DNA from: Mucilaginibacter sp. KACC 22773
GTDB taxonomy: Bacteria; Bacteroidota; Bacteroidia; Sphingobacteriales; Sphingobacteriaceae
DNA length: 64,000 nucleotides
Direction: 5' to 3'
Assembly: GCF_028736215.1 (NCBI RefSeq)
Contig: NZ_CP117883.1
Location: 6,262,001 to 6,326,000 of the forward strand
Below the pieces are notes generated by a model that was given only the letters and a program-made list of their open reading frames with translations, did not search any database and was not told where the DNA came from. The translations under genes were made by a program, and so were the position numbers. This document shows positions 1 through 64,000 of the stretch, one piece after another (position 1 is the first letter of the stretch; each line of letters opens with the position of its first letter).

Positions 1-414
1 ACAAAAAGGACCAAAAAATTCAAGTCAGCAGAAATGCTTCTTTGCGCACGGGCCTTTGCCCTGCAAAACGGGCAAAACCTGGGCTGGAATTATTTTGCCC
101 CGAGGCTCTTTTCCCACGCGCATGCAAAAACTTCCTATGCCCTGCCACCCCACCGCCCCGCATTGTTTTGCCCGTTTTCGCCTGAAGCTGTTCTGCTGAC
201 ACTTCGGGGAACACGAGAACTTTTTCGAATTCCAAAGGCGCTTTCCCCAATTCCCTCCCCACGGGAGGGGCGCGATAGAATGCGGGCAAAGGCAGGGAGG
301 GGTTAATGAACTATTTGCTTTTAGTGGAACGATTTAGCAAAACATGTCACTACGCCAGCATCATCGATATGCTCCATGTTTTGTGGGTTGCCGTCCCGTA
401 CAAGGCTTTATCAA
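1..414. other. intergenic region without a supported gene
   Basis: I see no convincing coding region here. A perfect 7-bp GC-rich inverted repeat lies at 253-269 (CCCTCCC, CAC loop, GGGAGGG), followed by another GGGAGGGG run near 296. It resembles the CCTCCC-type dispersed hairpins at 51424 and 61244. Overlapping open frames on both strands in the first 300 bases have proline/arginine-rich, non-protein-like translations. Confidence 0.4.
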
Positions 415-543
415 ATGGGTATAACAAGCTTATGGCAAGAAATCAGTATAGATTTTGAGGTGTACGGACTTAAAGATAACGACTGGTGGGATTTTGAACC
501 CAACAGTTATAATTATGATGCTTTTTGGGTAAAGCGTATGTAA
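415..543 (+). CDS. possible 42-residue hypothetical protein or gene fragment
   Basis: A short frame begins at ATG 415 and ends at TAA 541-543. Its second half is protein-like and aromatic/acidic (it contains DNDWWDFEPNSYNYDAF), which is why I list it. No strong ribosome binding site is seen, and the frame is open further upstream to an ATG at 376, so it may be the tail of a decayed gene. It lies 40 bases before the next small gene on the same strand. I do not recognise a family. Confidence 0.25.
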   Translation: MGITSLWQEISIDFEVYGLKDNDWWDFEPNSYNYDAFWVKRM

Positions 544-583
544 TTGATTAAATTTGGATAACTAAAGAAGAAAGGGAAATAAA

Positions 584-748
584 ATGGCAACGATAACAAA
601 TAGCTTATCTGTAAAAAAAGGATTTGGTGCCGGTACTGTCAGCGACCAGGTTAAAAGTCATGCTAATGATCCTTTCGTGGTAAAAAAGGTCGAGGAAGCC
701 ACCAAAACCATTCAAAGGGTTGGCTTGCCGGGCAAAAAAAAGCAATAG
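584..748 (+). CDS. 54-residue small basic hypothetical protein
   Basis: The frame runs from ATG 584 to TAG 746-748 and encodes a lysine-rich protein ending in GLPGKKKQ. A purine-rich stretch (AAAGGGAAAT) lies just before the start and could serve as a weak ribosome binding site. A GC-rich hairpin followed by a T-rich run begins 22 bases after the stop, which supports a real transcription unit. There is no signal peptide or membrane segment and no recognised domain. Its composition would fit a nucleic-acid-binding or stress-related small protein, but that is a guess. Confidence 0.45.
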   Translation: MATITNSLSVKKGFGAGTVSDQVKSHANDPFVVKKVEEATKTIQRVGLPGKKKQ

Positions 749-770
749 CGTATTTGACGGTTTATAAATT

Positions 771-806
771 AAAGGCTGGATATTTAATCCGGCCTTTTCT
801 CTTTTT
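771..806 (+). terminator. rho-independent terminator after the 54-residue gene
   Basis: The arms AAAGGCTGGA (771-780) and TCCGGCCTTT (788-797) pair over 10 bp with one G-U pair and a 7-base loop, followed by a T-rich tract (TTCTCTTTTT). Position and strand fit termination of the small gene at 584-748. Confidence 0.6.
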
Positions 807-983
807 AATGGTATTTGTAGTTATAGCAAGCCTATTGACCTGTCTGACGGATAAAAATATTCTAATCTAATCATTACCATTAATTATATTCTGAAAATTC
901 CCGTTCGGCAGTAATAGACGGATTTCTTTTAAACGATGTCTTGTACTAAACAAGCGCTGTACCAAAACTATCCCGGTTACACA

Positions 984-1066
984 GCCCCGAAAGGGCGGCA
1001 TCCAACTGCGATGGGCATCGCCCATCGATTAAAAATGCATCAACCCAAAAAACCTGAAAGGGTGAC
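984..1066. repeat. REP-like palindromic element in the 807-1336 gap
   Basis: Three short hairpin motifs follow each other: GCCC-CGAAA-GGGC-like at 984-996, a perfect 8-bp stem CGATGGGC/GCCCATCG with an ATC loop at 1009-1027, and a CCTGAAAGGG motif at about 1052. This looks like the GGGC/GCCC-type REP elements common between genes in Bacteroidota. The rest of the gap (807-1336) holds no gene I can support. A 33-codon frame at 1164 has no recognisable features. Confidence 0.45.
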
Positions 1067-1336
1067 ATATCAGCTGCCGAACTGTGCGTGTGGGCTTAAA
1101 CGACATACAAAATAACACTTATCTCCGCACAGGTTATTAAGGCGGCGTATCTGACTTTCAAAAAGATGGCTATTGCGCTAAAATGTTTTAGCAAGGAAGT
1201 TGTATCGAGGTTTACGGTGGCCACCCTGTGCTTCAGGATAGGTTTCGGTTATAAAAATCACAAGTGACCTAAACCTGCAGGCAGCCACGCAACACTTGCG
1301 CTAAGCTGGGTTTATACGTTTTTATTTCATAACTTT

Positions 1337-3733
1337 ATGATAATCAATAAAGCCATGTTATTTAAACCCGTTTTAGAAGATATAGAGTTCAATGAAACAG
1401 AAGCCATAGTCGATCCACTATATGGTTCTGTTCAAATAAGTTCATTTGAAAAACGATTAATAAACACACCTGAGTTTCAAAGACTGCGCGGAATTAAACA
1501 ATTAGGGTTTGTGAGTCTCGTTTATCCTGCGGCAGAACACAGTCGTTTTGTACATAGCATCGGCGTATGCTATCAAGCTAAAAAATTAATTTGGCAGATA
1601 AATGAGAATTTTAAACGCGAAAAACGATATAGAAGTTGGAGAAAATCTGGGAAATACGGCTCAACTTTACCTGAAATTCCATTAACAGACGTAGAAATAA
1701 CTACTGTAGAAAAAATTGTTATTTCTGCAGCTGCACTTTTACATGATTTGCCACACTCCCCCTTTTCTCATGAAATTGAGTCCCCTAATTCTGATCCTTT
1801 ATATGGGATTCTCAGTCACGATAAATTTGATTCAAATCCCGTACTGTTCAAATATCTGTTTGACACTGAACATTCAACCCTAGCAAATGTCATAAAGATT
1901 TACAATACAAAGTTTTGGGAAATATTAAAAGCTGACAAAAAATGGTTTAGTATAATATCAAAAAATTTTAATGATAATTTCAGTATAACTGATGATGGTT
2001 TTATAAAAGTTACTGCATCTTCACTTATTTCTTCAGAAAATAATCACAGCATGCAAAAACTACCGCTCCTGGCTGTGATGATTTTTGAATTGCACCTTTT
2101 TGAGAAGCCAAAACATTGGATAAACGTAGAAAATATTTTTTCAAATGTTGATGCCAGATCGGTTATAACAAGTTGGTCAGACAATTCAGAACAACTTTTA
2201 TGGAAACCTATTCCTGGTTGGTTCAGACCTTATAGAAAAGATATCGTTAGTAATACAATTTGTGCTGATTTGATTGATTATGTAGAACGAGATGGAAAAC
2301 ATACCGGAATAATTTCTTCAATTGATCTTAAATTTTTGGACAGAATGACAATTTCCCGAGCAATTCCTCAGTACGATGACCAGCCAGTTTTAAAAACAAA
2401 GTGGGAAAAGATACCGGCGTTTTGCGAGCATGTTGTTTTTGATATTTATGACCATAAAAGAGGATTTATCCGCGAGTCTGTAATAACGGAAATATTATCA
2501 TGCTTACAGGCAAGGTATCAGTTGACTGAACGAGTTTATCATCATAGAGTTGTAGAAGGTGCAAGGGCAATGTTACAGGAAATCGCACGATTATTATGTA
2601 GCTCCAATGTTTTAACTATTCAGGACCTCCACACATGTAACTCTAATTATCCTAATATGCCCATTAGCGATGAAAGTTTTTTGGAATGGGTTATGGATGT
2701 CGATAAACGAATGGAAAAACATCCAAATGCCAAAGAAGCTATTATAAAAGCTGCGAAAATTGCAGAGCTACTCAAAAACCGTAGAATTTATCGCGAGGCC
2801 GTTATAATAGATGGTATCCATGGTTACGAAACTGGCTCGATGACTGGGTCAGATAGCAATTGTATTGCACTCGATAATGCCTTATTATCTAATGCTCAAG
2901 ATGTAACACAACGAAGAGTAATAATGATGAATGCAATTTCAGATGAATTAAAAAATACCTATATTAAGGATGACGCTCTTGACTTTGATAATGAACCGCT
3001 TGCAACTATTGGAGCGCGAATTTATGGAAAGAAATATAAAGTGCCTCGAGTTTTAGTAGCGAAACCATTTTTTAATTCAGATAAAGAAATTCAACAATTA
3101 GATGTATCACCCTTATTCGCATGTCAAGACCCTCCTCATATAAAAACACAATTAGATGCAATGAGAGTCGCCTATAATAGTTTGTGGCGTGTATTTTTAT
3201 TCATTCACCCGGCCTTTCATTGGAACAGAAAAGACGCAGAATCAAAAATCTATTTTGATATGCATAGTCGGATAGAGAAACTTTTTTTGGATTTTACAAA
3301 TAATGAAACATTAATTAAGTGGCGAAACTCCATCGACTTTTCGCAATTGTTACCAACATTGCCCATTGATTATGTTGAATTTATAAAAATTAGTGTAATC
3401 AAGAGTGCGAATACACAAGAAGTAGACGAGTTGGTTTCTGATGCTGAATTAAGAGATTTATTGAAGGAAATTTTTGCAAAGGCACCAAATGATTCAAATA
3501 ATATTCAACCATTAAAGGACAAGGATTTTGTTCTCTTTAAAGACCTAATTTCAAAGGACAAATCCTTAATTCAATATATATCCCTCCCAGGCAAAAAAGA
3601 GAAATTGATAAACGAAATGTCAACACCGCTTTTGCAAACAAATAAAAATGGAAATATACGAAGTATAGTAGACGGCTTTAAAATAGTAATGGCCACGGAC
3701 AGCAATGGAGACATTTTTTCGCAAAAACTATGA
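1337..3733 (+). CDS. HD-superfamily phosphohydrolase (dNTPase/SAMHD1-like), large form
   Basis: This 798-residue protein carries an N-terminal HD domain. The motif EFQRLRGIKQLG (46-57) is followed by H68 and H73 in AEHSRFVHSIG, the HD pair H136-D137 in HDLPHSPFSH (136-145), and a downstream DLIDYVERD (311-319). This is the layout of dGTPase/SAMHD1-type metal-dependent phosphohydrolases, which hydrolyse (d)NTPs or other phosphoesters. The C-terminal half (about 400-798) matches no domain I know and makes the protein longer than simple HD hydrolases. No signal peptide or membrane segment is seen, so it is probably cytoplasmic. Its stop overlaps the start of the metallopeptidase gene by 4 bases (ATGA), indicating translational coupling. 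The gene is clearly more AT-rich than the neighbourhood, which suggests transfer. A role in nucleotide-depletion defence is an inference from family and context. Confidence 0.8.
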   Translation: MIINKAMLFKPVLEDIEFNETEAIVDPLYGSVQISSFEKRLINTPEFQRLRGIKQLGFVSLVYPAAEHSRFVHSIGVCYQAKKLIWQINENFKREKRYRSWRKSGKYGSTLPEIPLTDVEITTVEKIVISAAALLHDLPHSPFSHEIESPNSDPLYGILSHDKFDSNPVLFKYLFDTEHSTLANVIKIYNTKFWEILKADKKWFSIISKNFNDNFSITDDGFIKVTASSLISSENNHSMQKLPLLAVMIFELHLFEKPKHWINVENIFSNVDARSVITSWSDNSEQLLWKPIPGWFRPYRKDIVSNTICADLIDYVERDGKHTGIISSIDLKFLDRMTISRAIPQYDDQPVLKTKWEKIPAFCEHVVFDIYDHKRGFIRESVITEILSCLQARYQLTERVYHHRVVEGARAMLQEIARLLCSSNVLTIQDLHTCNSNYPNMPISDESFLEWVMDVDKRMEKHPNAKEAIIKAAKIAELLKNRRIYREAVIIDGIHGYETGSMTGSDSNCIALDNALLSNAQDVTQRRVIMMNAISDELKNTYIKDDALDFDNEPLATIGARIYGKKYKVPRVLVAKPFFNSDKEIQQLDVSPLFACQDPPHIKTQLDAMRVAYNSLWRVFLFIHPAFHWNRKDAESKIYFDMHSRIEKLFLDFTNNETLIKWRNSIDFSQLLPTLPIDYVEFIKISVIKSANTQEVDELVSDAELRDLLKEIFAKAPNDSNNIQPLKDKDFVLFKDLISKDKSLIQYISLPGKKEKLINEMSTPLLQTNKNGNIRSIVDGFKIVMATDSNGDIFSQKL

Positions 3734-4641
3734 GGCCCTATTCAAATTATCAAAAATGGATAATGAATAGGTTTAATAATCCCGAACCAAAACTGGCGTT
3801 AGAAAATCACTTAAATTATCTATTAAATGAAGTTAAGCAACTTAATTTTCCTATTAAACTATCGGCAGTCGCAAAAAAAATCGGGATTAATCCTAACCCT
3901 ATTTATATAAATCAACCTTATGACGCAAGCCTCATTTTACATGATGATAAAGTTCGAATTGCTTTAAAAATCGGGGTTGATAATAAACGATCTTTAACAA
4001 GTTGGGAAAGATTCTCTTACGCCCATGAACTTATACATTGCCTGTCATATGATCTTTCTAGTATACCTAACAAAAGGATAGCCCCTCTACCTAATAAACT
4101 TGAGGAAGAGCATTTATGCAATTACGGGGCCATCAAACTGTTACTTCCTACAAAAGTACTTCAACGATATTTTCAAAATATAGTTTCAACCGGCACTTCG
4201 TACATGGAAACAATAAAGGAAATTGCTTCTGTATCAGAATGTAGTGTTCCGATGGTCACAATGGAGTTATTTAACGTAAACTTAATAAAACCAACTCCCA
4301 ATACTATTTATATTTTATCTCAAAGGGGCAGTGGATATCAAAGAAAAGACATAGTAAAACCGCGTTGTCTCGTCAGTATTTACCTTGACGAGAATGGAAA
4401 TAAACAGCCTTTTTTAGCAAGCCAACAAGGCTTACAGCACGTCCGCCTTAATGATGATGACAAAAAATGGTCATTGTTAAATTTCTTTGAACGCCATGAA
4501 TTAAATCAAATAACTATTCAAAACGAAATAATATATAATGACAAAACGGGGATGAAAGCTACAATAAGTGGTACTCATACTAAGTTCACGGATAATTCAT
4601 TAATTTGGTCTGAATTAAATGTTGAAAAATATTCGAACTAA
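3730..4641 (+). CDS. ImmA/IrrE-type zinc metallopeptidase
   Basis: The 303-residue protein has the zinc-peptidase motif HELIH at 99-103 in WERFSYAHELIH, with a downstream acidic ligand candidate at E126/E127 in a segment (EEEHLCNYGAIKLLLP) typical of the ImmA/IrrE (DUF955) family. Known members cleave repressors or other regulators in response to DNA damage or phage. The N-terminal part (25-60) contains a short helical segment rather than a clear helix-turn-helix. The C-terminal 190-303 region is not recognised. It is translationally coupled to the HD-phosphohydrolase gene and has the same AT-rich composition, so the two probably act together, the peptidase perhaps as a sensor or activator. 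Its stop lies 13 bases from the convergent HIT gene. Confidence 0.8.
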   Translation: MRPYSNYQKWIMNRFNNPEPKLALENHLNYLLNEVKQLNFPIKLSAVAKKIGINPNPIYINQPYDASLILHDDKVRIALKIGVDNKRSLTSWERFSYAHELIHCLSYDLSSIPNKRIAPLPNKLEEEHLCNYGAIKLLLPTKVLQRYFQNIVSTGTSYMETIKEIASVSECSVPMVTMELFNVNLIKPTPNTIYILSQRGSGYQRKDIVKPRCLVSIYLDENGNKQPFLASQQGLQHVRLNDDDKKWSLLNFFERHELNQITIQNEIIYNDKTGMKATISGTHTKFTDNSLIWSELNVEKYSN

Positions 4642-4654
4642 CCGCTTAACATTG

Positions 4655-5323
4655 TTAGGAGACGCTCAAGACAAAGTTTTCAATGGTTTCGTCAGTATGA
4701 CTATTATCATTATTTACCTTCCAATCCCAGTTGTTGTTTTTCAACTCATTGCCAATGATCTTTCGAATGTATTGAGTAGGTAACAGTTCTGAATTCAATA
4801 CTTTATGTTGTTTGAATTTTCCATCTCTAAAACTAAAAATTATAATATAATCATTGAACCGTTTTGCTTCGTTTACAATATCATTAATTCCCACTATTTC
4901 ATCGAAATCCGCACCTGGTATATTTTGTAAGATGTTATTTATATGACGGTTATTAATAGGTAAAATATGTAAATGTGCATGAGTTGTAGAACACAACGAA
5001 TGATTAACTTCATTAGAAAACGAACCATGCTCAAAACATAATAACGTCATATTACTATCAACAACTAACCTATCAGCCATCTTTATCAGCAATTTATGTA
5101 ATTCCTGTTGCTTACCAAGATTTTCTACATAGTTTAATAAACTATTACAGTGTACTGTTGGCACAATTAAACAGTGTCCATTCTCTAATGCCCCAATACT
5201 TGGTATGACGCAAAAATGATCATCTTTATATAGAAACGCATTTTTCAAGCCAAATTTATTGGATTGCTGAAATCTATTATATTGAGTTAAACCTAAAAGT
5301 TCATTACAAATACTACAAGTCAT
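4655..5323 (-). CDS. HIT-domain nucleotide-binding protein
   Basis: The 222-residue protein has the histidine-triad motif HAHLH at 115-119 inside TTHAHLHILP, with the preceding GHCLIVPTVH block (49-58) typical of the HIT fold. Such proteins hydrolyse or transfer nucleotides from nucleoside phosphates, dinucleoside polyphosphates or phosphoramidates. A CSIC pair at residues 3-6 plus histidines may bind zinc, as in several bacterial HIT proteins. The C-terminal 100 residues extend beyond the core domain and are not recognised. Its start codon overlaps the stop of the ThiL-like gene by 4 bases (ATGA read on the - strand), so the two are co-translated. Composition is AT-rich. The substrate cannot be told from sequence. 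Confidence 0.8.
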   Translation of the reverse strand: MTCSICNELLGLTQYNRFQQSNKFGLKNAFLYKDDHFCVIPSIGALENGHCLIVPTVHCNSLLNYVENLGKQQELHKLLIKMADRLVVDSNMTLLCFEHGSFSNEVNHSLCSTTHAHLHILPINNRHINNILQNIPGADFDEIVGINDIVNEAKRFNDYIIIFSFRDGKFKQHKVLNSELLPTQYIRKIIGNELKNNNWDWKVNNDNSHTDETIENFVLSVS

Positions 5324-6288
5324 TTCTTTATAAATTTATCGAAGTTACTTTTAAAAAAATCAATATTGGAAAAATGTTCCCAAGGTAAAATTGATGAAGA
5401 TTTTGCATAATTTCCAGTCATGACAATTTTTTGATCGAGTCCTGACACATGCCCTATCTTTAGGATATTAAATCTATCAATAAGTTGTTCACTTTCCTCG
5501 CAATCCATTAAAGTGAATAAAAGGCCAAAATCACCACCAATATTTAATATATAATTTACCCAATCAAGGTCTTCATCAAACCCTATCGGAAAAACATATT
5601 CTATTTTGTTAAGGTCAACATTAAACGTTAACTTATTTACTTCTGATAACAATTGCAAACTTGCAAAAACACCATCTGATGTATCAATACAACTTGAACA
5701 AAGATTTGAATAAGATAATCCTCTACCTAATTCAATATCAGCTTTGGGGGTAAAAATAGATGACGATTTCCCATTAGCATAATCAATGTATTTAGCAAAC
5801 GCATTACCGACGGGTTTGGACAAGCAAATTATATCTCCAATTTGAGCACCATTTCTTGTCAAAATTCTGCCTTTACTTTTTCCCAGTATTGTACCGCTTA
5901 AATAGATTTTCTCAGCTTCTTTTGTATCTCCTCCTAACAAAGAAATATGATAATATTCTAGTTCTTCCTTTATACCAGATAACAGCTCTTCAAATTTCTC
6001 TACCTCTAAATCTTTTGGTAACGACACAGCAAATAAAAAGCCTATAGGATCACATCCCATAGCCGCAATATCACTAGCATTTTGAGTAACAAACAATTGC
6101 CCCAATTCCTTAAGTGATCCTCCAATTTTTAAAACAAAAGGATTATTAAATGCCTGGTCGACCGAGATTACGAATTGTTCTTCTTGTGATCCAAATATTG
6201 CACAGTCGTCAAGTGCAAGATTCTTAAAAAACTTCTCTTTAATTATACTCTGTATTATTTGACGTTCACCCAGTTCTGAAAGTTTCAT
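5320..6288 (-). CDS. ThiL/PurM-like ATP-dependent kinase (thiamine-monophosphate kinase family)
   Basis: At 322 residues it has the usual ThiL length and the family's landmarks: the acidic pair D27-D28 near the N-terminus, NASDIAAMGCDPIGFLFAVS (70-89), the glycine-acid motif LLGGDT (117-122) and a second half with IDTSDG. ThiL phosphorylates thiamine monophosphate with ATP. The wider PurM/AIR-synthase superfamily also contains SelD, HypE and other small-molecule ATP enzymes. No thi gene lies nearby; instead it is translationally coupled to a HIT protein and preceded by a membrane-protein gene on the same strand. A housekeeping thiamine role is therefore less likely than a dedicated nucleotide or phosphotransfer role. 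Sequence shows the fold and catalytic acids only; the substrate is inferred. Confidence 0.7.
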   Translation of the reverse strand: MKLSELGERQIIQSIIKEKFFKNLALDDCAIFGSQEEQFVISVDQAFNNPFVLKIGGSLKELGQLFVTQNASDIAAMGCDPIGFLFAVSLPKDLEVEKFEELLSGIKEELEYYHISLLGGDTKEAEKIYLSGTILGKSKGRILTRNGAQIGDIICLSKPVGNAFAKYIDYANGKSSSIFTPKADIELGRGLSYSNLCSSCIDTSDGVFASLQLLSEVNKLTFNVDLNKIEYVFPIGFDEDLDWVNYILNIGGDFGLLFTLMDCEESEQLIDRFNILKIGHVSGLDQKIVMTGNYAKSSSILPWEHFSNIDFFKSNFDKFIKK

Positions 6289-6309
6289 TATAATAATTTA
6301 TATCCAATA

Positions 6310-6888
6310 CTATTCTTGTGGCGTTCTGCCTCTACCTCGTTGTGATGATTCTGATTCACGCCCAATTTCCGAAATGTTGTTTTTTTCCCCAAATAAAGCC
6401 TCTGTAGCACCGATAAGTCTCTTAATGAAGATTTCAGTTGAAAAGCCTACCAAAAATGAAGTTATCATTATAAAATATAAAGAGCTTGCATTATTTGATG
6501 CATTTGTTGTATTTCCTGCTGCCGCGTTCAGGCCTGACTTAATAAATATAATCGAAACAACTGCAAAAATTCCCGAATGAAGGGGGGTTAATATTTGCCA
6601 TAACATTCGATTTCTTTGATAATCATCTTCCTTAACCGCTTTTATAACCTGACGAGATGCATTTAAGGTTCCTCCTATCATACCAAATGAAAAACATAAT
6701 AGCGGATTCTTCAGATCTTTAAATGGAGCACTTAAAAATAAAGGAGCAAAACTTTGTGGGTACATTACTGCCAACGTAATCCAAGATGCAGCCACTAATA
6801 AAATGGTGTGATAAATCGAGATTATTATCCACGGAGCCCATTTGGTATTCAGACCTTGATTATCAGGACTATTTGTGTTAGTAAACAT
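6310..6888 (-). CDS. multi-pass membrane protein of unknown function
   Basis: The 192-residue protein has about four hydrophobic segments (roughly 20-42, 60-78, 103-122 and 137-157) separated by short polar loops. A basic stretch follows the second segment (RQVIKAVKEDDYQRNR), and the C-terminal tail is charged and arginine/serine/glutamine-rich. No signal peptide cleavage site or known domain is recognised. It is the first gene of a three-gene - strand unit with the ThiL-like and HIT genes, 21 bases upstream of the former. Membrane partners are common in gene clusters for nucleotide signalling, but the role here is unknown. Confidence 0.65.
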   Translation of the reverse strand: MFTNTNSPDNQGLNTKWAPWIIISIYHTILLVAASWITLAVMYPQSFAPLFLSAPFKDLKNPLLCFSFGMIGGTLNASRQVIKAVKEDDYQRNRMLWQILTPLHSGIFAVVSIIFIKSGLNAAAGNTTNASNNASSLYFIMITSFLVGFSTEIFIKRLIGATEALFGEKNNISEIGRESESSQRGRGRTPQE

Positions 6889-7136
6889 TTAGTGATCGGA
6901 TTAGTAATTGAATTAATATAAAGTTGCGAAGAAAAAGTGAGGAAAACGTTACAATATTTTAGTAAATCAATTATGCCATAGACTCATTTACTAAGAATTT
7001 TAATTTTGTCCCCTCAGTATATCTTTAAAAAAGGCTCCCACTACCGCAAGTATTCCCGCTGCCGCCCCTGTAATCCCGGGTATGTCCCCATGCAAATCAC
7101 ACTGTTTTAATAACCCACAAAGCCCAACGCTTCCCC

Positions 7137-7243
7137 CAACTTCCGCATGAGGGATTGAAGTGGGTACCGGCCTGTGGCTAATGCCTTGTGCAGTATGAAC
7201 GGAAAGCCCGGCCCCCGTTTCTACCGGCGGGGGACATGCCCAT
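7137..7243 (-). repeat. dispersed repeat F, copy 1 (in the 6889-7538 gap)
   Basis: The segment reads GGGATTGAAGTGGGTACCGGCC, then a central TGGCTAATGCC block and GGAAAGCCCGGCCC. It is an inverted-orientation relative of the segment at 12030-12155, which has GGGCCGGGCTTTCC, GGCCTTAGCC and CAGTCCCTAACG. Such elements are common between genes of Sphingobacteriales. Other content of the gap: short direct repeats of TAGTATTTTAGTGTCAAGTAG type at about 7248-7290, and a CCTCCC-rich run at 7390-7425. I see no gene in the gap. Confidence 0.45.
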
Positions 7244-7538
7244 TTTAGTATCAAGTAGTATTTTAGTGTCAAGTAGTAAGTATCAAGTAGCAAGACTTTT
7301 TTTGGCTTCCTTACGGGGCCGGGATGCTTTCAAATTCTAAAAAAAAATCAGGGTTCACTTCCTTAACGCAGGGATTTGCAGGGTGGAGAAACCCCTCCCT
7401 ACCCTCCCAGGGGAAGGAATCGCACGGGCCTGGGCCTTTTAATTCTAAAATAAAAAAATCCGAAACGGCGTAGCCCTCTTTAACACCATTGATAACAAAC
7501 AACAGTTAAAAATCGAACATCCGAAATCCGAAATCAAA

Positions 7539-9287
7539 CTACACTCCTTCCTTAATCCCCGTATGTTTTTTAATAACGGTTGATAGCTGCTGCGGGTTGA
7601 AGGGTTTCAGGATGCAATCGTTAAAGCCGCTGGCCAGCAGGTCGGCAAGCATTTTTTGGTCTACGAGGGAGGCGGTGAAGGCGATGACGGGTACCTGTGG
7701 GTATTTCTTTTTGATTTCGAACACCGCTTCGTAACCGTTCATTACCGGCATTTCCAGGTCGAGCAGTACCACATCATAGTGGGGGAAATCTTCCAGCCGG
7801 GCCAGGGCTTCCACGCCGTCGTAGGCGGCATCAACCGTGGCGCCAAAGCTGGTGAGGGCCTTTTTGGCTACCATCATGTTTATTTTGTTGTCTTCGGCCA
7901 GTAGTACCCTTAGTAATTTAAGGTCGCCGTTGCCCGCTGCGGGCTTTAGCGGTATAGGAAGCGGCGCCGCATCGGCAATGCTAAACGTTAAACCGAACGA
8001 AAACTTGCTGCCCATGCCTTTTTCGCTCTCGAGCGATAGTTTGGACCCCATCATCTGCAATATGCGGTTGCAAATGGTAAGGCCCAGGCCGGTGCCGGTA
8101 AGTTCGCGGGTGCCTTCGTGGTACACCTGCCAAAAGCCCTCAAAAATCTTTTCCTGGTCGGCCTTATCAATGCCGATGCCGGTATCTTCAATCACAAAGT
8201 CGACGGTTATCAGCTTGTCGTTTTTTTTAAGGCAGGTGGCTTTTAGCTTTACGTAGCCGTTGCCGGTAAATTTAAGGGCGTTGGCAAAAATATTGTTGAG
8301 CACCTGCGTAAGGCGCATATCGTCGGCCAGTACCAGGGTATCCAGTTGCCGGTCAATCTCGGCCAGTACCTCCACATTGCTGTTTGCCGATAGCACTTTA
8401 AAGGGCAGGCATACATTGAGCAAAAAGTTGCTTAAATTGATGGTGACGGGGTGCAGTTCCAGTTTGCCGGCTTCTATCTTGTTAAAATCGAGGATATCAT
8501 TTACCTGCTGCAGCATATGGTCGGCCGAGTTTTGGAGGATGCTGATGTACTCGGCCTGGCGCGTGGCCGAGTTTTCCTGTTTCAGCAGGTTTACAATACC
8601 GATGATGCCGTTTAAGGGGGTGCGCAGCTCGTGCCCCATAGTGGCCAGGAACTGGGTTTTGGTATTAATAACCCGGTTGCTTTGGGTAACTATCTCTTCG
8701 ATATACTTTTTTTCGAAAAACGTGTACAACGCCGCCAGCACAATGGTTGAACCCAGCGCCGTAAAGCGGTTAACCAGGGCCAGCCGTGCTGCCTGCCCGG
8801 ACGTAAAACTGGCCAGCGGAGGTACGTAGTTACCAATAACAATACAGGCAACAAAGGCAAATATCATGATGCCCACAAAAATGCCAGGCTTTTTGGCGTG
8901 CTTATGCTTCAGGTCGACAACCAGCGGTACGGCTATCAGGGCAGGGAAAAAGAAGAGGTATTGGTCGGTTTGCAAGCCTTCAAGCAGCACCAGGCACACC
9001 AGCAGCCCGCAGATGACCGAAAATATGGATATGGTAAGGTCTTTAATGGCATCCTGCCATTTTAATACCACAAACATTAAAATAGCCAGACAAAAGCAAG
9101 CCAGCAAAAACGACGACACATACATGCCGATAAAGGCGTCATAAACCGACAAAAACACCCCCAGCGACAGGGCCGAAAGCCCCAGCTGGTAAGTGCGTTT
9201 GGATACTTCCTTTAAATCAAACAAAAGATCCTGGCGCTTAGCGTCCGCATTAACCGGCTGATGGTATTTATCGGTAATTTTATCCAT
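7539..9287 (-). CDS. membrane hybrid histidine kinase with receiver domain
   Basis: The 582-residue protein starts with six hydrophobic segments (about 36-195), then a HisKA dimerisation domain with phospho-accepting H219 in ATMGHELRTPLNG. The ATPase domain shows an N box (NNIFANALKF, 331-340), G1 (EDTGIGI, 367-373) and G2 (GTGLGL, 398-403). A C-terminal receiver domain (about 459-577) has phosphorylatable D510 in VVLLDLEMP and conserved K561. It should sense a signal through its membrane part, autophosphorylate, and pass phosphate to its own receiver; no separate response regulator or output domain lies nearby. It stands alone, with a dispersed repeat upstream. The ligand is unknown. Confidence 0.93.
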   Translation of the reverse strand: MDKITDKYHQPVNADAKRQDLLFDLKEVSKRTYQLGLSALSLGVFLSVYDAFIGMYVSSFLLACFCLAILMFVVLKWQDAIKDLTISIFSVICGLLVCLVLLEGLQTDQYLFFFPALIAVPLVVDLKHKHAKKPGIFVGIMIFAFVACIVIGNYVPPLASFTSGQAARLALVNRFTALGSTIVLAALYTFFEKKYIEEIVTQSNRVINTKTQFLATMGHELRTPLNGIIGIVNLLKQENSATRQAEYISILQNSADHMLQQVNDILDFNKIEAGKLELHPVTINLSNFLLNVCLPFKVLSANSNVEVLAEIDRQLDTLVLADDMRLTQVLNNIFANALKFTGNGYVKLKATCLKKNDKLITVDFVIEDTGIGIDKADQEKIFEGFWQVYHEGTRELTGTGLGLTICNRILQMMGSKLSLESEKGMGSKFSFGLTFSIADAAPLPIPLKPAAGNGDLKLLRVLLAEDNKINMMVAKKALTSFGATVDAAYDGVEALARLEDFPHYDVVLLDLEMPVMNGYEAVFEIKKKYPQVPVIAFTASLVDQKMLADLLASGFNDCILKPFNPQQLSTVIKKHTGIKEGV

Positions 9288-9447
9288 AGGGGTAAGCAGG
9301 CCCGCTGCTTTGATTAAATGTGATGTTTGTATTTTGCCAAAAGAATTTTACCTGTTGTAAGTGAAGCACTTACAACCGCGTGTAACAAGTATTTGACTTT
9401 GTAAAAGTACTTATATATTCTTGAAAAATTGTAATGGGAATGGGCAT

Positions 9448-9617
9448 GGCTGCGACGACTCACCCCGACGAGGCTGCGCCCGTCTGCCCCTCTCTCCGAC
9501 TGCGTCGCATAGAGGGGCGAAAAAATTATTTCTTCCTTTCATCAACCCTCTTTGCGGCTTCAGCCGGAGAGAGGGTGGCCCAGCGTAGCGTCGGCCGGGT
9601 GAGTCGTAGCCGGCGTT
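9448..9617. repeat. dispersed palindromic repeat A, copy 1
   Basis: This element begins with CGACTCACCCCG and CCCTCTCTCCG, has a central AT-rich spacer, and ends with GGAGAGAGGGTGG and GCCGGGTGAGTCGTAGCC. The two ends are imperfect inverted repeats of each other. Related copies lie at 11212, 19804, 61330 and 61536. It fills most of the 9288-9690 gap between the histidine kinase and the beta-propeller gene. No coding capacity is seen. Confidence 0.75.
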
Positions 9618-9690
9618 CCCCTTTGTAACAAAACTTTAACCTAATTTAACTATTATAAGTTTGGTGGTTTGCGTTTGCTTTCTTTATTTT

Positions 9691-11181
9691 ATGAAATTAA
9701 TGCTGACATTGTTATACCCACCCAAAACCGGTAAGCTATTGCTGCTTACCTGCTTTTTAGTTTTCGTGTTTCCCGCGGTAGTTTGCGCGCAAAATCTTTT
9801 TTTGCAAAAGATTGAACTGTGCAGCGCCGAAAATTATTGTATCGACTGCGGCAGCCCCAAAGCTACCTGCAGCCAGTTTACGCTCGACCAGCTGTGCGAC
9901 CGTATTAACCGCAAATATTCGTTTAAAGATGCCAATGGCTCGCTCACTTTCCAGGTACTGGTTGAGCCTTCGGGCTTTAGCTGCGTGCTAAGCCATACCG
10001 ATGTTACCAACAGCCCCCTTACCGCCGATATCATTCGCCTGCTAAACGGCAGCCTGTGGAAAGCCGCTGTTGACCATGGCAAACGGGTGGCATCATCGGT
10101 AAATGTGCAGTTTAAGATTGCTTTTGGCCGAATTTCGGCCCAGATGCTGCGGATGGACCTGGAGCAGATGAAACCGGCCGGCCCGCCAACAATTTATAAT
10201 ACCAGTACCCAATATACCAACCCATCGCTCAATAGCTATGAGTTTACCAAGTGGACCAAATACGATTCGCCGCTGCCCGATAACGTAAGCCAATCAAGCG
10301 CGGTTGATGCCACCGACGTACTTTGGTACGCCACCGCCCACGGCCTTACCCGTTTTGATGGCAGCACCTTTAACCCGGTTAATGAATACAACTCGCCCTT
10401 TACGTCCGAAACGGCTGTGCAGGAAATTACTGTTGATAAGGAGAACGCCAAATGGGCCTATATTGATAACGGCATATACAAATGCACCGATGCAGGCTGG
10501 CAGGTGTACGATTTTAAAAAGTTTATAAAAAGCCCGGTCACCAGTATTATAAAAAGCCGCAACGGCGAACTGCTGTTTACCACCAAAGATGGTATGGTAG
10601 TAGTGCGTAAAGATAAAGTGGTGGTGCTGAACAAGAAAACCATCCCGCTGCTGCCCTCAAGTAACGTAACTTTTGCCTATGTGGATAATCGCAAACGCCT
10701 GTGGATTGGCACATCAAAGGGCACTATCCTCATCGAGAAAGACCTGCTGCCAACTACTTTTACCACATCCGATTCGCCACTGAAAAACGCCAGCATATCC
10801 GGCGCCGCCGAAGATGAGCAGGGCAACCTCTATTTCTCGCTGATAAGCACCGCCAAAGCCTCGGCCGACGATGATAACGAAGGCATCGCGGTACTACGCC
10901 CCGATGGCACCTGGCTGCATTTAACCGACAAAAACTCGGGCATGCCATCAAACCACGTAACCAGCATTATGTACGATAAGTTTGAACACGTACTATGGCT
11001 GGGTACCGATCAATCGGGCCTGGTGCGGTACGATTTAAAAAACAGCTGGGAAAACTATAACAACGCCAACTCGCCCGCTCCCGGCTTTAAAATTTACCAG
11101 GTAGTGCAGGATTCCAAAGGGGTTATTTATGTTACCACGGCCAATGGTTTGATGCGGATCAGGAAAAGAGGAACGTTTTGA
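9691..11181 (+). CDS. secreted beta-propeller protein (two-component-regulator propeller repeats)
   Basis: I chose ATG 9691 because the following 34 residues form a good signal peptide (KLLLLTCFLVFVFPAVVCAQ), whereas the frame upstream starts only at a TTG. The 496-residue product has at least four propeller repeats of the type LW(Y/I/L)GT..G(L/T)..(F/Y)D, for example VLWYATAHGLTRFD, RLWIGTSKGTILIEKD and VLWLGTDQSGLVRYD. Such repeats form the periplasmic sensor of Bacteroidota hybrid kinases. Here no kinase domain follows, so it is a free periplasmic or surface propeller. The first 130 residues contain several cysteines. Function is unknown; ligand binding is inferred. Confidence 0.85.
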   Translation: MKLMLTLLYPPKTGKLLLLTCFLVFVFPAVVCAQNLFLQKIELCSAENYCIDCGSPKATCSQFTLDQLCDRINRKYSFKDANGSLTFQVLVEPSGFSCVLSHTDVTNSPLTADIIRLLNGSLWKAAVDHGKRVASSVNVQFKIAFGRISAQMLRMDLEQMKPAGPPTIYNTSTQYTNPSLNSYEFTKWTKYDSPLPDNVSQSSAVDATDVLWYATAHGLTRFDGSTFNPVNEYNSPFTSETAVQEITVDKENAKWAYIDNGIYKCTDAGWQVYDFKKFIKSPVTSIIKSRNGELLFTTKDGMVVVRKDKVVVLNKKTIPLLPSSNVTFAYVDNRKRLWIGTSKGTILIEKDLLPTTFTTSDSPLKNASISGAAEDEQGNLYFSLISTAKASADDDNEGIAVLRPDGTWLHLTDKNSGMPSNHVTSIMYDKFEHVLWLGTDQSGLVRYDLKNSWENYNNANSPAPGFKIYQVVQDSKGVIYVTTANGLMRIRKRGTF

Positions 11182-11211
11182 GGTTCGGGTTGAGATAGAA
11201 TTAGCCGGGAA

Positions 11212-11400
11212 GAACGCTGGCTAAGACTCACCCGCCCGACGCTGCGCTGGGGCACCCTCTCTTCAACTTCGTTGGAAAGAGGGGCTTGAACGACTGGTAC
11301 TTGATCTAAAAAATTAAATAAAACGCTTCCAGGCCCCTCTTTCCGGCAAAGCCGAAGAGAGGGTGGCGGGCGCAGCCTCGCCGGGTGAGTCTTCGCCGCC
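11212..11400. repeat. dispersed palindromic repeat A, copy 2
   Basis: The left end reads GAACGCTGGCTAAGACTCACC and CACCCTCTCTTC; the right end reads CGAAGAGAGGGTGGCGGGC and GCCGGGTGAGTCTTCGCC. The ends pair imperfectly and flank an AT-rich centre. It lies directly after the beta-propeller gene and before the heptanucleotide repeat. Confidence 0.75.
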
Positions 11401-11405
11401 AAACC

Positions 11406-11476
11406 CTACTTACTACTTACTACTTACTACTTACTACTTACTACTTACTACTTACTACTTACTACTTACTACTTAC
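11406..11476. repeat. heptanucleotide tandem repeat, about 10 copies of CTTACTA
   Basis: The 7-bp unit is repeated perfectly about ten times and its last bases form the stop codon of the - strand stress-protein gene. The unit length is not a multiple of three, so copy-number changes would not preserve a reading frame; here they would alter only the 3' untranslated region and possibly the stop position. It is too short and spacer-free to be a CRISPR array. Confidence 0.9.
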
Positions 11477-11874
11477 ATCCCCCTCAACCTCACATCATCC
11501 GCCACAATCCGCTCTATCATTATACTGCGTGTGCCGGTGGTATTTTCGTCAAAAGCATTTACATCTATAGCGCCGTAATTGTTAAGTGCGTCAACAGCCT
11601 CCTGCGCCAGCCTGGCCGATGGGGCGTGCACCGTTACAATGGTGCCGTTACGGCCTGCCGTGGCATGGGCTTCGGCCTCGTGTTGGTTATCAAACAGGTG
11701 GTTAAAAAACGCGGCTATACGGTCAATGGTACCGGGCTCGTGCACCTCATGGCCGGGCAGGGCTTTGTGGGTGTGCTGGTCTAAACTATCGGCGTCAAAC
11801 TCGTTGCCCAACAAGTACTCGCACACATCGTCGGCAAGGGTAATATCTTCAAAAATACCTACTACTGTAATCAT
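11473..11874 (-). CDS. general-stress-protein-17M-like small protein
   Basis: The 133-residue protein begins with MITVVGIFEDITLADDV, resembling the ferredoxin-like N-terminal domain of general stress protein 17M / YflT-type proteins, which have a beta-strand-helix layout of short-term stress proteins. The middle is rich in histidine, glutamate and asparagine, and a second similar segment (TIVTVHAPSARLAQEAVDAL) follows. No signal peptide or membrane span is present. It is a single gene. Its stop codon lies at the edge of the heptanucleotide repeat. The family link is moderate and the biochemical role is unknown. Confidence 0.65.
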   Translation of the reverse strand: MITVVGIFEDITLADDVCEYLLGNEFDADSLDQHTHKALPGHEVHEPGTIDRIAAFFNHLFDNQHEAEAHATAGRNGTIVTVHAPSARLAQEAVDALNNYGAIDVNAFDENTTGTRSIMIERIVADDVRLRGM

Positions 11875-12029
11875 ACGTTAGTAATAGGTAGTTGGAGTAA
11901 ATTGTTTGAGGGGTTGAGTCGGAAAGTCCGGAAGTCGGAAAGTCCGGAAAGTCCGGAAAGTCAAAAGCAGCCACTACACAAATAATTCAAAAGTCTCAAA
12001 TCTCATATCTAACATCTCATATCTAAAAC

Positions 12030-12155
12030 AGGGCGTTTCCCGCTGGTAGAAGCGGGCCGGGCTTTCCCCTCATACGTGCACATGGCCTTAGCCACGGCCA
12101 ACACTTATGCCCCGCGCGGCCGGTATCCGGTACAGTCCCTAACGCTGAGGTTGGG
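12030..12155 (+). repeat. dispersed repeat F, copy 2 (in the 11875-12257 gap)
   Basis: The segment starts GGGCGTTTCCCGCTGGTAG, continues with GGGCCGGGCTTTCC and a GGCCTTAGCCACGGCC block, and ends CAGTCCCTAACGCTGAGG. It is the opposite-orientation relative of the element at 7137-7243. Upstream in the same gap (about 11925-11962) the motif GGAAAGTCC is repeated four times in near tandem. No gene is seen in the gap. Confidence 0.45.
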
Positions 12156-12257
12156 GCGAAGATGTTAGATTTGCTCCCCCCGGTGATTTTTTGTTATCGG
12201 GTAGGCGAACAGGTTTTCTTTTTCTATTTTAGGATCGGCCCTTATGGGGTGTATTTT

Positions 12258-13157
12258 ATGGCGAAAATAAAAAACACGCTTTCTTATTACACAGAAATCA
12301 ACGATTTTCTGGCCTCTATCCCATGGCCAGGACGCACAACCGATCCGGATTTTTACTGCCTGAGGCTAAAGCCACTTGATCAGGACCTGCAGATATACCG
12401 CCCACCTTTTAAACGTTCATTTTATTTTTTTGCGTTGCTGTTCAATTCCGGCAAAATCGAGGTTAACTACGGCGATCAAACCATTCACGATCCTGACTCT
12501 TATCTTGTTTTTCATTCGCCCAATCTTGTATATAGCTTTGCACATAACAATGCCCTGGAGGGTTATGTAATTTATTTTAAGCCCAAATGCTTCTCCTTCT
12601 TTAAACCAGACTTTCACCAGCAATTCCCCCTTTTTAATGTGTTACATACCAACCTGTTTAGGTTTGGCCATGACACATTTAAACAGTTGGCGCCACATTT
12701 TGAAACTGTATTTACCAGCTATGAAAGGTCGGCCAAGGCACAGCATATCGAAGCAAGAATAAAATTGCTTGGCTTGTTATATTACCTGGAAGATTTTGCA
12801 TTAGAAAAGAAAGAGGATATCCCAGTGGCCACAGCGCAGCAAATCCTGTTGCGTAAATTTATGCAATTAATTGATAATCACTATATCAATAAGCGCACCG
12901 TACAGGAATATGCAGATCTGCTTTCGGTTACCGCTAATTACCTATCCCAATCTATCAAGCATGTTTCGGGCAAAAATGCGCTTGCTTTTATTGCCGAACG
13001 CCTGGCCCGCGAAGCCAGATCGCTCATACAGTACACCGATTTTACGGTAGCCGAGATTGCCTATCAACTCAACTTTTCGGACCCGGCTAATTTTGGCAAA
13101 TTCTTTAAAAAGCATGTAGGTTTATCGCCTTCGGAGTTCCGGAACCAACGCAGGTAA
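12258..13157 (+). CDS. AraC-family transcriptional regulator
   Basis: I chose ATG 12258 because the frame upstream of it is hydrophobic, non-protein-like and overlaps repeat F. The 299-residue product has an N-terminal cupin-like sensing region and a C-terminal AraC DNA-binding domain with two helix-turn-helices, seen as TVQEYADLLSVTANYLSQSI and TVAEIAYQLNFSDPANFGKF, closing with GLSPSEFRNQ. It should bind DNA as an activator responding to a small molecule. The YdeI-like gene follows after an 84-base gap on the same strand and may be a target. The ligand is unknown. Confidence 0.9.
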   Translation: MAKIKNTLSYYTEINDFLASIPWPGRTTDPDFYCLRLKPLDQDLQIYRPPFKRSFYFFALLFNSGKIEVNYGDQTIHDPDSYLVFHSPNLVYSFAHNNALEGYVIYFKPKCFSFFKPDFHQQFPLFNVLHTNLFRFGHDTFKQLAPHFETVFTSYERSAKAQHIEARIKLLGLLYYLEDFALEKKEDIPVATAQQILLRKFMQLIDNHYINKRTVQEYADLLSVTANYLSQSIKHVSGKNALAFIAERLAREARSLIQYTDFTVAEIAYQLNFSDPANFGKFFKKHVGLSPSEFRNQRR

Positions 13158-13241
13158 TTAAATTGACCTGTTTATCCAAGTTTTCGACCAAATCTTCCGC
13201 ATAAGTTTAAGTTTTTTTGTGACAATAAATTAACTAACGTT

Positions 13242-13856
13242 ATGAACTACAACCCTGCTGTGGATGCTTACATAAATAACTCGGAAGATTTTGCAAAACC
13301 TATTCTTGAGCACTGGCGCCGCCTTATTCATGAACATTGCCCTAATGCCGAAGAGGCTATAAAATGGAGCCTGCCCCATTTTGAATACAACAACGATAAC
13401 ATGTGTGTAGTGGCATCCTATAAAAATCATTGCTCTTTTACGTTCCTGAAGGCCGAATTGATGACCGACCCACGTTTGAAGGCAAGTAAGGCCCTTAAAC
13501 CAATTCAACGATTTTTAGGAAAGATCAGCCAAATAAGCGACCTGCCGCCCGACGATGAATTTATAGCCATGCTTAAAGAAGCCATGCAGTTAAACGAAAA
13601 AGGCATCAGGATAAAAAGAGACAAGCCCGAATCTGATAAACCCAGGGTACTGGTAACGCCCGATTATTTGCTGGCCGCATTAGTAGCTAACCCCAAAGCA
13701 AAGGAAGTTTTTGAAAGCAAATCCAACTCATTCCGCAAGGAATATATAGTTTGGATTACCGATGCCAAAACCGACGAAACACGACAAAAAAGAATAAATG
13801 AAGCTTTAGAATGGATAGCCGAAGGAAAAGGCAGATTTTGGAAACACCAAAAATAG
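13242..13856 (+). CDS. YdeI/OmpD-associated (DUF1801) family protein
   Basis: The 204-residue protein has an N-terminal DUF1801-like domain (about 1-115), with the family block EEAIKWSLPHF (37-47), and a C-terminal YdeI/OmdA-type segment containing SFRKEYIVWITDAKTDETRQ and the ending GRFWKHQK. In enterobacteria YdeI proteins are linked to resistance to cationic peptides and bacteriocins, but the mechanism is not known. There is no signal peptide. The start follows a 3-base gap after AACGTT without a strong ribosome binding site. It lies directly after the AraC regulator. Confidence 0.85.
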   Translation: MNYNPAVDAYINNSEDFAKPILEHWRRLIHEHCPNAEEAIKWSLPHFEYNNDNMCVVASYKNHCSFTFLKAELMTDPRLKASKALKPIQRFLGKISQISDLPPDDEFIAMLKEAMQLNEKGIRIKRDKPESDKPRVLVTPDYLLAALVANPKAKEVFESKSNSFRKEYIVWITDAKTDETRQKRINEALEWIAEGKGRFWKHQK

Positions 13857-13893
13857 ATATCTTAAAATATCATACCATCCTGCCCTAAAAATA

Positions 13894-14085
13894 TTGGAAA
13901 ATAGAAACTTGAAGAGCAGCCCGTTATCCGAAGCCGGAAAGTTTGGAACTTATAAACATCCGGGAGTTGCATGTTTATTACTTTGCATGGCGTTTACCTA
14001 TCAGTGTACGGAAATAACGCCAACAACCGACAAAACAAAGATGACAACGGGCGAATTTACCGCGCCACCCGGTTTCAGGGATTAA
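13894..14085 (+). CDS. doubtful 63-residue ORF
   Basis: An open frame from TTG 13894 to TAA 14083-14085 has a hydrophobic stretch (GVACLLLCMAFTYQC) followed by a polar tail, which resembles a lipoprotein signal but lacks a good initiation site. It overlaps the 3' end of the convergent peptidase E gene by 11 bases. I do not recognise it; it may be a decayed lipoprotein fragment or chance. Confidence 0.2.
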   Translation: MENRNLKSSPLSEAGKFGTYKHPGVACLLLCMAFTYQCTEITPTTDKTKMTTGEFTAPPGFRD

Positions 14086-14740
14086 ACAGCTTCCAGTGTC
14101 CTTCGCTAATAACCTCAATGCTGTCGTCAGTCACTTTTATGGCTGTCTGATCATCAATCGCGTATGAAGGTACTGCTATCGTAGCGGCCAGTTTTTGAAT
14201 ATTGTCCATAGAATTCGTCGGAAACCATTCATGATCTAAATGAGGGTGTAATGCAAAATCAACCAGTTTCAGCGACTTATCGCTTTCGGCCGGTAAATTA
14301 TGGTTGCCATAGGTGGTTCCAAAGCGGGTCATGATCATGCTTCCGGCGCTTAAGCCCACATACACTATCCTTTGCAACAACGAGGGCAAAAGTTTTGCCA
14401 GGCCCGATTGCTGCATCCAGTAACACAAGTACTGGCAATCGCCCCCGCCAACCAGCAAAGCGTCAGTCTCCTGCAACATGGGCAGCCAAAGCTCTTGTTT
14501 GATGCTTGGTAGTGCAGTAAGTTCCAGTATTCCTAAGGATTTCCAACCCAGATCGCAGAAAGGGTCGCCTAACTGCCCGCAAATTACCTTGCGTGATATA
14601 TCGGCCCCGCCGGCTATGGCGTATATTGCGGTAGGGATAAAAAGGGCGCTGGCTTCGGCAACAGGTTTCCTTAGTAATTCAACGAGCGCGTTATGAATAC
14701 TCGCATTGCTTATGCCTGCAGAAGTGAGAAGCAGCTTCAT
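14075..14740 (-). CDS. peptidase E-like (family S51) protease
   Basis: The 221-residue protein matches the dipeptidase E / cyanophycinase family in length and motifs: GGGDCQYL (98-105) and the nucleophile elbow GLSAGS with S131, followed by DFALHPHLDHEW carrying the family histidine. PepE cleaves N-terminal aspartyl dipeptides in the cytoplasm. No signal peptide is present. It stands alone on the - strand between unrelated + strand genes. Confidence 0.87.
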   Translation of the reverse strand: MKLLLTSAGISNASIHNALVELLRKPVAEASALFIPTAIYAIAGGADISRKVICGQLGDPFCDLGWKSLGILELTALPSIKQELWLPMLQETDALLVGGGDCQYLCYWMQQSGLAKLLPSLLQRIVYVGLSAGSMIMTRFGTTYGNHNLPAESDKSLKLVDFALHPHLDHEWFPTNSMDNIQKLAATIAVPSYAIDDQTAIKVTDDSIEVISEGHWKLFNP

Positions 14741-14800
14741 AATGTTTCAAATTAACGGGTTAAAATAATTATATAAAATTAAAATACAGGAAGCAAAAGC

Positions 14801-15003
14801 ATGTGGGGCAATCGCGCCAATATGGAGGTGTTTTGCGGCGATATGCACATTGGTATAGAGCTGTTTAATGTACTTTTTTAGGAATCCGTAAAGAATGGCT
14901 GGTGACACCTGAGTTCAAACCTTGCGATCAAATGAAAGAACACATTTTCTCAGCGCTTGTCCAATTTCAAAAACCTCAATTGTTATCGGGTTATAATTCA
15001 TAA
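14801..15003 (+). pseudogene. possible broken gene fragment before the YciI gene
   Basis: From ATG 14801 one frame reads a protein-like 25 residues containing NMEVFCGDMHIGIELFNVLF, then stops. A second frame, entered around the T-run at 14874-14879, continues protein-like with EWLVTPEFKPCDQMKEHIF to a TAA at 15001-15003. A frameshift in the T-run would join the two. I do not recognise the family. The rest of the 14741-15030 gap holds nothing else I can support. Confidence 0.25.
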
Positions 15004-15030
15004 ATTCAGTAACAATTAAAGCTTAAAAAA

Positions 15031-15384
15031 ATGAACGAGTACGCGTTAATTATGAGACACGAGGATGGCACAAAGATAGCCTCGCCGGAGCAAATGCAAA
15101 TATGGATGAAACAAACCATGGACTGGATTGGCAGTATTGCCGCCCAAAACAAATTTGTTAGCGGTACGGGCCTGCCTTTTGATGATGCCCGTGTGGTACA
15201 CGCCAACAAAATGGTTACCAATGGCCCCTTTGGCGAGATTAAGGAAACTATAGGTGGTTTTATTGTGGTGAGGGCCGAATCTGCAGACGAGGCGGCTGAA
15301 TTTGCAAAAGGCTGCCCGGTTTTGCAAGGCGAAGGCAATACGATGGAAGTGCGCCGCATTGCCAAAAATGATGGGGCACACTAA
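15031..15384 (+). CDS. YciI/DGPF-family protein (YCII-related domain)
   Basis: The 117-residue protein has the YCII ferredoxin-like fold signature, including the family block VTNGPFGEIKETIGGF (75-90), where NGPFGE corresponds to the DGPF motif, and a final ALVLREVRR-like strand (NTMEVRRIAK). DGPF proteins are typically encoded beside ECF42-type sigma factors, as here, where the sigma gene follows at once. The molecular role is not established; some members are enzyme-like. A hairpin terminator lies between this stop and the sigma start. Confidence 0.88.
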   Translation: MNEYALIMRHEDGTKIASPEQMQIWMKQTMDWIGSIAAQNKFVSGTGLPFDDARVVHANKMVTNGPFGEIKETIGGFIVVRAESADEAAEFAKGCPVLQGEGNTMEVRRIAKNDGAH

Positions 15385-15392
15385 AAGCTAAA

Positions 15393-15420
15393 AAAGCCTC
15401 TGTACATTTACAGGGGCTTT
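15393..15420 (+). terminator. hairpin between YciI gene and sigma gene
   Basis: AAAGCCTCTGTA (15393-15404) pairs with TACAGGGGCTTT (15409-15420), 12 bp with one G-U pair and a 4-base loop. The T-tract is short (CTTTCCGTTT), and the sigma start is at 15427. It may act as partial terminator or attenuator that lowers sigma expression relative to the YciI protein. Confidence 0.55.
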
Positions 15421-15426
15421 CCGTTT

Positions 15427-16659
15427 ATGGAACAACAGGAGTTGATACCACATTTATTCAGGTCGGAATACCGCAAGATAGTCTCGGTATTGTGCAGACG
15501 CTTTGGGTTTGATGAGATGGAGATAGCCGAGGATATTGCCAGCGAAACCTTCCTTGCCGCCGCGCAAACCTGGGGGTTTAACGGCCTGCCCCAAAACCCT
15601 GTCGCCTGGTTGTATCGCGTTGCTCAAAACAAAGCAAAAAATTACCTGCAGCGCCATTTAACCTTTCAAACTAAAGTCGCGCCCCAAGTCAAAAGCGATT
15701 TTTCAGAACACGATGCAACCGACATAGATTTGTCGCCGCAAAACATCAGCGATAGCCAGTTGCAAATGATGTTCGCCATTTGCCACCCCTCCATCCCTCC
15801 CGAGGCGCAGGTAGGCTTATCGCTCCGCATCCTTTGCGGGTTTGGTATTGACGAGATAGCCCAGGCTTTTTTGAGTAACAAGGAAACTATCAACAAGCGT
15901 TTATACCGGGCCCGCGAAAAGTTACGCGAGGAGAAAATTAAAATAGAACTTCCTGGCCCGACAGAAATAGATAAGCGGCTGGACGCTGTACTGACAACCA
16001 TTTACCTGCTATTTAACGAGGGGTACTATTCCATCAGCCAAAATCAAGTGCTTCGCCAGGATTTGTGTTTTGAGGCCATCAGGCTATGCCAAATGCTTGC
16101 CGATAATGAGCATACCAATAAACCCCCGGTTAATGCCGTGCTTGCGCTGATGTATTTTCATGCCTCGCGTTTTGATGCGCGGGTAAATGAAACCGGCGAA
16201 ATCATTTTATATGATGACCAGGACACCAACCTGTGGAATGCAGATATGATTCTCAAAGGCGGATATTATTTAAACAGATCGGCCATGGGCAGTACGCTTT
16301 CAAAATACCACCTGGAGGCCTCTATAGCCTATTGGAGTACGCAGAGGGCGGATACTAAAGAGAAATGGGAAAATATATTACAGCTTTATAATCGTTATTT
16401 ACAGGTGGCTTATTCGCCTATAGCGGCACTTAACCGCACCTATGCCCTGGCCAAAGCAAACAGTAAGGAGGAAGCGATTGTTGAAGCCGAAAAATTGAAC
16501 CTGACCGGCAATCAATTTTATTTTGCGCTGCTGGGGCAGCTTTATACCGGCATTGATAATCAGAAAGCAAAAATAAACTTTCAAAAAGCCCTGGCTATCG
16601 CCAGTACCCCGGCAGACAAAAAAATCATCCAGAAAAAAATAGACGAACTTGAGCAGTGA
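15427..16659 (+). CDS. ECF sigma factor with C-terminal TPR-like extension (ECF42 type)
   Basis: The 410-residue protein has sigma region 2 (FRSEYRKIVSVLCRRFGFDE, then EDIASETFLAAAQTW) and region 4 (LSLRILCGFGIDEIAQAFLS, then KRLYRAREKLR), followed by a 230-residue helical extension (DUF6596/TPR-like, e.g. SPIAALNRTYALAKANSKEE). This is the layout of ECF42 sigma factors, which lack a classical anti-sigma, need the C-terminal extension for activity and usually pair with DGPF genes. The YciI gene lies just upstream. Targets are likely the DGPF genes themselves, which is an inference from the family. Confidence 0.9.
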   Translation: MEQQELIPHLFRSEYRKIVSVLCRRFGFDEMEIAEDIASETFLAAAQTWGFNGLPQNPVAWLYRVAQNKAKNYLQRHLTFQTKVAPQVKSDFSEHDATDIDLSPQNISDSQLQMMFAICHPSIPPEAQVGLSLRILCGFGIDEIAQAFLSNKETINKRLYRAREKLREEKIKIELPGPTEIDKRLDAVLTTIYLLFNEGYYSISQNQVLRQDLCFEAIRLCQMLADNEHTNKPPVNAVLALMYFHASRFDARVNETGEIILYDDQDTNLWNADMILKGGYYLNRSAMGSTLSKYHLEASIAYWSTQRADTKEKWENILQLYNRYLQVAYSPIAALNRTYALAKANSKEEAIVEAEKLNLTGNQFYFALLGQLYTGIDNQKAKINFQKALAIASTPADKKIIQKKIDELEQ

Positions 16660-16782
16660 TTGGCATACTGTTTTTTATTCTCCTATGTAAACTTTTTAGG
16701 ATGATACAGCTTTGTACCTTTTTGAAAATCACACATCAGCTGCCCGCATTTGCGGCGCACAAAACCTTGCAGTCTTATTTCC

Positions 16783-16905
16783 GACTTCGGATGATTATGC
16801 CTGTAGTTTGCAACTACAATAACCACTTCATGTTTTATGCTAAAGATATCATATTAACTCCCCTGTAGTCTGGAGACTACAGACATAGTGGTTCGAAGTC
16901 GGAGA
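16783..16905. repeat. dispersed inverted-repeat element with internal hairpins
   Basis: The outer arms TCCGACTTCGG-like (about 16781) and CGAAGTCGGA (16895-16904) are inverted. Inside lie TGTAGTTTGCAACTACA (16801-16817) and a perfect 9-bp stem CTGTAGTCT/AGACTACAG (16863-16882). Repeated motifs and symmetry suggest a BIME or MITE-like element. It fills most of the 16660-16997 gap. I see no gene there. Confidence 0.55.
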
Positions 16906-16997
16906 TATTCGAACAGCGGTAGACTACGAACAATAGGAGGCGGTGTGGTGGCCGGGTTTTTTCTTTTTTTAGATTGATAAAGCAACCCCTTCATATC

Positions 16998-17627
16998 TTA
17001 TTTAGTGTGTAATTGCTGTGCTGTTTTGTAACTCATATCATCTTTGGGTATATGATAAATCTGTTGCAGTTTACGAAACCTTTTCGTGCTTGCATACTCT
17101 TCGGACGATCCTGCTTTCATTACCTTTTTATACTCGCTGAGCCAAAAATTGTAATATTTGGTCATCGCTTGTTCGTAATCAATTTCCTTAAGGTTCAAAA
17201 CAGGTAAATTAGGTAAAGTTTTACCATCAACAATTCGCGAATTACATTGAATAGCATATTTGCCGGGTTTAAAAACAAGGGAATCAATACCAATTATTGC
17301 GCCATAGCCTGAATTGATTATGTACACCGCCATTGTATCAGTTTTATGAATAAAATAAAATTCTACATCACTATATACAGTAACGGTATTGAGGCTAATT
17401 TTCTTAGAATGTTGACTGTATTGAGCTGAATATGAAGTATTGCAAAAATTATATTGTTCGGGTAGGTTAGCTTTTGTGAACATGTATTTACTGCAAATGT
17501 CATTTGGCTCAATGGCTTTGCCGTATTTATCGAAAAGTCTGAAATTGAAATTAACGGAAGAAGATGGCTGCACTGCCAGTATATTTAAGAACAGCAATAG
17601 CTTATTTATTGAGTTTATCAGTTGCAT
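16998..17627 (-). CDS. hypothetical secreted protein
   Basis: I chose ATG 17627 (the longer frame starts only at GTG 17636). The 209-residue product starts with a hydrophobic segment (MQLINSINKLLLFLNILAVQ) that may be a signal peptide. The rest is polar with several tyrosines, lysines and two or three cysteines, and no recognised domain. It overlaps the end of the upstream gene on the same strand by 10 bases, so the two form a unit. Both are more AT-rich than flanking genes. Confidence 0.55.
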   Translation of the reverse strand: MQLINSINKLLLFLNILAVQPSSSVNFNFRLFDKYGKAIEPNDICSKYMFTKANLPEQYNFCNTSYSAQYSQHSKKISLNTVTVYSDVEFYFIHKTDTMAVYIINSGYGAIIGIDSLVFKPGKYAIQCNSRIVDGKTLPNLPVLNLKEIDYEQAMTKYYNFWLSEYKKVMKAGSSEEYASTKRFRKLQQIYHIPKDDMSYKTAQQLHTK

Positions 17628-18394
17628 GAAGAACACTTTTTAATATCGTCAATAATTGACCAGGGTTCAGTGTCTTCGTCAATGAAGATAATTCGTGTTT
17701 TATGAACCACTAACTTTTTGCCCATATATTTATTATATACAACTTTAAACGTTCGCTTTTTTTTGTCGAGAAAAGTACAATCGATGTTTTTTTTGTAAAG
17801 CTCGATACCCCGGCCAATAAACTTAATTTCCTTGTAATGAAACTCTCCGCCATCGTACCTTGGCCCATTATAAGAATGAACTGTTTTGTTTTCTTTGTCA
17901 ATCTCAATGTTTATATCCATTTCAGACCACGCTGTAAATTTTTTTGTACGGGGATTAAACAGATAAATCGTTTCGATATTGCCCAATGATCCGCTGCATG
18001 GTTGGCATTCCTCCCTTATATCTTTGTAGCCGTCAAAATTCACATCATCAAAATCTTCCGGGCAGTATTTCGCCTTATCAATATGAGTTAACTCCACGGT
18101 CGGGCTAATATCTTCCTGCATTGAAAGATCTATTACCACAGCCTTTCGCTTCAGATCAACAATTTTCTTATCAAGAACGATAACCATTTCCTTTGGCTTT
18201 TCGGCATAAATATCTTCTTTAACTATATATTGATATTGAAGATGCAAGCCATTAATATCAAAAGGCAGACTTTGTACCTTAAATGTCTTCCCCTGAAATT
18301 CAGCAACAGACTTTGCCGGTTTGGCGCTAAAAAAACTATTGTATGGCCGTATACAAAAGTTTAAAATGATACAGGCGATAGCGAGAGAATTCAT
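17618..18394 (-). CDS. hypothetical protein with XAC2610-like/VCBS-type motif
   Basis: The 258-residue protein begins with a short hydrophobic segment (MNSLAIACIILNFCI). Around residues 110-140 it has FDDVNFDGYKDIREECQP, a calcium-loop-like motif seen in XAC2610-type and VCBS/FG-GAP-like secreted proteins of Bacteroidota and Xanthomonas. Cysteines are conserved-looking (ECQPCSG; C-terminal KKCSSCN). It is the first gene of a two-gene - strand unit. Function unknown; a periplasmic location is likely. Confidence 0.6.
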   Translation of the reverse strand: MNSLAIACIILNFCIRPYNSFFSAKPAKSVAEFQGKTFKVQSLPFDINGLHLQYQYIVKEDIYAEKPKEMVIVLDKKIVDLKRKAVVIDLSMQEDISPTVELTHIDKAKYCPEDFDDVNFDGYKDIREECQPCSGSLGNIETIYLFNPRTKKFTAWSEMDINIEIDKENKTVHSYNGPRYDGGEFHYKEIKFIGRGIELYKKNIDCTFLDKKKRTFKVVYNKYMGKKLVVHKTRIIFIDEDTEPWSIIDDIKKCSSCN

Positions 18395-18605
18395 ACTTTG
18401 AAAATAATGTAAATAGCATAAAGGCGGCTATGCCGGCAACATCAACAAGGCAAATTTTTAAACATTCAGGCTTAAGTGAACTTAATGTAAATATATCATG
18501 ATTACCCCATTTTTCACTTCAAATATAGATTCCTTTAATTATTGCCCAAGTTGCAGAAAGTGTTCTAATCGGCTCCCATTCCCCAACCAACATCATCAAA
18601 TTGAA

Positions 18606-18635
18606 AAAGCCTGCAAATAATAATTTACAGGCTTT
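18606..18635 (-). terminator. terminator downstream of the VOC gene
   Basis: AAAGCCTG (18606-18613) and CAGGCTTT (18628-18635) form an 8-bp stem; on the - strand it is followed by TTCAATTT. It lies 25 bases after the stop of the VOC gene at 18661. Confidence 0.5.
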
Positions 18636-18660
18636 CCTATTCTCTTTAAATTCTATTGAT

Positions 18661-19566
18661 CTACCCGTTGTAGGCCTGTTGCAAAGCCGCAACATCAACT
18701 TTTTTCATGGTCATAAAAGTTTGCGTAACACGGGCAATCTGTTCAGGGCTGCCATGCTTAAGTGCCTCAAACATTACGGTTGAAGTCACCTGCCAGGATA
18801 CGCCGTATTTATCCTTCAGCCAGCCGCATTGCCCTGGCTGGCCGTCGGCCGTAAGGGTACTCCAGTAGTAATCAATCTCTTCCTGTGTTTCGCAGGTAAT
18901 CAGCAATGATACTGCGTCGTTAAAACCGAACCCGTGCGGGTGTGCGCTATCCATAGCTGCCAGCCAGGTATGGTTTATGTAAAAATCAGCAAACATGAGC
19001 GTACCGGCCTTGTCGGGCCCTATATCTTCAGGGCGCGGGGCCGTGGTACCCCGTTTACCATCTTTAAATACCGAACAGTAAAACTCGATGGCCTCATTGG
19101 CTTTACCGGCCACATCGCCCGTATACATCAGCGATGGAACGATCACCGGTCTTTCTTCGCCGGCTGGGTTGGTCAGGATCAACTGCCATGATACGCCGTA
19201 TTTGTCGCTTATCCAGCCGTAGCGTTCGCTAAAGGGATAGCGGTCAAGCGGCATCATCACCTTTCCGTTTGGTAACAGCTTGTTCCAAACCTCATCTATA
19301 TGTTTGGCGGCATCCGGGTTGCGTGATGGGTCAAAATTGATCATAAAAGATATAGCGGGGGTGGTATTTAACCCGGGGCCTGCGCTGATGCCCAGGAAGG
19401 GCTGTCCGGCCATGGTAAATTCAACTGTCTCGCATTCGCCGCCGCCGGGCATGGTAAAATGATTCACATAGGTTAAGGCCGAACCGGGCAATAACGATGC
19501 GTAGAATTCGGCCGCCTCTTTGGCTTTATCCTGGCCGAACCAGATGTGCGGTTTGATGGGTAACAT
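18661..19566 (-). CDS. two-domain VOC (PhnB / 3-demethylubiquinone methyltransferase-like) protein
   Basis: The 301-residue protein contains two tandem VOC domains of the PhnB-like type (about 1-140 and 150-270), each with the block (E/N)(A/E)AEFY..L/VF and the ending SDKYGVSWQ or KDKYGVSWQ. Each module is beta-alpha-beta-beta-beta and dimerises to form a metal or small-molecule site. Members of this family are often annotated as 3-demethylubiquinone methyltransferases without evidence. No neighbours suggest a pathway; a terminator hairpin follows the stop. Confidence 0.85.
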   Translation of the reverse strand: MLPIKPHIWFGQDKAKEAAEFYASLLPGSALTYVNHFTMPGGGECETVEFTMAGQPFLGISAGPGLNTTPAISFMINFDPSRNPDAAKHIDEVWNKLLPNGKVMMPLDRYPFSERYGWISDKYGVSWQLILTNPAGEERPVIVPSLMYTGDVAGKANEAIEFYCSVFKDGKRGTTAPRPEDIGPDKAGTLMFADFYINHTWLAAMDSAHPHGFGFNDAVSLLITCETQEEIDYYWSTLTADGQPGQCGWLKDKYGVSWQVTSTVMFEALKHGSPEQIARVTQTFMTMKKVDVAALQQAYNG

Positions 19567-19803
19567 AGGTAATTGGTTTTAGTGTAAAGATGAATCAAAA
19601 ATAACGCCAAAACGCAGGGAGGTGCAAGGCATATCTCTGACATTTTAAGGGCGTAATTGCGACAATTAACTCTCGCTGAGTCAACAGTATTAAGTCGTAA
19701 GTCTAAAGTTGAATTTTTCTTTTTTTTTGACTTAAAATCTGTCTAAACCTGATTTGCTAATGTTTTTATGCTTCTAATGAAGAACAACAACGTATTTCGC
19801 ATG

Positions 19804-19995
19804 TCGGCTACAACTCACCCCGGCTACGCTGCGCTGGCCGACCCTCTCTCCGGCTACGCCGCAAAGAGGGTTTTGAAAATTCATTTATTTAAATATCTAA
19901 TTATCAATTAATTAAAACAAAAACCCTCTTTCCACCGAAGGTGAAGAGAGAGTGGTCGGGCGTAGCCTCGACCGGGTGAGTCTTAGCCAACGTTC
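19804..19995. repeat. dispersed palindromic repeat A, copy 3 (in the 19567-20117 gap)
   Basis: The left end reads TCGGCTACAACTCACCCCGG, GCTGGCCGACCCTCTCTCCGG; the right end GAGAGAGTGGTCGGGCG and GACCGGGTGAGTCTTAGCC. The centre is AT-rich. Near 19690-19735 and 20085-20100 there are GACTTAAA/TTAAGACTTTCGGCT motifs, related to the inverted repeat at 29331-29380. No gene is seen in the gap. Confidence 0.75.
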
Positions 19996-20117
19996 AAGCG
20001 AATTTTTATGTAAATTCCAATAGTTGATGCGCGAACACAAAGCAATAACGATCTGTTTTTTATTTTTAGACAGCCTCTAAAAACTTAAGACTTTCGGCTA
20101 AAAACCACATAACACTA

Positions 20118-20519
20118 CTATAAAAGCTCATACGATTCCCGCAGATAAAGAAACAATTTTGGCCGCAGGTCATCCAGCAAAGCAATACGGATATGGTTTT
20201 CAAACTTATTACCCGAAGCCACACTTTTAAGCACAGGCCTTTCCGGATGGGGTACTTTCGAATAAAATTTAATATCCAGCTCCTTTTTCATCGGTCGGAT
20301 TACCAGGAAGGTAAGCCGCCGCGTAAAAACGATACAATTCGGGGTAGTGCCAACCAAAACTCCCTCCCAATCGGCCACCTCGGCCAGTATCTTATCAAAC
20401 ACCAGCACAAGTTCAGGCGGGCGGTCACGAAACAAACTGTCGAGGCTAACCCGCGCGCAATAATGCCGCTGTTCGGGTTTCGGCAGTTCGCGTTCACATT
20501 TGGGGCAGGTCCAGCTCAT
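20118..20519 (-). CDS. DUF5655-like protein with N-terminal zinc ribbon
   Basis: The 133-residue protein begins with a cysteine/histidine cluster (CPKCERELPKPEQRHYC) that probably binds zinc, followed by a DUF5655-type region (SLFRDRPPELVLVFDKILAEV, later PERPVLKSVASGNKFENHI). The domain is found alone or as a DNA-binding or nuclease accessory in Bacteroidota. No signal peptide. It is divergently arranged with the next gene, 42 bases apart. Function is unknown. Confidence 0.7.
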   Translation of the reverse strand: MSWTCPKCERELPKPEQRHYCARVSLDSLFRDRPPELVLVFDKILAEVADWEGVLVGTTPNCIVFTRRLTFLVIRPMKKELDIKFYSKVPHPERPVLKSVASGNKFENHIRIALLDDLRPKLFLYLRESYELL

Positions 20520-20561
20520 TATTCATTTTTTGCCTAAATTTACCAAAATGCACTCCACGTC

Positions 20562-20945
20562 ATGAAAAAAACTGTGCCTTTTGATTTCCTGCTGGATTAC
20601 CTGCCGGCCAGTACCATCGTAAAGCCAGCGGTAGGCATGTTTTATATTTATTTCGACCGAAAGATAGTGCTGATCTTCCGGAAAACTGGCAAAAATGCGC
20701 AACACAACGGCATTTGGATATGTACCAGGCGCGAACATCATGCCGGTTTGAAGGCAGAGATCCCAGCGATTACCGATTTTCAGTTTGATGAAGACGAGGC
20801 TTTTGATACCGCCTGGTTGCTGTTGAGCGACCGCCACGATGATTTTGAAAGTGCCGCCATACAGCTTTGTGACCTGGTATCAAACAAGGATGAAAGGATT
20901 GGTAAGGTAACACCTAAAAGCAAAGCTTTATTTACCGGCTTTTAA
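20562..20945 (+). CDS. conserved hypothetical 127-residue protein
   Basis: It starts MKKTVPFDFLLDYL and ends in a basic tail (KVTPKSKALFTGF). Predicted alpha/beta pattern with an acidic middle (DFQFDEDEAFDTAW). No membrane span, signal peptide or known domain. It is divergent from the DUF5655 gene, with starts 42 bases apart, so regulation may be shared. A GC-rich hairpin with a T-run follows the stop. The pairing and intact frame argue for a real gene. Confidence 0.6.
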   Translation: MKKTVPFDFLLDYLPASTIVKPAVGMFYIYFDRKIVLIFRKTGKNAQHNGIWICTRREHHAGLKAEIPAITDFQFDEDEAFDTAWLLLSDRHDDFESAAIQLCDLVSNKDERIGKVTPKSKALFTGF

Positions 20946-20970
20946 AATAAAACCGGCCCGTTATTTCCTT

Positions 20971-20989
20971 CCCCGGCGGGGCGTTTTTT
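20971..20989 (+). terminator. short GC-rich terminator
   Basis: CCCC (20971-20974) and GGGG (20978-20981) form a short stem with a GGC loop, followed by CG and six Ts (20984-20989). It lies 25 bases after the stop at 20945. The stem is short, so strength is uncertain. Confidence 0.45.
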
Positions 20990-21067
20990 CGAGGCGATGT
21001 TGCTACCCGCGAAGTTCGGCTAACCTAAGCCCGTTTTACGAAGGCGCTGCATTTATTTTATAAAATG

Positions 21068-21100
21068 TTACCCCCACGTTAGTACATAATATTATATTTG
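21068..21100 (+). promoter_or_regulatory. promoter-like site before tRNA-Ser
   Basis: TATATTTG (21093-21100) matches the Bacteroidota -7 consensus TAnnTTTG and lies 28 bases before the tRNA. A TTA at 21068-21070, 22 bases upstream, replaces the usual TTG of the -33 element. Confidence 0.45.
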
Positions 21101-21128
21101 CGCCCTCAAATAGCTAATGCAGCTATAC

Positions 21129-21218
21129 GGAGAGGTGTCAGAGTGATCGAATGTGCCTGATTCGAAATCAGGTGTACTGTTACAGGTACCGGGGGTTTGA
21201 ATCCCTCCCTCTCCGCCA
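21129..21218 (+). tRNA. tRNA-Ser (anticodon CGA)
   Basis: A complete class II tRNA: acceptor GGAGAGG/CCTCTCC pairs 21129-21135 with 21208-21214; the anticodon stem CCTGA/TCAGG encloses the loop TTCGAAA with anticodon CGA, reading UCG; a long variable arm (TGTACTGTTACAGGTACCG) follows; the T loop is GGTTTGAATCC; discriminator G is followed by genomically encoded CCA (21216-21218). A decayed integrase gene lies 200 bases downstream, so this tRNA is the probable attachment site of a lost element. Confidence 0.95.
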
Positions 21219-21312
21219 AGTATCATTCAATTAAGATCAAAAGCGCTGTAAATAAATCATTTACGGCGTTTTTTGTTTTTAGCCCGCGCCAAAATAAACC
21301 AATAAATTGCTT

Positions 21313-21369
21313 TGTTCCGGTGACCTGTAGGTGACCTTTTTAGAGGAAATTTCAACGGTCACCGGAACA
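21313..21369. repeat. 13-bp perfect inverted repeat between tRNA and integrase relic
   Basis: TGTTCCGGTGACC (21313-21325) is the exact reverse complement of GGTCACCGGAACA (21357-21369), with a 31-base centre holding a further GGTGACC (21330-21336). Symmetry and position suggest an integrase arm-binding or attachment-site remnant, or an operator. It has no T-run, so it is a poor terminator. Confidence 0.6.
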
Positions 21370-21418
21370 CTTATAAGTCGCTGTTATTGAGTGTGTTCAA
21401 CATATAAACATCTTCCGC

Positions 21419-21637
21419 TTGCTCCAAACGCATCAGCGTTCGGACGCTCGCCCGCTGTTGAAAATGCGCCCTTGCACCTTTGCTACTACTGTAACACTCT
21501 TAAATGGCGTACCAATTGAAAGCGTGTCAAAGATGTTAGGCCATACCAACATTCAGACTACGCAGCACTATGCCAAAATACTGGATATTAAAGTTGGTGC
21601 CGATATGGCTTTGTTAAGGCAGAAATATTCAGGCTAA
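21419..21637 (+). pseudogene. tyrosine recombinase (phage-type integrase) C-terminal remnant
   Basis: Only the last 50-60 residues of a tyrosine integrase remain recognisable: TFATTVTLLNGVPIESVSKM, then LGHTNIQTTQHYAKI with the catalytic histidine and the tyrosine nucleophile (HYAKI). The expected preceding HxxR box, normally of the form H.ARHTFAT, reads KMRPCTFAT, consistent with small indels that destroyed the Arg and His. The core domain upstream is absent. The gene is therefore a relic of an element that integrated next to tRNA-Ser. A strong hairpin terminator follows. Confidence 0.75.
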
Positions 21638-21671
21638 TACAACTTTACTAAAAGGTGAAATAAACCAATTA

Positions 21672-21706
21672 AAAACCCTTGCAGTTATTTTACTTGCAAG
21701 GGTTTT
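21672..21706. terminator. strong terminator hairpin after the integrase relic
   Basis: AAAACCCTTGCA (21672-21683) and TGCAAGGGTTTT (21695-21706) pair perfectly over 12 bp with an 11-base loop; A- and T-runs on the two sides make it potentially bidirectional. The rest of the 21638-22016 gap holds no gene I can support. Confidence 0.75.
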
Positions 21707-22016
21707 ATCATTTTAGGACGAAGTGTTATACAAATCCTAACAAAGATCGTATACGTGAGTTCCTTGCCTATCAGCTTCTGAAAATTACTCACAAAAAATG
21801 AATTTAAATGTGGAGCGGTAAGGGGTTACATGAAACTTGCACTAAGTTTTCTGCGAGAACATCTCAAAAAGTATACGGATGTAACAGCCATTTCAGTGAT
21901 TTTTATTTTTTTGAGCTTTTTTCTTTTCCAATACCCCCTAAATCATTTCTCAGGAGTTATTATTATAAACCGGCACAATTAAGTGTCAGTAACTATTAAT
22001 CTATAAGAAATGAACT

Positions 22017-22967
22017 ATGAAAAAAACATCTAAACTCACACTGCTCTTAATTTGCATTTCAGCAATAATAGCTGGCTGCAAAAAACAAAGTCAAGATCTC
22101 ACGATTAAAAAGCCGGTAAATGGCAAAGGAATTCATGCAACACTGACTAATGAAGAATATTCTAAGATGATGGAATATCTTACGAGCACAGAAAAAATCG
22201 ATTCTGCTGATTGGGTAAACAAAATTAATGCACTTAAGTATGAAACTATTCAAAAAGGAAAATCTGCGTCTCAAATTAAGACATTAGCATTGGGGGATGC
22301 CAATACCGTTGGCTCTGATGAACTAAACGCGTTTGACTTTAATACTTTGGGTTCTTTAGAAATTTATCAAGGTGACGTGGATTATTCTACTATTGTAACG
22401 ACGGGATCAAATGTAAGTATTACTCAAAAAAAAGGTTTTAGAATTTTTAATGAGGAACTTTCAACTTTTGCAATTAGGGGTAATACTGTAAGATCGGTGG
22501 TTCCGTTTGTTGCCGTAATTAGATTACCTAATACACCCGGCAGCCAAGGATCTTTACTGGGGATTTCTCAGATGGCACAAAATCTACCAATTTTGGAGCC
22601 TCATGGAAGTGGCTGGGGTACTTACGAGCCAAGTGGAGTATCCTGGATACAAGAAACGGTTAGACAGGGAAATACATCTATTGCAAATGTCGCCATTCTT
22701 GGAAAAGAAACACGATCGAGAATTGTTTCTAACACAGGGGAAGTAAAATTCACCGGAGAAGTTAATGCTGGCGTATATAAGGCCGGGGCAGAACTAAGCA
22801 CAGGTTGGGTAATTTCAACATCCGAAATTGTTTATAACAATTATACTCTGTCGGGCTCATTGAGGATCACCTATAACGGAGGAGGGATAAATGACGCCAG
22901 TGGATTACCTACCTTTACCTATGTTAGCAATCTAAAGATTACACAAACCGGCATTTTGAAAAGTTAA
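22017..22967 (+). CDS. hypothetical lipoprotein
   Basis: The 316-residue protein has a lipoprotein signal: basic MKKTSK, hydrophobic LTLLLICISAII and lipobox AGC with C21, so it should be anchored in the outer or inner membrane. The remainder is beta-rich with many Gly/Ser/Thr, and no recognised domain. The sequence GSGWGTYEPSGVSWIQETV around residue 200 is distinctive. It is followed after 3 bases by a second lipoprotein gene, so the two probably act together. Both are AT-rich and lie next to the integrase relic, suggesting cargo of a former element. Function unknown. Confidence 0.65.
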   Translation: MKKTSKLTLLLICISAIIAGCKKQSQDLTIKKPVNGKGIHATLTNEEYSKMMEYLTSTEKIDSADWVNKINALKYETIQKGKSASQIKTLALGDANTVGSDELNAFDFNTLGSLEIYQGDVDYSTIVTTGSNVSITQKKGFRIFNEELSTFAIRGNTVRSVVPFVAVIRLPNTPGSQGSLLGISQMAQNLPILEPHGSGWGTYEPSGVSWIQETVRQGNTSIANVAILGKETRSRIVSNTGEVKFTGEVNAGVYKAGAELSTGWVISTSEIVYNNYTLSGSLRITYNGGGINDASGLPTFTYVSNLKITQTGILKS

Positions 22968-22970
22968 CAA

Positions 22971-23489
22971 ATGGAAAGTTTAAACAAGCATCTCTTAATT
23001 TTGCTATTTGCCATGCAAATTATGCTTTCAGCATGTGCATCGAGGAACAATGTCGACAGTGGTGGATATCGTAATATATCGATGGAAAAAATTCCCAGAG
23101 GGAAAACAGGTGAGCTTATAGGAAAAGCATTTTGGGATAAATATCATCATATTTCAGGGTCGCCAACGGATTCATTTTACGTGTATGGTAATTTTGATAG
23201 TATCCGTTTCCGAGTGCCAAGTTCGTCACCAAAGATGTTCAGAAAAACAGATATCCGGGCAGAGTCCTGGAAAGCCGAACCCAGCTACGGCAAGTTACAT
23301 TTTGTTGGCAACTTTACAGCAGAACACCTTCCAGGAGCATATGTAAGTTATTATTTTTCAAAAGATAGACGTTATATATTGCAGGCACTCTATACTAACC
23401 CTGGAATGTTATTTGACGCGATACTATTTCATAAAGACAGTGTTAACATTTTGAAAGATCAGGGAATTGTCGTTGAACCCTCGCTATGA
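22971..23489 (+). CDS. small hypothetical lipoprotein
   Basis: The 172-residue protein has a hydrophobic signal and lipobox LSAC with the lipidated cysteine at 22. The mature part is polar with aromatic clusters (KYHHISGSPTDSFYVYGNFD). No known domain. It lies 3 bases after the previous lipoprotein gene and a strong terminator follows, so the two genes form one operon. Function unknown. Confidence 0.65.
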   Translation: MESLNKHLLILLFAMQIMLSACASRNNVDSGGYRNISMEKIPRGKTGELIGKAFWDKYHHISGSPTDSFYVYGNFDSIRFRVPSSSPKMFRKTDIRAESWKAEPSYGKLHFVGNFTAEHLPGAYVSYYFSKDRRYILQALYTNPGMLFDAILFHKDSVNILKDQGIVVEPSL

Positions 23490-23600
23490 TATTCTTTCTT
23501 ATTAATGCTATATAAAAAAATTAATGGTTTTTTAACGATTAGACATCATGTAAAGCTGTAATTGGATTATGGTACGCGTGGCCTTATTAGTCCGTTGATG

Positions 23601-23646
23601 ACGCATAGAAAACAAACACCAAGTGCGGTTTTCTGTGCGTTTTTTT
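23601..23646 (+). terminator. strong terminator after the lipoprotein pair
   Basis: ACGCATAGAAAAC (23601-23613) pairs with GTTTTCTGTGCGT (23628-23640), 13 bp with one G-U pair and a 14-base loop, followed by six Ts (23641-23646). It terminates the unit ending at 23489. The rest of the 23490-23994 gap shows nothing I can identify as a gene. Confidence 0.75.
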
Positions 23647-23994
23647 CGTTTTAGCGTACGTATAGAGCCTTAAGAATTACTTTGTTGTTATTGGTTGGCC
23701 ACATGGTTTTCGCAAATAATGCCGTAGCAAGACAGAAAATCTATTATAAGAGGCGTTAATGCAATTAGTAATCTCAGAGGCTGTTTAAAAAGGGCAATTT
23801 AAAAATGCTATAAGGTCTTTACAGGCGTTTCAGGCTTAATGACGGGCCATTTTCAACGATAAAAGCTATTGCAATTCGCTAATTTTCTGCACAATAAACC
23901 TCAAAGAAAGATACTCCCGGCACAAAAAGGATATGTACCTGCAACAATACCTGCTTAATCCGGCGCATTATTTATACTATTCGGGCATCCTAAC

Positions 23995-25038
23995 CTATGG
24001 GTTAAATTTCCAGAAATCGTTGAAGTACACCGGATAGGTGGCTCCGCCCGCTATTTTACTACCGGCTCCAAGGCCGAAATAGGCGGTGTTGCCGATTACA
24101 AATCCAACAGCTGCCGACCTTTCCTGCCCTTTAAAATCTTCAGCTTTAGTCCATTGATCTGTAGCCGTATCATATATCAGTACAGCTTTACGGAATTTCA
24201 GATTTTGGCCAATTCCGCCAACAACATAAATCCTGGTGCCCATAGCAAAGGTAACCGGGTTATAAAGCGGCTCAATAACGTCGGCCTTTTTTGTCCATTT
24301 ATCTAAAGCTGGGTCGTATGCCCAAAAATCACTCACAACTTCTTCCATGCTGGTACCTCCGCCAATATAGGCCTTGCCATTAACAGAAGCACTGATCATT
24401 TCGGCAATGCCCGTTCCGGGATAATCTGTCATTTGGATCCATTGATCGGTAGCTGGTGTATATTTCCACAGATCCTGTTTTGTTCGCAAGAGGCTGCCAA
24501 GTAAGTATCCATAACCACCTATTGAAAAAGATATTGCGCCTTGTCTTTTACCGCCTGGAAAATCCGCCTTTTGTATCCATGTGTCTTTGGAAGGATCGTA
24601 TTCCCAAAAATCGCTGTATAAAAGATTTGTACTGTAGTTAAACCCGGTGCCCATGTACGTTTTGTTGTTTATTGAAAATCCGGCCATCAGCCCCATTCCC
24701 TTCCCGGGATAGTCATTTAGCTGATGCCATTTATCAACCGAAGGATCATACTGAAATACATTGGCGGTGCTATGGCCGGAAGGCTCCTCATATTGTCCAC
24801 CAATTACATATCCTTTATTCCCCCCGGAAAATCCAAACGTCCAGCGAAGTGCGGTACCCGGATAATTTCCCAATTGAACCCAGCCCTTCGCCTCTACTTT
24901 TGTAGTATCAGTTTTTGTAGTATCGACTTTTGTAGTATCGGTATTATTACCCATATCCGGCTTAACATGAAGTTTTTTACATGAGATGGTAACGAAAAGC
25001 AATGAGATTGCAATTATCGTCAGACTTAATTTAGGCAT
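23995..25038 (-). CDS. Kelch-repeat lipoprotein
   Basis: The 347-residue protein has a lipobox (TISC, C20), then a TTK/DTTK repeat linker (43-60: DTTKVDTTKTDTTKVE), then about five Kelch blades, for example KGYVIGGQ, YDPSVDKWHQLNDYPG, DFWEYDPSKDTWIQKADFPG, DFWAYDPALDKWTKKAD and YDTATDQWTKAEDF. It would form a membrane-anchored beta-propeller that binds a protein or glycan. It stands alone. No catalytic copper ligands as in galactose oxidase are evident. Role unknown beyond binding. Confidence 0.85.
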   Translation of the reverse strand: MPKLSLTIIAISLLFVTISCKKLHVKPDMGNNTDTTKVDTTKTDTTKVEAKGWVQLGNYPGTALRWTFGFSGGNKGYVIGGQYEEPSGHSTANVFQYDPSVDKWHQLNDYPGKGMGLMAGFSINNKTYMGTGFNYSTNLLYSDFWEYDPSKDTWIQKADFPGGKRQGAISFSIGGYGYLLGSLLRTKQDLWKYTPATDQWIQMTDYPGTGIAEMISASVNGKAYIGGGTSMEEVVSDFWAYDPALDKWTKKADVIEPLYNPVTFAMGTRIYVVGGIGQNLKFRKAVLIYDTATDQWTKAEDFKGQERSAAVGFVIGNTAYFGLGAGSKIAGGATYPVYFNDFWKFNP

Positions 25039-25312
25039 GGCAATTCAAATAGGTTTACTATATAAAGTTATAACTAAAAATCACAAAACCAAACGAAAAA
25101 TTCACGCTGTTTGACGCCGCTCAACTTCGGACAATTATGTATTTGGCAATCACTGTATACTTACCTTTTTATACTAAAAAGATATAATATCCCCCTATAC
25201 GAGCTTCATATCAAAACGCACACGCCATAGTCTGCTGCCGGTTTAATTTGGCAAAATAGCCTGTTTAATCCGGCACATTATTTAGCTATCTTTAACAATA
25301 AAATTATTGCTG

Positions 25313-25813
25313 ATGAAAAAAATCACGCTCATTGCCTTATTGTTGGTTGCTTTTTTAATGGGCTACGGCTTTAGTCAATTAACCCGCAAACCTATCCCCG
25401 GCCCAAGAGTAACAGCGCTCGGCGGAATATTCTTTAAGGCCAAAAACCCGGGGGCATTAAAGGCCTGGTACGAAAAAAACCTGGGTATGCGTATGGTAGG
25501 GAGTGGCACCAACTTTGAATGGCACCAGGGTATAGACAGTACCAAAAAAGGCTTTACCTTATGGGCGCCGTTTAAGGAAACCACCAAATATTTTCAACCC
25601 TCGGAAAAGCAATTCATGATCAATTACCGGGTAGAACAGCTGGATGCGTTGCTTATCAAGCTGAAAGCCTCCGGCATCTTACCTACAGATTCGGTAGAAA
25701 GGGTCAGTTATGGCAATTTTGTTCATCTAATGGACCCGGAAGGTAATAAGATTGAACTTTGGGAACCCAATGACGTGGAATATGCCAGGATGGGTACAAT
25801 TACTACCAAATAG
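25313..25813 (+). CDS. exported or membrane-anchored VOC (glyoxalase-like) protein
   Basis: I chose ATG 25313 over the TTG two codons earlier. The 166-residue protein has a signal-anchor at its start (ITLIALLLVAFLMGYGF) and one VOC domain: GGIFFKAKNPGALKAWYEKN, LGMRMV, and the closing LMDPEGNKIELWEPN with the metal-ligand glutamate. Whether it dimerises or has a metal is not evident. It is single. Confidence 0.8.
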   Translation: MKKITLIALLLVAFLMGYGFSQLTRKPIPGPRVTALGGIFFKAKNPGALKAWYEKNLGMRMVGSGTNFEWHQGIDSTKKGFTLWAPFKETTKYFQPSEKQFMINYRVEQLDALLIKLKASGILPTDSVERVSYGNFVHLMDPEGNKIELWEPNDVEYARMGTITTK

Positions 25814-25865
25814 CTATTCGTGTCGTTAAAAACAAGAAATTAGAGTCGGTTGAAGATTTGATTAT

Positions 25866-26060
25866 TTACGGGTCCTGCGTTTTTTGTTTATCCCAGCGCT
25901 TACCTTCATAAAGTACCACACTGCCATTAAACAACTCAACATCCCTGGGCGCAACCCACTCCTCAACCCGCCTTACCATACCATAAGGCGATGTTGTGCG
26001 CAGCACCCGCCGTTTTTGCCCGCTGGTGGTTACTTGAGCCGGATACCTTTTGAGAAAAAA
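25866..26060 (-). pseudogene. orphan C-terminal gene fragment
   Basis: An open frame of 64 codons on the - strand ends at TAA (25866-25868). Its translation is protein-like (QKRRVLRTTSPYGMVRRVEE, then YEGKRWDKQKTQDP) but has no ATG start except an internal methionine, and an in-frame stop lies just upstream at 26061-26063. It looks like the tail of a gene whose 5' part has been lost, perhaps when the SDR gene region was inserted. No family recognised. Confidence 0.4.
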
Positions 26061-26100
26061 TCACCCATTTAATTTTGTTCTGTTAATTTTATCGTTCCAT

Positions 26101-27045
26101 ATGAAAACAGCACAAAAACCAATTCATTCAGGATTTAATGCCAACAGCACAGCGGCCGAAGTTGCCGCAGGTCATAATTTAACCGGCAAAATAGCTTTAG
26201 TAACCGGCGGAAATTCCGGGATAGGTTATGAAACGGTAAAAACATTGGCTGATATAGGGGCGCATGTTGTTGTTGGCGCCAGGGATGCGGAAAAATCAAA
26301 AGAACGCCTTGCCGGGCTTAAAAATGTATCCTTCATCCCCCTTGACCTGGCCGATCCAGCTTCTGTAGACGCCTTTGCCGAACGCTTCCTGGCTGAATAT
26401 AACAGCCTGCATTTACTCATTAACAATGCGGGGTTGTACCGGCCGCCACAATTCCTCACAGACAGGCGGGGCTACGAACTCCAGTTTGGTGTAAACTACC
26501 TGGGCCACTTTCAACTTACCGGGCGGCTATGGCCGGCCTTAAAAAATGCCGGCGGCGCGCGGGTTGTTGCACTATCTTCCATAGGCCACCGGTATATGGG
26601 CCTGCAACTGGATGACCCAAACTTTAAAAAAAGTCCTTTTGATAAATCGAAAGCTTACGGGCAGTCAAAAACTGCCACCTCACTTTTTGCCGTTGAACTT
26701 GACAGGCTTGGGCAGCAACATAATATAAGGGCATTTGCAGTACACCCCGGCGCCATACTTACCGATGCCTTCCGCTATATGACGGACGAAGAAATACAAG
26801 CCTGGGCTCAGCGGGTAAAAGGTATTAAAACCACGCAGCAGGGTGCTGCTACTTCCATCTGGTGTGCTCTAAGTCATCAGCTTGATGGCATAGGAGGCGT
26901 TTATTGCGAGGATTGCGATATCGCAGAACTGGTGTCCGACGATTTACAGGCAGGTTACGGCGTGCGTTCCTTCGCCATCAATCCGGACCAGGCGGTTGCC
27001 TTATGGCGGTTCAGCGAGAAGGTTACCGGCGTCATTTACGGTTGA
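26101..27045 (+). CDS. short-chain dehydrogenase/reductase
   Basis: I chose ATG 26101; the upstream extension starts at a TTG and reads as a leader of low quality. The 314-residue enzyme has the cofactor motif TGGNSGIG (35-42), NNAG (108-111), the catalytic serine in ALSSIG (157-162), and Y186/K190 in KAYGQSK. It resembles the retinol-dehydrogenase-like, NADP-dependent SDRs that act on aldehydes or ketones. The substrate is unknown. Neighbours give no pathway. Confidence 0.87.
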   Translation: MKTAQKPIHSGFNANSTAAEVAAGHNLTGKIALVTGGNSGIGYETVKTLADIGAHVVVGARDAEKSKERLAGLKNVSFIPLDLADPASVDAFAERFLAEYNSLHLLINNAGLYRPPQFLTDRRGYELQFGVNYLGHFQLTGRLWPALKNAGGARVVALSSIGHRYMGLQLDDPNFKKSPFDKSKAYGQSKTATSLFAVELDRLGQQHNIRAFAVHPGAILTDAFRYMTDEEIQAWAQRVKGIKTTQQGAATSIWCALSHQLDGIGGVYCEDCDIAELVSDDLQAGYGVRSFAINPDQAVALWRFSEKVTGVIYG

Positions 27046-27130
27046 TGATCCCCTCACTGCCCGTATGGGTAATGGAAAAAAGGTTGATGATCCCGATACA
27101 GGTATGTTGAATTATTATTATTTTTGATTT

Positions 27131-27331
27131 ATGGAAACTTTAATTGTACATCCTAAAGATCAGAAGCAGTTAATAGCGATTAAAGCGTTTTTGAGGGCAT
27201 TGGATGTCTCTTTCAAAAAAGAGCCCGCAAGCCCTTATAATCCTGATTTTGTCGCAAAAATTAAAAGAGGCGAGAAAGCGTCTAAAGCTGGCAAAGGAGT
27301 GAAGGTTGATGTTGAGAATCTATGGAAATAG
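27131..27331 (+). CDS. antitoxin of a YoeB/Txe-type system
   Basis: The 66-residue protein resembles DUF2683/RelB-like antitoxins: an N-terminal strand METLIVHPKDQKQLIAIKAF, then a flexible charged tail with VAKIKRGEKASKAGKGVKVD and the ending VENLWK. It should bind and neutralise the toxin and repress the operon. Its stop overlaps the toxin start codon by 10 bases (ATGGAAATAG). The toxin frame is disrupted, so the antitoxin may now be orphaned. Confidence 0.75.
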   Translation: METLIVHPKDQKQLIAIKAFLRALDVSFKKEPASPYNPDFVAKIKRGEKASKAGKGVKVDVENLWK

Positions 27332-27583
27332 AACTTTACGGGGATGCTGTTAAGGATTTTATATTTTTGGAAGAAGTCGGGAAATATAGCTGTACAAAAA
27401 AAAATTCAGCAACTCTTTGCTGCAACAATAGCAAATCCATTTGAAGGAATTGGCAAACCAGAGGCATTGAAATATGATCTTTCCGGAAAGTGGTCGAGAA
27501 GAATTAATGAAGAACATCGCATGATTTACGATGTTCAGGACGAGGTAATAAAGGTTTATTCATTAAGAGGCCACTATTTATAA
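27322..27583 (+). pseudogene. YoeB/Txe-family toxin, frameshifted
   Basis: Starting at ATG 27322 the toxin begins normally (MEIELYGDAVKDFIF), but at the T5 run 27364-27368 one extra T moves it out of frame and it stops early. The other frame continues with the conserved core: FWKKSGN, NPFEGIGKPEALKYDLSGKW (its arginine pair SRRINEEHRMIYDV) and the terminal YSLRGHYL, which carries the YoeB His/Tyr pair. The intact length would be about 87 residues, typical for YoeB, an mRNA endonuclease acting at the ribosome. The frameshift suggests inactivation; a sequencing error or slippage at T5 is the alternative. Confidence 0.7.
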
Positions 27584-27639
27584 CCCAAGGCCCAATGGTA
27601 CATTTTACCTATAACCTCGTTAAATTTCCAATCCCAAAC

Positions 27640-28671
27640 CTAAACGCCTACGGCTTTAAATACGTGGATTGTACCTGCCGGATAGCTTGCAACGGTAAGC
27701 GCGTCAAGGTCGGGCTTTAAATTGGGCACCGTAACTCTAAGCGTTTTTTGTTGAAAATGAGCCGCTTTTAAAGAGTTTTCAGTATCATCTACAAGTATTT
27801 TCAGCAATTCATTAGTTTCGGATAATGCTACAACAGACTGGCCGACAACCAGCTTTTCGCCCAGGTTTAACATCTTTTTCGCTTCCTGGTTAACAAACAG
27901 AATTTCCTGATTTTCGCTGATACCAATCACGGCGCCGGGCATTTCTTCTGCCAGTGTTTTTAGTCGCAATTCGGTCGCTATAAGTTTGCTAAGGCTTGCA
28001 TTCTCCTGTTCGCCCAATTTGGCTGCCATGGCATTAAAAGCTTCGGCCAGGCGGGCAAATTCATCGCTGGTTTTAAAATGCAGCCGGGTATTATAATTTT
28101 TTATACTAATTTGCTCCAAACCATCTGCCAGTTCCTCTAACGGGTTGAGTATAAACCCCGGGAAATTGACAATTAAAATAAAAAGGATCAAAAAGGTAAT
28201 AAACACCATACCACCGAGGTATAGCGTAGACTTATTGACGGTGGAATGCGTGTAATTATTTTTAAGCTCGATAGCATGCATGTTTAAACCCTCTATATCT
28301 TTCAGTTGCAGGCGCGCATCCCGCTCGGCAAGTTGTTGCTGATTCAAAGGCAGCGAGGGGGTGCTTAACAAAACAAAGGCTTTGCGCAACTGGGCTGTCG
28401 CCGCGCTTTCGCCGGGTTCGGTAATATTGTTTTCTTGTTTTTTTAGCGCCTGGTTAAATGTTTCGGCTACGCCAGATTTCAGCGGCAAGTCGTTTTCATC
28501 CAAAACCGATCGCATTTGACGGGTATACGTTAAGGTAGCGTAGTTGTTTTTTAAAGTAATGCTGGCGGTTTCGGATATTACTTTAATGTAGTAGATAGAC
28601 ACAATGCCAAAAACAACCACAACAACAAACAAGAGGCCAAATCCTAACAAGAGCTTTTTTTTGATTTTCAT
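27640..28671 (-). CDS. HAMP/PAS membrane sensor lacking a kinase domain
   Basis: The 343-residue protein has a transmembrane segment (10-29), a periplasmic helical region (30-145), a second transmembrane segment (about 150-172), a HAMP linker (FILNPLEELADGLEQI through DEFARLAEAFNAMA) and a PAS-like region (about 235-325). It matches the N-terminal part of the KinB/NtrY-like sensor histidine kinases often linked to Bacteroidota kdp loci, but it ends where HisKA should begin (final VASYPAGTIHVFKAVGV). No frameshifted kinase domain lies downstream (27583-27640 is short). It may be a truncated kinase or a stand-alone sensor partner. Confidence 0.75.
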   Translation of the reverse strand: MKIKKKLLLGFGLLFVVVVVFGIVSIYYIKVISETASITLKNNYATLTYTRQMRSVLDENDLPLKSGVAETFNQALKKQENNITEPGESAATAQLRKAFVLLSTPSLPLNQQQLAERDARLQLKDIEGLNMHAIELKNNYTHSTVNKSTLYLGGMVFITFLILFILIVNFPGFILNPLEELADGLEQISIKNYNTRLHFKTSDEFARLAEAFNAMAAKLGEQENASLSKLIATELRLKTLAEEMPGAVIGISENQEILFVNQEAKKMLNLGEKLVVGQSVVALSETNELLKILVDDTENSLKAAHFQQKTLRVTVPNLKPDLDALTVASYPAGTIHVFKAVGV

Positions 28672-28891
28672 AACTATACAATACGTTAAAATGTAATAGT
28701 ACCTTGAACAGGAGGAAGACTGTGCGTAAAGATAATTAAAAATCTATCTGGATTATAAGGTTTTTGGAGCAAGAAATATAATTTGATTTTACTGAGCGCT
28801 TCTATCGGAACAATGAAAAATCCCATCACTACCTTTTCCGTGTTGTATTACCTTTTTCCATATTATATTACCTTTCTGTTAAATAATGCTC

Positions 28892-29110
28892 AACGGGTAA
28901 AATTCCCGTTTTGGTGGTTTAACTTTGCGGCGGTTACCAGGTGAAAAAGGTATACCGCTGCGTAGGGCGCCGGACGGCGGCATATGAAAGGTTCGAGCCC
29001 TTTCCCTACATCTCACAAAGAATTAAGTGCCGGAAATTAAGCGTTATTTTTGCGGAGCGGGTGTTTGAGCTGTTTACAGCAGACATTGATGAGATGAATA
29101 CCCGCCGGCC
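28892..29110 (+). ncRNA. structured intergenic segment, candidate RNA leader
   Basis: Several stable hairpins lie in a row: AACGGG/CCCGTT (28892-28910); GCGGCGGTTACC/GGTATACCGCTGC (28927-28961, imperfect); GTAGGG/CCCTAC (28962-28967 with 29004-29009) enclosing a CGCC/GGCG hairpin (28968-28979) and a tRNA T-arm-like stem AAAGG/CCTTT with loop TTCGAGC (28987-29003); and GCGGGTGTT/AATACCCGC (29057-29065 with 29097-29105) enclosing GCTGT/ACAGC. The last helix ends 30 bases before the start of a small membrane-protein gene. It matches no RNA family I can name; a riboswitch-like leader or small RNA is possible. The first part of the 28672-29134 gap is plain AT-rich DNA. Confidence 0.35.
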
Positions 29111-29134
29111 ACATTAGCCTGTAAAACCTTTTTT

Positions 29135-29311
29135 ATGAACAATATAAATTATCTTGAAGTAAGTTTAGCGGTGCTTGCAGTGGTTGTGTTGGTGGTTTGG
29201 CTGGTGCGCCGCAACATCAGGGACGAGAAGAAGTTTGAAAAAGACATGATCCGATCGGAAATGAAACCCGACACCGAAGAGCAGGATGAGCGGGGCGATC
29301 CGTTGGTTTAA
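29135..29311 (+). CDS. 58-residue single-span membrane protein
   Basis: From ATG 29135 the frame encodes a transmembrane helix (about residues 6-23, LEVSLAVLAVVVLVVWLV), then a basic RRNIRDEKKF stretch and an acidic tail (TEEQDERGDPLV). This is the pattern of small membrane-regulatory proteins. It follows the structured segment at 28892-29110. A palindromic repeat/terminator follows the stop by 20 bases. Function unknown. Confidence 0.6.
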   Translation: MNNINYLEVSLAVLAVVVLVVWLVRRNIRDEKKFEKDMIRSEMKPDTEEQDERGDPLV

Positions 29312-29330
29312 TATTAAGTTGAAAGTACTA

Positions 29331-29380
29331 AGTCTTGAGCTCTAAGTCGGATTTGCTTTTTTGACTTAGAGCTTAAGACT
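29331..29380. repeat. 18-bp inverted repeat, terminator-like
   Basis: AGTCTTGAGCTCTAAGTC (29331-29348) and GACTTAGAGCTTAAGACT (29363-29380) are inverted with one mismatch. A related GACTTAAA/TTAAGACTTTCGGCT motif occurs near 19690-20100. It lies between the small membrane protein and the phosphoesterase gene and may stop transcription. Confidence 0.6.
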
Positions 29381-29428
29381 TTCGACTAAAGACTAACAGT
29401 AGCATCAGATTAAATTTTACATTTAGGT

Positions 29429-30328
29429 ATGCAGAGAAGAGCAGCATTAAAAAACATTGGCGGCCTGTTGCTGGTACCGTCTATTGGGCTAAGCCAGGGT
29501 ATCGACCCTAAAAGGCGCGCGTTAAGGGTAGCACATGTTACCGATATACACCTGAAAGACAAGTTTGGCGCTCCGGCCAAATTTGTGAAATGCCTGCACC
29601 ATGTACAGCAGCAAAAACCCGACCTTGTACTGAACGGCGGCGATATTGTTTTTGACATGAACAAGGAAAACCTGGCCACTATTAACACCCAATGGCAGCT
29701 GATGAAAGACATCCTAAAAGCCGAAACCAGCATACCCACCCATTTTTGCCTGGGCAACCATGATATTTGGTGGAACGAGGATAATAAAAGCCAGGCGGTT
29801 TACGGCAAACAATACAGCATGGACCAGCTACAGCTGGCCAGGCCATATAACAGTTTTATACAGAGCGGATGGAAGTTTATTTTGCTTGATAGTGTTCACC
29901 TTGATGTTGATGGTACCTGGTACATTGGCAAACTGGGCGACGAGCAGTTTGCCTGGCTTGAAAACGAACTGAAAACTACAGATGCGGCCATGCCGGTACT
30001 CATCATGTCGCACATACCCATCCTGAGTGCTACGGTGCTGATAGCCGATAACATTATTAACAAGTGGGAAATACTGGGCGGCGATATGCATACCGACAGC
30101 ACGCGAATTATTAACCTGTTTGCTCAATATCCCAACGTAAAGCTGTGCCTGGCCGGGCACATCCACCTGCGCGACAAGGTGGTGTACAACAACGTTACCT
30201 ATATTTGCAACGGTGCCGTAAGCGGCGCCTGGTGGGAAGGCAACCTGCGCCAAACCGCCCCCGGCTACGGCCTTATCGACCTGTACAGCGACGGCACTTT
30301 TGAGGAGCAATATGTGAATTACCTTTGA
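29429..30328 (+). CDS. secreted metallophosphoesterase
   Basis: The 299-residue protein begins with an arginine-pair signal (MQRRAALKNIGGLLLVPSIG) suggesting Tat-like or Sec export. The dinuclear-metal motifs of calcineurin-like phosphoesterases are complete: DIH (39-41), GGD (70-72), GNHD (109-112), H195 in MSHIP and GHIH (243-246). It should hydrolyse phosphoesters in the periplasm. No neighbour shares its pathway. The substrate is unknown. Confidence 0.9.
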   Translation: MQRRAALKNIGGLLLVPSIGLSQGIDPKRRALRVAHVTDIHLKDKFGAPAKFVKCLHHVQQQKPDLVLNGGDIVFDMNKENLATINTQWQLMKDILKAETSIPTHFCLGNHDIWWNEDNKSQAVYGKQYSMDQLQLARPYNSFIQSGWKFILLDSVHLDVDGTWYIGKLGDEQFAWLENELKTTDAAMPVLIMSHIPILSATVLIADNIINKWEILGGDMHTDSTRIINLFAQYPNVKLCLAGHIHLRDKVVYNNVTYICNGAVSGAWWEGNLRQTAPGYGLIDLYSDGTFEEQYVNYL

Positions 30329-30422
30329 TAGTTGTACTTGCGCAAGGGGAAAGGGGAAACATATTGCAGCTCACAATTATTTTCAGGTGGTATACTCCCA
30401 AACGTTTAAAACAGGCAGAACT

Positions 30423-32573
30423 CTACCTGATCACTTCCCAGTTTTTGACATAATACCTGCTGCCTTTGAAAGCACCGGTTTTTTTTACCCCACCCTTACC
30501 ATGCTGATAGCTCAAACTAAGGTTATTATATTTTCCTTTTTCAAAGTCGAAGGTTACCCCATCATCTTCGAATAAGGAGAAAGGTTTCGGTTCATCGCCA
30601 TACACATAGCAGGTAAGTTCGAAACGGGTTTCCGGGTTTATGTATTCTACCGGCTTAGCCAGAGGCAAAATAGTACCCTCTTTCACAAATATCGGCAGCT
30701 CGGTATAACTGGTTTTTATGATATATTCTTGTCCTCCCGGATATTTTTTACGGGTATTGAAATCGTACCAGTTGCCTGCAGGAAGGTAAACTTTGCGTTC
30801 ATCGCTATTTTCGGTAAGCGGAGCAGCCAAAATTCCCTGGCCTATCATATATTCATCATCGATATTGAAAACTTTCGGGTCAGTTGGATAATCAACAACC
30901 AGGGCCCTGAAGGGCGGAATGCCCTTTGAATGGTAATCGGCAAATGCGCTATACAAATAAGGAACCAGGCTCATCCTGAAATTAAGAAGTTTACGCACAT
31001 CGGCCTCTACAGCTTTCGCGTTCTCCATAAACTCGTTTTTATTGTTTTTATCTCTGTTGATTTGCAGCCAGGGCGGATTTTGCAGATACCAGGAATTGTA
31101 TAGTGTTTGAGCCGATAGTACCGCTGTTTGACTGCGGCGCATCAGGTCGGCAACAGATTTGGATTCCCTGACCTCGGGCGACCAGATCAATCCTGAAAAT
31201 CCGGAATTACTGATCATCTGGATATATTCATGGTGATCATACGTATCGCTGTAAAGCGACGCAGGATAAGAGGAAGCAAATGCATTAGAGGCCCGCACAT
31301 CCAGGAAAGTTCGGATGTTAAGTTCTTTATAAATATTATAAACTGTTTTTTGGTAAACAACACCAAAAACCTGGTGCATTTGCTCGCCGTTAATTCCTGA
31401 AGGAAAACGACTATGTTCCGGAAAACTCCAGGTAGCATTCCCCGTGGTGAGGTTGGAGTTATCGCATTCATCCATTTTAAAACCGGAGATACCTTTGAGC
31501 ACAAAGGTATCTTTATGATAGTCGGCAAATAATTTACCGGCCGAAGGGTCAACAAAATCCGGTACAAGGCCGTTCCAAACCAGGTAATCTCCCGATTTAA
31601 TTTTAAGGGGTACATAAAGCGGCGATTTAGGATTTACGAACGCATGTTCCCACAAGTTGATGTGAAACCCTTTAGTCTTCATAGTATCTATGAACTTGTC
31701 ATGATCAGGAAAAAAATCTTTATTCCACACGTATGAGCAGGAATAGGCGGTTGTTTGCCATTTCGGTTCCAGGCCAAGTACATCACACGGAATTTGGTTA
31801 TCCCTAAAATAAGAAGCCATCTTGCCTACCTGTTGCTGGTTAAAGTCGGCCTTTACGCGGTATTTAACGCCAAGGCCCCACATAGCCGGCAAGGCCCCGC
31901 CGCCCGAAAATAAATTATAACGCTGTAAAACATTAATTAAGTCTGGGCCTTCAAATATATAAACCTCAACGCCCTGCACACCCGGAACATCTACCGCCAC
32001 ATAGCCCGACGCTGGACGATCATTTTTATACAACTCTTCAACAGAGTTACCGCTTTTACCATCATTTACATGAACCGCACCCGTATTTTTGGCGGTGCTG
32101 CCGCAGTAAAATGTAGTGTAATGCGAAGTATTCACCAGGATGCCATAACCTTTGTTCGATACATAAAATGGCATAGGGGCGTGGCTATATCCCAGGTCAT
32201 GTGAAGGGTTATCATTTACTATAGGTTTTTTCCGAAGGCCTTTTTGATTGAAAGACCCCATTTGCAGGCCGAATCCATAAAGCTGTTCTTCATTGTCTAA
32301 AGGTATCTCTATAACCGCCCCGCGATCAGAAACATTGATCTTAATGTCGTTAACATTGAAGGGCAGTTTGGCTTCAGGCAATCTGCTCATCTCTGCTACC
32401 ACGGGTTTTTCACTACAAAAGCTGTAAGGCGAAAACTTTTCCGGCAGGCCCGATGTGAGTTTTTTTACACCAGGTGCCACCGTTGCAACCTGTGGAGGTT
32501 GTTGTGCGATAGCAAAAAAGGAAATGTTGTGAAGAAGTACAAACAAAAGCGCGAATCGGGTGGTAAGTTTCAT
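30423..32573 (-). CDS. secreted glycoside hydrolase family 31
   Basis: I chose ATG 32573 because a clean signal peptide follows (KLTTRFALLFVLLHNISFFAIAQ); the longer frame starts 25 codons upstream with no such feature. The 716-residue enzyme has an N-terminal beta domain, a (beta/alpha)8 GH31 catalytic domain with the nucleophile in KMDECD (D368) and EPKWQ, and C-terminal beta domains. GH31 enzymes are alpha-glucosidases, xylosidases or related. The typical general acid region lies near the DHHEY segment. No SusCD genes lie beside it, so its glycan is unknown. It points toward a metallophosphoesterase gene on the opposite strand. Confidence 0.9.
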   Translation of the reverse strand: MKLTTRFALLFVLLHNISFFAIAQQPPQVATVAPGVKKLTSGLPEKFSPYSFCSEKPVVAEMSRLPEAKLPFNVNDIKINVSDRGAVIEIPLDNEEQLYGFGLQMGSFNQKGLRKKPIVNDNPSHDLGYSHAPMPFYVSNKGYGILVNTSHYTTFYCGSTAKNTGAVHVNDGKSGNSVEELYKNDRPASGYVAVDVPGVQGVEVYIFEGPDLINVLQRYNLFSGGGALPAMWGLGVKYRVKADFNQQQVGKMASYFRDNQIPCDVLGLEPKWQTTAYSCSYVWNKDFFPDHDKFIDTMKTKGFHINLWEHAFVNPKSPLYVPLKIKSGDYLVWNGLVPDFVDPSAGKLFADYHKDTFVLKGISGFKMDECDNSNLTTGNATWSFPEHSRFPSGINGEQMHQVFGVVYQKTVYNIYKELNIRTFLDVRASNAFASSYPASLYSDTYDHHEYIQMISNSGFSGLIWSPEVRESKSVADLMRRSQTAVLSAQTLYNSWYLQNPPWLQINRDKNNKNEFMENAKAVEADVRKLLNFRMSLVPYLYSAFADYHSKGIPPFRALVVDYPTDPKVFNIDDEYMIGQGILAAPLTENSDERKVYLPAGNWYDFNTRKKYPGGQEYIIKTSYTELPIFVKEGTILPLAKPVEYINPETRFELTCYVYGDEPKPFSLFEDDGVTFDFEKGKYNNLSLSYQHGKGGVKKTGAFKGSRYYVKNWEVIR

Positions 32574-32693
32574 AAACAAATATACAATCAAGCTTTCGTA
32601 TCTCTCAATAATACAATGATGCATTAAAGTTCGGCAAATGCTGTACATTGAAAATATTCTACCGGAAATATTATCGAAAATTGTTTTAAGGGC

Positions 32694-32745
32694 TTGTATT
32701 TCTCAAATATAGTTGTGTACATTTGTAGTGCACTATCTAACTATA
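32694..32745 (+). promoter_or_regulatory. promoter and candidate GntR operator of the ABC operon
   Basis: TTG (32694-32696), a 21-base spacer and TACATTTG (32718-32725) match the Bacteroidota -33/-7 promoter consensus. The inverted repeat TATAGTT (32708-32714) / AACTATA (32739-32745), with GTGTAC and GTGCAC inside, brackets the -7 element and ends 10 bases before the first gene. A GntR regulator of the same operon is the likely ligand. Confidence 0.6.
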
Positions 32746-32754
32746 GCACCTATT

Positions 32755-33609
32755 ATGATAGAGATTAAAGAACTGCATTTCGGGTACCAAAAAAACAAGC
32801 CGCTTTTTAGCGGACTAAACCTTTCCTTGAGCAAAGGCCATATTTACGGCCTGCTTGGCAAAAACGGGGCAGGCAAATCAACCCTGCTCAAAAACATGGT
32901 AGGCCTTACCTACCCGGCAAAGGGCGCCTGTTACTATAACAACAAAAATGTTTTCGGCAGGCCGGTTTCTGTTTTGGAAGATGTTTACTTTTTGGCCGAA
33001 GAACTTTTTGTGCCCGATATTACACCCGCACAGTATGTTAAAAGCACCGCTGTGTTTTATCCCAAATTCAGCAAAGCCGATTTTTACCGGTACCTGGCCG
33101 CTTTGGATGTTGATATGGATGCCGTAATGGATAAGCAAAGCTACGGCCAGCAAAAAAAGGCCATGATCGCTTTCGGGCTTGCCACCAATACAGGTTTGAT
33201 GATCATGGATGAGCCTACCAACGGATTAGATATTCCGTCCAAAGTGCAGTTCCGCAAGCTGATAGCGTCGGTATTAACCGAAGACAGGTGCATTGTAATA
33301 TCTACCCACCAGGTACGCGACCTTGACAGCCTGATTGATACTCTGCTCATTTTACATAAAGGCGAAATAGTGGTTAATCAATCAATGGATGAAGTAGCCG
33401 AAAAAATAACCTTTGGCAGCTATGCCGATACCGAAGGCTTGCCGGTGCTGTATGAAGAAAAAGGCCAGCGCGGCAAAAACGTTATTATTCAAAACAGCAC
33501 CGGCGAGTATAGTAAAGTTGATCTTGAACTGCTGTTTAACGCCATTACAACCGGCAACCATCTTGTTTTACAAACACTAAAAGCTACAGCAGATGAACGA
33601 GATATTTAA
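32755..33609 (+). CDS. ABC transporter ATP-binding protein
   Basis: I chose ATG 32755; the longer frame starts with a non-standard codon inside the promoter. The 284-residue protein has Walker A GKNGAGKST (35-43), an unusual signature SYGQQKKA (129-136) instead of LSGGQ, and Walker B with MDEPTNGLD (151-159), then the H-loop STHQ. It couples ATP hydrolysis to the membrane partner encoded next, whose start overlaps by 17 bases. YtrB-type transporters of this architecture often handle antibiotics or envelope stress. Confidence 0.9.
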   Translation: MIEIKELHFGYQKNKPLFSGLNLSLSKGHIYGLLGKNGAGKSTLLKNMVGLTYPAKGACYYNNKNVFGRPVSVLEDVYFLAEELFVPDITPAQYVKSTAVFYPKFSKADFYRYLAALDVDMDAVMDKQSYGQQKKAMIAFGLATNTGLMIMDEPTNGLDIPSKVQFRKLIASVLTEDRCIVISTHQVRDLDSLIDTLLILHKGEIVVNQSMDEVAEKITFGSYADTEGLPVLYEEKGQRGKNVIIQNSTGEYSKVDLELLFNAITTGNHLVLQTLKATADERDI

Positions 33610-34381
33610 CCTGAAACGCTTTGGCCGGCTGTTTTATAAACATACAACCGAGCATTATAAAAGCTACCTGATGTCAATAACGGTGCTTACCTGCGTGCTG
33701 TTGCTGGGTGGCAGCTTCCTGGTATTTTTGATGGATGTGCGCATGGAGCTACCGCTGCAGCTTTTGCTATTGGGCTGGGTTATACTGTTCACCGGCACCA
33801 TATTTACCAGCACCATATTTACTGACCTAGGCGACGATAAAAAAGCGCTGGGCGCATTAACCCTGCCAAGTACCCATTTTGAAAAATACCTGGTGGCCTG
33901 GCTATACTCGTTCGTAGTATTTTTGGTGGTATCAATAGGCTGTTTTTACCTGGTAATGCTATTTTTATTACATGCTAAACATTTTCCAGGGCCGCCGCTT
34001 GAAATATTCAGCCTTTTTTACCGCATACTTGGTTTTGGTGGTAACGTGTTGTTCATCATCCTTATTTTGTATTCGCTGTTTCATTCTATCGCCTTTTTGG
34101 GGGCTATCTGCTTCAAAAAACTTCATTTTGTTAAAACCGCGCTGATTTTTTTTATCGTGATAGCCATACTCATCACCCTTAACAACGTAGCTATGCATTA
34201 TATGATACATCGCGATATTATCCAGGTAGTGCCATTTACATCGGTAGGTTTTATGGAAAAAGGGAAGTACTTTGCCGTAAACCCCGAAGATTTTGTTTGG
34301 ACGGGCCAATTGGTATATATCATTGTGGCATTTATTTTATGGACGGCTGCCTACTTTCGTCTTAAGGAAAAACAGGCGTAA
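33593..34381 (+). CDS. ABC transporter membrane subunit
   Basis: The 262-residue protein has six hydrophobic segments (about 26-46, 53-72, 100-126, 148-170, 180-198 and 236-253) and no soluble domain, as expected for the permease of a YtrBC-like transporter. Its start overlaps the ATPase gene by 17 bases. The GntR gene follows after 6 bases. Substrate unknown. Confidence 0.8.
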   Translation: MNEIFNLKRFGRLFYKHTTEHYKSYLMSITVLTCVLLLGGSFLVFLMDVRMELPLQLLLLGWVILFTGTIFTSTIFTDLGDDKKALGALTLPSTHFEKYLVAWLYSFVVFLVVSIGCFYLVMLFLLHAKHFPGPPLEIFSLFYRILGFGGNVLFIILILYSLFHSIAFLGAICFKKLHFVKTALIFFIVIAILITLNNVAMHYMIHRDIIQVVPFTSVGFMEKGKYFAVNPEDFVWTGQLVYIIVAFILWTAAYFRLKEKQA

Positions 34382-34387
34382 TGCATT

Positions 34388-34780
34388 ATGGAATTTAAAG
34401 ATAAGGATGCCATATACCTGCAGATAGCAGCTTATGTGAGCGAAAATATATTATTAGGCAAATGGCTGCCTGAAGAAAAGATCCCTTCCACGCGCGATAT
34501 GGCAGTTGAGCTCGAAGTAAACCCAAACACAGTTATCCGGGCGTACGAGTTTTTGCAATCGCAGGAGGTAGTGATCAATAAACGCGGGCTGGGCTTGTTC
34601 GTGGCACCGGATGGGCCGCAAAAGGTGAAGGCCTATCGCAAACAGCGTTTTATTCAGCAACAATTGCCCGATTTTTTCAGGAATATATACCTGTTAGACA
34701 TCGACATCAAAGACCTGGAGAACATGTACAAGGAATACACGGCCGGCTTAACCCAGCCTAAAGCAGACGAAAACAAATGA
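34388..34780 (+). CDS. GntR-family regulator (YtrA type)
   Basis: The 130-residue protein has a winged-helix domain with PSTRDMAVELEVNPNTVIRA (residues 33-52) and the wing VVINKRGLGLFVA, followed by a short helical C-terminus with no large effector domain, as in YtrA regulators. It probably represses its own operon by binding the inverted repeat at 32708-32745, and it loses its grip when the inducer is present. The next gene starts within its stop (ATGA). Confidence 0.88.
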   Translation: MEFKDKDAIYLQIAAYVSENILLGKWLPEEKIPSTRDMAVELEVNPNTVIRAYEFLQSQEVVINKRGLGLFVAPDGPQKVKAYRKQRFIQQQLPDFFRNIYLLDIDIKDLENMYKEYTAGLTQPKADENK

Positions 34781-35529
34781 AAACGAGTACAAAAATATTT
34801 ATAGCCGCTTTAGTATTCCTGGTGCTATGCATCGGGGGATACGACCTGTTGCTGAAAAAAGAATTTTTAACCGGCCGGTACAAAAACTATTATTCGCACT
34901 TTACCCCGCTGCCATACAAGGATTTTGATGCCCTGGAAATAAATGCCGCGCATAAAGCCAGTGTCGAGGTAGTACAAGGTTCCTTTGGTGTAAAAGCCGA
35001 TCCCAACATACTTGATTACGTACAATTTACCCAAAAGGGCAGGCTGTTGCAAATGAACATCAAATACAACACCAACCGGTTTTATAATGATGAAAATTAC
35101 CGCATCATCATATCGTGCCCCAGCCTTTCAAGCTTAACCGCTAATGCCTTCATTGTTATCAATAAACAGCGCGTTATTGATACTACTACAAACGACAACT
35201 GGAATTATGGTAAAATAATGATTGATGGCTTTAAACAGGATAGCTTAATCATAAGCCAGGACTATGGCAGCCAGGTTGTACTGGCCAATAATAACATCGG
35301 CTTGTTAAACGCTACCGTTGGGCTAAGCCCTTTCAGCGGTTCGCACATTACTATTTTAAAAAACAACCGCTTTAATGTAGCCAAACTACAGCTACTCAAC
35401 AAAAGCACCCTAAACCTTAACGAAGCTAAAATAAACCAGTTGGATTATCGCCCCGGCGATAGTACCCGCCTCATTATAAACGGGGCTGCCAAAAACAGCC
35501 TGCTACCCTATATCCACCTTAAACAATAG
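34777..35529 (+). CDS. hypothetical membrane-anchored beta-rich protein
   Basis: The 250-residue protein has an N-terminal hydrophobic anchor (STKIFIAALVFLVLCIGGYDLL), then a periplasmic region rich in beta strands (ALEINAAHKASVEVVQGSFG, later KNNRFNVAKLQLLNKSTLN) similar to DUF2807-type beta-helix proteins. Translation is coupled to the GntR gene by an ATGA overlap, and the second ATPase starts 7 bases later, so it belongs to the operon and may act as an envelope-facing partner. Function unknown. Confidence 0.65.
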   Translation: MKTSTKIFIAALVFLVLCIGGYDLLLKKEFLTGRYKNYYSHFTPLPYKDFDALEINAAHKASVEVVQGSFGVKADPNILDYVQFTQKGRLLQMNIKYNTNRFYNDENYRIIISCPSLSSLTANAFIVINKQRVIDTTTNDNWNYGKIMIDGFKQDSLIISQDYGSQVVLANNNIGLLNATVGLSPFSGSHITILKNNRFNVAKLQLLNKSTLNLNEAKINQLDYRPGDSTRLIINGAAKNSLLPYIHLKQ

Positions 35530-35535
35530 TAACTT

Positions 35536-36423
35536 ATGAAATTACAAATCAATTCCCTTTCAAAAACTTACGCCAACGGGGTACATGCATTAAAGGATGT
35601 ATCCCTCACTTTGAATAACGGTATGTTTGGTTTATTGGGCCCAAACGGCGCCGGTAAATCATCGCTGATGCGCACCATTGCAACCTTGCAGGAAGCCGAT
35701 AAAGGCAGCGTTTTTTTAGATGACCTGGATGTACTTAAAAACAAAACCCAGGTAAGGCAGCTGCTTGGTTACCTGCCACAGGAGTTTGGCGTATACCCTA
35801 AAATATCTGCCGAGCGCATGCTTGACCACATTGCCCAGCTTAAAGGCATAGGTAATGCCGCCGAGCGCAAAAAACTGGTGGGCAGCCTGCTCGAAAATGT
35901 GAACCTATCTAAAGACCGCAAAAAACACCTGGGCACCTTCTCGGGCGGGATGAAACAGCGCTTTGGTATTGCCCAGGCCCTAATAGGCAACCCCAAACTC
36001 ATTATTGTTGATGAACCTACCGCCGGGCTCGACCCTGCCGAGCGCAACCGCTTTTACAACCTGCTGAGCCAGCTGGGCGAGAATACTATTGTAATTTTAA
36101 GCACCCATATTGTAGAGGACGTGAGTACCCTTTGCGCCAACTTTGCTATTATTTGCCAGGGCGAAGTATTATACGCCGGCCAGCCCGATGCGGCCGTAAC
36201 CGAACTGGAAGGCAAAATTTACAGCAAAGCGATCGACAAGGCCGATCTTGATTTTTACAAAGATGATTTTTCGGTCATCTCTACCCAATTGAAAACGGGG
36301 CAGCTGCACATTCGCATTATACAGGATACTGAACCGGGCAACGGCTTTATCGCCGCAATCCCAAATCTGGAGGATGTGTACTTTAGCAATATTGCCACCC
36401 GCGTAGATGTAAATACCATTTAA
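35536..36423 (+). CDS. ABC transporter ATP-binding protein
   Basis: The 295-residue protein has Walker A GPNGAGKSS (35-43), signature FSGGMKQR (135-142), Walker B IIVDEPTAGLD (156-166) and H-loop STHIVEDV. It is a classical type-2 exporter ATPase and pairs with the 1210-residue permease encoded 21 bases downstream. It is a second ATPase of the operon, distinct from the first, so the operon carries two transporters. Confidence 0.9.
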   Translation: MKLQINSLSKTYANGVHALKDVSLTLNNGMFGLLGPNGAGKSSLMRTIATLQEADKGSVFLDDLDVLKNKTQVRQLLGYLPQEFGVYPKISAERMLDHIAQLKGIGNAAERKKLVGSLLENVNLSKDRKKHLGTFSGGMKQRFGIAQALIGNPKLIIVDEPTAGLDPAERNRFYNLLSQLGENTIVILSTHIVEDVSTLCANFAIICQGEVLYAGQPDAAVTELEGKIYSKAIDKADLDFYKDDFSVISTQLKTGQLHIRIIQDTEPGNGFIAAIPNLEDVYFSNIATRVDVNTI

Positions 36424-36444
36424 CCCGCTTAAAAACAAAATATT

Positions 36445-39400
36445 ATGTTTCGGAAAATATTCATTTTCGAGGTGCAAAACCGCCTCAGAAGGCCCGCGGT
36501 TTATCTTTATTTTGCCGCCATTCTTGCATTTACCATCACGACATTTGCTACCGGATCGTTACCCATGGGCGATAAGGAGCACATCAACGCGCCTTTTGTT
36601 TTGGCATTATGGTGCGCGGGTATTACCATGTTTATGATGCTGGTAAGCTCATCAATCATGGGCGAGCCGCTTTACCGGGATATTGAAAACAACACTAAAG
36701 ATTATTATCTCACCTACCCCATTACCAAAGCAGGTTATTTTTGGGGCAGATACCTGGGCAGCTTTGTGTTTATGCTTTTTATAGCCAGCGCCATAATTAT
36801 CGGGGCTTACATTGGTACAAAACTTGGCCCGGCCATGGGCTGGAAAGACCCTAAAGAATACGGCCCTAATAAGCTGATCTATTACCTGCATCCTTTTTTG
36901 GTGATGGCCCTGCCCAACCTGTTTTTTACCTCGTCGTTATTTTTTGGCCTGGTGGCGCTTACGCGGAATGTAAAGGTGATTTACACCGGTGGCATCCTGC
37001 TGTTTTTGGGTTATTTTATTTCTGTTTTCTTTCTGCAAAATACCAGTAATGCCACAGTAATTATCAATGCCGATCCCTTTGGTATTAGCGCCGTGCGCTT
37101 TATGTCGGCCATTACCACATCGGCTGATAAAAACACAATGCTGTTCCCGGTTACCGGCGCTTTTTTGGCCAACAGGTTGATATGGACAGGCGTTGGCCTT
37201 GCTATTTTGATATTTACCTACATACAATTCAGCTTCGAAAGGTTTTTTAGCGGCAAGCGCGATAAGGCGGCAATTGATGATGTGGTTTCAAAGACAAAAC
37301 GGGCATTAGTATTAAAGGCCGATATCAGTTTTACCGGCTCCTACAACCGTAAAACCTTATTTAACCTTGCGCGGGTAGAACTCACCAACATCATCCGCGA
37401 TAATTATTTCTGGATAATTTTACTGGCCGGAATGGGCTTCCTGGGTTTTGTATTCTGGCTGGGCATGAATGATTATGGGGTTGCCTATTTCCCGCGCACC
37501 GTAATTTTAATGGCCATATTTAACGATGTCTTCCCCTTTTTCATCTTCTTCATCATCATATTTTACACCGGCGAAACCCTGCACCGCGACAAAATTACGC
37601 GTTATGCATTCATTAACGATTCCTTACCGCCGCCAAACTGGGTGCTTAATGGTTCAAAACTCCTGGCTTTGCTGGTACTGGGTTTCGGCTTATCGTTGGT
37701 ACCGCTGGTAACGGGCTTAGTTGTACAAACCATAAAAGGCTTCCATCAATATAACCTGTCGTTCTTTTTAATGTATGTGTTTACGGTAATTATGCCGCGT
37801 TTCCTGGAGATGGTGATTTTTGCTTATGTGGTACACGTTGTTATCAATAATAAGTTTGTGGCGCATGGTGTTGGGGTAGCTATTTGGGTGCTGGTTTTCT
37901 TTTTAAATACAACCGGGATATTCAATTACAACCTGCTCATTTACTCCTATACCCCGTGGTATGGCATATCAGATATGGATGGCATAGGCCACATGCAGGC
38001 GCCTGTTTACTGGTTTAACCTGTACTGGCTGTTATGTGGCGGGCTGCTTATTATTATAGCCGCTTTGTTTTATTTCCGTGGCGTTACCAGCTCATTTAAA
38101 GAGCGGCTGCAACTGGTGGGCCAACGGTTTGATACCAAAACAAAACTTTTTACCGTGGCTGTTGGCATAGCTTTTTTGGCTGTAGGCGCTTACAATTACT
38201 ACAACATTAGCTACCTGAACAACTTTTTAACCCAGGGCGAAAACGAAGACAGGACTATTATTTACGAAAAATCTTTAAAAAAATACGCCGACCTGCCACT
38301 ACCAAAGGTTACAGGGATAAAGCTATTTGCAGATATTTATCCTGATAAGCAGCAGGAAATTGTAAAAGCCTTTGTAACTGTTTTTAACCCTACTGATAAA
38401 CCAATTGAAAGACTATTGTTAGATGGTGATGACGTTACCGGTTATAGTATAAAAATTGGCGGCAAGCCGGTGCCCTTTACCTATCCGCTGCTATACAAAC
38501 GGGGTATGTTCAATTGGTTCAGGCCAAAACAGGATACGGCCGACTTTAGGTTATACCAGTTTGAAAAGCCTTTGGCCCCGGGCGATTCGGTGGTGTTCGA
38601 GGTTAATTCATGCATCGCACATAAAGGCTTCGAAAATGGTTTGTATGCCAAAAACCTGCTGCATAACGGTACATTTTTTAACGGCGGCCTGCCCGGCATG
38701 GGCTATGATGATGACGACGAGGAAAACAGCAACTACGTGCGCAAAAAAAATGGGCTGCCCGAGAAGCAAGAGGAAGAAATAGCGCAAAACGACCCGGTAG
38801 GCATCAGTACCCTTAAATCGGGCAAAGCTTCCGGTTTGCTAAACCTTGATATTACGGTAAGCACATCGGCCAATCAAACCGCCATAGCCCCCGGCAACCT
38901 GCAAAAACACTGGCAGCAAAATGGCCGCAACTATTACCACTACACCGGTAATAATTTTTATGCCCCGCTGGCTATCCTGTCGGCAAGGTATGCAAACCGG
39001 CATGATAGCGTACAGCTTAACCATAAGGTTAATGTTGATATTTACTACCACCCGGCGCATAATACCAATATCAACCGCATAATGGCGGCTTATAAAGATG
39101 GATTGCATTATTTTTCAAAGGCATTTGGCCCCTACCCTTTCAATGATATCCGCCTGGCCGAAACAAGTGATTTTGGCCCGCATGATGCCTCATTAAGTAC
39201 GCTTGATACTTATGCCGAGCGATATGCCTGGAACGCCAATTTTGAAAACCCCAACCAGTTTGATTTTGTATATTTTAACACCAGCCGCCAGCTGGCACAA
39301 CAATGGTGGCGCTACCAGGTTGCGCCAAACGCAACTGTAGGCTCATTGGTAATACCCGAAGGCCTTGCCAGTTATAGCGCCTTGCTTATGGCCGAGCAAA

Positions 39401-40077
39401 AGTATGGTAAAGACAATATGAAATGGATATTGTATGACCAGGTGAACTTTTACACCTTTATCAGGCACCGGATGGAAGATAAGGAACATCCCCTGATAAA
39501 GGCCGACAAGTGGTTTTTATGGGGCGGCAAGGCCGGCCTGGTATTGTACACCCTAAAAGATTTGATGGGCGAAGACAGCCTGAACAATGCACTGCGCGAA
39601 TTTAAAAACGCCTATGCTTTTAAAAGCAAGCCACCTTACGCCGGCAGTACCGATTTGTACCGCTACCTGCAAAAGCATGTGCCCGATTCGTTACAATATT
39701 ACTTAACCGATACCTGGCAAAAAATCACGCTTTACGATAATAAACTGATCGATTTAAAATCGGCGCCAACCGGCAACAAAAACGAATATAAGGTTACCCT
39801 AACCGTAAACGCAGGTAAAGTTTGGATTGATAGCAAAGGCAATGATATCGAGGCCAAAAACATGAACGATTATATAGATATCGGCGTGTTTGGGGCCAAT
39901 ACTACCAACAAAGAAGGCAGGTTGATAGTGAACCCGCTCTACCTAAAACGGCACAAGCTTACCGCCGGTAAGCACACCATAACCATGATTGTAAAAGGCA
40001 AACCCGTAAACGCAGGCATCGACCCCTACAACAAACTGATAGACCGTTTAATGGGCGATAATTCGAAGGATTTTTAA
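36445..40077 (+). CDS. ABC permease fused to an M1 aminopeptidase-like domain
   Basis: The 1210-residue protein has roughly twelve transmembrane segments in residues 1-590, arranged as an ABC-2-like permease. An extracytoplasmic M1 aminopeptidase-like region follows (about 600-1200). In the position of the zinc motif HExxH the sequence reads RQLAQ (948-952, in NTSRQLAQQWW); only a later Glu (E972 in IPEGLASYSALLM) matches. The zinc site is therefore lost, and catalysis by the M1 mechanism is not expected. The domain may be a binding or sensing module. It is the last gene of the GntR/ABC operon; its ATPase partner precedes it. Confidence 0.85.
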   Translation: MFRKIFIFEVQNRLRRPAVYLYFAAILAFTITTFATGSLPMGDKEHINAPFVLALWCAGITMFMMLVSSSIMGEPLYRDIENNTKDYYLTYPITKAGYFWGRYLGSFVFMLFIASAIIIGAYIGTKLGPAMGWKDPKEYGPNKLIYYLHPFLVMALPNLFFTSSLFFGLVALTRNVKVIYTGGILLFLGYFISVFFLQNTSNATVIINADPFGISAVRFMSAITTSADKNTMLFPVTGAFLANRLIWTGVGLAILIFTYIQFSFERFFSGKRDKAAIDDVVSKTKRALVLKADISFTGSYNRKTLFNLARVELTNIIRDNYFWIILLAGMGFLGFVFWLGMNDYGVAYFPRTVILMAIFNDVFPFFIFFIIIFYTGETLHRDKITRYAFINDSLPPPNWVLNGSKLLALLVLGFGLSLVPLVTGLVVQTIKGFHQYNLSFFLMYVFTVIMPRFLEMVIFAYVVHVVINNKFVAHGVGVAIWVLVFFLNTTGIFNYNLLIYSYTPWYGISDMDGIGHMQAPVYWFNLYWLLCGGLLIIIAALFYFRGVTSSFKERLQLVGQRFDTKTKLFTVAVGIAFLAVGAYNYYNISYLNNFLTQGENEDRTIIYEKSLKKYADLPLPKVTGIKLFADIYPDKQQEIVKAFVTVFNPTDKPIERLLLDGDDVTGYSIKIGGKPVPFTYPLLYKRGMFNWFRPKQDTADFRLYQFEKPLAPGDSVVFEVNSCIAHKGFENGLYAKNLLHNGTFFNGGLPGMGYDDDDEENSNYVRKKNGLPEKQEEEIAQNDPVGISTLKSGKASGLLNLDITVSTSANQTAIAPGNLQKHWQQNGRNYYHYTGNNFYAPLAILSARYANRHDSVQLNHKVNVDIYYHPAHNTNINRIMAAYKDGLHYFSKAFGPYPFNDIRLAETSDFGPHDASLSTLDTYAERYAWNANFENPNQFDFVYFNTSRQLAQQWWRYQVAPNATVGSLVIPEGLASYSALLMAEQKYGKDNMKWILYDQVNFYTFIRHRMEDKEHPLIKADKWFLWGGKAGLVLYTLKDLMGEDSLNNALREFKNAYAFKSKPPYAGSTDLYRYLQKHVPDSLQYYLTDTWQKITLYDNKLIDLKSAPTGNKNEYKVTLTVNAGKVWIDSKGNDIEAKNMNDYIDIGVFGANTTNKEGRLIVNPLYLKRHKLTAGKHTITMIVKGKPVNAGIDPYNKLIDRLMGDNSKDF

Positions 40078-40099
40078 TAACCGGCCAACGATTTACCCA

Positions 40100-40327
40100 G
40101 TGCACCAAAAACACCTCCTAAACCTTACCATCAAAAAGCTCATCGGCGAAGCAACCGCCGATGAGCTTTTAGCACTTGATAGCCTGGTAAAAAGCCATCC
40201 CGAAGATGCATTTTTTGTAAATACCATAACCGACTGGTTTAACACTGATAACGAGACAGACGATAGGCAGAGTGAGCTGTTATTTAAACGCGTCAAGGAT
40301 AAAATAACCGATGAACCGTTAAAATAA
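40100..40327 (+). CDS. small protein resembling the N-terminus of FecR-type anti-sigma factors
   Basis: From GTG 40100 the 75-residue frame encodes HLLNLTIKKLIGEATADELLAL, a helical segment seen at the start of FecR-like proteins (about 20-40 residues that bind sigma). No membrane span or FecR domain follows, so it is either a short stand-alone domain or a truncated gene. It lies 22 bases after the 1210-residue permease gene and may belong to the operon. No good ribosome binding site. Confidence 0.4.
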   Translation: MHQKHLLNLTIKKLIGEATADELLALDSLVKSHPEDAFFVNTITDWFNTDNETDDRQSELLFKRVKDKITDEPLK

Positions 40328-40527
40328 AATGAATGCCTGACTAAAAAACAAAGAACCACAGTCGTTATTTTCAACGCAGAGAACCCAAATTGCACACATA
40401 GTGTAAAGTGCTTTACATTATGTGTGCAAAAACAGTAAAAACTTGCACATCAGACACTTTAGGGGTATTTTTAAATAAAAACAGGTTAACCGATTTTTAA
40501 AAGTTGTCTAAAAAAATAAAAACAGAC

Positions 40528-40606
40528 CGCCATTGCGAAGTATTAAACAATCCCCGATATGCTAAGTTCCAAATAGTTCGGGATTGCTTCGTAACTCGCA
40601 ATGGCG
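40528..40606. repeat. 11-bp inverted-repeat element in the 40328-40661 gap
   Basis: CGCCATTGCGA (40528-40538) and TCGCAATGGCG (40596-40606) are exact inverted repeats. The interior holds AACAATCCC and GGGATTGCTT, which pair too, so the whole can form a long hairpin. Related words (TTATGCCTCGCAATGACAT) occur near 63412-63430. Nothing else recognisable is in the gap. Confidence 0.6.
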
Positions 40607-40661
40607 TATGCGTGCTTCATTAAAAGTATAAGACAACGTTTAAATCATAAAAAAAACAGCC

Positions 40662-40853
40662 ATGAATTTATTTAATCAAAATGATCCTGATGAGCTGAAC
40701 GACGATGCTGACAGCGCCTTGCCTGAAAGCGAATTTACAGGCAACTCGTTTGATAACGATTTGCCCGACGGCCTAAAAAAGGATGAAGAAAGCGAGGGAG
40801 AGCAGCTTGGCTTTACTTCGTTGTTTGGTGGCAAAAACACCCCGATAGGTTAG
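40662..40853 (+). CDS. 63-residue acidic protein
   Basis: The frame starts at ATG 40662 and is rich in Asp, Glu and Asn (NDPDELNDDADSALPESE), with a short conserved-looking end FTSLFGGKN. No signal peptide, membrane span or domain. The gap before it contains only the palindromic element and A-rich DNA. Composition suggests an intrinsically disordered protein. Doubtful but plausible. Confidence 0.4.
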   Translation: MNLFNQNDPDELNDDADSALPESEFTGNSFDNDLPDGLKKDEESEGEQLGFTSLFGGKNTPIG

Positions 40854-41003
40854 GTTGAAATTTTCCCTGCGGGCTGCAAATTCAATACCCGTCATATAAT
40901 ATGATAGGCAATGTACTTTTGTGCCCGCTTAGTAAGTTTTCAGAAAGATTAAAGTTTCAACAAGGAACCGACAATAATATTGAGCTTTTGTTAGCCCCAG
41001 GTG

Positions 41004-42422
41004 ATGCAAATACAGTCCGTTGTTAAAATTGCGCTGATAGGCTTACTGACAGCCGGTATGTCCTTTTCCTGCGGGCAACATCAAAGTAATAAAGCGTTTA
41101 CGCTGTCTGCAGAAAACGGCAAAAACGACACCAGCCAAATTGCGCGGTTAGTTAAAAAAAGTTTATTGGTGCAGGCAACTAATGCTGATAGTGCTTTAAT
41201 ATATGCCGGCCAGGCCCTTGCTATTGCAAAAAACATCAATTATAAAACGGGCGAAGCAAATAGCTTAAACCGGATGGGCGTTGTGTTATGGAAAAATGGC
41301 AGGTATGACCGTGCACTTGAACTGTTATTGGGCGCTTTAAAAATAAGGGAAGAAAAAAAAGATCAGCCGGGCGAGCTGGCCTGCCTCAATAACATCGGCA
41401 TTATCTATTCCGATCAAAATGATGATGAGAAAGCCCTTACCTATCACTTTAAGGCAAAAGCCATTGCCGAATCAACACATAACAACAAATTTTTAAGCAC
41501 CATATTATCTAATATAGGCAACAGCTATATTAAATTGAATAAAGTGAACCTTGCCCTGGGGTACGAGATGCAGGCCTATGCGCTGCAGCAAAACCTGGGC
41601 GATCAGGGTTCTTTATCAAATACCTTATCAATATTGGGCGATATTCACTATAAAATGAACCACCGGTCGCTTGCAATTGAATACTACCGGCTAAGCTTAA
41701 ACAATGCCGAGAAAAACAATGATCAGGGTAGTCTGGCAGATACTTACAACAGCCTGGCGGCCCTATATAATGATATAAACCAGCCAGATTCAAGCGCGTT
41801 TTATGCAAAAAAAGGGTTAGAAGCGGCGCAAAAAGCCCATTATCCTATCGCAATATTTACAGCAAGCAGTTTACTCACAAAAATATACCAGGCATCAAAC
41901 GAGCACCTGGAATTGCTTTATTTAAAAACGGCAATGGCCGCGAAGGATAGCATGTTTAGCATCGAGAAAATTAAGCAGGTACAAACACTAAGCTTTAACG
42001 AGGCATTGCGGCAGCAGGAGATTTCTGAACAAAAAAGGCATGAAGCCGAAGAAAGGATCATCAATCTTCAATTAATAGGCATTGCCATATTTATCCCGGT
42101 TTTCTTTTTGGTGCTCCTTTTCCTTAGTAAGGGCCGTACACACCGTAGGGTCATTGAATTTATGAGCGTATTATCTCTGCTGCTTGTTTTTGAGTTTATC
42201 ACCCTTTTTATCCATCCCTTTGTTCAACGCATCAGTAGCCATTTGCCTGTGCTTGAGTTAGCGATACTTGTAGCGCTTGCTGCGGTGCTGGTGCCCTTAC
42301 ATCACCGGCTTACCAACTGGCTTCGTTTAAAATTAGTACACGCCGAAGCGCACGTGCACCTGGCACAAGGAAAGCCCAACGAGCCGGCAAAAAGACCGGT
42401 ATCCAGAAACCACCGCTCCTAG
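41004..42422 (+). CDS. TPR lipoprotein with C-terminal membrane segments
   Basis: I chose ATG 41004 over the GTG before it. The 472-residue protein has a lipoprotein-like signal (LIGLLTAGMSFSC, C23), TPR repeats (about 60-330) with units such as GEANSLNRMGVVLWKNGRYD and GELACLNNIGIIYSDQNDDE, a coiled coil (EALRQQEISEQKRHEAEER), then two or three transmembrane segments (about 350-425) and a short histidine-rich tail. It resembles the sensor part of TPR-histidine kinases but lacks a kinase. It is likely a membrane adaptor. No partner kinase nearby. Confidence 0.75.
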   Translation: MQIQSVVKIALIGLLTAGMSFSCGQHQSNKAFTLSAENGKNDTSQIARLVKKSLLVQATNADSALIYAGQALAIAKNINYKTGEANSLNRMGVVLWKNGRYDRALELLLGALKIREEKKDQPGELACLNNIGIIYSDQNDDEKALTYHFKAKAIAESTHNNKFLSTILSNIGNSYIKLNKVNLALGYEMQAYALQQNLGDQGSLSNTLSILGDIHYKMNHRSLAIEYYRLSLNNAEKNNDQGSLADTYNSLAALYNDINQPDSSAFYAKKGLEAAQKAHYPIAIFTASSLLTKIYQASNEHLELLYLKTAMAAKDSMFSIEKIKQVQTLSFNEALRQQEISEQKRHEAEERIINLQLIGIAIFIPVFFLVLLFLSKGRTHRRVIEFMSVLSLLLVFEFITLFIHPFVQRISSHLPVLELAILVALAAVLVPLHHRLTNWLRLKLVHAEAHVHLAQGKPNEPAKRPVSRNHRS

Positions 42423-42439
42423 TAACATGTACCCTGGCA

Positions 42440-42691
42440 TTAACTTCCTGCAAAGAAACCGATAGACCTGGCTTCCTGCTCCTTGCCGGCAAGGCCCTGT
42501 ATAAAAAGCTGCCCATCCTCAATTTTAAACTGAAGGCTGCGTTCATCAAGCTTAAAACCATCTGCTTTTAAAATATCTTTTATCTTCTCAACAAGTTCCT
42601 TGCGATCAAACACTGGGCTCAACTTCAGTTGATCGTTTACAGGCTCCAATACAATGCCATCGGCCTTATACGAGAATATTTTTGATTCCAT
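42440..42691 (-). CDS. 83-residue hypothetical protein
   Basis: I chose ATG 42691; the longer frame adds 10 unlikely residues. The protein alternates strands and helices (KIFSYKADGIVLEPVNDQLK, LVEKIKDILKADGFKLDERS) and ends with AGKEQEARSIGFFAGS. No known domain or signal peptide. It converges on the TPR lipoprotein gene, 17 bases apart. Function unknown. Confidence 0.5.
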   Translation of the reverse strand: MESKIFSYKADGIVLEPVNDQLKLSPVFDRKELVEKIKDILKADGFKLDERSLQFKIEDGQLFIQGLAGKEQEARSIGFFAGS

Positions 42692-42953
42692 GGAATAAAT
42701 ATCGCAATTCCCGCGCCTCAAATGCTTTAATTAATGTCACGTTTTTATATAAATAATTAACCATCGTGCCCGTTTCTGGCGGTATATAGCCCATCCACGG
42801 GATAATAAAACTCCGGCTTCATCCGCTTGCCTGTACACCGGTTAAAAAGCCTCTATTTACAATTAGTTTTGAACAACAAAGATCAAAAAGACAGGTTTAA
42901 TTGTTGATACCTTATGCAGGCTCTGTAGGTACCCGCAATTATTGGGCCGCCTA

Positions 42954-44312
42954 TCATCTAACACCCGGCAAATCAGCAACCGCCTTCAATAATCCGGCTT
43001 CGCTTGAGGCGTTCACATTCACCAGGTAAAATGGCTTGCTACCCTGGGCTGCTGTCCATCGCCATTCAAGCTGGCTAACGGTTTTAAGGCTGCCATTATC
43101 AAACCACCAGGCCGAGTAGATCTTATCCGCCCCTTTGGCAAGGATACCCGAATATACCTCGCGCCCGGCTATGGCTTGCTTGCGGATGCGGGTAAAATTG
43201 TAGCCACTGCCCTGCCAGCAAATCATGGGGTTATGTTCGGGGCCGTAAAAGGGTGTGGGCTTTAGGTACACCAGTTGGCCGGGCTTATCAAACTTGATAA
43301 CCCCGCTTTCCAGCAGTTGCTTTTTGTAGCCGCTCAGGGTTACCGCATCAGCCCCTTTATTGCTCAGTTCATCCATGCTTTTTAAATTGCATGCGATAAC
43401 AATGAGTACCCCGGCAAATAGTAAATGAATAAAGGGATATCTTACCTCATCGGGCACCAGCCGTACAAGTTGTTTCTGCCGCGGGTGCTTCTCTATTTTT
43501 GCCGATCTTTTCAGGTAAAAATTACTCAGCCACAACAAGGGGAGTATCACATACACCAACAGGCAAATAACCCCGGTTACATCATGCAAAACACTTGCTG
43601 CTGGTATTTTAAACAATACCAGCAGCATAATACGGCACAGGTTGGCCACAATATTCAGCAAAAAGGTTAACGCCAGCAGCAGCGCAATTTCAATAAAACC
43701 AAGCCGTTTAATTGTTTGCCGCTGGCAATGGGCTATTATAAACAGGCATATAATAAACGACATACTCAGCATGTGCAAACCCGCGCAGGCCTGGTCTACA
43801 GAAAACTCGGCGCCATTTAACTCAATAATGTTGCCCGATGCATGCGCGGCAATTCCCCCCATGCTTAAAATGCCCGCCACCACCTCGCTCAGCCAAATCC
43901 TGATGGGGAAGCTGATAGCATTGCTGATATATATAAACAGCGGCGAAACCAGCAAGAGCAGGAAAAACAAGACCAAGCTCACCTTTCCTTTAAAATTCTC
44001 AAAAAACAATAATACGGCAAATAACAGGGCTACAAACAGCGTGGTTTTAACCGGGAAAATAAGCGCGATAACACCAAATATCACCGAGGGCAAAAAGTAC
44101 CGCATAGAGTGTTCTCCATGCTTTACGCGGCATATATAAGGGGCAAGCGCTATCCCCATTAACAGGTCGGCATTCCACAAAAAATAAATGGAAAGCAATT
44201 TAATAGCGATAACGAGATACACCAGGCAGCAGCCGTTTATCAGCAAGCGGCTGCTACCCCAAGCACAACCCGTAAAGGGCGCCTTAAATATCCTGCTTAG
44301 CATATTTGGCAC
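42954..44312 (-). CDS. xrtN: exosortase N (XrtN)
   Basis: The 452-residue membrane protein has about ten hydrophobic segments and the catalytic triad of exosortases: C176 in QACAGLHML, R227 in ANLCRIML and H243 in VLHDVTG. Exosortases cleave and anchor proteins bearing a PEP-CTERM-type tripartite signal. The XrtN subfamily is specific to Bacteroidota and is paired with a VIT-domain protein whose gene precedes it here, overlapping by 29 bases. A C-terminal non-membrane region of about 150 residues (300-452) is present. No other proteins with this signal are visible in the window. Confidence 0.88.
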   Translation of the reverse strand: MPNMLSRIFKAPFTGCAWGSSRLLINGCCLVYLVIAIKLLSIYFLWNADLLMGIALAPYICRVKHGEHSMRYFLPSVIFGVIALIFPVKTTLFVALLFAVLLFFENFKGKVSLVLFFLLLLVSPLFIYISNAISFPIRIWLSEVVAGILSMGGIAAHASGNIIELNGAEFSVDQACAGLHMLSMSFIICLFIIAHCQRQTIKRLGFIEIALLLALTFLLNIVANLCRIMLLVLFKIPAASVLHDVTGVICLLVYVILPLLWLSNFYLKRSAKIEKHPRQKQLVRLVPDEVRYPFIHLLFAGVLIVIACNLKSMDELSNKGADAVTLSGYKKQLLESGVIKFDKPGQLVYLKPTPFYGPEHNPMICWQGSGYNFTRIRKQAIAGREVYSGILAKGADKIYSAWWFDNGSLKTVSQLEWRWTAAQGSKPFYLVNVNASSEAGLLKAVADLPGVR

Positions 44313-46782
44313 GGTATACTAAAAAGTTAATTACCGCAAGTGCTATCAGCACCAACAGCCACTCGCCCGGTTCGGGTACCGCGCCTGATGATTTCATGGA
44401 GGCATTTTTAAGGCTATCCTTATTTTCATCGATCCCGAAGCGCTCATAATCTGCCTGTGTTTCCAGCACGATGAGGCTGGATACCGGCGAGGCAATGTAG
44501 GCCTGTTCGGCCTCCCTGATGATATCCGGCTGCACGTAAGTTTTATCAAAATAATGCGGACCAACCTTTTTCATAATATCGTTATAGGCGAACAGACGCA
44601 ACAAATGATCGGGGGCATTACTTTTCAGGGTATCGGTAGTTTGACTGATGATAAGGCCCGATTGATCCAGCACCACATGCCCGGCATCTTCCTGCGATTG
44701 AATAAACCGGTGCTGGTTAAGTTTATCTAACATGGCTGGTAACTCACCACTATCATAAACAAACACCCGCATCTCTTTTAAAGCTTTCAGGTAAGGGGTT
44801 ATTTTGGTGCCGATATTGAACATCCGTACAGGTTTTGCGGTTGCCAGGTAAGCGGTAAGCCGCCGCTGAAATTCCGAATCGTCCAGATCACCCAGGTTAG
44901 GTGCTATATCCGGGCATTTGGTAATTATCAAGGCCTTTTCGGCATCTTTAACCTCGTTAACGGGGAACAGGCTAAAATTCAGTTTCTGCGCCCTGGCAAA
45001 TACTTCGGCCTTGTTTTCTTCCGTCAATTCTTTTAGTTCCCCATCATAGTAATAAACCTTTTTTGTTTTGATGGCCTGCCATACGCTATCAAAGTCGGTT
45101 ATATTCCAGGATCTGTTCAAATCAAGGTACACCGCTGCCGGGTCGAAAGCGGCGTATTGTGGCTTATAATTTTCCAGCTTGTACCCTGCCCCCGCGAAGG
45201 TAAATTGCGCATTGGCCAGCGGTGGTGCTGCAAAAACAATCTCGTCATCGGCCCGGTATTTTCTGTCGGCAGTAAAAACACCTTCTGTCAATTCCTCAAA
45301 TCCGGGCAGGCTGAGCAGCGGTGGCTTTTTTGAAAAGGCAAGCTGTATGGTCTCATCGGCACCGGTAGTTGGCGGCCCGTCAAAATAAATACTTTCGTAA
45401 ACCAGTTGAGTACCTTGCTGCCTGAGCGGACTGGTAACGCCTATCCTGAACTTCCGGGCCTCGGTTGGGGTAACCGGAAAAACCCGTACACTCACGGTGT
45501 TGCCTTCCTGCCAGTGAATTACCGATGGATCGCGCCGCTCCACCCCAACCACCGTTTTATAAGTCGAATCGGCCCTGGCCTTGGTAGTTAACCGCGACTT
45601 TGCCTCCTTGCCATCTATCCATAATGATAACGAACTCACAACCGAACCCGCGGGCAGGTGAAATGTATAAATGGCCTCTTTGCTGGGCCACCAGGGGCTG
45701 GCCTCACTGCTTTTTATAAACAAAGTTTTTTCGGTATAAGCCAGCCGGTATTCGGGCAATATTTTAACGTTGGTTACTACCGATGCGGTTTTCAGTTTAC
45801 CGCCGCTCCATAACCTGTCCTGCGCCTTGTGCCGGGCATCATACATGGCCTCCAGTATTTTGATGCGTTCGTGTTCCTCTAAATTGGTTTGGCCGCAAAA
45901 CAGACTGGCCAATACCACAAGAGGATCGTGCTTTAAAGGCTCGTCGAAAGATGCATTATGAAAATTGGTATTCCATAACCAGTTTTCCTGCAGGCTTACG
46001 GTTTTGTAAACCAGGTTGGCTTTAATAATGCGCTCAGCAATGCTGTTTTTAGGAATATTTTGACTGATAACCACCCACGACGGCAATTTACCTTCGGCCA
46101 AAGTGTTGTGATTAACGGCCAGGTTAACCTGTTTGTTGATGCTGTGCCATTGCCATATAAACAGGGCAATAACTAAAACCGGAACACCCCCCCCCGCAGC
46201 AAGCGCCATTTTTAACGACTGGCTGCCCGCCACATTCCGTTTAATGACGATAAAAGTAACCACAGCCAATGCTACCGGCGCAAAAACATGCAACGAGATG
46301 CCGATGGCTATAGAGGCTATAAGGCCAATAATATACATGGAGGTAAGGTAAAGGCTGTAATAAACAAACAGTAAAAAGGCCGCTCCCAGCAAAAACATTA
46401 CCAGGTGCTTAACATCGTTAGTCAGCTGTTCCATAAACAAGGCCATTATTAAAGCTATGCACGATAGGCAAATAACCACACAAAGCCAGGGCACCGAAAT
46501 ATCAAACACATTCATGCTGCGGTTTAAAGCAAACGCGCTAATAAACCAAAGCATAAAAAGCAGCACCCAGTAGGCCAGCCGCTTTGGCCGTTTAAACACT
46601 ACAACAAAAAAATAGGTTACAGAAAATACATAGTTGATAAAAAAGGCGCCAAAGGCAGTACCATCATTCAGTTCAAACAAGCTGGTTTCGGTAATACCAA
46701 ACAAGGCTGCCGAGGCCAGTATCAGCATCAGCCCGGTTTTAATCACCCTATCTTCGGATAAAATTGCTTTAAGGATTTTCAT
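44284..46782 (-). CDS. XrtN-system VIT-domain protein with PEP-CTERM-like tail
   Basis: The 832-residue protein starts with about seven transmembrane segments (13-215), followed by a VIT-like domain (about 350-470, e.g. IYTFHLPAGSVVSSLSLWID and TYKTVVGVERRDPSVIHW) and a VWA-like remainder. Its last 30 residues form a sorting signal: PEP at 803-805 (VPEPGEW), a hydrophobic helix and a basic tail (YRAKYAKQ). It is the probable substrate or partner of exosortase N, whose gene overlaps its 3' end by 29 bases. The partner is known of the XrtN family; the role in envelope assembly is inferred. Confidence 0.85.
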   Translation of the reverse strand: MKILKAILSEDRVIKTGLMLILASAALFGITETSLFELNDGTAFGAFFINYVFSVTYFFVVVFKRPKRLAYWVLLFMLWFISAFALNRSMNVFDISVPWLCVVICLSCIALIMALFMEQLTNDVKHLVMFLLGAAFLLFVYYSLYLTSMYIIGLIASIAIGISLHVFAPVALAVVTFIVIKRNVAGSQSLKMALAAGGGVPVLVIALFIWQWHSINKQVNLAVNHNTLAEGKLPSWVVISQNIPKNSIAERIIKANLVYKTVSLQENWLWNTNFHNASFDEPLKHDPLVVLASLFCGQTNLEEHERIKILEAMYDARHKAQDRLWSGGKLKTASVVTNVKILPEYRLAYTEKTLFIKSSEASPWWPSKEAIYTFHLPAGSVVSSLSLWIDGKEAKSRLTTKARADSTYKTVVGVERRDPSVIHWQEGNTVSVRVFPVTPTEARKFRIGVTSPLRQQGTQLVYESIYFDGPPTTGADETIQLAFSKKPPLLSLPGFEELTEGVFTADRKYRADDEIVFAAPPLANAQFTFAGAGYKLENYKPQYAAFDPAAVYLDLNRSWNITDFDSVWQAIKTKKVYYYDGELKELTEENKAEVFARAQKLNFSLFPVNEVKDAEKALIITKCPDIAPNLGDLDDSEFQRRLTAYLATAKPVRMFNIGTKITPYLKALKEMRVFVYDSGELPAMLDKLNQHRFIQSQEDAGHVVLDQSGLIISQTTDTLKSNAPDHLLRLFAYNDIMKKVGPHYFDKTYVQPDIIREAEQAYIASPVSSLIVLETQADYERFGIDENKDSLKNASMKSSGAVPEPGEWLLVLIALAVINFLVYRAKYAKQDI

Positions 46783-46832
46783 TTTTGTTAATTTAAAAGA
46801 ACTTTGAAATACAAAGTGAGTTGATAAAAAAA

Positions 46833-47135
46833 TTACAGCTTTTGCTGCTTTATTAAATTTTCGAGGGCAAGCAGGTGCAGCCTGAATGCTGCACGGCCTT
46901 TCTCGGATGCCAGGTATTTGGTATTGGGCTTGCGACCTATGAAACTTTTTTGCACCTGGATGTATTCTTCCTTTTCCAGCGCTTTCAGGTGCGATGCCAG
47001 GTTGCCGTCGGTAAGGTTGAGCAGCTCCTTAAGCGCATTAAAATCATAACTTTCATTGGCAACCAGTACGCTCATAATTTGCAGACGTATCCGGTTTTCA
47101 AAAGCTTTATCAAATTGTTCTAACGAGATCTTCAC
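46833..47135 (-). CDS. winged-helix transcriptional regulator
   Basis: The 100-residue protein has a winged helix similar to the HTH of MarR/ArsR-like regulators of the HTH_34 type: FENRIRLQIMSVLVANESYD, then FNALKELLNLTDGNLASHLK and the wing SFIGRKPNTKYLASEKGR. It is encoded just upstream of the VIT gene on the same strand (50-base gap) and overlaps the membrane protein gene by an ATGA. Such regulators commonly control the membrane partner beside them; here it probably controls the XrtN locus. The signal is unknown. Confidence 0.8.
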   Translation of the reverse strand: MKISLEQFDKAFENRIRLQIMSVLVANESYDFNALKELLNLTDGNLASHLKALEKEEYIQVQKSFIGRKPNTKYLASEKGRAAFRLHLLALENLIKQQKL

Positions 47136-47737
47136 TTATCGTATTTAAAATGCATTACTGTACCGTAAATAATGTGGAGTAAACCAAAACCTACCGTCCA
47201 GAAAATTAAACCGTAGCCAGGCATCAATGCACACAGCAAACCTAATAAAATCTCCAATATCCCCAAGCCTTTTACACCAGAATAGGTGTAATGACTGCCC
47301 GCCACCAGCGCCAACCCATAAAAAACAAGTGTAGCCGGCGCAACAATGCCATAATAACCACGATAAATTAAAATAAACGTGAACAAGCCACCGCTTACCA
47401 AAGGTATAGCCATATGAATAAGCAGGCGCTGGCTGCCTGTATTCCAAAATGGCTGCCCAAGTTTTTTTGCCTTACGTATAGAAAGCCAAACGCCGGTACC
47501 AATAGAAAGGACGAGAACCCCAAATGCCACTATGCATAACTGGATAATTACTGCAAAATCGTTACGCAAAAGCCCGGCACTTTCATGTGTTAATATTTCC
47601 CAGCCTAAAAATGCACCTATAATAGCATAAATACCGGCCATTACGCCCGACAGGCCGCTCAGCGAAATAAATTTGGCCGACCGCTCCATCAGGTCCCGGA
47701 TAGAGCTTAATTCTGCATGAATATCTTGATCTTTCAT
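47132..47737 (-). CDS. conserved multi-pass membrane protein
   Basis: I chose ATG 47737; the longer frame starts at a TTG. The 201-residue protein has a polar N-terminus (MKDQDIHAELSSIRDLMERS) and about six transmembrane segments. It is co-translated with the winged-helix regulator (ATGA overlap), a common pairing in Bacteroidota in which the membrane protein may carry the signal. No known domain name. It heads the likely four-gene unit that ends with xrtN. Confidence 0.7.
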   Translation of the reverse strand: MKDQDIHAELSSIRDLMERSAKFISLSGLSGVMAGIYAIIGAFLGWEILTHESAGLLRNDFAVIIQLCIVAFGVLVLSIGTGVWLSIRKAKKLGQPFWNTGSQRLLIHMAIPLVSGGLFTFILIYRGYYGIVAPATLVFYGLALVAGSHYTYSGVKGLGILEILLGLLCALMPGYGLIFWTVGFGLLHIIYGTVMHFKYDK

Positions 47738-47877
47738 TAAAAGCACTTTGTTTTTCAAAGTTATGCATTAAAATTTAAATTGGCAAGGAATTAAAATATT
47801 TTTTGAGAGGAAAAATAGGTATGTCGTTTAATTGGAGCATGGTTGCAATCAGCAATGAAGTATCTTCGTCATACCTG

Positions 47878-49398
47878 CTATTTCATCTGCATTACCGCGG
47901 CCATAGTTGCTATGCCTTGCCAAAGGTAGCTCACCCTTACGTTTTCATTTTCGGCGTGCTGGTTGTTATCGTAATTAACTAATGGCACCGTGATAACCTT
48001 TGCTCCTAATTCCTGTTCAAAAACAAACAGGGGCAGGCTGCCGCCCGAACTCGGCGAAAGCACCACCGGGTAATCAACTGTACCCTGAACGGCCTTTACA
48101 ACAGCTTGCGCTATGGGCAAATCAAGCGGAGTACGTTGCGCATTATAACCGGCATCGTGGGTTATTTTAATGATCTTAGGGTAGGTAATCCTTTCCTGGT
48201 CTGTCGGTTCTTTGTCTACAACATAATAGCCCTGGGCGCGTATATGGTCTGTTACTTTTTGAATTTGCCTGTCCATATCATTGCCGGGCACCAGGCGCAG
48301 GTCGAGCACGGCTTCGGCTTTCACCGGGATTACATTTGATGCCTGTTTGCCAACATTGCCACTTGCCATGCCGTTGATATTAAGCGTGGGCAGCATAAAT
48401 GCATTCACCAGCGGGCGTGTTCCGCCTTCGGGGCGGGCAATACCAAGCTCTTTTTTTAAACCCGGCTCAACCGGCGGTACTTTGGCCAATGCGTCTTTTT
48501 CGTCCTGGCTCAGCGGGGTTACATCGTCATAAAAGCCTTTAATGGTTACCCGGTCGTCATCATCTTTCATCCCTGCCAGTAATTTGGCCATGGCCAGGCC
48601 TGGGTTTGGTGCCCAGTTACCAAAATTGCCGCTATGCAATGGCCGTTTGGGGCCATAAATGGTAAGCCACATATTAACATCGCCCCTTACACCAAACACT
48701 ACTATATTTTTGCCCGATGGGTGCCTTGACCCATCGCAAATAATCCAAAGATCGGATGTAAGCTTAGCTTTATACTTTTTAAAGATCGCCGCAAGTTGTG
48801 GCGAGCCTTTTTCTTCTTCGCCCTCAAAAAAGAATTTGATATTGCATCCCGGTTTTATTTTGCTTTTCACCAGTGCGTCATAAGCGTTGATAATACACAT
48901 TACACCAGCCTTATCATCGGCGCTGCCACGGCCACTCAGGCGCCAGCTGGTATCGACGGCATCGCCGCGTTTATAGTTAACAATATGGCCGCCCTGCTCA
49001 ATTGGAGCGGTAATAAAAACGGGGTCAAATGGTTTTAAACCGGGCGCCCACTGTTTAGGGTTTATCGGCTGACCGTCGTAATGGGCGTAATAAGCGATGG
49101 TTTTGGTTGCACCCGGCACTTTTACTTCGCCAAAAACGGCTGGGTTACCGTTGGCAATGGTAAGCAGTTCGGCTTTAACGCCACGGTTCTCCAGCATATT
49201 TTTAACAAATGCCGCGTTGAGGCGGATATTAGCCGAATCAACTGTTTCGTTGGGGATAGCTACAAAGTCCAGGTATTCGCCAAAAATTTCCTGCTGATTG
49301 CCTTTAATAGCCGCATTTATTTTTTGCTGGTTTGTTTGGGCTGATAGCAGCCGGGCACCCAAAAACATCAGGGCGATAAAACAGGTATTTGTTTTCAT
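47878..49398 (-). CDS. secreted M20 family metallopeptidase
   Basis: I chose ATG 49398 because a signal peptide follows (TNTCFIALMFLGARLLSAQ); the longer frame has no signal. The 506-residue enzyme has the M20 motifs: YAHYDGQ with H106/D108, GRGSADDKAG with metal-bridging D161, and EGEEE (192-196), then a dimerisation domain and the final HAENENVRV-type histidine. It should hydrolyse peptides or acyl-amino acids in the periplasm. Single gene; neighbours do not define the substrate. Confidence 0.9.
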   Translation of the reverse strand: MKTNTCFIALMFLGARLLSAQTNQQKINAAIKGNQQEIFGEYLDFVAIPNETVDSANIRLNAAFVKNMLENRGVKAELLTIANGNPAVFGEVKVPGATKTIAYYAHYDGQPINPKQWAPGLKPFDPVFITAPIEQGGHIVNYKRGDAVDTSWRLSGRGSADDKAGVMCIINAYDALVKSKIKPGCNIKFFFEGEEEKGSPQLAAIFKKYKAKLTSDLWIICDGSRHPSGKNIVVFGVRGDVNMWLTIYGPKRPLHSGNFGNWAPNPGLAMAKLLAGMKDDDDRVTIKGFYDDVTPLSQDEKDALAKVPPVEPGLKKELGIARPEGGTRPLVNAFMLPTLNINGMASGNVGKQASNVIPVKAEAVLDLRLVPGNDMDRQIQKVTDHIRAQGYYVVDKEPTDQERITYPKIIKITHDAGYNAQRTPLDLPIAQAVVKAVQGTVDYPVVLSPSSGGSLPLFVFEQELGAKVITVPLVNYDNNQHAENENVRVSYLWQGIATMAAVMQMK

Positions 49399-49529
49399 GG
49401 TGATGGTAAATGACCACAATATAAGCAAATTATATATGTCCAATCATTTGGATATATTTGACATGTTATCACGTTGTAAAAAACAGTTGTAAACCGCGAA
49501 TTTAAACCGTACGCATTTAAACGCTAACT

Positions 49530-50582
49530 ATGAAAAAAGCATTGCTATCTATCCTCCTCGGGATTATATTATTAGTACCTGCCATTAAAGCCCTTGCGGC
49601 AGAAGGAACTATATCAACGGGAAGCCAGCCACAGGTTAGCGCCGACAATAAAGGCACTATCCGGGTGGTATATGGGGATAAGGATAATATTTTTTGTGCA
49701 ACATCCGCCAACCAGGGCGTATCGTTTTCAAAACCGGTACTGGTAGGCCGTGTGGCTAACATGCATTTGGGCATGTCGAGAGGCCCGCAGCTGGCCAGTT
49801 CGGATAATTACTCGGTAATAACTGCAATGGATAAATCGGGTAATATTCATTGGTTCCGGTTAAAACACTCCTCTTCAAAATGGGAAACGATGGGTGTAAT
49901 AAATGATATTAACCAATCGGCACCCGAAGGGCTGATGGGCCTAACGGCGGATAAGAACAATAATTTTTATGCGGTTTGGCTGGATATCCGCTTAGGGCAG
50001 CACAACCAGGTTTATTTTTCAAAACTAATGGCCAAAACTACTGCGTGGTCAAAAAATATATTGGCCTACCAATCGCCCGATGGCCATGTGTGCGAATGCT
50101 GTAAACCCAACATAGCCGTGCAGGGCCGGGAAGTAGCCATCATGTTCAGAAACTGGCTCGGCGGATCAAGAGACCTTTATGTTACCCGGTCGGCAGATGG
50201 TGGCAACGTGTTTCAACCCGCGCAGAAAATGGGTACCGGTACCTGGCCGCTAAACGGCTGCCCCATGGATGGCGGCGGCATTGTTATCAACAGCAGCAAT
50301 AACGTCCAAACCGCCTGGCAACGCAAGGGCGATATTTTTTATGCTCAGCCGGGTGCCTCAGAAACGCTCATTGGCAAAGGGCGAAACTGCAGCATTGCTG
50401 CCGCCGGGGCTAAAACCATGATATCATTTCAAAACAACGATACGCTGAAAGTTGCATCGCCCAATCGTAAAGAAGTAACTATGGTAGGAAAAGGCAGCTT
50501 TCTGAAAACTATCCTGTTGAATAACAATACCATGCTTTGCGTATGGGAGCAGGACAATGTGATTAAATTTAAAAAAGTTTAA
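49530..50582 (+). CDS. secreted sialidase-like BNR-repeat protein
   Basis: The 350-residue protein has a signal peptide (LLSILLGIILLVPAIKALA) and a six-bladed propeller with Asp-box-like motifs such as SANQGVSFS and SADGGNVFQP, and a cysteine-rich CECCKPN loop (around 190). It resembles exo-alpha-sialidase-like proteins, but I cannot identify the full catalytic set, so it may be non-catalytic. It stands alone, divergent from the peptidase gene. Confidence 0.75.
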   Translation: MKKALLSILLGIILLVPAIKALAAEGTISTGSQPQVSADNKGTIRVVYGDKDNIFCATSANQGVSFSKPVLVGRVANMHLGMSRGPQLASSDNYSVITAMDKSGNIHWFRLKHSSSKWETMGVINDINQSAPEGLMGLTADKNNNFYAVWLDIRLGQHNQVYFSKLMAKTTAWSKNILAYQSPDGHVCECCKPNIAVQGREVAIMFRNWLGGSRDLYVTRSADGGNVFQPAQKMGTGTWPLNGCPMDGGGIVINSSNNVQTAWQRKGDIFYAQPGASETLIGKGRNCSIAAAGAKTMISFQNNDTLKVASPNRKEVTMVGKGSFLKTILLNNNTMLCVWEQDNVIKFKKV

Positions 50583-50587
50583 CTATT

Positions 50588-51361
50588 TCACTCGCCTTTA
50601 CCGGTTTCTTTATTAGTTACTTCGGGCGTAACCAATGGCGCCAAACCGTACGATTTGCGCGATGAGCGCAAAAAGCGGCGTAAGTTGGTTTTTATGGTGG
50701 TTATAAACTCATAATCGGTAGCGGTTTTTACCAGGAAGTAGCCGGGGCGGTAACGCTGCATAAAATCGGTAAGCTGTTGGTCTTTAAGGCGGGTTACACT
50801 GGCCACAAACGCGCGATTAAAGCGGAAGTCAATCTCGCGCTGGTGATAATCTTCTTCGATGGTTGCGCGCAGCTTGGCGGCGTTGCGGCCGCTGCGGCTA
50901 AAGGCATTGTACAAAGCATCAATACCTATGCCTGCCCCCAGGCCCGGCGCAACGGACAAAAGGCTTTGACTATATTCCGATCCGTAAATTTTAGTAAAAT
51001 CGCGCTTAGTGGCCGCAAATTGCTTCTCGGGCGTAAGCGCGGTATCACGTATATATACTTCCCTAAGCATAATTGCCGACCGCTTCATATAAACGGCCAT
51101 CGCGTTATTATTTTGAACCTTAAGGGTATCGCTGTAATGATCGGGCTTCATAAATATCAACAAATCGCCGGGTTGTGCATCTATTGTAAATTCGCCCTTA
51201 AGGTTGTTGTAAAAAGATTTGCCCGTGGTGGTATTAACAATGTTTACCTTGGCAATGCGGTCTTTACTGTCTTTATCAAACACAATACCCTCTACCTGCT
51301 TTTGCTGCGCAAAAAGCCGTACAGATAACGTGCAGAAAAACAGGAACAACCATAATTTCAT
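50588..51361 (-). CDS. carboxypeptidase-regulatory-like domain protein
   Basis: The 257-residue protein has a signal peptide (LWLFLFFCTLSVRLFAQ) and an N-terminal carboxypeptidase-D-regulatory-like domain (VEGIVFDKDSKDRIAKVNIV through GEFTIDAQPGDLLIF), the beta-sandwich common in Bacteroidota surface proteins, then a longer helical region with RNAAKLRATIEEDYHQRE and YRPGYFLVKT. No TonB-plug or barrel follows. It may bind surface or envelope partners. Convergent with the sialidase-like gene (5-base gap). Confidence 0.8.
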   Translation of the reverse strand: MKLWLFLFFCTLSVRLFAQQKQVEGIVFDKDSKDRIAKVNIVNTTTGKSFYNNLKGEFTIDAQPGDLLIFMKPDHYSDTLKVQNNNAMAVYMKRSAIMLREVYIRDTALTPEKQFAATKRDFTKIYGSEYSQSLLSVAPGLGAGIGIDALYNAFSRSGRNAAKLRATIEEDYHQREIDFRFNRAFVASVTRLKDQQLTDFMQRYRPGYFLVKTATDYEFITTIKTNLRRFLRSSRKSYGLAPLVTPEVTNKETGKGE

Positions 51362-51423
51362 TGTGGCGCCAAAAATAAAACTTAGGCTTTAATTAGCCAT
51401 GTTTTTAACAACAATTAACTTTT

Positions 51424-51514
51424 AGCCCCTCCTAAATCCTCCCCGGAAGGGAGGACTTAAAAAAATATGAAGTAGGTAAAAGTCTCCCTTTCCGGGGGAG
51501 ATTTGGAGGGGGCT
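51424..51514. repeat. CCTCCC-type dispersed hairpin (family B)
   Basis: The arms AGCCCCTCC.AAATCCTCCCC and GGGGGAGATTTGGAGGGGGCT (51493-51513) are inverted, with an inner pair CCGGAAGGGAGGACTT / AAGTCTCCCTTTCCGG. The family also appears at 61244-61263 and, in weaker form, at 253-269. It lies just after the LysM gene (stop 51518-51520). Confidence 0.65.
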
Positions 51515-51517
51515 CCC

Positions 51518-52378
51518 CTACTTAACAACTACCAGTTTTTGCCCAATGTGTATATTATTATCTGGTATACTGTTTAACGCTTTTAGTTCATCAACAGTTA
51601 TACCAAAACGTTTGGATATGTTGTATAGTGTATCGCCCTGTTTTACGGTGTATATCTTATCGTCGGGCTTGGTTTTGGTCAGGGTATCGGTGTTGGGTTT
51701 GCCAATGCTGTCATTAATTTGCGATAGTACACGATCTTCGCGCTTTATTTTGGCTGCCTCGCCTTCGGCACGGTCGTACTGGTCAAGGTTATATTTTACA
51801 ATAAGGTTAATTAGTAATTCGGGGTATTTGGGGTTGGTAGCGTAACCGGCTGCCTTCAGGCCCCGGGCCCATCCTTCATAGTCGTTTTTATCCAGCTCAA
51901 ATAGTTTGGCGTAATTTTTTCGCTTTAAAAATGTGGAGTGGTCGCGAAACGAGTCTTCGGGATTATCATAAACCCTGAAACAATCGTTAACCTGGTCATC
52001 ATCTTTATAATAGCTTTTGCCCATCCAGTCGGCAGTGCATTTTATACCAAAGTGGTTGTTGGCAAAACGGGCCAGCTCGCTATTGCCGGCGCCCGATTCA
52101 AACAGACCCTGTGCCAGGGTAATGCTGGCGGGGATGCCATACTGGTTCATTTCCTGTATGGCAATGGCCTTAAAACGATCAATATAATCTAAACTCGACA
52201 GGGATTTATAACCCGCCGCAGATGCGCCGTTGGCCTTTTGGATGCTGCTGTTATTGCGGCGAACATCGCGATTGGAAATAGAATTCCTGGATTTGTTTCT
52301 TGATGATGTTGTTTTGCGCGCCGAGCATGAACTAAAAAAAACAACCGATATTAAAAATACAGCACTTATTTTTCGCAT
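51518..52378 (-). CDS. glucosaminidase lipoprotein with C-terminal LysM
   Basis: The 286-residue protein has a lipobox (SSC, C18), a basic linker, a Flagellar/Mannosyl-glycoprotein endo-beta-N-acetylglucosaminidase domain (about 60-210) with catalytic E94 in LFESGAG and the segment GIKCTADWMGKSYYKDDD, and a LysM peptidoglycan-binding domain (about 241-286, YTVKQGDTLYNISKRFG). It should hydrolyse peptidoglycan glycan strands. A second, shorter glucosaminidase gene lies 49 bases upstream on the same strand, so the two form a pair. Confidence 0.88.
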   Translation of the reverse strand: MRKISAVFLISVVFFSSCSARKTTSSRNKSRNSISNRDVRRNNSSIQKANGASAAGYKSLSSLDYIDRFKAIAIQEMNQYGIPASITLAQGLFESGAGNSELARFANNHFGIKCTADWMGKSYYKDDDQVNDCFRVYDNPEDSFRDHSTFLKRKNYAKLFELDKNDYEGWARGLKAAGYATNPKYPELLINLIVKYNLDQYDRAEGEAAKIKREDRVLSQINDSIGKPNTDTLTKTKPDDKIYTVKQGDTLYNISKRFGITVDELKALNSIPDNNIHIGQKLVVVK

Positions 52379-52427
52379 ACAGATAAACCTTAATACAAGG
52401 TATTTATTAAAATGCCAAAATAAGATT

Positions 52428-52964
52428 TTATTGTTTAGCTTCTGCTAATTCTTTAGGTTGTGTTGCAGGGTTTTCGTCCAAATCGTTCAGGTCGTATTTT
52501 TTAATGATACCTAAAACCTGTGCTGCCCATTTGCGGCTGCTGGCATAACCGCTGCGCTGGATGCCTTTTGCCCAGCCGGTGTAGTCATAATGGGTAAGGG
52601 CATCGGCCAGGTGGCTGAATTGCTTGCGCTCGGTCATGATGCGGGCAAAATCCTGGAATGAATCTAAAACCGAATCATATTTTTTATAGGATGAGCGTAC
52701 TTTTTTATTGTGTTTAATAAAAACTACACTGCCGCCGCCTTTTACTCCAAACTGATTGTTAAGGCTTTGGGCTATGGTGCTGTTGCCACAGCCGGATTCA
52801 TGCATGGCTACACCTAAAACGATGCTTGCCGGGATACCGGTTTCGTGCATAATACGAATGGCATCATCTTTGAACTTCTCGATATAAGATTGTGAAGTGT
52901 TTTTTTGTGCTGAAGCAGCAATTGTTGAAATCAACAGGGCGGTAATCAGTAGGGTTTTCTTCAT
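52428..52964 (-). CDS. secreted glucosaminidase
   Basis: The 178-residue protein has a signal peptide (LLITALLISTIAASAQ) and a single glucosaminidase domain with catalytic E56 in HESGCG and GVKGGGSVVFIKHNKK, closing with the GWAKGIQRSGYASSRKW block. It lacks the LysM of its neighbour. The O-methyltransferase gene is 3 bases upstream, so the three genes may be co-transcribed. Function: peptidoglycan remodelling. Confidence 0.87.
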   Translation of the reverse strand: MKKTLLITALLISTIAASAQKNTSQSYIEKFKDDAIRIMHETGIPASIVLGVAMHESGCGNSTIAQSLNNQFGVKGGGSVVFIKHNKKVRSSYKKYDSVLDSFQDFARIMTERKQFSHLADALTHYDYTGWAKGIQRSGYASSRKWAAQVLGIIKKYDLNDLDENPATQPKELAEAKQ

Positions 52965-52967
52965 AAT

Positions 52968-53606
52968 TTATTTTTTTCTGATAACCAGTAAGCCGTCGCG
53001 TACAGGCAGGATCAGTTTTTCTATCCTGCTATCAACAGCTATGTGGTCATTTAGTTTGCGGATATTCTCGGTATCGGCATCTTTTTCGGTGCCGTACACC
53101 TTTCCTTTCCACAAAACGTTATCAATTATTATTAATCCTCCGGATCTGACTTTGTCAAAAACCAATTGAAAGTAAGTAAAATTATTTTTTTTATCCGCAT
53201 CAATAAACACCATATCGAAAATATCAGCCTGTAAATCAGCAATAATGGCCTCTGCCTGCCCAAAATGCAGCTTTATTTTATTTTCAACATTTGTTAGTTT
53301 AAAGTGTGAATTGATGATATCCTCCATTTCGCGATTCACTTCGATGGTGTGGAGGATGCCTCCCTCAGCCAATCCTTCGGCCAGGCAAATAGCCGAGTAG
53401 CCGGTGAACGTACCAATTTCCAGGATGCATTTGGGTGCCACCATTTTGCTCAGAAAGCTCAGCAACCGGCCCTGGTAATGGCCCGACAGCATGTGCGGGC
53501 GCAGCACCTTTAAATGCGTTTCGCGGTTCAGTTGCTGCAAAGCTTCCGGCTCCGGATCGCAATGGTCATCTAAGTACGCCTGGAGGGCGATAGGGAGAAT
53601 ATCCAT
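52968..53606 (-). CDS. SAM-dependent O-methyltransferase
   Basis: The 212-residue enzyme has the class I methyltransferase motifs EIGTFTGYS (63-71), E89 in HTIEVN, and DMVFIDADK (131-139) of the caffeoyl-CoA-type O-methyltransferase family, with SGGLIIIDNVLWKG as motif near 155-170. It methylates a catechol-like or similar hydroxyl with S-adenosylmethionine. It is first in a three-gene unit with two glucosaminidase genes. Substrate unknown. Confidence 0.88.
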   Translation of the reverse strand: MDILPIALQAYLDDHCDPEPEALQQLNRETHLKVLRPHMLSGHYQGRLLSFLSKMVAPKCILEIGTFTGYSAICLAEGLAEGGILHTIEVNREMEDIINSHFKLTNVENKIKLHFGQAEAIIADLQADIFDMVFIDADKKNNFTYFQLVFDKVRSGGLIIIDNVLWKGKVYGTEKDADTENIRKLNDHIAVDSRIEKLILPVRDGLLVIRKK

Positions 53607-53959
53607 GTCACAAAGATACGGAATTTAATACTTATGTGGTGTTCGGTTTTGTGCAGACGTGTTCGGGTGTTCGGGGGCGAACAGGTATACTATTGAATTA
53701 CAGACAATTAAGTGTTCGGAAGAATTAAAAGACCTGCAGTTTATTTTACCCTGTAATAGTAAAATCCATCACTTTTGGGTTTGGCAGGGATAAAACAAAA
53801 GCGGTGATTAGTACCCTGTTATGCCCTTGCCAGACGCGGTTAAGTACCCATTAATATCCGTTGGAGCCTGGCTATACCCCCTTCAAACATCATAATTTTG
53901 GCAACGGGTACTCTGCTTTTCGGCACAGTGGAAAAATCCATCGCCGATATCGTTGATGC
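53607..53959. other. intergenic region, no gene seen
   Basis: The gap between the O-methyltransferase start and the batE stop contains short repeated words (GTGTTCGGGTGTTCGGGGG near 53660), an imperfect inverted pair TTGGCAGGGATAA / TTATGCCCTTGCCA (about 53782-53835), and no supported coding frame. Confidence 0.4.
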
Positions 53960-54721
53960 CTATATTTCCCGCACGTCCGCAGTGCTCACCCAGCCTTCGT
54001 TGCCGTTGGCGAGTTTGATTTTTACCCAGTCGGATTTTTTATCAAGGATATTAACCTTGGTTCCCTCGTGCAGCACAAAACCGTTTTTGGCGGTAGCGGC
54101 GGGTGCGTTTTTAACGTTTACCGATGAGTTGAAAATAATGCCATCATGATGTGCTTCAAAATAGGCCGCCTGCCTGCCGGATATAAATATGGTACCCACA
54201 CCTAACAGCAGTAAAATTAAGGCCGAATAAAACGATGCCTTTTTTATACCTACAGAGCCCGAAAACCTGTAAAGGATAAGCAGGCCCGATGCCGCCAGGA
54301 AAAGCAGCACACTGACCACGGCAAGCGCATTGGCCGAAAAAGCGAGGATAAAGCCGGTCCACCATTTGGTGATGAAAAATTCGGGGGCGGCCTCAATTTT
54401 ATCGGTAGTTTTTGAATTGGCAAACTGGATGTTTACCCGGATATCTTCATCGCCCGGCGATAGCCTGTGGGCTTTTTCATAGTATAACAAAGCCGGTGCT
54501 ATATCCCCATTTTTGTAATAAGCATTACCCAGGTTAAAGTAAAGGCTGGCCGATTGGTAGCCGTCATCCACCATTTTTTGATAGGCAGCCGCGGCTTCTT
54601 TATAATTTGCCTTTTGGTACAGGTTGTTGCCTTTTTTAAACAGGGTCGGGCCTGCGTCATCGCTAAAGGCCAGCAATGGCGCAACAATCAACAGCAACAG
54701 GTATATCAGGCGCTTTAGCAT
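53960..54721 (-). CDS. batE: BatE, TPR and SH3-like membrane protein
   Basis: I chose ATG 54721 because it follows the batD stop by 1 base, and the signal segment begins there. The product has TPR repeats (about 20-100, FKKGNNLYQKANYKEAAAAY and ALLYYEKAHRLSPGDED), two transmembrane segments (about 130-180) and a C-terminal SH3-like domain (about 190-250, NVKNAPAATAKNGFVLHEG, ending GNEGWVSTADVREI). It is the last gene of the Bat operon, which is linked to oxygen tolerance or envelope stress in Bacteroidota. Mechanism not known. Confidence 0.87.
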   Translation of the reverse strand: MLKRLIYLLLLIVAPLLAFSDDAGPTLFKKGNNLYQKANYKEAAAAYQKMVDDGYQSASLYFNLGNAYYKNGDIAPALLYYEKAHRLSPGDEDIRVNIQFANSKTTDKIEAAPEFFITKWWTGFILAFSANALAVVSVLLFLAASGLLILYRFSGSVGIKKASFYSALILLLLGVGTIFISGRQAAYFEAHHDGIIFNSSVNVKNAPAATAKNGFVLHEGTKVNILDKKSDWVKIKLANGNEGWVSTADVREI

Positions 54722-54722
54722 G

Positions 54723-56561
54723 TTATATTTTATCTTCAATGTTATTGATCATGTTTTTTGCCTTCTCAAACACCTCCTGCTCCGATATACCCGAAACCGG
54801 GGCAAAGCGGGCCATGTCGCAAAGGTCTAAGGTTTCCAGCAGTTCGTTTATAGTCGGCTCATCCAGCTGGCGGGCCTTTAGTTCAGTGGCAATTTTTTCG
54901 CGGTTAAGGTCGGCAGCAGCAATGTTCAGTTTATCGCTTAAGTAGCCATACAACCCTTTAAACACATTTTCGTAAAATACCGGTTTATTATTTGCCGTTA
55001 GCTGCGCTTTTGCGCTGGCCAGGTGTTTGGCGGCAATTTTACCGGCCTTGCGGCTTTTTACTTTCACCACATCGCTGTTGTTCATCTCGTACACCTTACC
55101 AAATACCAAGGCTCCGGCAAATGCCAGCGGCCCCAGCAACAGCAGGAAATAATACAGACCGGATCCGTAAAAACCTTCGTCGTCTTTCCGGATATCGCTT
55201 CCGTCGGTTTTTATATAGCGGATATCTTTATTCAACAATTTAACGTCCTGCTTATCGGCGCCAATGGAGGTAACGTTATTTTCGGTAGCGCCTTTGGCTA
55301 CGTTAATTGTAAACCCTTTGGTTTGCTGGCTTACATATTTGCCGGCTGCTAAATCGTAGTAAGAAAATTTAATGGGGTCGATGTTGAATTTGCCGCCGTG
55401 GCGTGGTATCAGCAGGTAAGTATACACACGGGTACCCGACTCGCCATTTGCATCATCAGTTATCGTATCGGTTACCTTAGGGTCGTACTTGTCAAAATCA
55501 AGCGGAAACTCGGGGGCCATTGGTTTCAGCAGCTTCAGGTTGCCTTTGCCCTTCAGGGTAATTTTGTAATTGAGGGGTTCGTTGGCTTTCAGGCTGGTTT
55601 TATCAACCGATGCTGAGATTGAAAAGCGGCCAACCGCGCCGCTAAAGCTTGCAGGCTTGCCGCTTTCGGGCAGTGGTTTTACGTGGATAACCACGGGGCT
55701 ACTTTTAATTTTGTATTTAACATCATTATAGCTGCCGCCACCAAAAAAGTTATCAAAAGGATCGGCCGATGGTACGGTTTCGCGCACAATAAAATCCATA
55801 ATCATCGGGTCGATAGTAATGTTGCCCGCTCGTTCGGGGAAAAGGATATTTTGCTTTATTTCGGTAACATTATATTTTATCCCTTTTATGGTTTCGATAC
55901 GCCATTGAACAGCATTGGGATTATTAAGGCTTTTAATTTCCTGGCTGTAAAAACCATTCTGGTCCGACATTTTTTCCAGTTCGCTGCCCACCAGCGCCAC
56001 CCGTGTGTAAAGGCGGTAGCTTAAGGTAAGCTGCTCGCCTATGTAGGCACTGGTTTTATTTACATCGGCCCTTATAAAAAGGTCCCTATTGATATCCTTT
56101 GAATGGCCGGCCACAATGCCTTTTCCCTGCACCTGTTGTTGCTGCTGCTGTTGTTGCTGCCTGGCCGCATTAGCCTGCGCTGCCGAAGCGCCCTTTACCA
56201 CTTTAATTTTAATGGGACTGGTGCTCAGCTGCTTGCCGTTTACCACAATGGTTGCCGGGCCTATAGTATAAGTACCTTCTTTTACGGCTACCAAATCATA
56301 ACTATAAGCCATACTTGACGATGAAGCACCGTTAATCACCGTCATGCTTTGGGATACATTTGGCCCCGAAACCACCAAAAAACCGTTAAAGTTTGGGGGC
56401 ACAAATTTTTCGCCATTACTGTTTATGGTAAAACTAACCTCGAATTGCTCGGTAGTGCCTACCTCTGTTTTACTAACAGACGAGGTAAACTTTATACCCT
56501 GGGCAAAAATAGCGGTGGTACAAAACAGCAGGAACAACAATATGTAGTACTTTAACTTCAT
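54723..56561 (-). CDS. batD: BatD protein
   Basis: The 612-residue protein has a signal peptide (YYILLFLLFCTTAIFAQG), several beta-rich repeat domains (about 20-440), a poly-Gln linker (RQQQQQQQQQVQG near 135-148), a transmembrane segment (about 480-500) and a helical cytoplasmic tail (LNREKIATELKARQLDEPTI). This matches BatD. BatD works with BatA/B/C/E. Its stop and the batE start are 1 base apart. The C-terminal part contains KNMINNIEDK. Confidence 0.87.
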   Translation of the reverse strand: MKLKYYILLFLLFCTTAIFAQGIKFTSSVSKTEVGTTEQFEVSFTINSNGEKFVPPNFNGFLVVSGPNVSQSMTVINGASSSSMAYSYDLVAVKEGTYTIGPATIVVNGKQLSTSPIKIKVVKGASAAQANAARQQQQQQQQQVQGKGIVAGHSKDINRDLFIRADVNKTSAYIGEQLTLSYRLYTRVALVGSELEKMSDQNGFYSQEIKSLNNPNAVQWRIETIKGIKYNVTEIKQNILFPERAGNITIDPMIMDFIVRETVPSADPFDNFFGGGSYNDVKYKIKSSPVVIHVKPLPESGKPASFSGAVGRFSISASVDKTSLKANEPLNYKITLKGKGNLKLLKPMAPEFPLDFDKYDPKVTDTITDDANGESGTRVYTYLLIPRHGGKFNIDPIKFSYYDLAAGKYVSQQTKGFTINVAKGATENNVTSIGADKQDVKLLNKDIRYIKTDGSDIRKDDEGFYGSGLYYFLLLLGPLAFAGALVFGKVYEMNNSDVVKVKSRKAGKIAAKHLASAKAQLTANNKPVFYENVFKGLYGYLSDKLNIAAADLNREKIATELKARQLDEPTINELLETLDLCDMARFAPVSGISEQEVFEKAKNMINNIEDKI

Positions 56562-56579
56562 GTGCTATAAATATAAGGC

Positions 56580-57353
56580 TTACCAGTCTTTTGAAATATT
56601 GGCTTTGGCGCCTTTTAACTTTTTATTTTTTAGTTTGTCCTGCGTTGCTTTTTCATCGTTTTTCAGGGCTTCCAGCATCCGCTCGGCATCATCTTTTGAT
56701 ACGTTGTTGGGCTGCGGCTGTTGTTGCTGCTGATCTTTATTATCAGGTTTATTCTTGTCCTTGTCGTCTTTATCTTTTTTATCCTGATCTTTCTTATCCT
56801 GGTCTTTTTTGTCTTTATCCTTCTTATCCTTGTCTTTATTCTTATCGTCCTTATTTTTATCCTTGTTCTTGTCTTTATCTTTATTCTTGTCGTTTTTGTT
56901 CTGGTTCTTTTTATCGTCCTGCTGCTTCTTTAGCATTTTTTGGGCGTACGACAGGTTGTAGCGGGTTTGCTCATCATCCGGGTTATTAAGCAACGATTTT
57001 TTGTAGGCAGCAATGCTCTCTTCCAGTTTTTTATTTTCCAAAAGGGAGTTACCTATGTTGTGGTAAGCATTGGCCAATACCTGTTTATCTTTTGATGTTG
57101 CTGCTATTTTATCAAACTGCTGCTGCGCCTCTTCAAACTTTTTTTGCTTGTACAAAGCATCGCCCAGGTTAAAATTGCCCTCTACTGTTTTGTTGTTTGA
57201 TTTTGCCAGCGCTTTACGATAGTTATCCTCGGCTTGTTTATAGTTTTTAGCCTGGTAAAGCTGGTTGCCTTTCCTGATGTCCCTTTTTTCCTGCTGGGCA
57301 AAAAGGAATGAAGCCTGCAGTACTAATAATACAACTATAATTAATTGCTTCAT
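56580..57353 (-). CDS. batC: BatC, TPR protein with lysine/aspartate-rich tail
   Basis: The 257-residue protein has a signal peptide (LIIVVLLVLQASFLFAQQ), three TPR units (about 22-140: GNQLYQAKNYKQAEDNYRKA, NFNLGDALYKQKKFEEAQQQ and NAYHNIGNSLLENKKLEESI), then a long low-complexity stretch of KDK/NKDK repeats (about 150-205) and a Q-rich end. The low-complexity tail may be an extended linker or phosphorylation-prone region. Start of batC overlaps batB stop by 4 bases. Confidence 0.85.
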   Translation of the reverse strand: MKQLIIVVLLVLQASFLFAQQEKRDIRKGNQLYQAKNYKQAEDNYRKALAKSNNKTVEGNFNLGDALYKQKKFEEAQQQFDKIAATSKDKQVLANAYHNIGNSLLENKKLEESIAAYKKSLLNNPDDEQTRYNLSYAQKMLKKQQDDKKNQNKNDKNKDKDKNKDKNKDDKNKDKDKKDKDKKDQDKKDQDKKDKDDKDKNKPDNKDQQQQQPQPNNVSKDDAERMLEALKNDEKATQDKLKNKKLKGAKANISKDW

Positions 57354-58396
57354 GGCTTTTTTACTTCAAATAATTTAATGCCGCTTAAACGCATGTTTTT
57401 ACGGTTTGATATAAAGAACTCAACCAGCAGCAATACAAACGCGATGGCCAAAAAGAACTGGAAACGATCTTCAAAATCCTTAAACGACCGGCTATCAACC
57501 GTTTTGCGCTGTAGTTTATTAATCTGGTCCATTACAATGCCCAGGCCGCTGTTGGAGTTATTGGCGCGCACGTAAACTCCGCCGCCTGCGGCCGAAATCT
57601 CTTTACACATATCCTCGCTCAGTTTACTTACCACCTGCTGACCGGTTTCACGGTCCATATGGAAACCTGTTTGGTGCCCCTGCTCATCATACACCGGTAT
57701 GGGCGCGCCGCTTTCCGATCCTACACCAACCACATTTACTGATACATCTTTTGATTTGGCGGCAGCAGCAGCTTCAACGGCATTATCCTCGTGGTTTTCA
57801 CCATCGGTAATAACTATCATGGCTTTGCCGGTGCCGTTTTTAAAATCGAACGATTGCATGCCCAGTTCAATGGCCGCGCCAATGGCGGTTCCCTGTGTTG
57901 GTACCATCTCGGTATTAATGGTACTTAGGAATAGCTTGGCCGCCGAGTAATCGGTAGTAATAGGCAGCTGTACATAGGCCTGGCCTGCAAATACAATGAT
58001 ACCAATACGGTCGTCATGCATCCGGTCAATCAGCTGGGCAATGGCGCGTTTGGCATTCTCCAGGCGGCTTGGGGCCAAATCCTGGGCCAGCATACTGTTT
58101 GATACATCAAGCAGTATCATTAAATCGGCGCCTTTGCGTTTTACTTCTTCGGTTCTTGAACCAATCTGCGGGTCGGCTATGCCGATGACCAGCATGGCGT
58201 AAGCCAGCAAAAAGAAAATAAACTTAATCCACGGCCTTGATAACGATACCTGCGGCATCATCATCATCACCACTTTTTTATCTCCTAATGAGGATATGGC
58301 TTTCTTTTTCCAAACGCTTACCGCCAAAAACGCGATAATGAACACCGGGATAATTACCAGCCCCCACAAATATTCTATATGTGCAAAACGTAGCAT
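57350..58396 (-). CDS. batB: BatB, von Willebrand A-domain membrane protein
   Basis: The 348-residue protein has transmembrane segments at about 8-28 and 57-75, then a VWA domain (about 90-290) with the MIDAS motif D97-x-S99-x-S101 in LLDVSNSML, and a C-terminal hydrophobic helix (about 316-332). It probably binds a divalent cation for protein interaction. It overlaps batC by 4 bases and follows batA by 3. Confidence 0.9.
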   Translation of the reverse strand: MLRFAHIEYLWGLVIIPVFIIAFLAVSVWKKKAISSLGDKKVVMMMMPQVSLSRPWIKFIFFLLAYAMLVIGIADPQIGSRTEEVKRKGADLMILLDVSNSMLAQDLAPSRLENAKRAIAQLIDRMHDDRIGIIVFAGQAYVQLPITTDYSAAKLFLSTINTEMVPTQGTAIGAAIELGMQSFDFKNGTGKAMIVITDGENHEDNAVEAAAAAKSKDVSVNVVGVGSESGAPIPVYDEQGHQTGFHMDRETGQQVVSKLSEDMCKEISAAGGGVYVRANNSNSGLGIVMDQINKLQRKTVDSRSFKDFEDRFQFFLAIAFVLLLVEFFISNRKNMRLSGIKLFEVKKP

Positions 58397-58399
58397 CTG

Positions 58400-59401
58400 T
58401 TAGGTTAAAGCCCCTTTAAACAGGGTGTTTTTTAATATAAATTCCAACGACAGGAAAGCCAGCGCTATAATTGCCCAGGGTAAAAACAGTTCTGTTTTTT
58501 TATGATACTGGGTAACATCAATTTTAGCTTTTTCCAGCTTATCAATCTGCTCGTAAATATCTTTAAGCGTTTGGTTATTGGTGGCCCTGAAATACTTACC
58601 ACCTGTAAGGTTTGCAATTTTTGACAGTGTGCCCTCGTCAATTACCACCGGCATTTTTTGGTATTGGATGCCCAATGGTGTCTGTACCGGGTAAGGTGCA
58701 AAACCATTGGTACCCAAACCTACCGTATATACCCTTACGCCAAACTGGCGGGCAATTTCGGCCGCGGTTATGGGCGGTATCGAACCGGCATTGTTTGAGC
58801 CATCTGTAAGTAATATCACCACCTTGCTTTTAACCTGGCTGGTACGCAGGCGGTTAACCGCGGTTGCCAGGCCCATGCCTATGGCGGTACCATCGGTTAT
58901 CATCCCGTTCTTCACATCGGCAAACAGGTTCACAAGTACGCTATGGTCAATAGTTAGCGGGCATTGCGTAAAGCTTTCGCCGCTAAAAATTACCAGGCCT
59001 ATGCGGTCGTCCGGGCGTCCTTTTATAAAGTCGATGGCTATTTGTTTACCGGCTTCCAGGCGGTTGGGCTTAAAATCTTCGGCCAGCATACTGCCCGAAA
59101 TATCTGAAGCGATGATGATATCGATACCTTCGGTAGTACTGTTTTGCCAGCTTAATGACGATTGCGGCCTGGCCAGCGCAACAATCATAGCCGATAAGGC
59201 TAACGACCGTAACACAATACCGCTATGCCTGAACTTTGGCAGCATGCTTTTTTTAAGCGTAAAGCCCCGCAGGGTAGGCACATTCAGGTTGCCCTGCAGC
59301 TGCCGTTGTTTCCATATATACCAGCCAACCATGAGTGGTATGCTGATGAACAGCCAAAAAAATCCCGGGTGGGCAAATTCTATTCCTTTAAACCAGCTCA
59401 T
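58400..59401 (-). CDS. batA: BatA, von Willebrand A-domain membrane protein
   Basis: The 333-residue protein has N-terminal transmembrane segments (about 13-29 and 62-77), a VWA domain (about 93-290) with MIDAS D100-x-S102-x-S104 in IASDISGSML, and a C-terminal transmembrane helix (308-325). With BatB it forms the core of the Bat complex. Start overlaps the preceding gene's stop by 4 bases. Confidence 0.9.
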   Translation of the reverse strand: MSWFKGIEFAHPGFFWLFISIPLMVGWYIWKQRQLQGNLNVPTLRGFTLKKSMLPKFRHSGIVLRSLALSAMIVALARPQSSLSWQNSTTEGIDIIIASDISGSMLAEDFKPNRLEAGKQIAIDFIKGRPDDRIGLVIFSGESFTQCPLTIDHSVLVNLFADVKNGMITDGTAIGMGLATAVNRLRTSQVKSKVVILLTDGSNNAGSIPPITAAEIARQFGVRVYTVGLGTNGFAPYPVQTPLGIQYQKMPVVIDEGTLSKIANLTGGKYFRATNNQTLKDIYEQIDKLEKAKIDVTQYHKKTELFLPWAIIALAFLSLEFILKNTLFKGALT

Positions 59402-60354
59402 TTACCCTCCTCTTGTTTATCGGCCAGTGGCTGGTATGCCTGCTGGGTTTTGTTTACAAAGCCAATGGCATTATCCATACTTTGTTCGTTTTCAAAATGC
59501 AGCGGTTTTTCTTTGGCAAATTTCACCAAATCGGCAAGTATCAATACCTGGCGCAGCAGGTTTTTGTTATCTTCTGTAATATCCAGCGTGCGCAGGCTTG
59601 CAAAAATCTCGTCGGATGTTTGCTCATGGGTTTTAATGCCATAGCGCTTCTCTAAATATTCGCGCAGTATTTCGCTCAGTTCAATATGGTATACTTTAAC
59701 ATCCTGCTCGTAAGCTTTCTTGCCGCGCAGCTCCTGCAGTTTTTGCAGGGCGATGATATGCGGTGGCACTTTGGGTTTCGGCGGTTCAATTACTACCACT
59801 TTTTTAGGCCTGGAGACAAAATAATAAATAATACCGGCAATAATCAGCAGCACCAAAAAGCCAATGGCTACCCATTGCCAGTTATCGTGAAGCCAGTCGA
59901 AAAACGAATAACTGACCACAAGCGGTTGTTTAATGTCATAAAAACCCTTGGTGGTATCAACCGCAACGGTTTGCACGGTTAATGTTAATGGTTGCGTGTA
60001 AACCGGGCCTATTGTTGTTTTAAACGCGTAGGATGGTATTACATAAGCCCCGCTATCAAACGCGGTAATGTTGTAAGCGCGGTGAACGGTCTCGATACTT
60101 TGATCCTGCTTATCAAAAACAGTATCGGCTTTACTGCTCACAATTTGAATTTTGCCCGCAATTGAATCAACCAGCGCCGGGAACTCTATTTTATCTTTTA
60201 TGCTATGCCTGATGCTTAGGTTAAGCTTGGTTTGCTGGCCAATTAAAATGGTGGCCCTATCCAATTTTGCTTCGGCCTGCGGGGCCTGTGCAAAAGCGGA
60301 ATAAAAAGTACCTGTAAGCAGCAATACCAGGAAATATTTAAAACACTTGATCAT
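59398..60354 (-). CDS. Bat-operon membrane protein (DUF4381-like)
   Basis: The 318-residue protein has a signal peptide (FLVLLLTGTFYSAFAQ), a periplasmic beta-rich domain (about 25-150), a transmembrane segment (WQWVAIGFLVLLIIAGIIYY, about 160-180) and a cytoplasmic helical tail (ALQKLQELRGKKAYEQDVKV and REYLEKRYGIKTHEQT). It fits the small membrane protein always found between the DUF58 gene and batA in these operons. It overlaps both neighbours by 4 bases. Confidence 0.8.
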   Translation of the reverse strand: MIKCFKYFLVLLLTGTFYSAFAQAPQAEAKLDRATILIGQQTKLNLSIRHSIKDKIEFPALVDSIAGKIQIVSSKADTVFDKQDQSIETVHRAYNITAFDSGAYVIPSYAFKTTIGPVYTQPLTLTVQTVAVDTTKGFYDIKQPLVVSYSFFDWLHDNWQWVAIGFLVLLIIAGIIYYFVSRPKKVVVIEPPKPKVPPHIIALQKLQELRGKKAYEQDVKVYHIELSEILREYLEKRYGIKTHEQTSDEIFASLRTLDITEDNKNLLRQVLILADLVKFAKEKPLHFENEQSMDNAIGFVNKTQQAYQPLADKQEEGK

Positions 60355-61226
60355 CTCCTGCCTTCCCGTTTTTTAAATAGTGTCATTAATGGTTTTACGT
60401 ATGATTCGTGTGTGCCGATGCTGGTAAAATCAACACCGCATTTTTTAAAGGTATCGCCCATGGCGATGGTGCGGTTGCGGGCCTCGAGGCTGAATGCGTA
60501 GCGCACCTCCTCATCAGCAGTGTTTATCCACACCACCTCGCCGGTTTCTTCGTCCTTCATCGGGATGAGGCCCAGGTTAGGGAACACCTCTTCGTGCTTG
60601 TCAAACAGCCTTACAGCAATAATATCGTGCTTTTTGTTGGCTATTTTCAGCTCGTTTTCAAACGCCGGGCTTATAAAATCCGACAGGATAAAGGCGGTGC
60701 ATTTCTTTTTAATAACGCTGGTAAAGTACTTTAACGCCACACCCACATTGGTGCCTTTGTTTTCGGGCTTAAAATCAATCAGTTCCCTGATGATCATCAA
60801 TATGTGCGAGCGCCCTTTTTTTGGCGGGATGAATTTTTCTATCTTATCGCTAAAAAATATCACCCCAACTTTATCGTTGTTCTGGATGGCCGAAAAGGCA
60901 AGCACAGCGCAAAGCTCGGTTGCCAGGTCCTGCTTTTGCTGACCCTGGGTACCAAAGTTTTCCGATCCGCTTACGTCCATCAGCAGCATTACGGTAAGCT
61001 CGCGCTCTTCGTCGAACACTTTTACGTAAGGGTGATTAAAACGCGCGGTAACGTTCCAGTCGATGGTACGTATCTCGTCGCCAAGCTGGTATTCGCGTAC
61101 CTCGCTAAAGGCCATACCCCGCCCCTTGAAAGCCGAATGATATTCGCCCGAGAATAAGTGGTTACTTAAACCCCTGGTTTTTATCTCAATCTTCCTTACT
61201 TTTTTTAAAAGATCCTTGGTTTCCAT
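60351..61226 (-). CDS. DUF58-family protein of the Bat/MoxR operon
   Basis: The 291-residue protein has the DUF58 block GDEIRTIDWNVTARFNHPYV (49-68), followed by a VWA-like MIDAS sequence LLMDVSGSE (83-91). It is always next to MoxR-type AAA+ ATPases and is thought to be acted on by them. Here the moxR gene is 2.2 kb upstream, separated by repeats and an insertion sequence. It overlaps the next gene by 4 bases. Confidence 0.88.
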   Translation of the reverse strand: METKDLLKKVRKIEIKTRGLSNHLFSGEYHSAFKGRGMAFSEVREYQLGDEIRTIDWNVTARFNHPYVKVFDEERELTVMLLMDVSGSENFGTQGQQKQDLATELCAVLAFSAIQNNDKVGVIFFSDKIEKFIPPKKGRSHILMIIRELIDFKPENKGTNVGVALKYFTSVIKKKCTAFILSDFISPAFENELKIANKKHDIIAVRLFDKHEEVFPNLGLIPMKDEETGEVVWINTADEEVRYAFSLEARNRTIAMGDTFKKCGVDFTSIGTHESYVKPLMTLFKKREGRR

Positions 61227-61243
61227 AAGAGGCCCCCTCTAAA

Positions 61244-61263
61244 TCTCCCCCTGAAGGGGGAGA
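61244..61263. repeat. family B hairpin upstream of the DUF58 gene
   Basis: TCTCCCCCT (61244-61252) and AGGGGGAGA (61255-61263) form a perfect 9-bp stem with a GA loop, 17 bases before the DUF58 start codon (on the - strand side). It may affect translation or transcription of the operon downstream part. Confidence 0.65.
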
Positions 61264-61329
61264 CTTTTGAAAAGTATGTTTTTTAAACTCTGTTATAAAT
61301 TATAGTAATATTTTTCGGTGCACAAAAGT

Positions 61330-61535
61330 CGTTTCATCAGCGTAATTCCTAAACGCTGACTACGACTCACCCCGGCAGCGCTTCGCTGGCCGACCCTCTC
61401 TCCGGCTGCGCCGCATAGAGGGTAAACCCCGTTTTTTTTATTTTTTTCACCCTCTTTGCGCGAAGCGGAGAGAGGGTGGTCGGGCGTAGCCTCGACCGGG
61501 TGAGTCTTCGCCCCGCTATGCTCACTACCGTGAGG
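61330..61535. repeat. dispersed palindromic repeat A, copy 4 (tandem unit 1)
   Basis: This 206-bp unit starts CGTTTCATCAGCGTAATTCC, contains CGACTCACCCCGGCAGCGC, GACCCTCTCTCCGG, a T-rich centre, CGGAGAGAGGGTGGTCGGGC and CGACCGGGTGAGTCTTCGCC. The next unit begins at 61536 with the same words. Two adjacent copies with period 206 bp show a tandem duplication. Confidence 0.8.
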
Positions 61536-61670
61536 CGTTTCATCAGCGTAATTCCTGAACGCTGGCTACGACTCACCCCGGCAACGCTTCGCTGGCCGAC
61601 CCTCTCTCCGGCTGCGCCGCATAGAGGGTAAACCTCATTTTTTTATTTTTTCACCCTCTTTGCGCGAAAG
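61536..61670. repeat. repeat A, copy 5, left part (interrupted by the IS)
   Basis: The segment repeats unit 1 nearly exactly through CCCTCTTTGCGCGAAAG, where the insertion sequence begins at 61671. The remainder of the repeat resumes at 63320-63372. Copies 4 and 5 differ at several positions (for example CTAAACGCTGACTAC versus CTGAACGCTGGCTAC). Confidence 0.8.
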
Positions 61671-63319
61671 TGGCCGTTGCGCAACTATTGAGACTGTTAT
61701 ACAGACGTGAGCCTGTTCGTCCGTTCTTTGAACTATTGATTAAAACGAAGTTAGGAAGTTCACAGCATGTTGCTGTTTGTATCCTATAAATTGCATGAAC
61801 AACTGATTAAACAGACCTTTCAGGCCACCTATGGCCGGGATTGGCGCTGCTATCAGTGGCCCGAACTTACATTTGAGCAGTTTTTTGATATTATAAGCGG
61901 CGGCAGCCATAAGCATACATTTATTTGCTTGTTTAAGTCCTTTAGTGTTTATTCGGTCTAAGCTCGTGTAATTAATTAAGGAGCCGAATACCGGTTCGAC
62001 TGTACTGGAGCGCAGCGACATCATCTGTTTACCTCTGGGGCTCTCTACCCGCCGTTGCATATATTCATAAAGCGGTTTGTCCGCAGAGTCAACCAGCTTC
62101 TTGAAGCCTTTTTTATTGGCGCAAATGTCCTTAAATGGACAGTTTTTGCAATCACTAATGCTGGACTCATAAATCTTCTTGAAAACAGTCGGTTCATTAT
62201 AAGCAGATTCGATGCGTTTGAAGGGCAGATGGACACCCATTATACAAGTATACCGGTCATAGTTATCATCGTATATGAACCCTTCGCCTTCCCTTGAAGA
62301 CTTATAAGTTCCGGGAGCAGGAATATATCCTTTCATACCATTGGCAGTTAATGCCCGTATAGCTTTACCGCTACTGTAGCCTGTATCTGCCAGAATTTCT
62401 TCAACCTGAATGCCATGGTCAGCCATGTTACCGGCAATCTGCGGTAGTATTACCGGCAAAGAACTGTTGTCAGCCTCGTTTCCCTTAAATGCCTGTATAT
62501 AGGTTATGCAATGACTGGCTGTATCCACACTCATTTGCGACCGGTAATACAATCTCATCGGTTTACCTGGCTTGGTGGTTAAACGGGCATCCGGGTCTGA
62601 AGGGCTGAAGTGTGTTTGATTGGTCGGCGCAACGTCTTTATTCTTCGGCCCTTCATCATTGTCGCTTTTTGGCTCCTTCGGCTTTGCAGGATCATCCTCG
62701 ATATTATCATTCAATTCCCGGCTGAACACAGATGCATCTTCCATCACTATCCGCTCAACCATACTTTGTTTAGCCGCATTGGCAGGTATTAAAGCACTGT
62801 CCACAGCTTGCCGTTTGCCGCTAATCATCCCGTTATTAATGCAAAGCTTCAGTACTTGCTTAAACAATTCAAGGAATGTTTCCTCTCCAAAAAGCTTGCG
62901 GGTGCGGCTTAACGTAGAATGCCACGGTAATTCCTGGCCAAGGTCATAACCGAGAAAATAAAGAATGTCCATCCGCATTCCCGATGAAATAACAATCCGG
63001 CGGTCGCTATTAATATTTTCGAGATAACCAACGAGCATCAATTTCATAAATACAACCGGGTCGATGCTTTTTTGACCTTCCTTGCCATAATACTTCAAAG
63101 TTGTCGGATACAAGAAGTCTAAATCAAGCAAACTTTTTAACCGACGGTAAAAATTATCAGCTGGTACGTAGTCGGAAAGCTGAAACTGTATGAACAAGCT
63201 TTCTTGGTGTATTTTCTTTCCTTGCATGTGCTAATATACTAATAATCAATATTTTAATCAATATTTCAAAGAACTTAATTCTAAAGCCACTGTTGGCTTG
63301 TTTAGTTGTGCAACAGTCA
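61671..63319 (-). mobile_element. complete IS1182-family insertion sequence
   Basis: The element is 1649 bp. Its ends are imperfect 17-bp inverted repeats: TGGCCGTTGCGCAACTA at 61671 and, read inward on the other strand, TGACTGTTGCACAACTA ending at 63319 (3 mismatches). The target duplication CGAAAG is present at 61665-61670 and 63320-63325. The insert carries one transposase gene and lies inside repeat A, copy 5, between moxR and the DUF58 gene. The transposase frame is intact, so the element may be active. Confidence 0.88.
61740..63227 (-). CDS. IS1182-family transposase
   Basis: The 495-residue protein has the N-terminal DUF772 region (DPVVFMKLMLVGYLENINSD) and the DDE catalytic residues D143 in AVDSALIPANAA, D281 in ILADTGYSSG and E411 in STVEPVFGSL. 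A cysteine cluster CKNCPFKDIC (360-369) matches the DDE_Tnp_1_6-type C-terminal. It catalyses excision and insertion of the element. The frame is intact and the start is the first ATG. Confidence 0.93.
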   Translation of the reverse strand: MQGKKIHQESLFIQFQLSDYVPADNFYRRLKSLLDLDFLYPTTLKYYGKEGQKSIDPVVFMKLMLVGYLENINSDRRIVISSGMRMDILYFLGYDLGQELPWHSTLSRTRKLFGEETFLELFKQVLKLCINNGMISGKRQAVDSALIPANAAKQSMVERIVMEDASVFSRELNDNIEDDPAKPKEPKSDNDEGPKNKDVAPTNQTHFSPSDPDARLTTKPGKPMRLYYRSQMSVDTASHCITYIQAFKGNEADNSSLPVILPQIAGNMADHGIQVEEILADTGYSSGKAIRALTANGMKGYIPAPGTYKSSREGEGFIYDDNYDRYTCIMGVHLPFKRIESAYNEPTVFKKIYESSISDCKNCPFKDICANKKGFKKLVDSADKPLYEYMQRRVESPRGKQMMSLRSSTVEPVFGSLINYTSLDRINTKGLKQANKCMLMAAAAYNIKKLLKCKFGPLIAAPIPAIGGLKGLFNQLFMQFIGYKQQHAVNFLTSF

Positions 63320-63372
63320 CGAAAGCGGAGAGAGGGTGGTCGGGCGTAGCCTCGACCGGGTGAGTCTTCGCC
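63320..63372. repeat. repeat A, copy 5, right part
   Basis: After the target duplicate CGAAAG the repeat resumes with CGGAGAGAGGGTGGTCGGGC and ends CGACCGGGTGAGTCTTCGCC. Together with 61536-61670 it restores one full copy. Positions 63373-63475 then hold GCCTCGCAATGACAT-type words and a CTCTCC/GGAGAG inverted run (about 63440-63465) before the moxR stop. Confidence 0.75.
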
Positions 63373-63475
63373 ACCATGCCATAAACGTCATGCACTCAAA
63401 GAGGCCCCGGATTATGCCTCGCAATGACATACAAGCGGTTTTCCTCCCTCTCCTTTGGAGAGGGCCGGGGTGGGC

Positions 63476-64000
63476 CTACGGCACCTCTATCGCGTTCAGT
63501 ATCCCGGTAATAATATTTTCGCTGGTGATATTTTCTGCTTCGGCCTCGTAGCTTAAGCCAATACGGTGGCGCATTACATCGTGGCAAATAGCACGCACAT
63601 CCTCGGGTATTACGTAACCGCGGCGTTTAATAAAGGCATAAGCCTTTGCTGCCAGCGCCAGGCTGATACTTGCCCTTGGCGATGCGCCAAAAGTGATGAG
63701 GTTTTTGTAGTGCGCCAGTTTGTACTGCTCGGGGAAACGGGTAGCGAAAACAATATCGATGATGTACTGCTCAATTTTTTCGTCCATGTAAACTTCACGA
63801 ACTATTTTGCGGGCGCGTACAATCTCTTCGGGTTTAATAACCGGCGATGGCTTTGGCATGCCGCCCGGTAATATGCTTGAACGGATAATTCTTCTTTCTT
63901 CTTCGCGCTCGGGGTAAGTAATTACCACCTTCAGCATAAAACGGTCAACCTGTGCTTCGGGCAGCGGATAGGTACCTTCCTGCTCAATAGGGTTTTGGGT
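63476..64000 (-). CDS. moxR: MoxR-family AAA+ ATPase, partial
   Basis: The gene runs off the right edge: the frame is open to position 64000, so only the C-terminal 174 residues are visible. It begins in-window with TQNPIEQEGTYPLPEAQVDR, the sensor 1/arginine-finger region typical of MoxR, and continues with the MoxR C-terminal lid (HYKNLITFGASPRASISLAL, YVIPEDVRAICHDVMRHRI). MoxR ATPases act as chaperones for VWA-domain proteins; here it heads the Bat operon. The gap to DUF58 holds the repeats and IS. Confidence 0.92.
   Translation of the reverse strand, partial: TQNPIEQEGTYPLPEAQVDRFMLKVVITYPEREEERRIIRSSILPGGMPKPSPVIKPEEIVRARKIVREVYMDEKIEQYIIDIVFATRFPEQYKLAHYKNLITFGASPRASISLALAAKAYAFIKRRGYVIPEDVRAICHDVMRHRIGLSYEAEAENITSENIITGILNAIEVP

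Follow-up and report, generated by a model that had tools for sequence, protein, structure and literature searches.

An M1-peptidase-like domain with an erased active site, fused to an ABC permease in a Ytr-like operon of Mucilaginibacter

The operon and its upstream region

We analyzed a window of 64,000 nucleotides (the whole stretch of DNA under study) from Mucilaginibacter sp. KACC 22773; the source organism is a soil bacterium. All features described here lie on the plus strand and are numbered by window position. At 36445-40077, an open reading frame with an ATG start encodes a protein of 1210 residues, in which an ABC permease is joined to an M1-peptidase-like domain. This fusion gene is the last of a six-gene operon with the order ATPase, permease, YtrA-like GntR regulator, GIN-like protein, ATPase and fusion. 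The first ATP-binding protein, ABC1 (32755-33609), matches ABC_tran (E 2e-20) and carries Walker A, SYGQQ signature and Walker B motifs; its start is probably the ATG at 32755, as the called TTG start at 32713 would run through the putative promoter. It is followed by perm1 (33593-34381), an open reading frame and conserved neighbor without a Pfam or NCBIfam match, which is presumably the permease partner of ABC1. The short regulator of the YtrA type (34388-34780) matches PF00392 (E 5e-11) and, below the curated cut-off, the PmtR model (E 7e-12). The GIN/DUF2807-like protein (34777-35529) starts with MKTS, has a hydrophobic N terminus and matches PF10988 (E 4e-5) with 23.9 bits, just short of the 24.2 cut-off. 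The second ATP-binding protein, ABC2 (35536-36423; ABC_tran E 3e-29, Walker A and B), is encoded immediately upstream of the fusion. From intergenic distances of -17 to 21 bases, together with the single upstream palindrome, we infer that the six genes are co-transcribed. Rfam searches gave no match at the gathering threshold within 30000-44000, and neither the sigma-70 scan (27 hits against 19.6 expected) nor the terminator scan (10 against 10.8 expected) was used.

Upstream of ABC1, TACATTTG (32718-32725) fits TAnnTTTG, which we take to be the Bacteroidota -7 promoter element, and TTTG directly ahead of a palindrome is readable in several related loci. The putative GntR operator, TAGTGCACTATCTAACTATAGCACCT (32726-32751), is a divergent form of the palindrome TAGTGTAC-N10-GTACACTA found in the clade described below. 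There, with repeats counted, a score of 13 or 14 out of 14 was reached upstream of ABC1 in 42 of 56 regions, and shuffled sequences reached no more than 11. The window's own site scores in the shuffled range and was recognized through its alignment with locus L237 (24 of 26 bases); its pattern occurs once in the 7.54-Mb genome with at most three mismatches. A looser palindrome pattern was found once in the window against 1.20 expected, which is chance level, and the operator match in Spirosoma (L339) does not adjoin ABC1. As in Ytr-like systems, a short GntR gene lies among ABC transporter genes that are preceded by a long, putative palindromic operator, the palindrome being weak in the window. 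In the parts of the sources available, YtrA regulators mostly control ABC operons and bind sites with GT and AC far from the center (PMC4494728), and the clade palindrome resembles such sites in this spacing.

The permease part comprises residues 1-587 (36445-38205), with 13 spans predicted from family-averaged hydropathy. ABC2_membrane families match other members of the family, not the window protein; a multi-span permease with an adjoining cognate ATPase gene is nevertheless the arrangement of an ABC-2 type transporter. The preliminary description had placed the M1-like domain outside the cytoplasm and tied it to transport. The 13 hydropathy peaks and the positive-inside pattern argue for the predicted location, and the permease fusion together with the neighboring ATPase gene and its Walker motifs supports the link to transport. 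For ABC1, staphylococcal PmtA was the best model, and PmtR was second best for the GntR protein; both scores fall well short of the curated cut-offs (113.9 against 350 bits and 45.5 against 200 bits). To our knowledge, the Pmt system has no M1 domain.

The M1 fold and its erased active site

Residues 588-1210 (38206-40074) were modeled confidently by AlphaFold2 as an M1 fold (mean pLDDT 91.7, pTM 0.90). The 50 Foldseek matches listed for the model were all M1 aminopeptidases (best E 3e-26, TM 0.56 by query), and VIA-align against the PDB likewise returned M1 aminopeptidases, with a best Z of 24.6 over 491 residues (rmsd 5.2), as compared with 25.4 for an HExxH-bearing relative. By this predicted structure, the domain has the catalytic-domain fold of family M1 as defined in MEROPS and Pfam. 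Profile searches with the window protein alone gave no Pfam or NCBIfam match, and therefore the assignment lies beyond the reach of single-sequence profiles. Neither the protein nor its isolated domain matched PF01433 (Peptidase_M1) over the cut-off, and a whole-genome search with PF01433 found 17 other places and not the fusion locus. By contrast, 17 of the 21 members of family alignment A1 match PF01433, and so do both HExxH-bearing domains that were tested; several A1 members match ABC2_membrane models. The original assignment as an ABC permease with an M1 domain was correct, as the family-alignment matches and the predicted fold show. TAF2 is an M1-like subunit of TFIID that has the M1 fold and is not known to have peptidase activity. 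Taf2 (6hqa) was the sole PDB sequence match of the window protein alone (E 0.083, not significant by itself); it differs in being a eukaryotic transcription factor from an unrelated context.

Re-reading the open reading frame bore out that RQLAQ (residues 948-952, 39286-39300) stands in place of HExxH, in the context NTSRQLAQQWWRYQVA, and that the third zinc ligand, E972 (39358-39360), is retained in the downstream segment VIPEGLASY. Both His residues and the Glu of HExxH are gone, and so is the Tyr at position 1027, where the protein has Gly (39523-39525). In alignments, this position coincides with a Tyr of ERAP2, presumably the catalytic Tyr of M1 peptidases. An active M1 peptidase would carry HExxH, the third-ligand Glu and this Tyr; of these, the fusion keeps the Glu alone. 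The GAMEN exopeptidase motif is missing as well. Most HExxH-bearing relatives read FAQSF at the position aligned near GAMEN of ERAP2 (residues 913-917, 39181-39195), and the fusion protein has lost this motif. A genome of the same species (G020) encodes a 98% identical copy that also reads RQLAQ, which excludes a sequencing error; a lone mutation is ruled out by this copy and by an entire clade without HExxH.

Comparison with homologs showed that HExxH is kept in relatives and missing throughout that clade, where Tyr 1027 and the 913-917 motif were lost alongside it. Tyr 1027 and E972 are both present in 137/137 unique HExxH-bearing relatives, whereas Tyr occurs in none of the 66 readable clade members and E972 in 58 of 67. 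The clade has residues of its own: Q953, W954 and W955 are invariant (68/68), R956 (39310-39312) is typical (54/68; Gly or Ala in the relatives), and L658, D660 and Y839 (each 68/68) and G973 (67/67) are newly fixed. These clade-specific residues spread over the whole domain, beyond the surroundings of the old active site, while positions 948, 949 and 1027 vary freely; loss of R956 and loss of E972 tend to coincide. An alternative zinc site was considered; sequence conservation lends it no support, as the clade's domain has no His or Cys newly fixed (at least 80%), and the only newly fixed acidic residues at that level, D660, D662, D758 and D802, lie in its N-terminal part. In an unforeseen way, a metal might still be bound by R956 and E972. 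The claim that the domain is non-catalytic, made earlier from the fusion protein, is well supported by these residue patterns, which mark it as a pseudopeptidase. The clade-wide loss, the loss of Tyr 1027 and of the 913-917 motif, and the operon go beyond the preliminary description.

Ancestry, linkage and selection

The 68 deduplicated proteins without HExxH (at least 950 aa) formed one clade within the HExxH-bearing relatives (SH-aLRT 100) in a permease-only tree, which came from a rapid search and drew several warnings of long branches. It was built from sequences 950 aa or longer, with duplicates removed at 97% identity (HExxH-less 71 to 68, near relatives 27 to 26, outgroups 12 of 30) and left out 48 of the 137 unique HExxH-bearing proteins (identity at most 28%). 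Three proteins were too short: L126 and L088, which resemble the clade (71% and 67% identity), and L090, where 190 residues remain of a distant, broken copy with RSVAA at the motif. The clade is mainly Mucilaginibacter, with Chitinophagaceae and one Spirosoma; near HExxH-bearing relatives come from Mucilaginibacter corticis, M. pineti, Hufsiella and Dyadobacter. No HExxH-less protein lay outside the clade, and no independent loss was seen among the fetched proteins of at least 950 aa, which represent at most 30 loci from one longer list and, from the phylum list, its own loci and 40 more. The presence of HExxH in the HExxH-bearing relatives is no finding, since these rows were selected by that motif; E972 and Tyr track it. 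By these sequences, the pseudopeptidase apparently arose once, in an ancestor common to Mucilaginibacter and some Chitinophagaceae. Of 395 genomes sampled from the phylum, 85 have the fusion family; relatives also occur in plasmid records of other phyla, some under the name 'M1 family aminopeptidase'. The locus tallies of 126 and 153 include repeats, and L290, L295, L297 and L303 have no readable motif.

HExxH-bearing fusions share the length, domain order and upstream ATPase of the window fusion, and ABC2 was found in 74/74 unique loci with enough upstream sequence. They differ in their genomic setting: the fusion is the last gene of the six-gene operon in 47 of 51 HExxH-less unique loci and, with no GntR cassette adjoining, in none of the 20 HExxH-bearing loci with enough flank. 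These counts derive from 89 unique loci, of which 15 with less than 3.6 kb upstream were dropped (three of them, L233, L250 and L287, display the cassette); three of the remaining 74 had an unreadable motif, one with the cassette and two without. Since there were few evolutionary events, the 47 of 51 are not 47 independent cases. The four unlinked HExxH-less copies are L118, L259, L265 and L266, and the cassette regulator was found (E below 1e-30) in only three of eight genomes with an HExxH-bearing fusion. Because the cassette is unlinked in some relatives, loss of catalysis goes with recruitment into the cassette. For L270 and L323, the GIN-like proteins had no match in Pfam and were equated by position, size and an MKTSNK start, L323 also by 34% identity.

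The M1-like domain is under purifying selection and has been kept since HExxH was lost. Its median dN/dS was 0.073 in 16 close clade pairs (values of 0.04-0.09), near the median of 0.058 for 12 HExxH-bearing pairs, which were drawn from the whole family and include two values (0.65 and 0.75) that resemble saturation or misalignment. Within the clade, the domain is slightly less constrained than the permease (ratio 1.42).

Possible roles of the domain

We consider it somewhat probable that the domain is the pseudopeptidase ectodomain of a Ytr-like double ABC system, where it would bind a ligand or partner, or gate transport, without cleavage. Its place in a transporter operon of a stress type suggests a domain that binds and does not cut. 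Repression by the GntR regulator would be lifted by envelope stress or by a ligand resembling a peptide, and two ABC transporters would then be made, ABC1 with perm1 and ABC2 with the fusion. The pseudopeptidase domain would hold a peptide, another envelope ligand or a partner protein uncleaved, and binding might be coupled to the transport cycle, as is thought for the extracytoplasmic part of YtrF. The receptor role in the preliminary description would fit these data, as would a structural or partner-binding role.

Two known systems offer partial parallels. As far as the available text describes it, the ytr operon of Bacillus subtilis (ytrGABCDEF) encodes two ATPases, the short GntR repressor YtrA, membrane proteins and the extracytoplasmic YtrF (PMC12772383; PMC8060467). 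However, YtrF has a MacB-like domain rather than an M1 fold (PMC8060467), and the window operon differs in gene order, in its GIN-like protein and in phylum; the likeness is one of composition. For binding through an M1 pocket, the portion of a metallopeptidase-pseudoenzyme review available to us describes a precedent, the yeast Tma108, an M1 member thought to be non-catalytic that binds peptide chains via its substrate pocket (PMC11266112). Unlike the fusion, Tma108 keeps most active-site residues, is linked to the ribosome, is eukaryotic and has no transporter; it was the one M1 case found in that review, in which the word 'transporter' does not occur (PMC11266112). Our literature searches found no characterization of the HExxH-bearing fusions and no paper on ABC permease/M1 fusions, the matches, as far as their text was available, treating other subjects such as a microviridin M1 protease.

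A possible, though doubtful, alternative is that the dead domain acts purely as a structural or assembly scaffold: it would take up neither small ligands nor peptides, and would instead stabilize the permease or provide a docking site for the GIN-like protein or perm1. A fold under selection after the loss of all catalytic groups would suit a scaffold, as would clade-specific residues fixed across the entire domain, and pseudoenzymes of metallopeptidase families are described, in the part of the review available, as working via protein-protein contacts (PMC11266112). However, some cassettes encode the GIN-like protein and lack the fusion, so it is not an obligate partner, and conservation persists in the helix of the old active site (Q953, W954, W955) and mostly at E972.

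Decay is much less probable. Retention as a passenger, only through fusion to a needed permease, would agree with the slightly relaxed constraint relative to the permease, with long branches such as L125 and L261, and with shortened domains in two copies (L284, 526 aa; L287, 561 aa), but dN/dS is close to that of HExxH-bearing pairs, a full-length copy is present in 53 genomes of the genus and residues have been newly fixed in the clade. Least probable of all is that catalysis continues, with the metal site rearranged or without any metal. Such a mechanism could draw on E972, on the new Arg956, on the tendency of the two to disappear together and on the newly fixed Asp660; against it, nothing remains of the two His, the catalytic Glu or the Tyr, positions 948, 949 and 1027 vary freely, no new His or Cys is conserved, and the R956-E972 covariation comes from few lineages and is explained equally by a salt bridge.

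Returning to a non-cleaving ectodomain, we tentatively suggest that, as the gene joined a GntR-controlled Ytr-like cassette, a built-in periplasmic peptidase may have become a non-cleaving sensor of peptides or lipid-linked precursors, with an Arg956-Glu972 pair replacing the zinc. The family offers a natural before/after pair, sometimes within one genus: in one form of the transporter the peptidase center is complete, in the other it is erased, and the loss was accompanied by a new operon and regulator. With this pair, one can test whether the M1 domain of such widespread fusions binds or cuts, and it may help to show what the Ytr-like systems of Bacteroidota are sensing.

The fusion protein and its predicted fold

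The 1210-residue product of the ORF at 36445-40077 (+) joins an ABC-2-type permease (residues 1-587) to an M1-peptidase-like domain (588-1210). Translation of the ORF bore out the preliminary description: the position of the M1 consensus HExxH (948-952) reads RQLAQ, and the downstream Glu (E972) is retained within IPEGLASY. No second copy of the fusion was found in the 7.54-Mb genome (E 0.001), and Peptidase_M1 matches above cut-off occur at 17 other places in it. Elsewhere in the window, a gene for Exosortase N (TIGR04476, 413 bits, cut-off 200) adjoins one for an XrtN system VIT-domain protein, its predicted sorted partner (TIGR04477, 985 bits, cut-off 250), at 42954-46782 (-).

Structure prediction, which had been proposed as a check, returned an M1 fold for the 623-aa domain (pLDDT 91.7, pTM 0.90), and we regard this fold as predicted to be retained. 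The top Foldseek match was ERAP2 (6ea4; E 3e-26, TM 0.56 by query), and VIA-align superposed puromycin-sensitive aminopeptidase (8sw0) with Z 24.6 and rmsd 5.2 over 491 residues. The HExxH-bearing domain from M. corticis, taken for comparison, gave pLDDT 89.2, Z 25.4 and rmsd 6.1 over 497 residues. The profile of alignment A3, whose members include HExxH-bearing rows, matches ERAP2 by sequence (E 2e-9). The 13 hydropathy peaks of the fusion, with even loops richer in Lys/Arg, indicate a cytoplasmic N terminus and an M1 domain on the other side of the membrane, in line with the extracytoplasmic location inferred earlier.

A constrained clade without the catalytic centre

A match to the fusion at E 1e-30 or better was present in 68 of 149 Mucilaginibacter genomes, and a full-length copy with at least 54% identity in 53 of them (a count of rows). 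In our first alignment of homologues, also a check suggested beforehand, the copies at 54% identity or more lacked HExxH and the next group, at 46-50%, carried HELAHQWWG. Among the loci collected for this comparison, the motif was readable in 279, repeats included (153 with HExxH, 126 without). We built a tree of 106 proteins from the permease part only (~590 residues, M1 domain excluded), rooted by 12 outgroups. All 68 deduplicated HExxH-less proteins formed a single clade (SH-aLRT 100, branch length 0.41), nested within the HExxH-bearing family. This was a quick search with long-branch warnings, and the single long rows L299, L125 and L261 are unsurely placed. By record names, members outside Mucilaginibacter belong to Chitinophaga, Puia, Flavitalea, Agriterribacter and Spirosoma validum. 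Because the second His is kept in only 2 of the 68 members, namely L299 (YQLGH; the first branch as drawn, placement unsure) and the Puia dinghuensis copy (VQLAH), it may have been the last to be lost. A second, distant ABC/M1 copy in one genome (G117) is interrupted by an in-frame stop, and a distant relative (~19% identity) from Zymomonas mobilis occurs on 14 Zymomonas plasmid records; among the matches listed, its annotation is either ABC transporter permease or hypothetical protein.

Across the 137 unique HExxH-bearing proteins, a set selected by HExxH itself, E972 and Y1027 are both invariant. Within the clade, position 948 has R (28 members), Q (16), K (6) or another residue; position 949 has Q (31), L (14) or another residue; and Q occupies position 952 in 54/68. 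At position 1027, 34 members have G and none of the 66 readable ones has Tyr. Of the FAQSF motif (913-917), which lies close to the GAMEN of ERAP2 in the alignment, only S916 survives (59/68). On these residues the catalytic centre of the window's domain is dead, as the preliminary description had held. Q953, W954 and W955 are retained in all 68 members and E972 in 58/67, and newly fixed residues have appeared: L658, D660 and Y839 (68/68), G973 (67/67) and P898 (65/68). R956 is also new (54/68), and E972 is retained in 53/54 members with R956 versus 5/13 others with a readable residue. This pattern fits a salt bridge replacing zinc, with few lineages contributing and other alignment columns covarying with E972 about as strongly.

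Among 16 close clade pairs, which are not independent, median dN/dS was 0.051 for the permease and 0.073 (range 0.04-0.09) for the M1 domain; for 12 pairs of HExxH-bearing proteins drawn from across the family, two of them outliers, the medians were 0.049 and 0.058. By this codon-level measure the clade's M1-like domain is under purifying selection; it is not drifting and is slightly less constrained than the permease.

Most HExxH-bearing fusions (L102-L106, L268 and relatives) carry FAQSF in place of the GAMEN of M1 aminopeptidases. Their usual name, "aminopeptidase", is therefore doubtful, and these proteins could be endopeptidases or differ in specificity.

Operon, cassette linkage and putative operator

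The six-gene operon is conserved. In the window, the genes for ABC1 (ATPase), perm1 (permease), a YtrA-type GntR regulator, a GIN-like protein, ABC2 (ATPase) and the fusion are separated by -17, 6, -4, 6 and 21 bases. The operon promoter lies in an intergenic region shared with a divergently transcribed GH31 alpha-xylosidase/glucosidase-like gene (30423-32648, -). Counting each locus once and requiring 3.6 kb or more of sequence before ABC2, we found ABC2 itself at all loci, and ABC1 with GntR upstream at 47/51 HExxH-less versus 0/20 HExxH-bearing loci; HExxH loss and cassette linkage changed together along a single tree, and the loci are not independent trials. Five Chitinophagaceae-type loci were inspected: their fourth gene encodes a divergent protein of similar size, which begins with MKTSNK in four of them.

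A regulator match (E <1e-30) outside the operon was found in 3/8 genomes with an HExxH-bearing fusion (G035, G080, G123) and also in G248, where only ABC2 adjoins the HExxH-less fusion. In all four, the cassette stands at this match without ABC2 or the fusion. The genomes of Chitinophaga ginsengisoli and Agriterribacter likewise carry ABC1-perm1 with the palindrome separately from the fusion. The Spirosoma validum and C. ginsengisoli copies pair as sisters among Mucilaginibacter sequences in the tree, suggesting horizontal transfer of ABC2 and the fusion without the cassette.

The palindrome TAGTGTA-N12-TACACTA lies 5' of ABC1, with 13 or 14 of 14 positions matched in 42/56 regions (repeats included); shuffled regions reach at most 11/14. 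Before ABC2 of HExxH-bearing loci, scores were 8-11, the same as shuffles. The window's site (32726-32751) is divergent and at chance level by palindrome score and by loose scan; we assigned it as the putative operator because it is near-identical to that of locus L237 and adjacent to TACATTTG. Allowing up to three mismatches, a pattern built from this site had a single match in the genome. At locus L288, on a Chitinophagaceae contig truncated before the upstream genes, an operator-like site (12/14) directly precedes ABC2, perhaps placing that fusion under the same regulator without an intervening cassette.

Possible role of the operon

Relatives of ABC permease/M1 fusions are already known to annotation. 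Our literature search found no paper on such fusions, and in the literature covered (few subscription papers) neither the pseudopeptidase clade nor its link to a Ytr-like cassette seems to have been described. ABC1 and the GntR regulator of the window score under cut-off with the Pmt models. The yeast M1 family member Tma108 is thought to bind peptide chains uncut (PMC11266112). Functionally, the B. subtilis ytr operon comes closest: lipid II-cycle inhibitors induce it, it affects cell-wall synthesis (PMC12772383), and its YtrF carries a MacB-like domain (PMC8060467). The operon of the window may work like ytr. The GntR protein would govern all its genes as one regulon, the operon would yield two transporters, and the M1-like ectodomain of the fusion would be non-cleaving.
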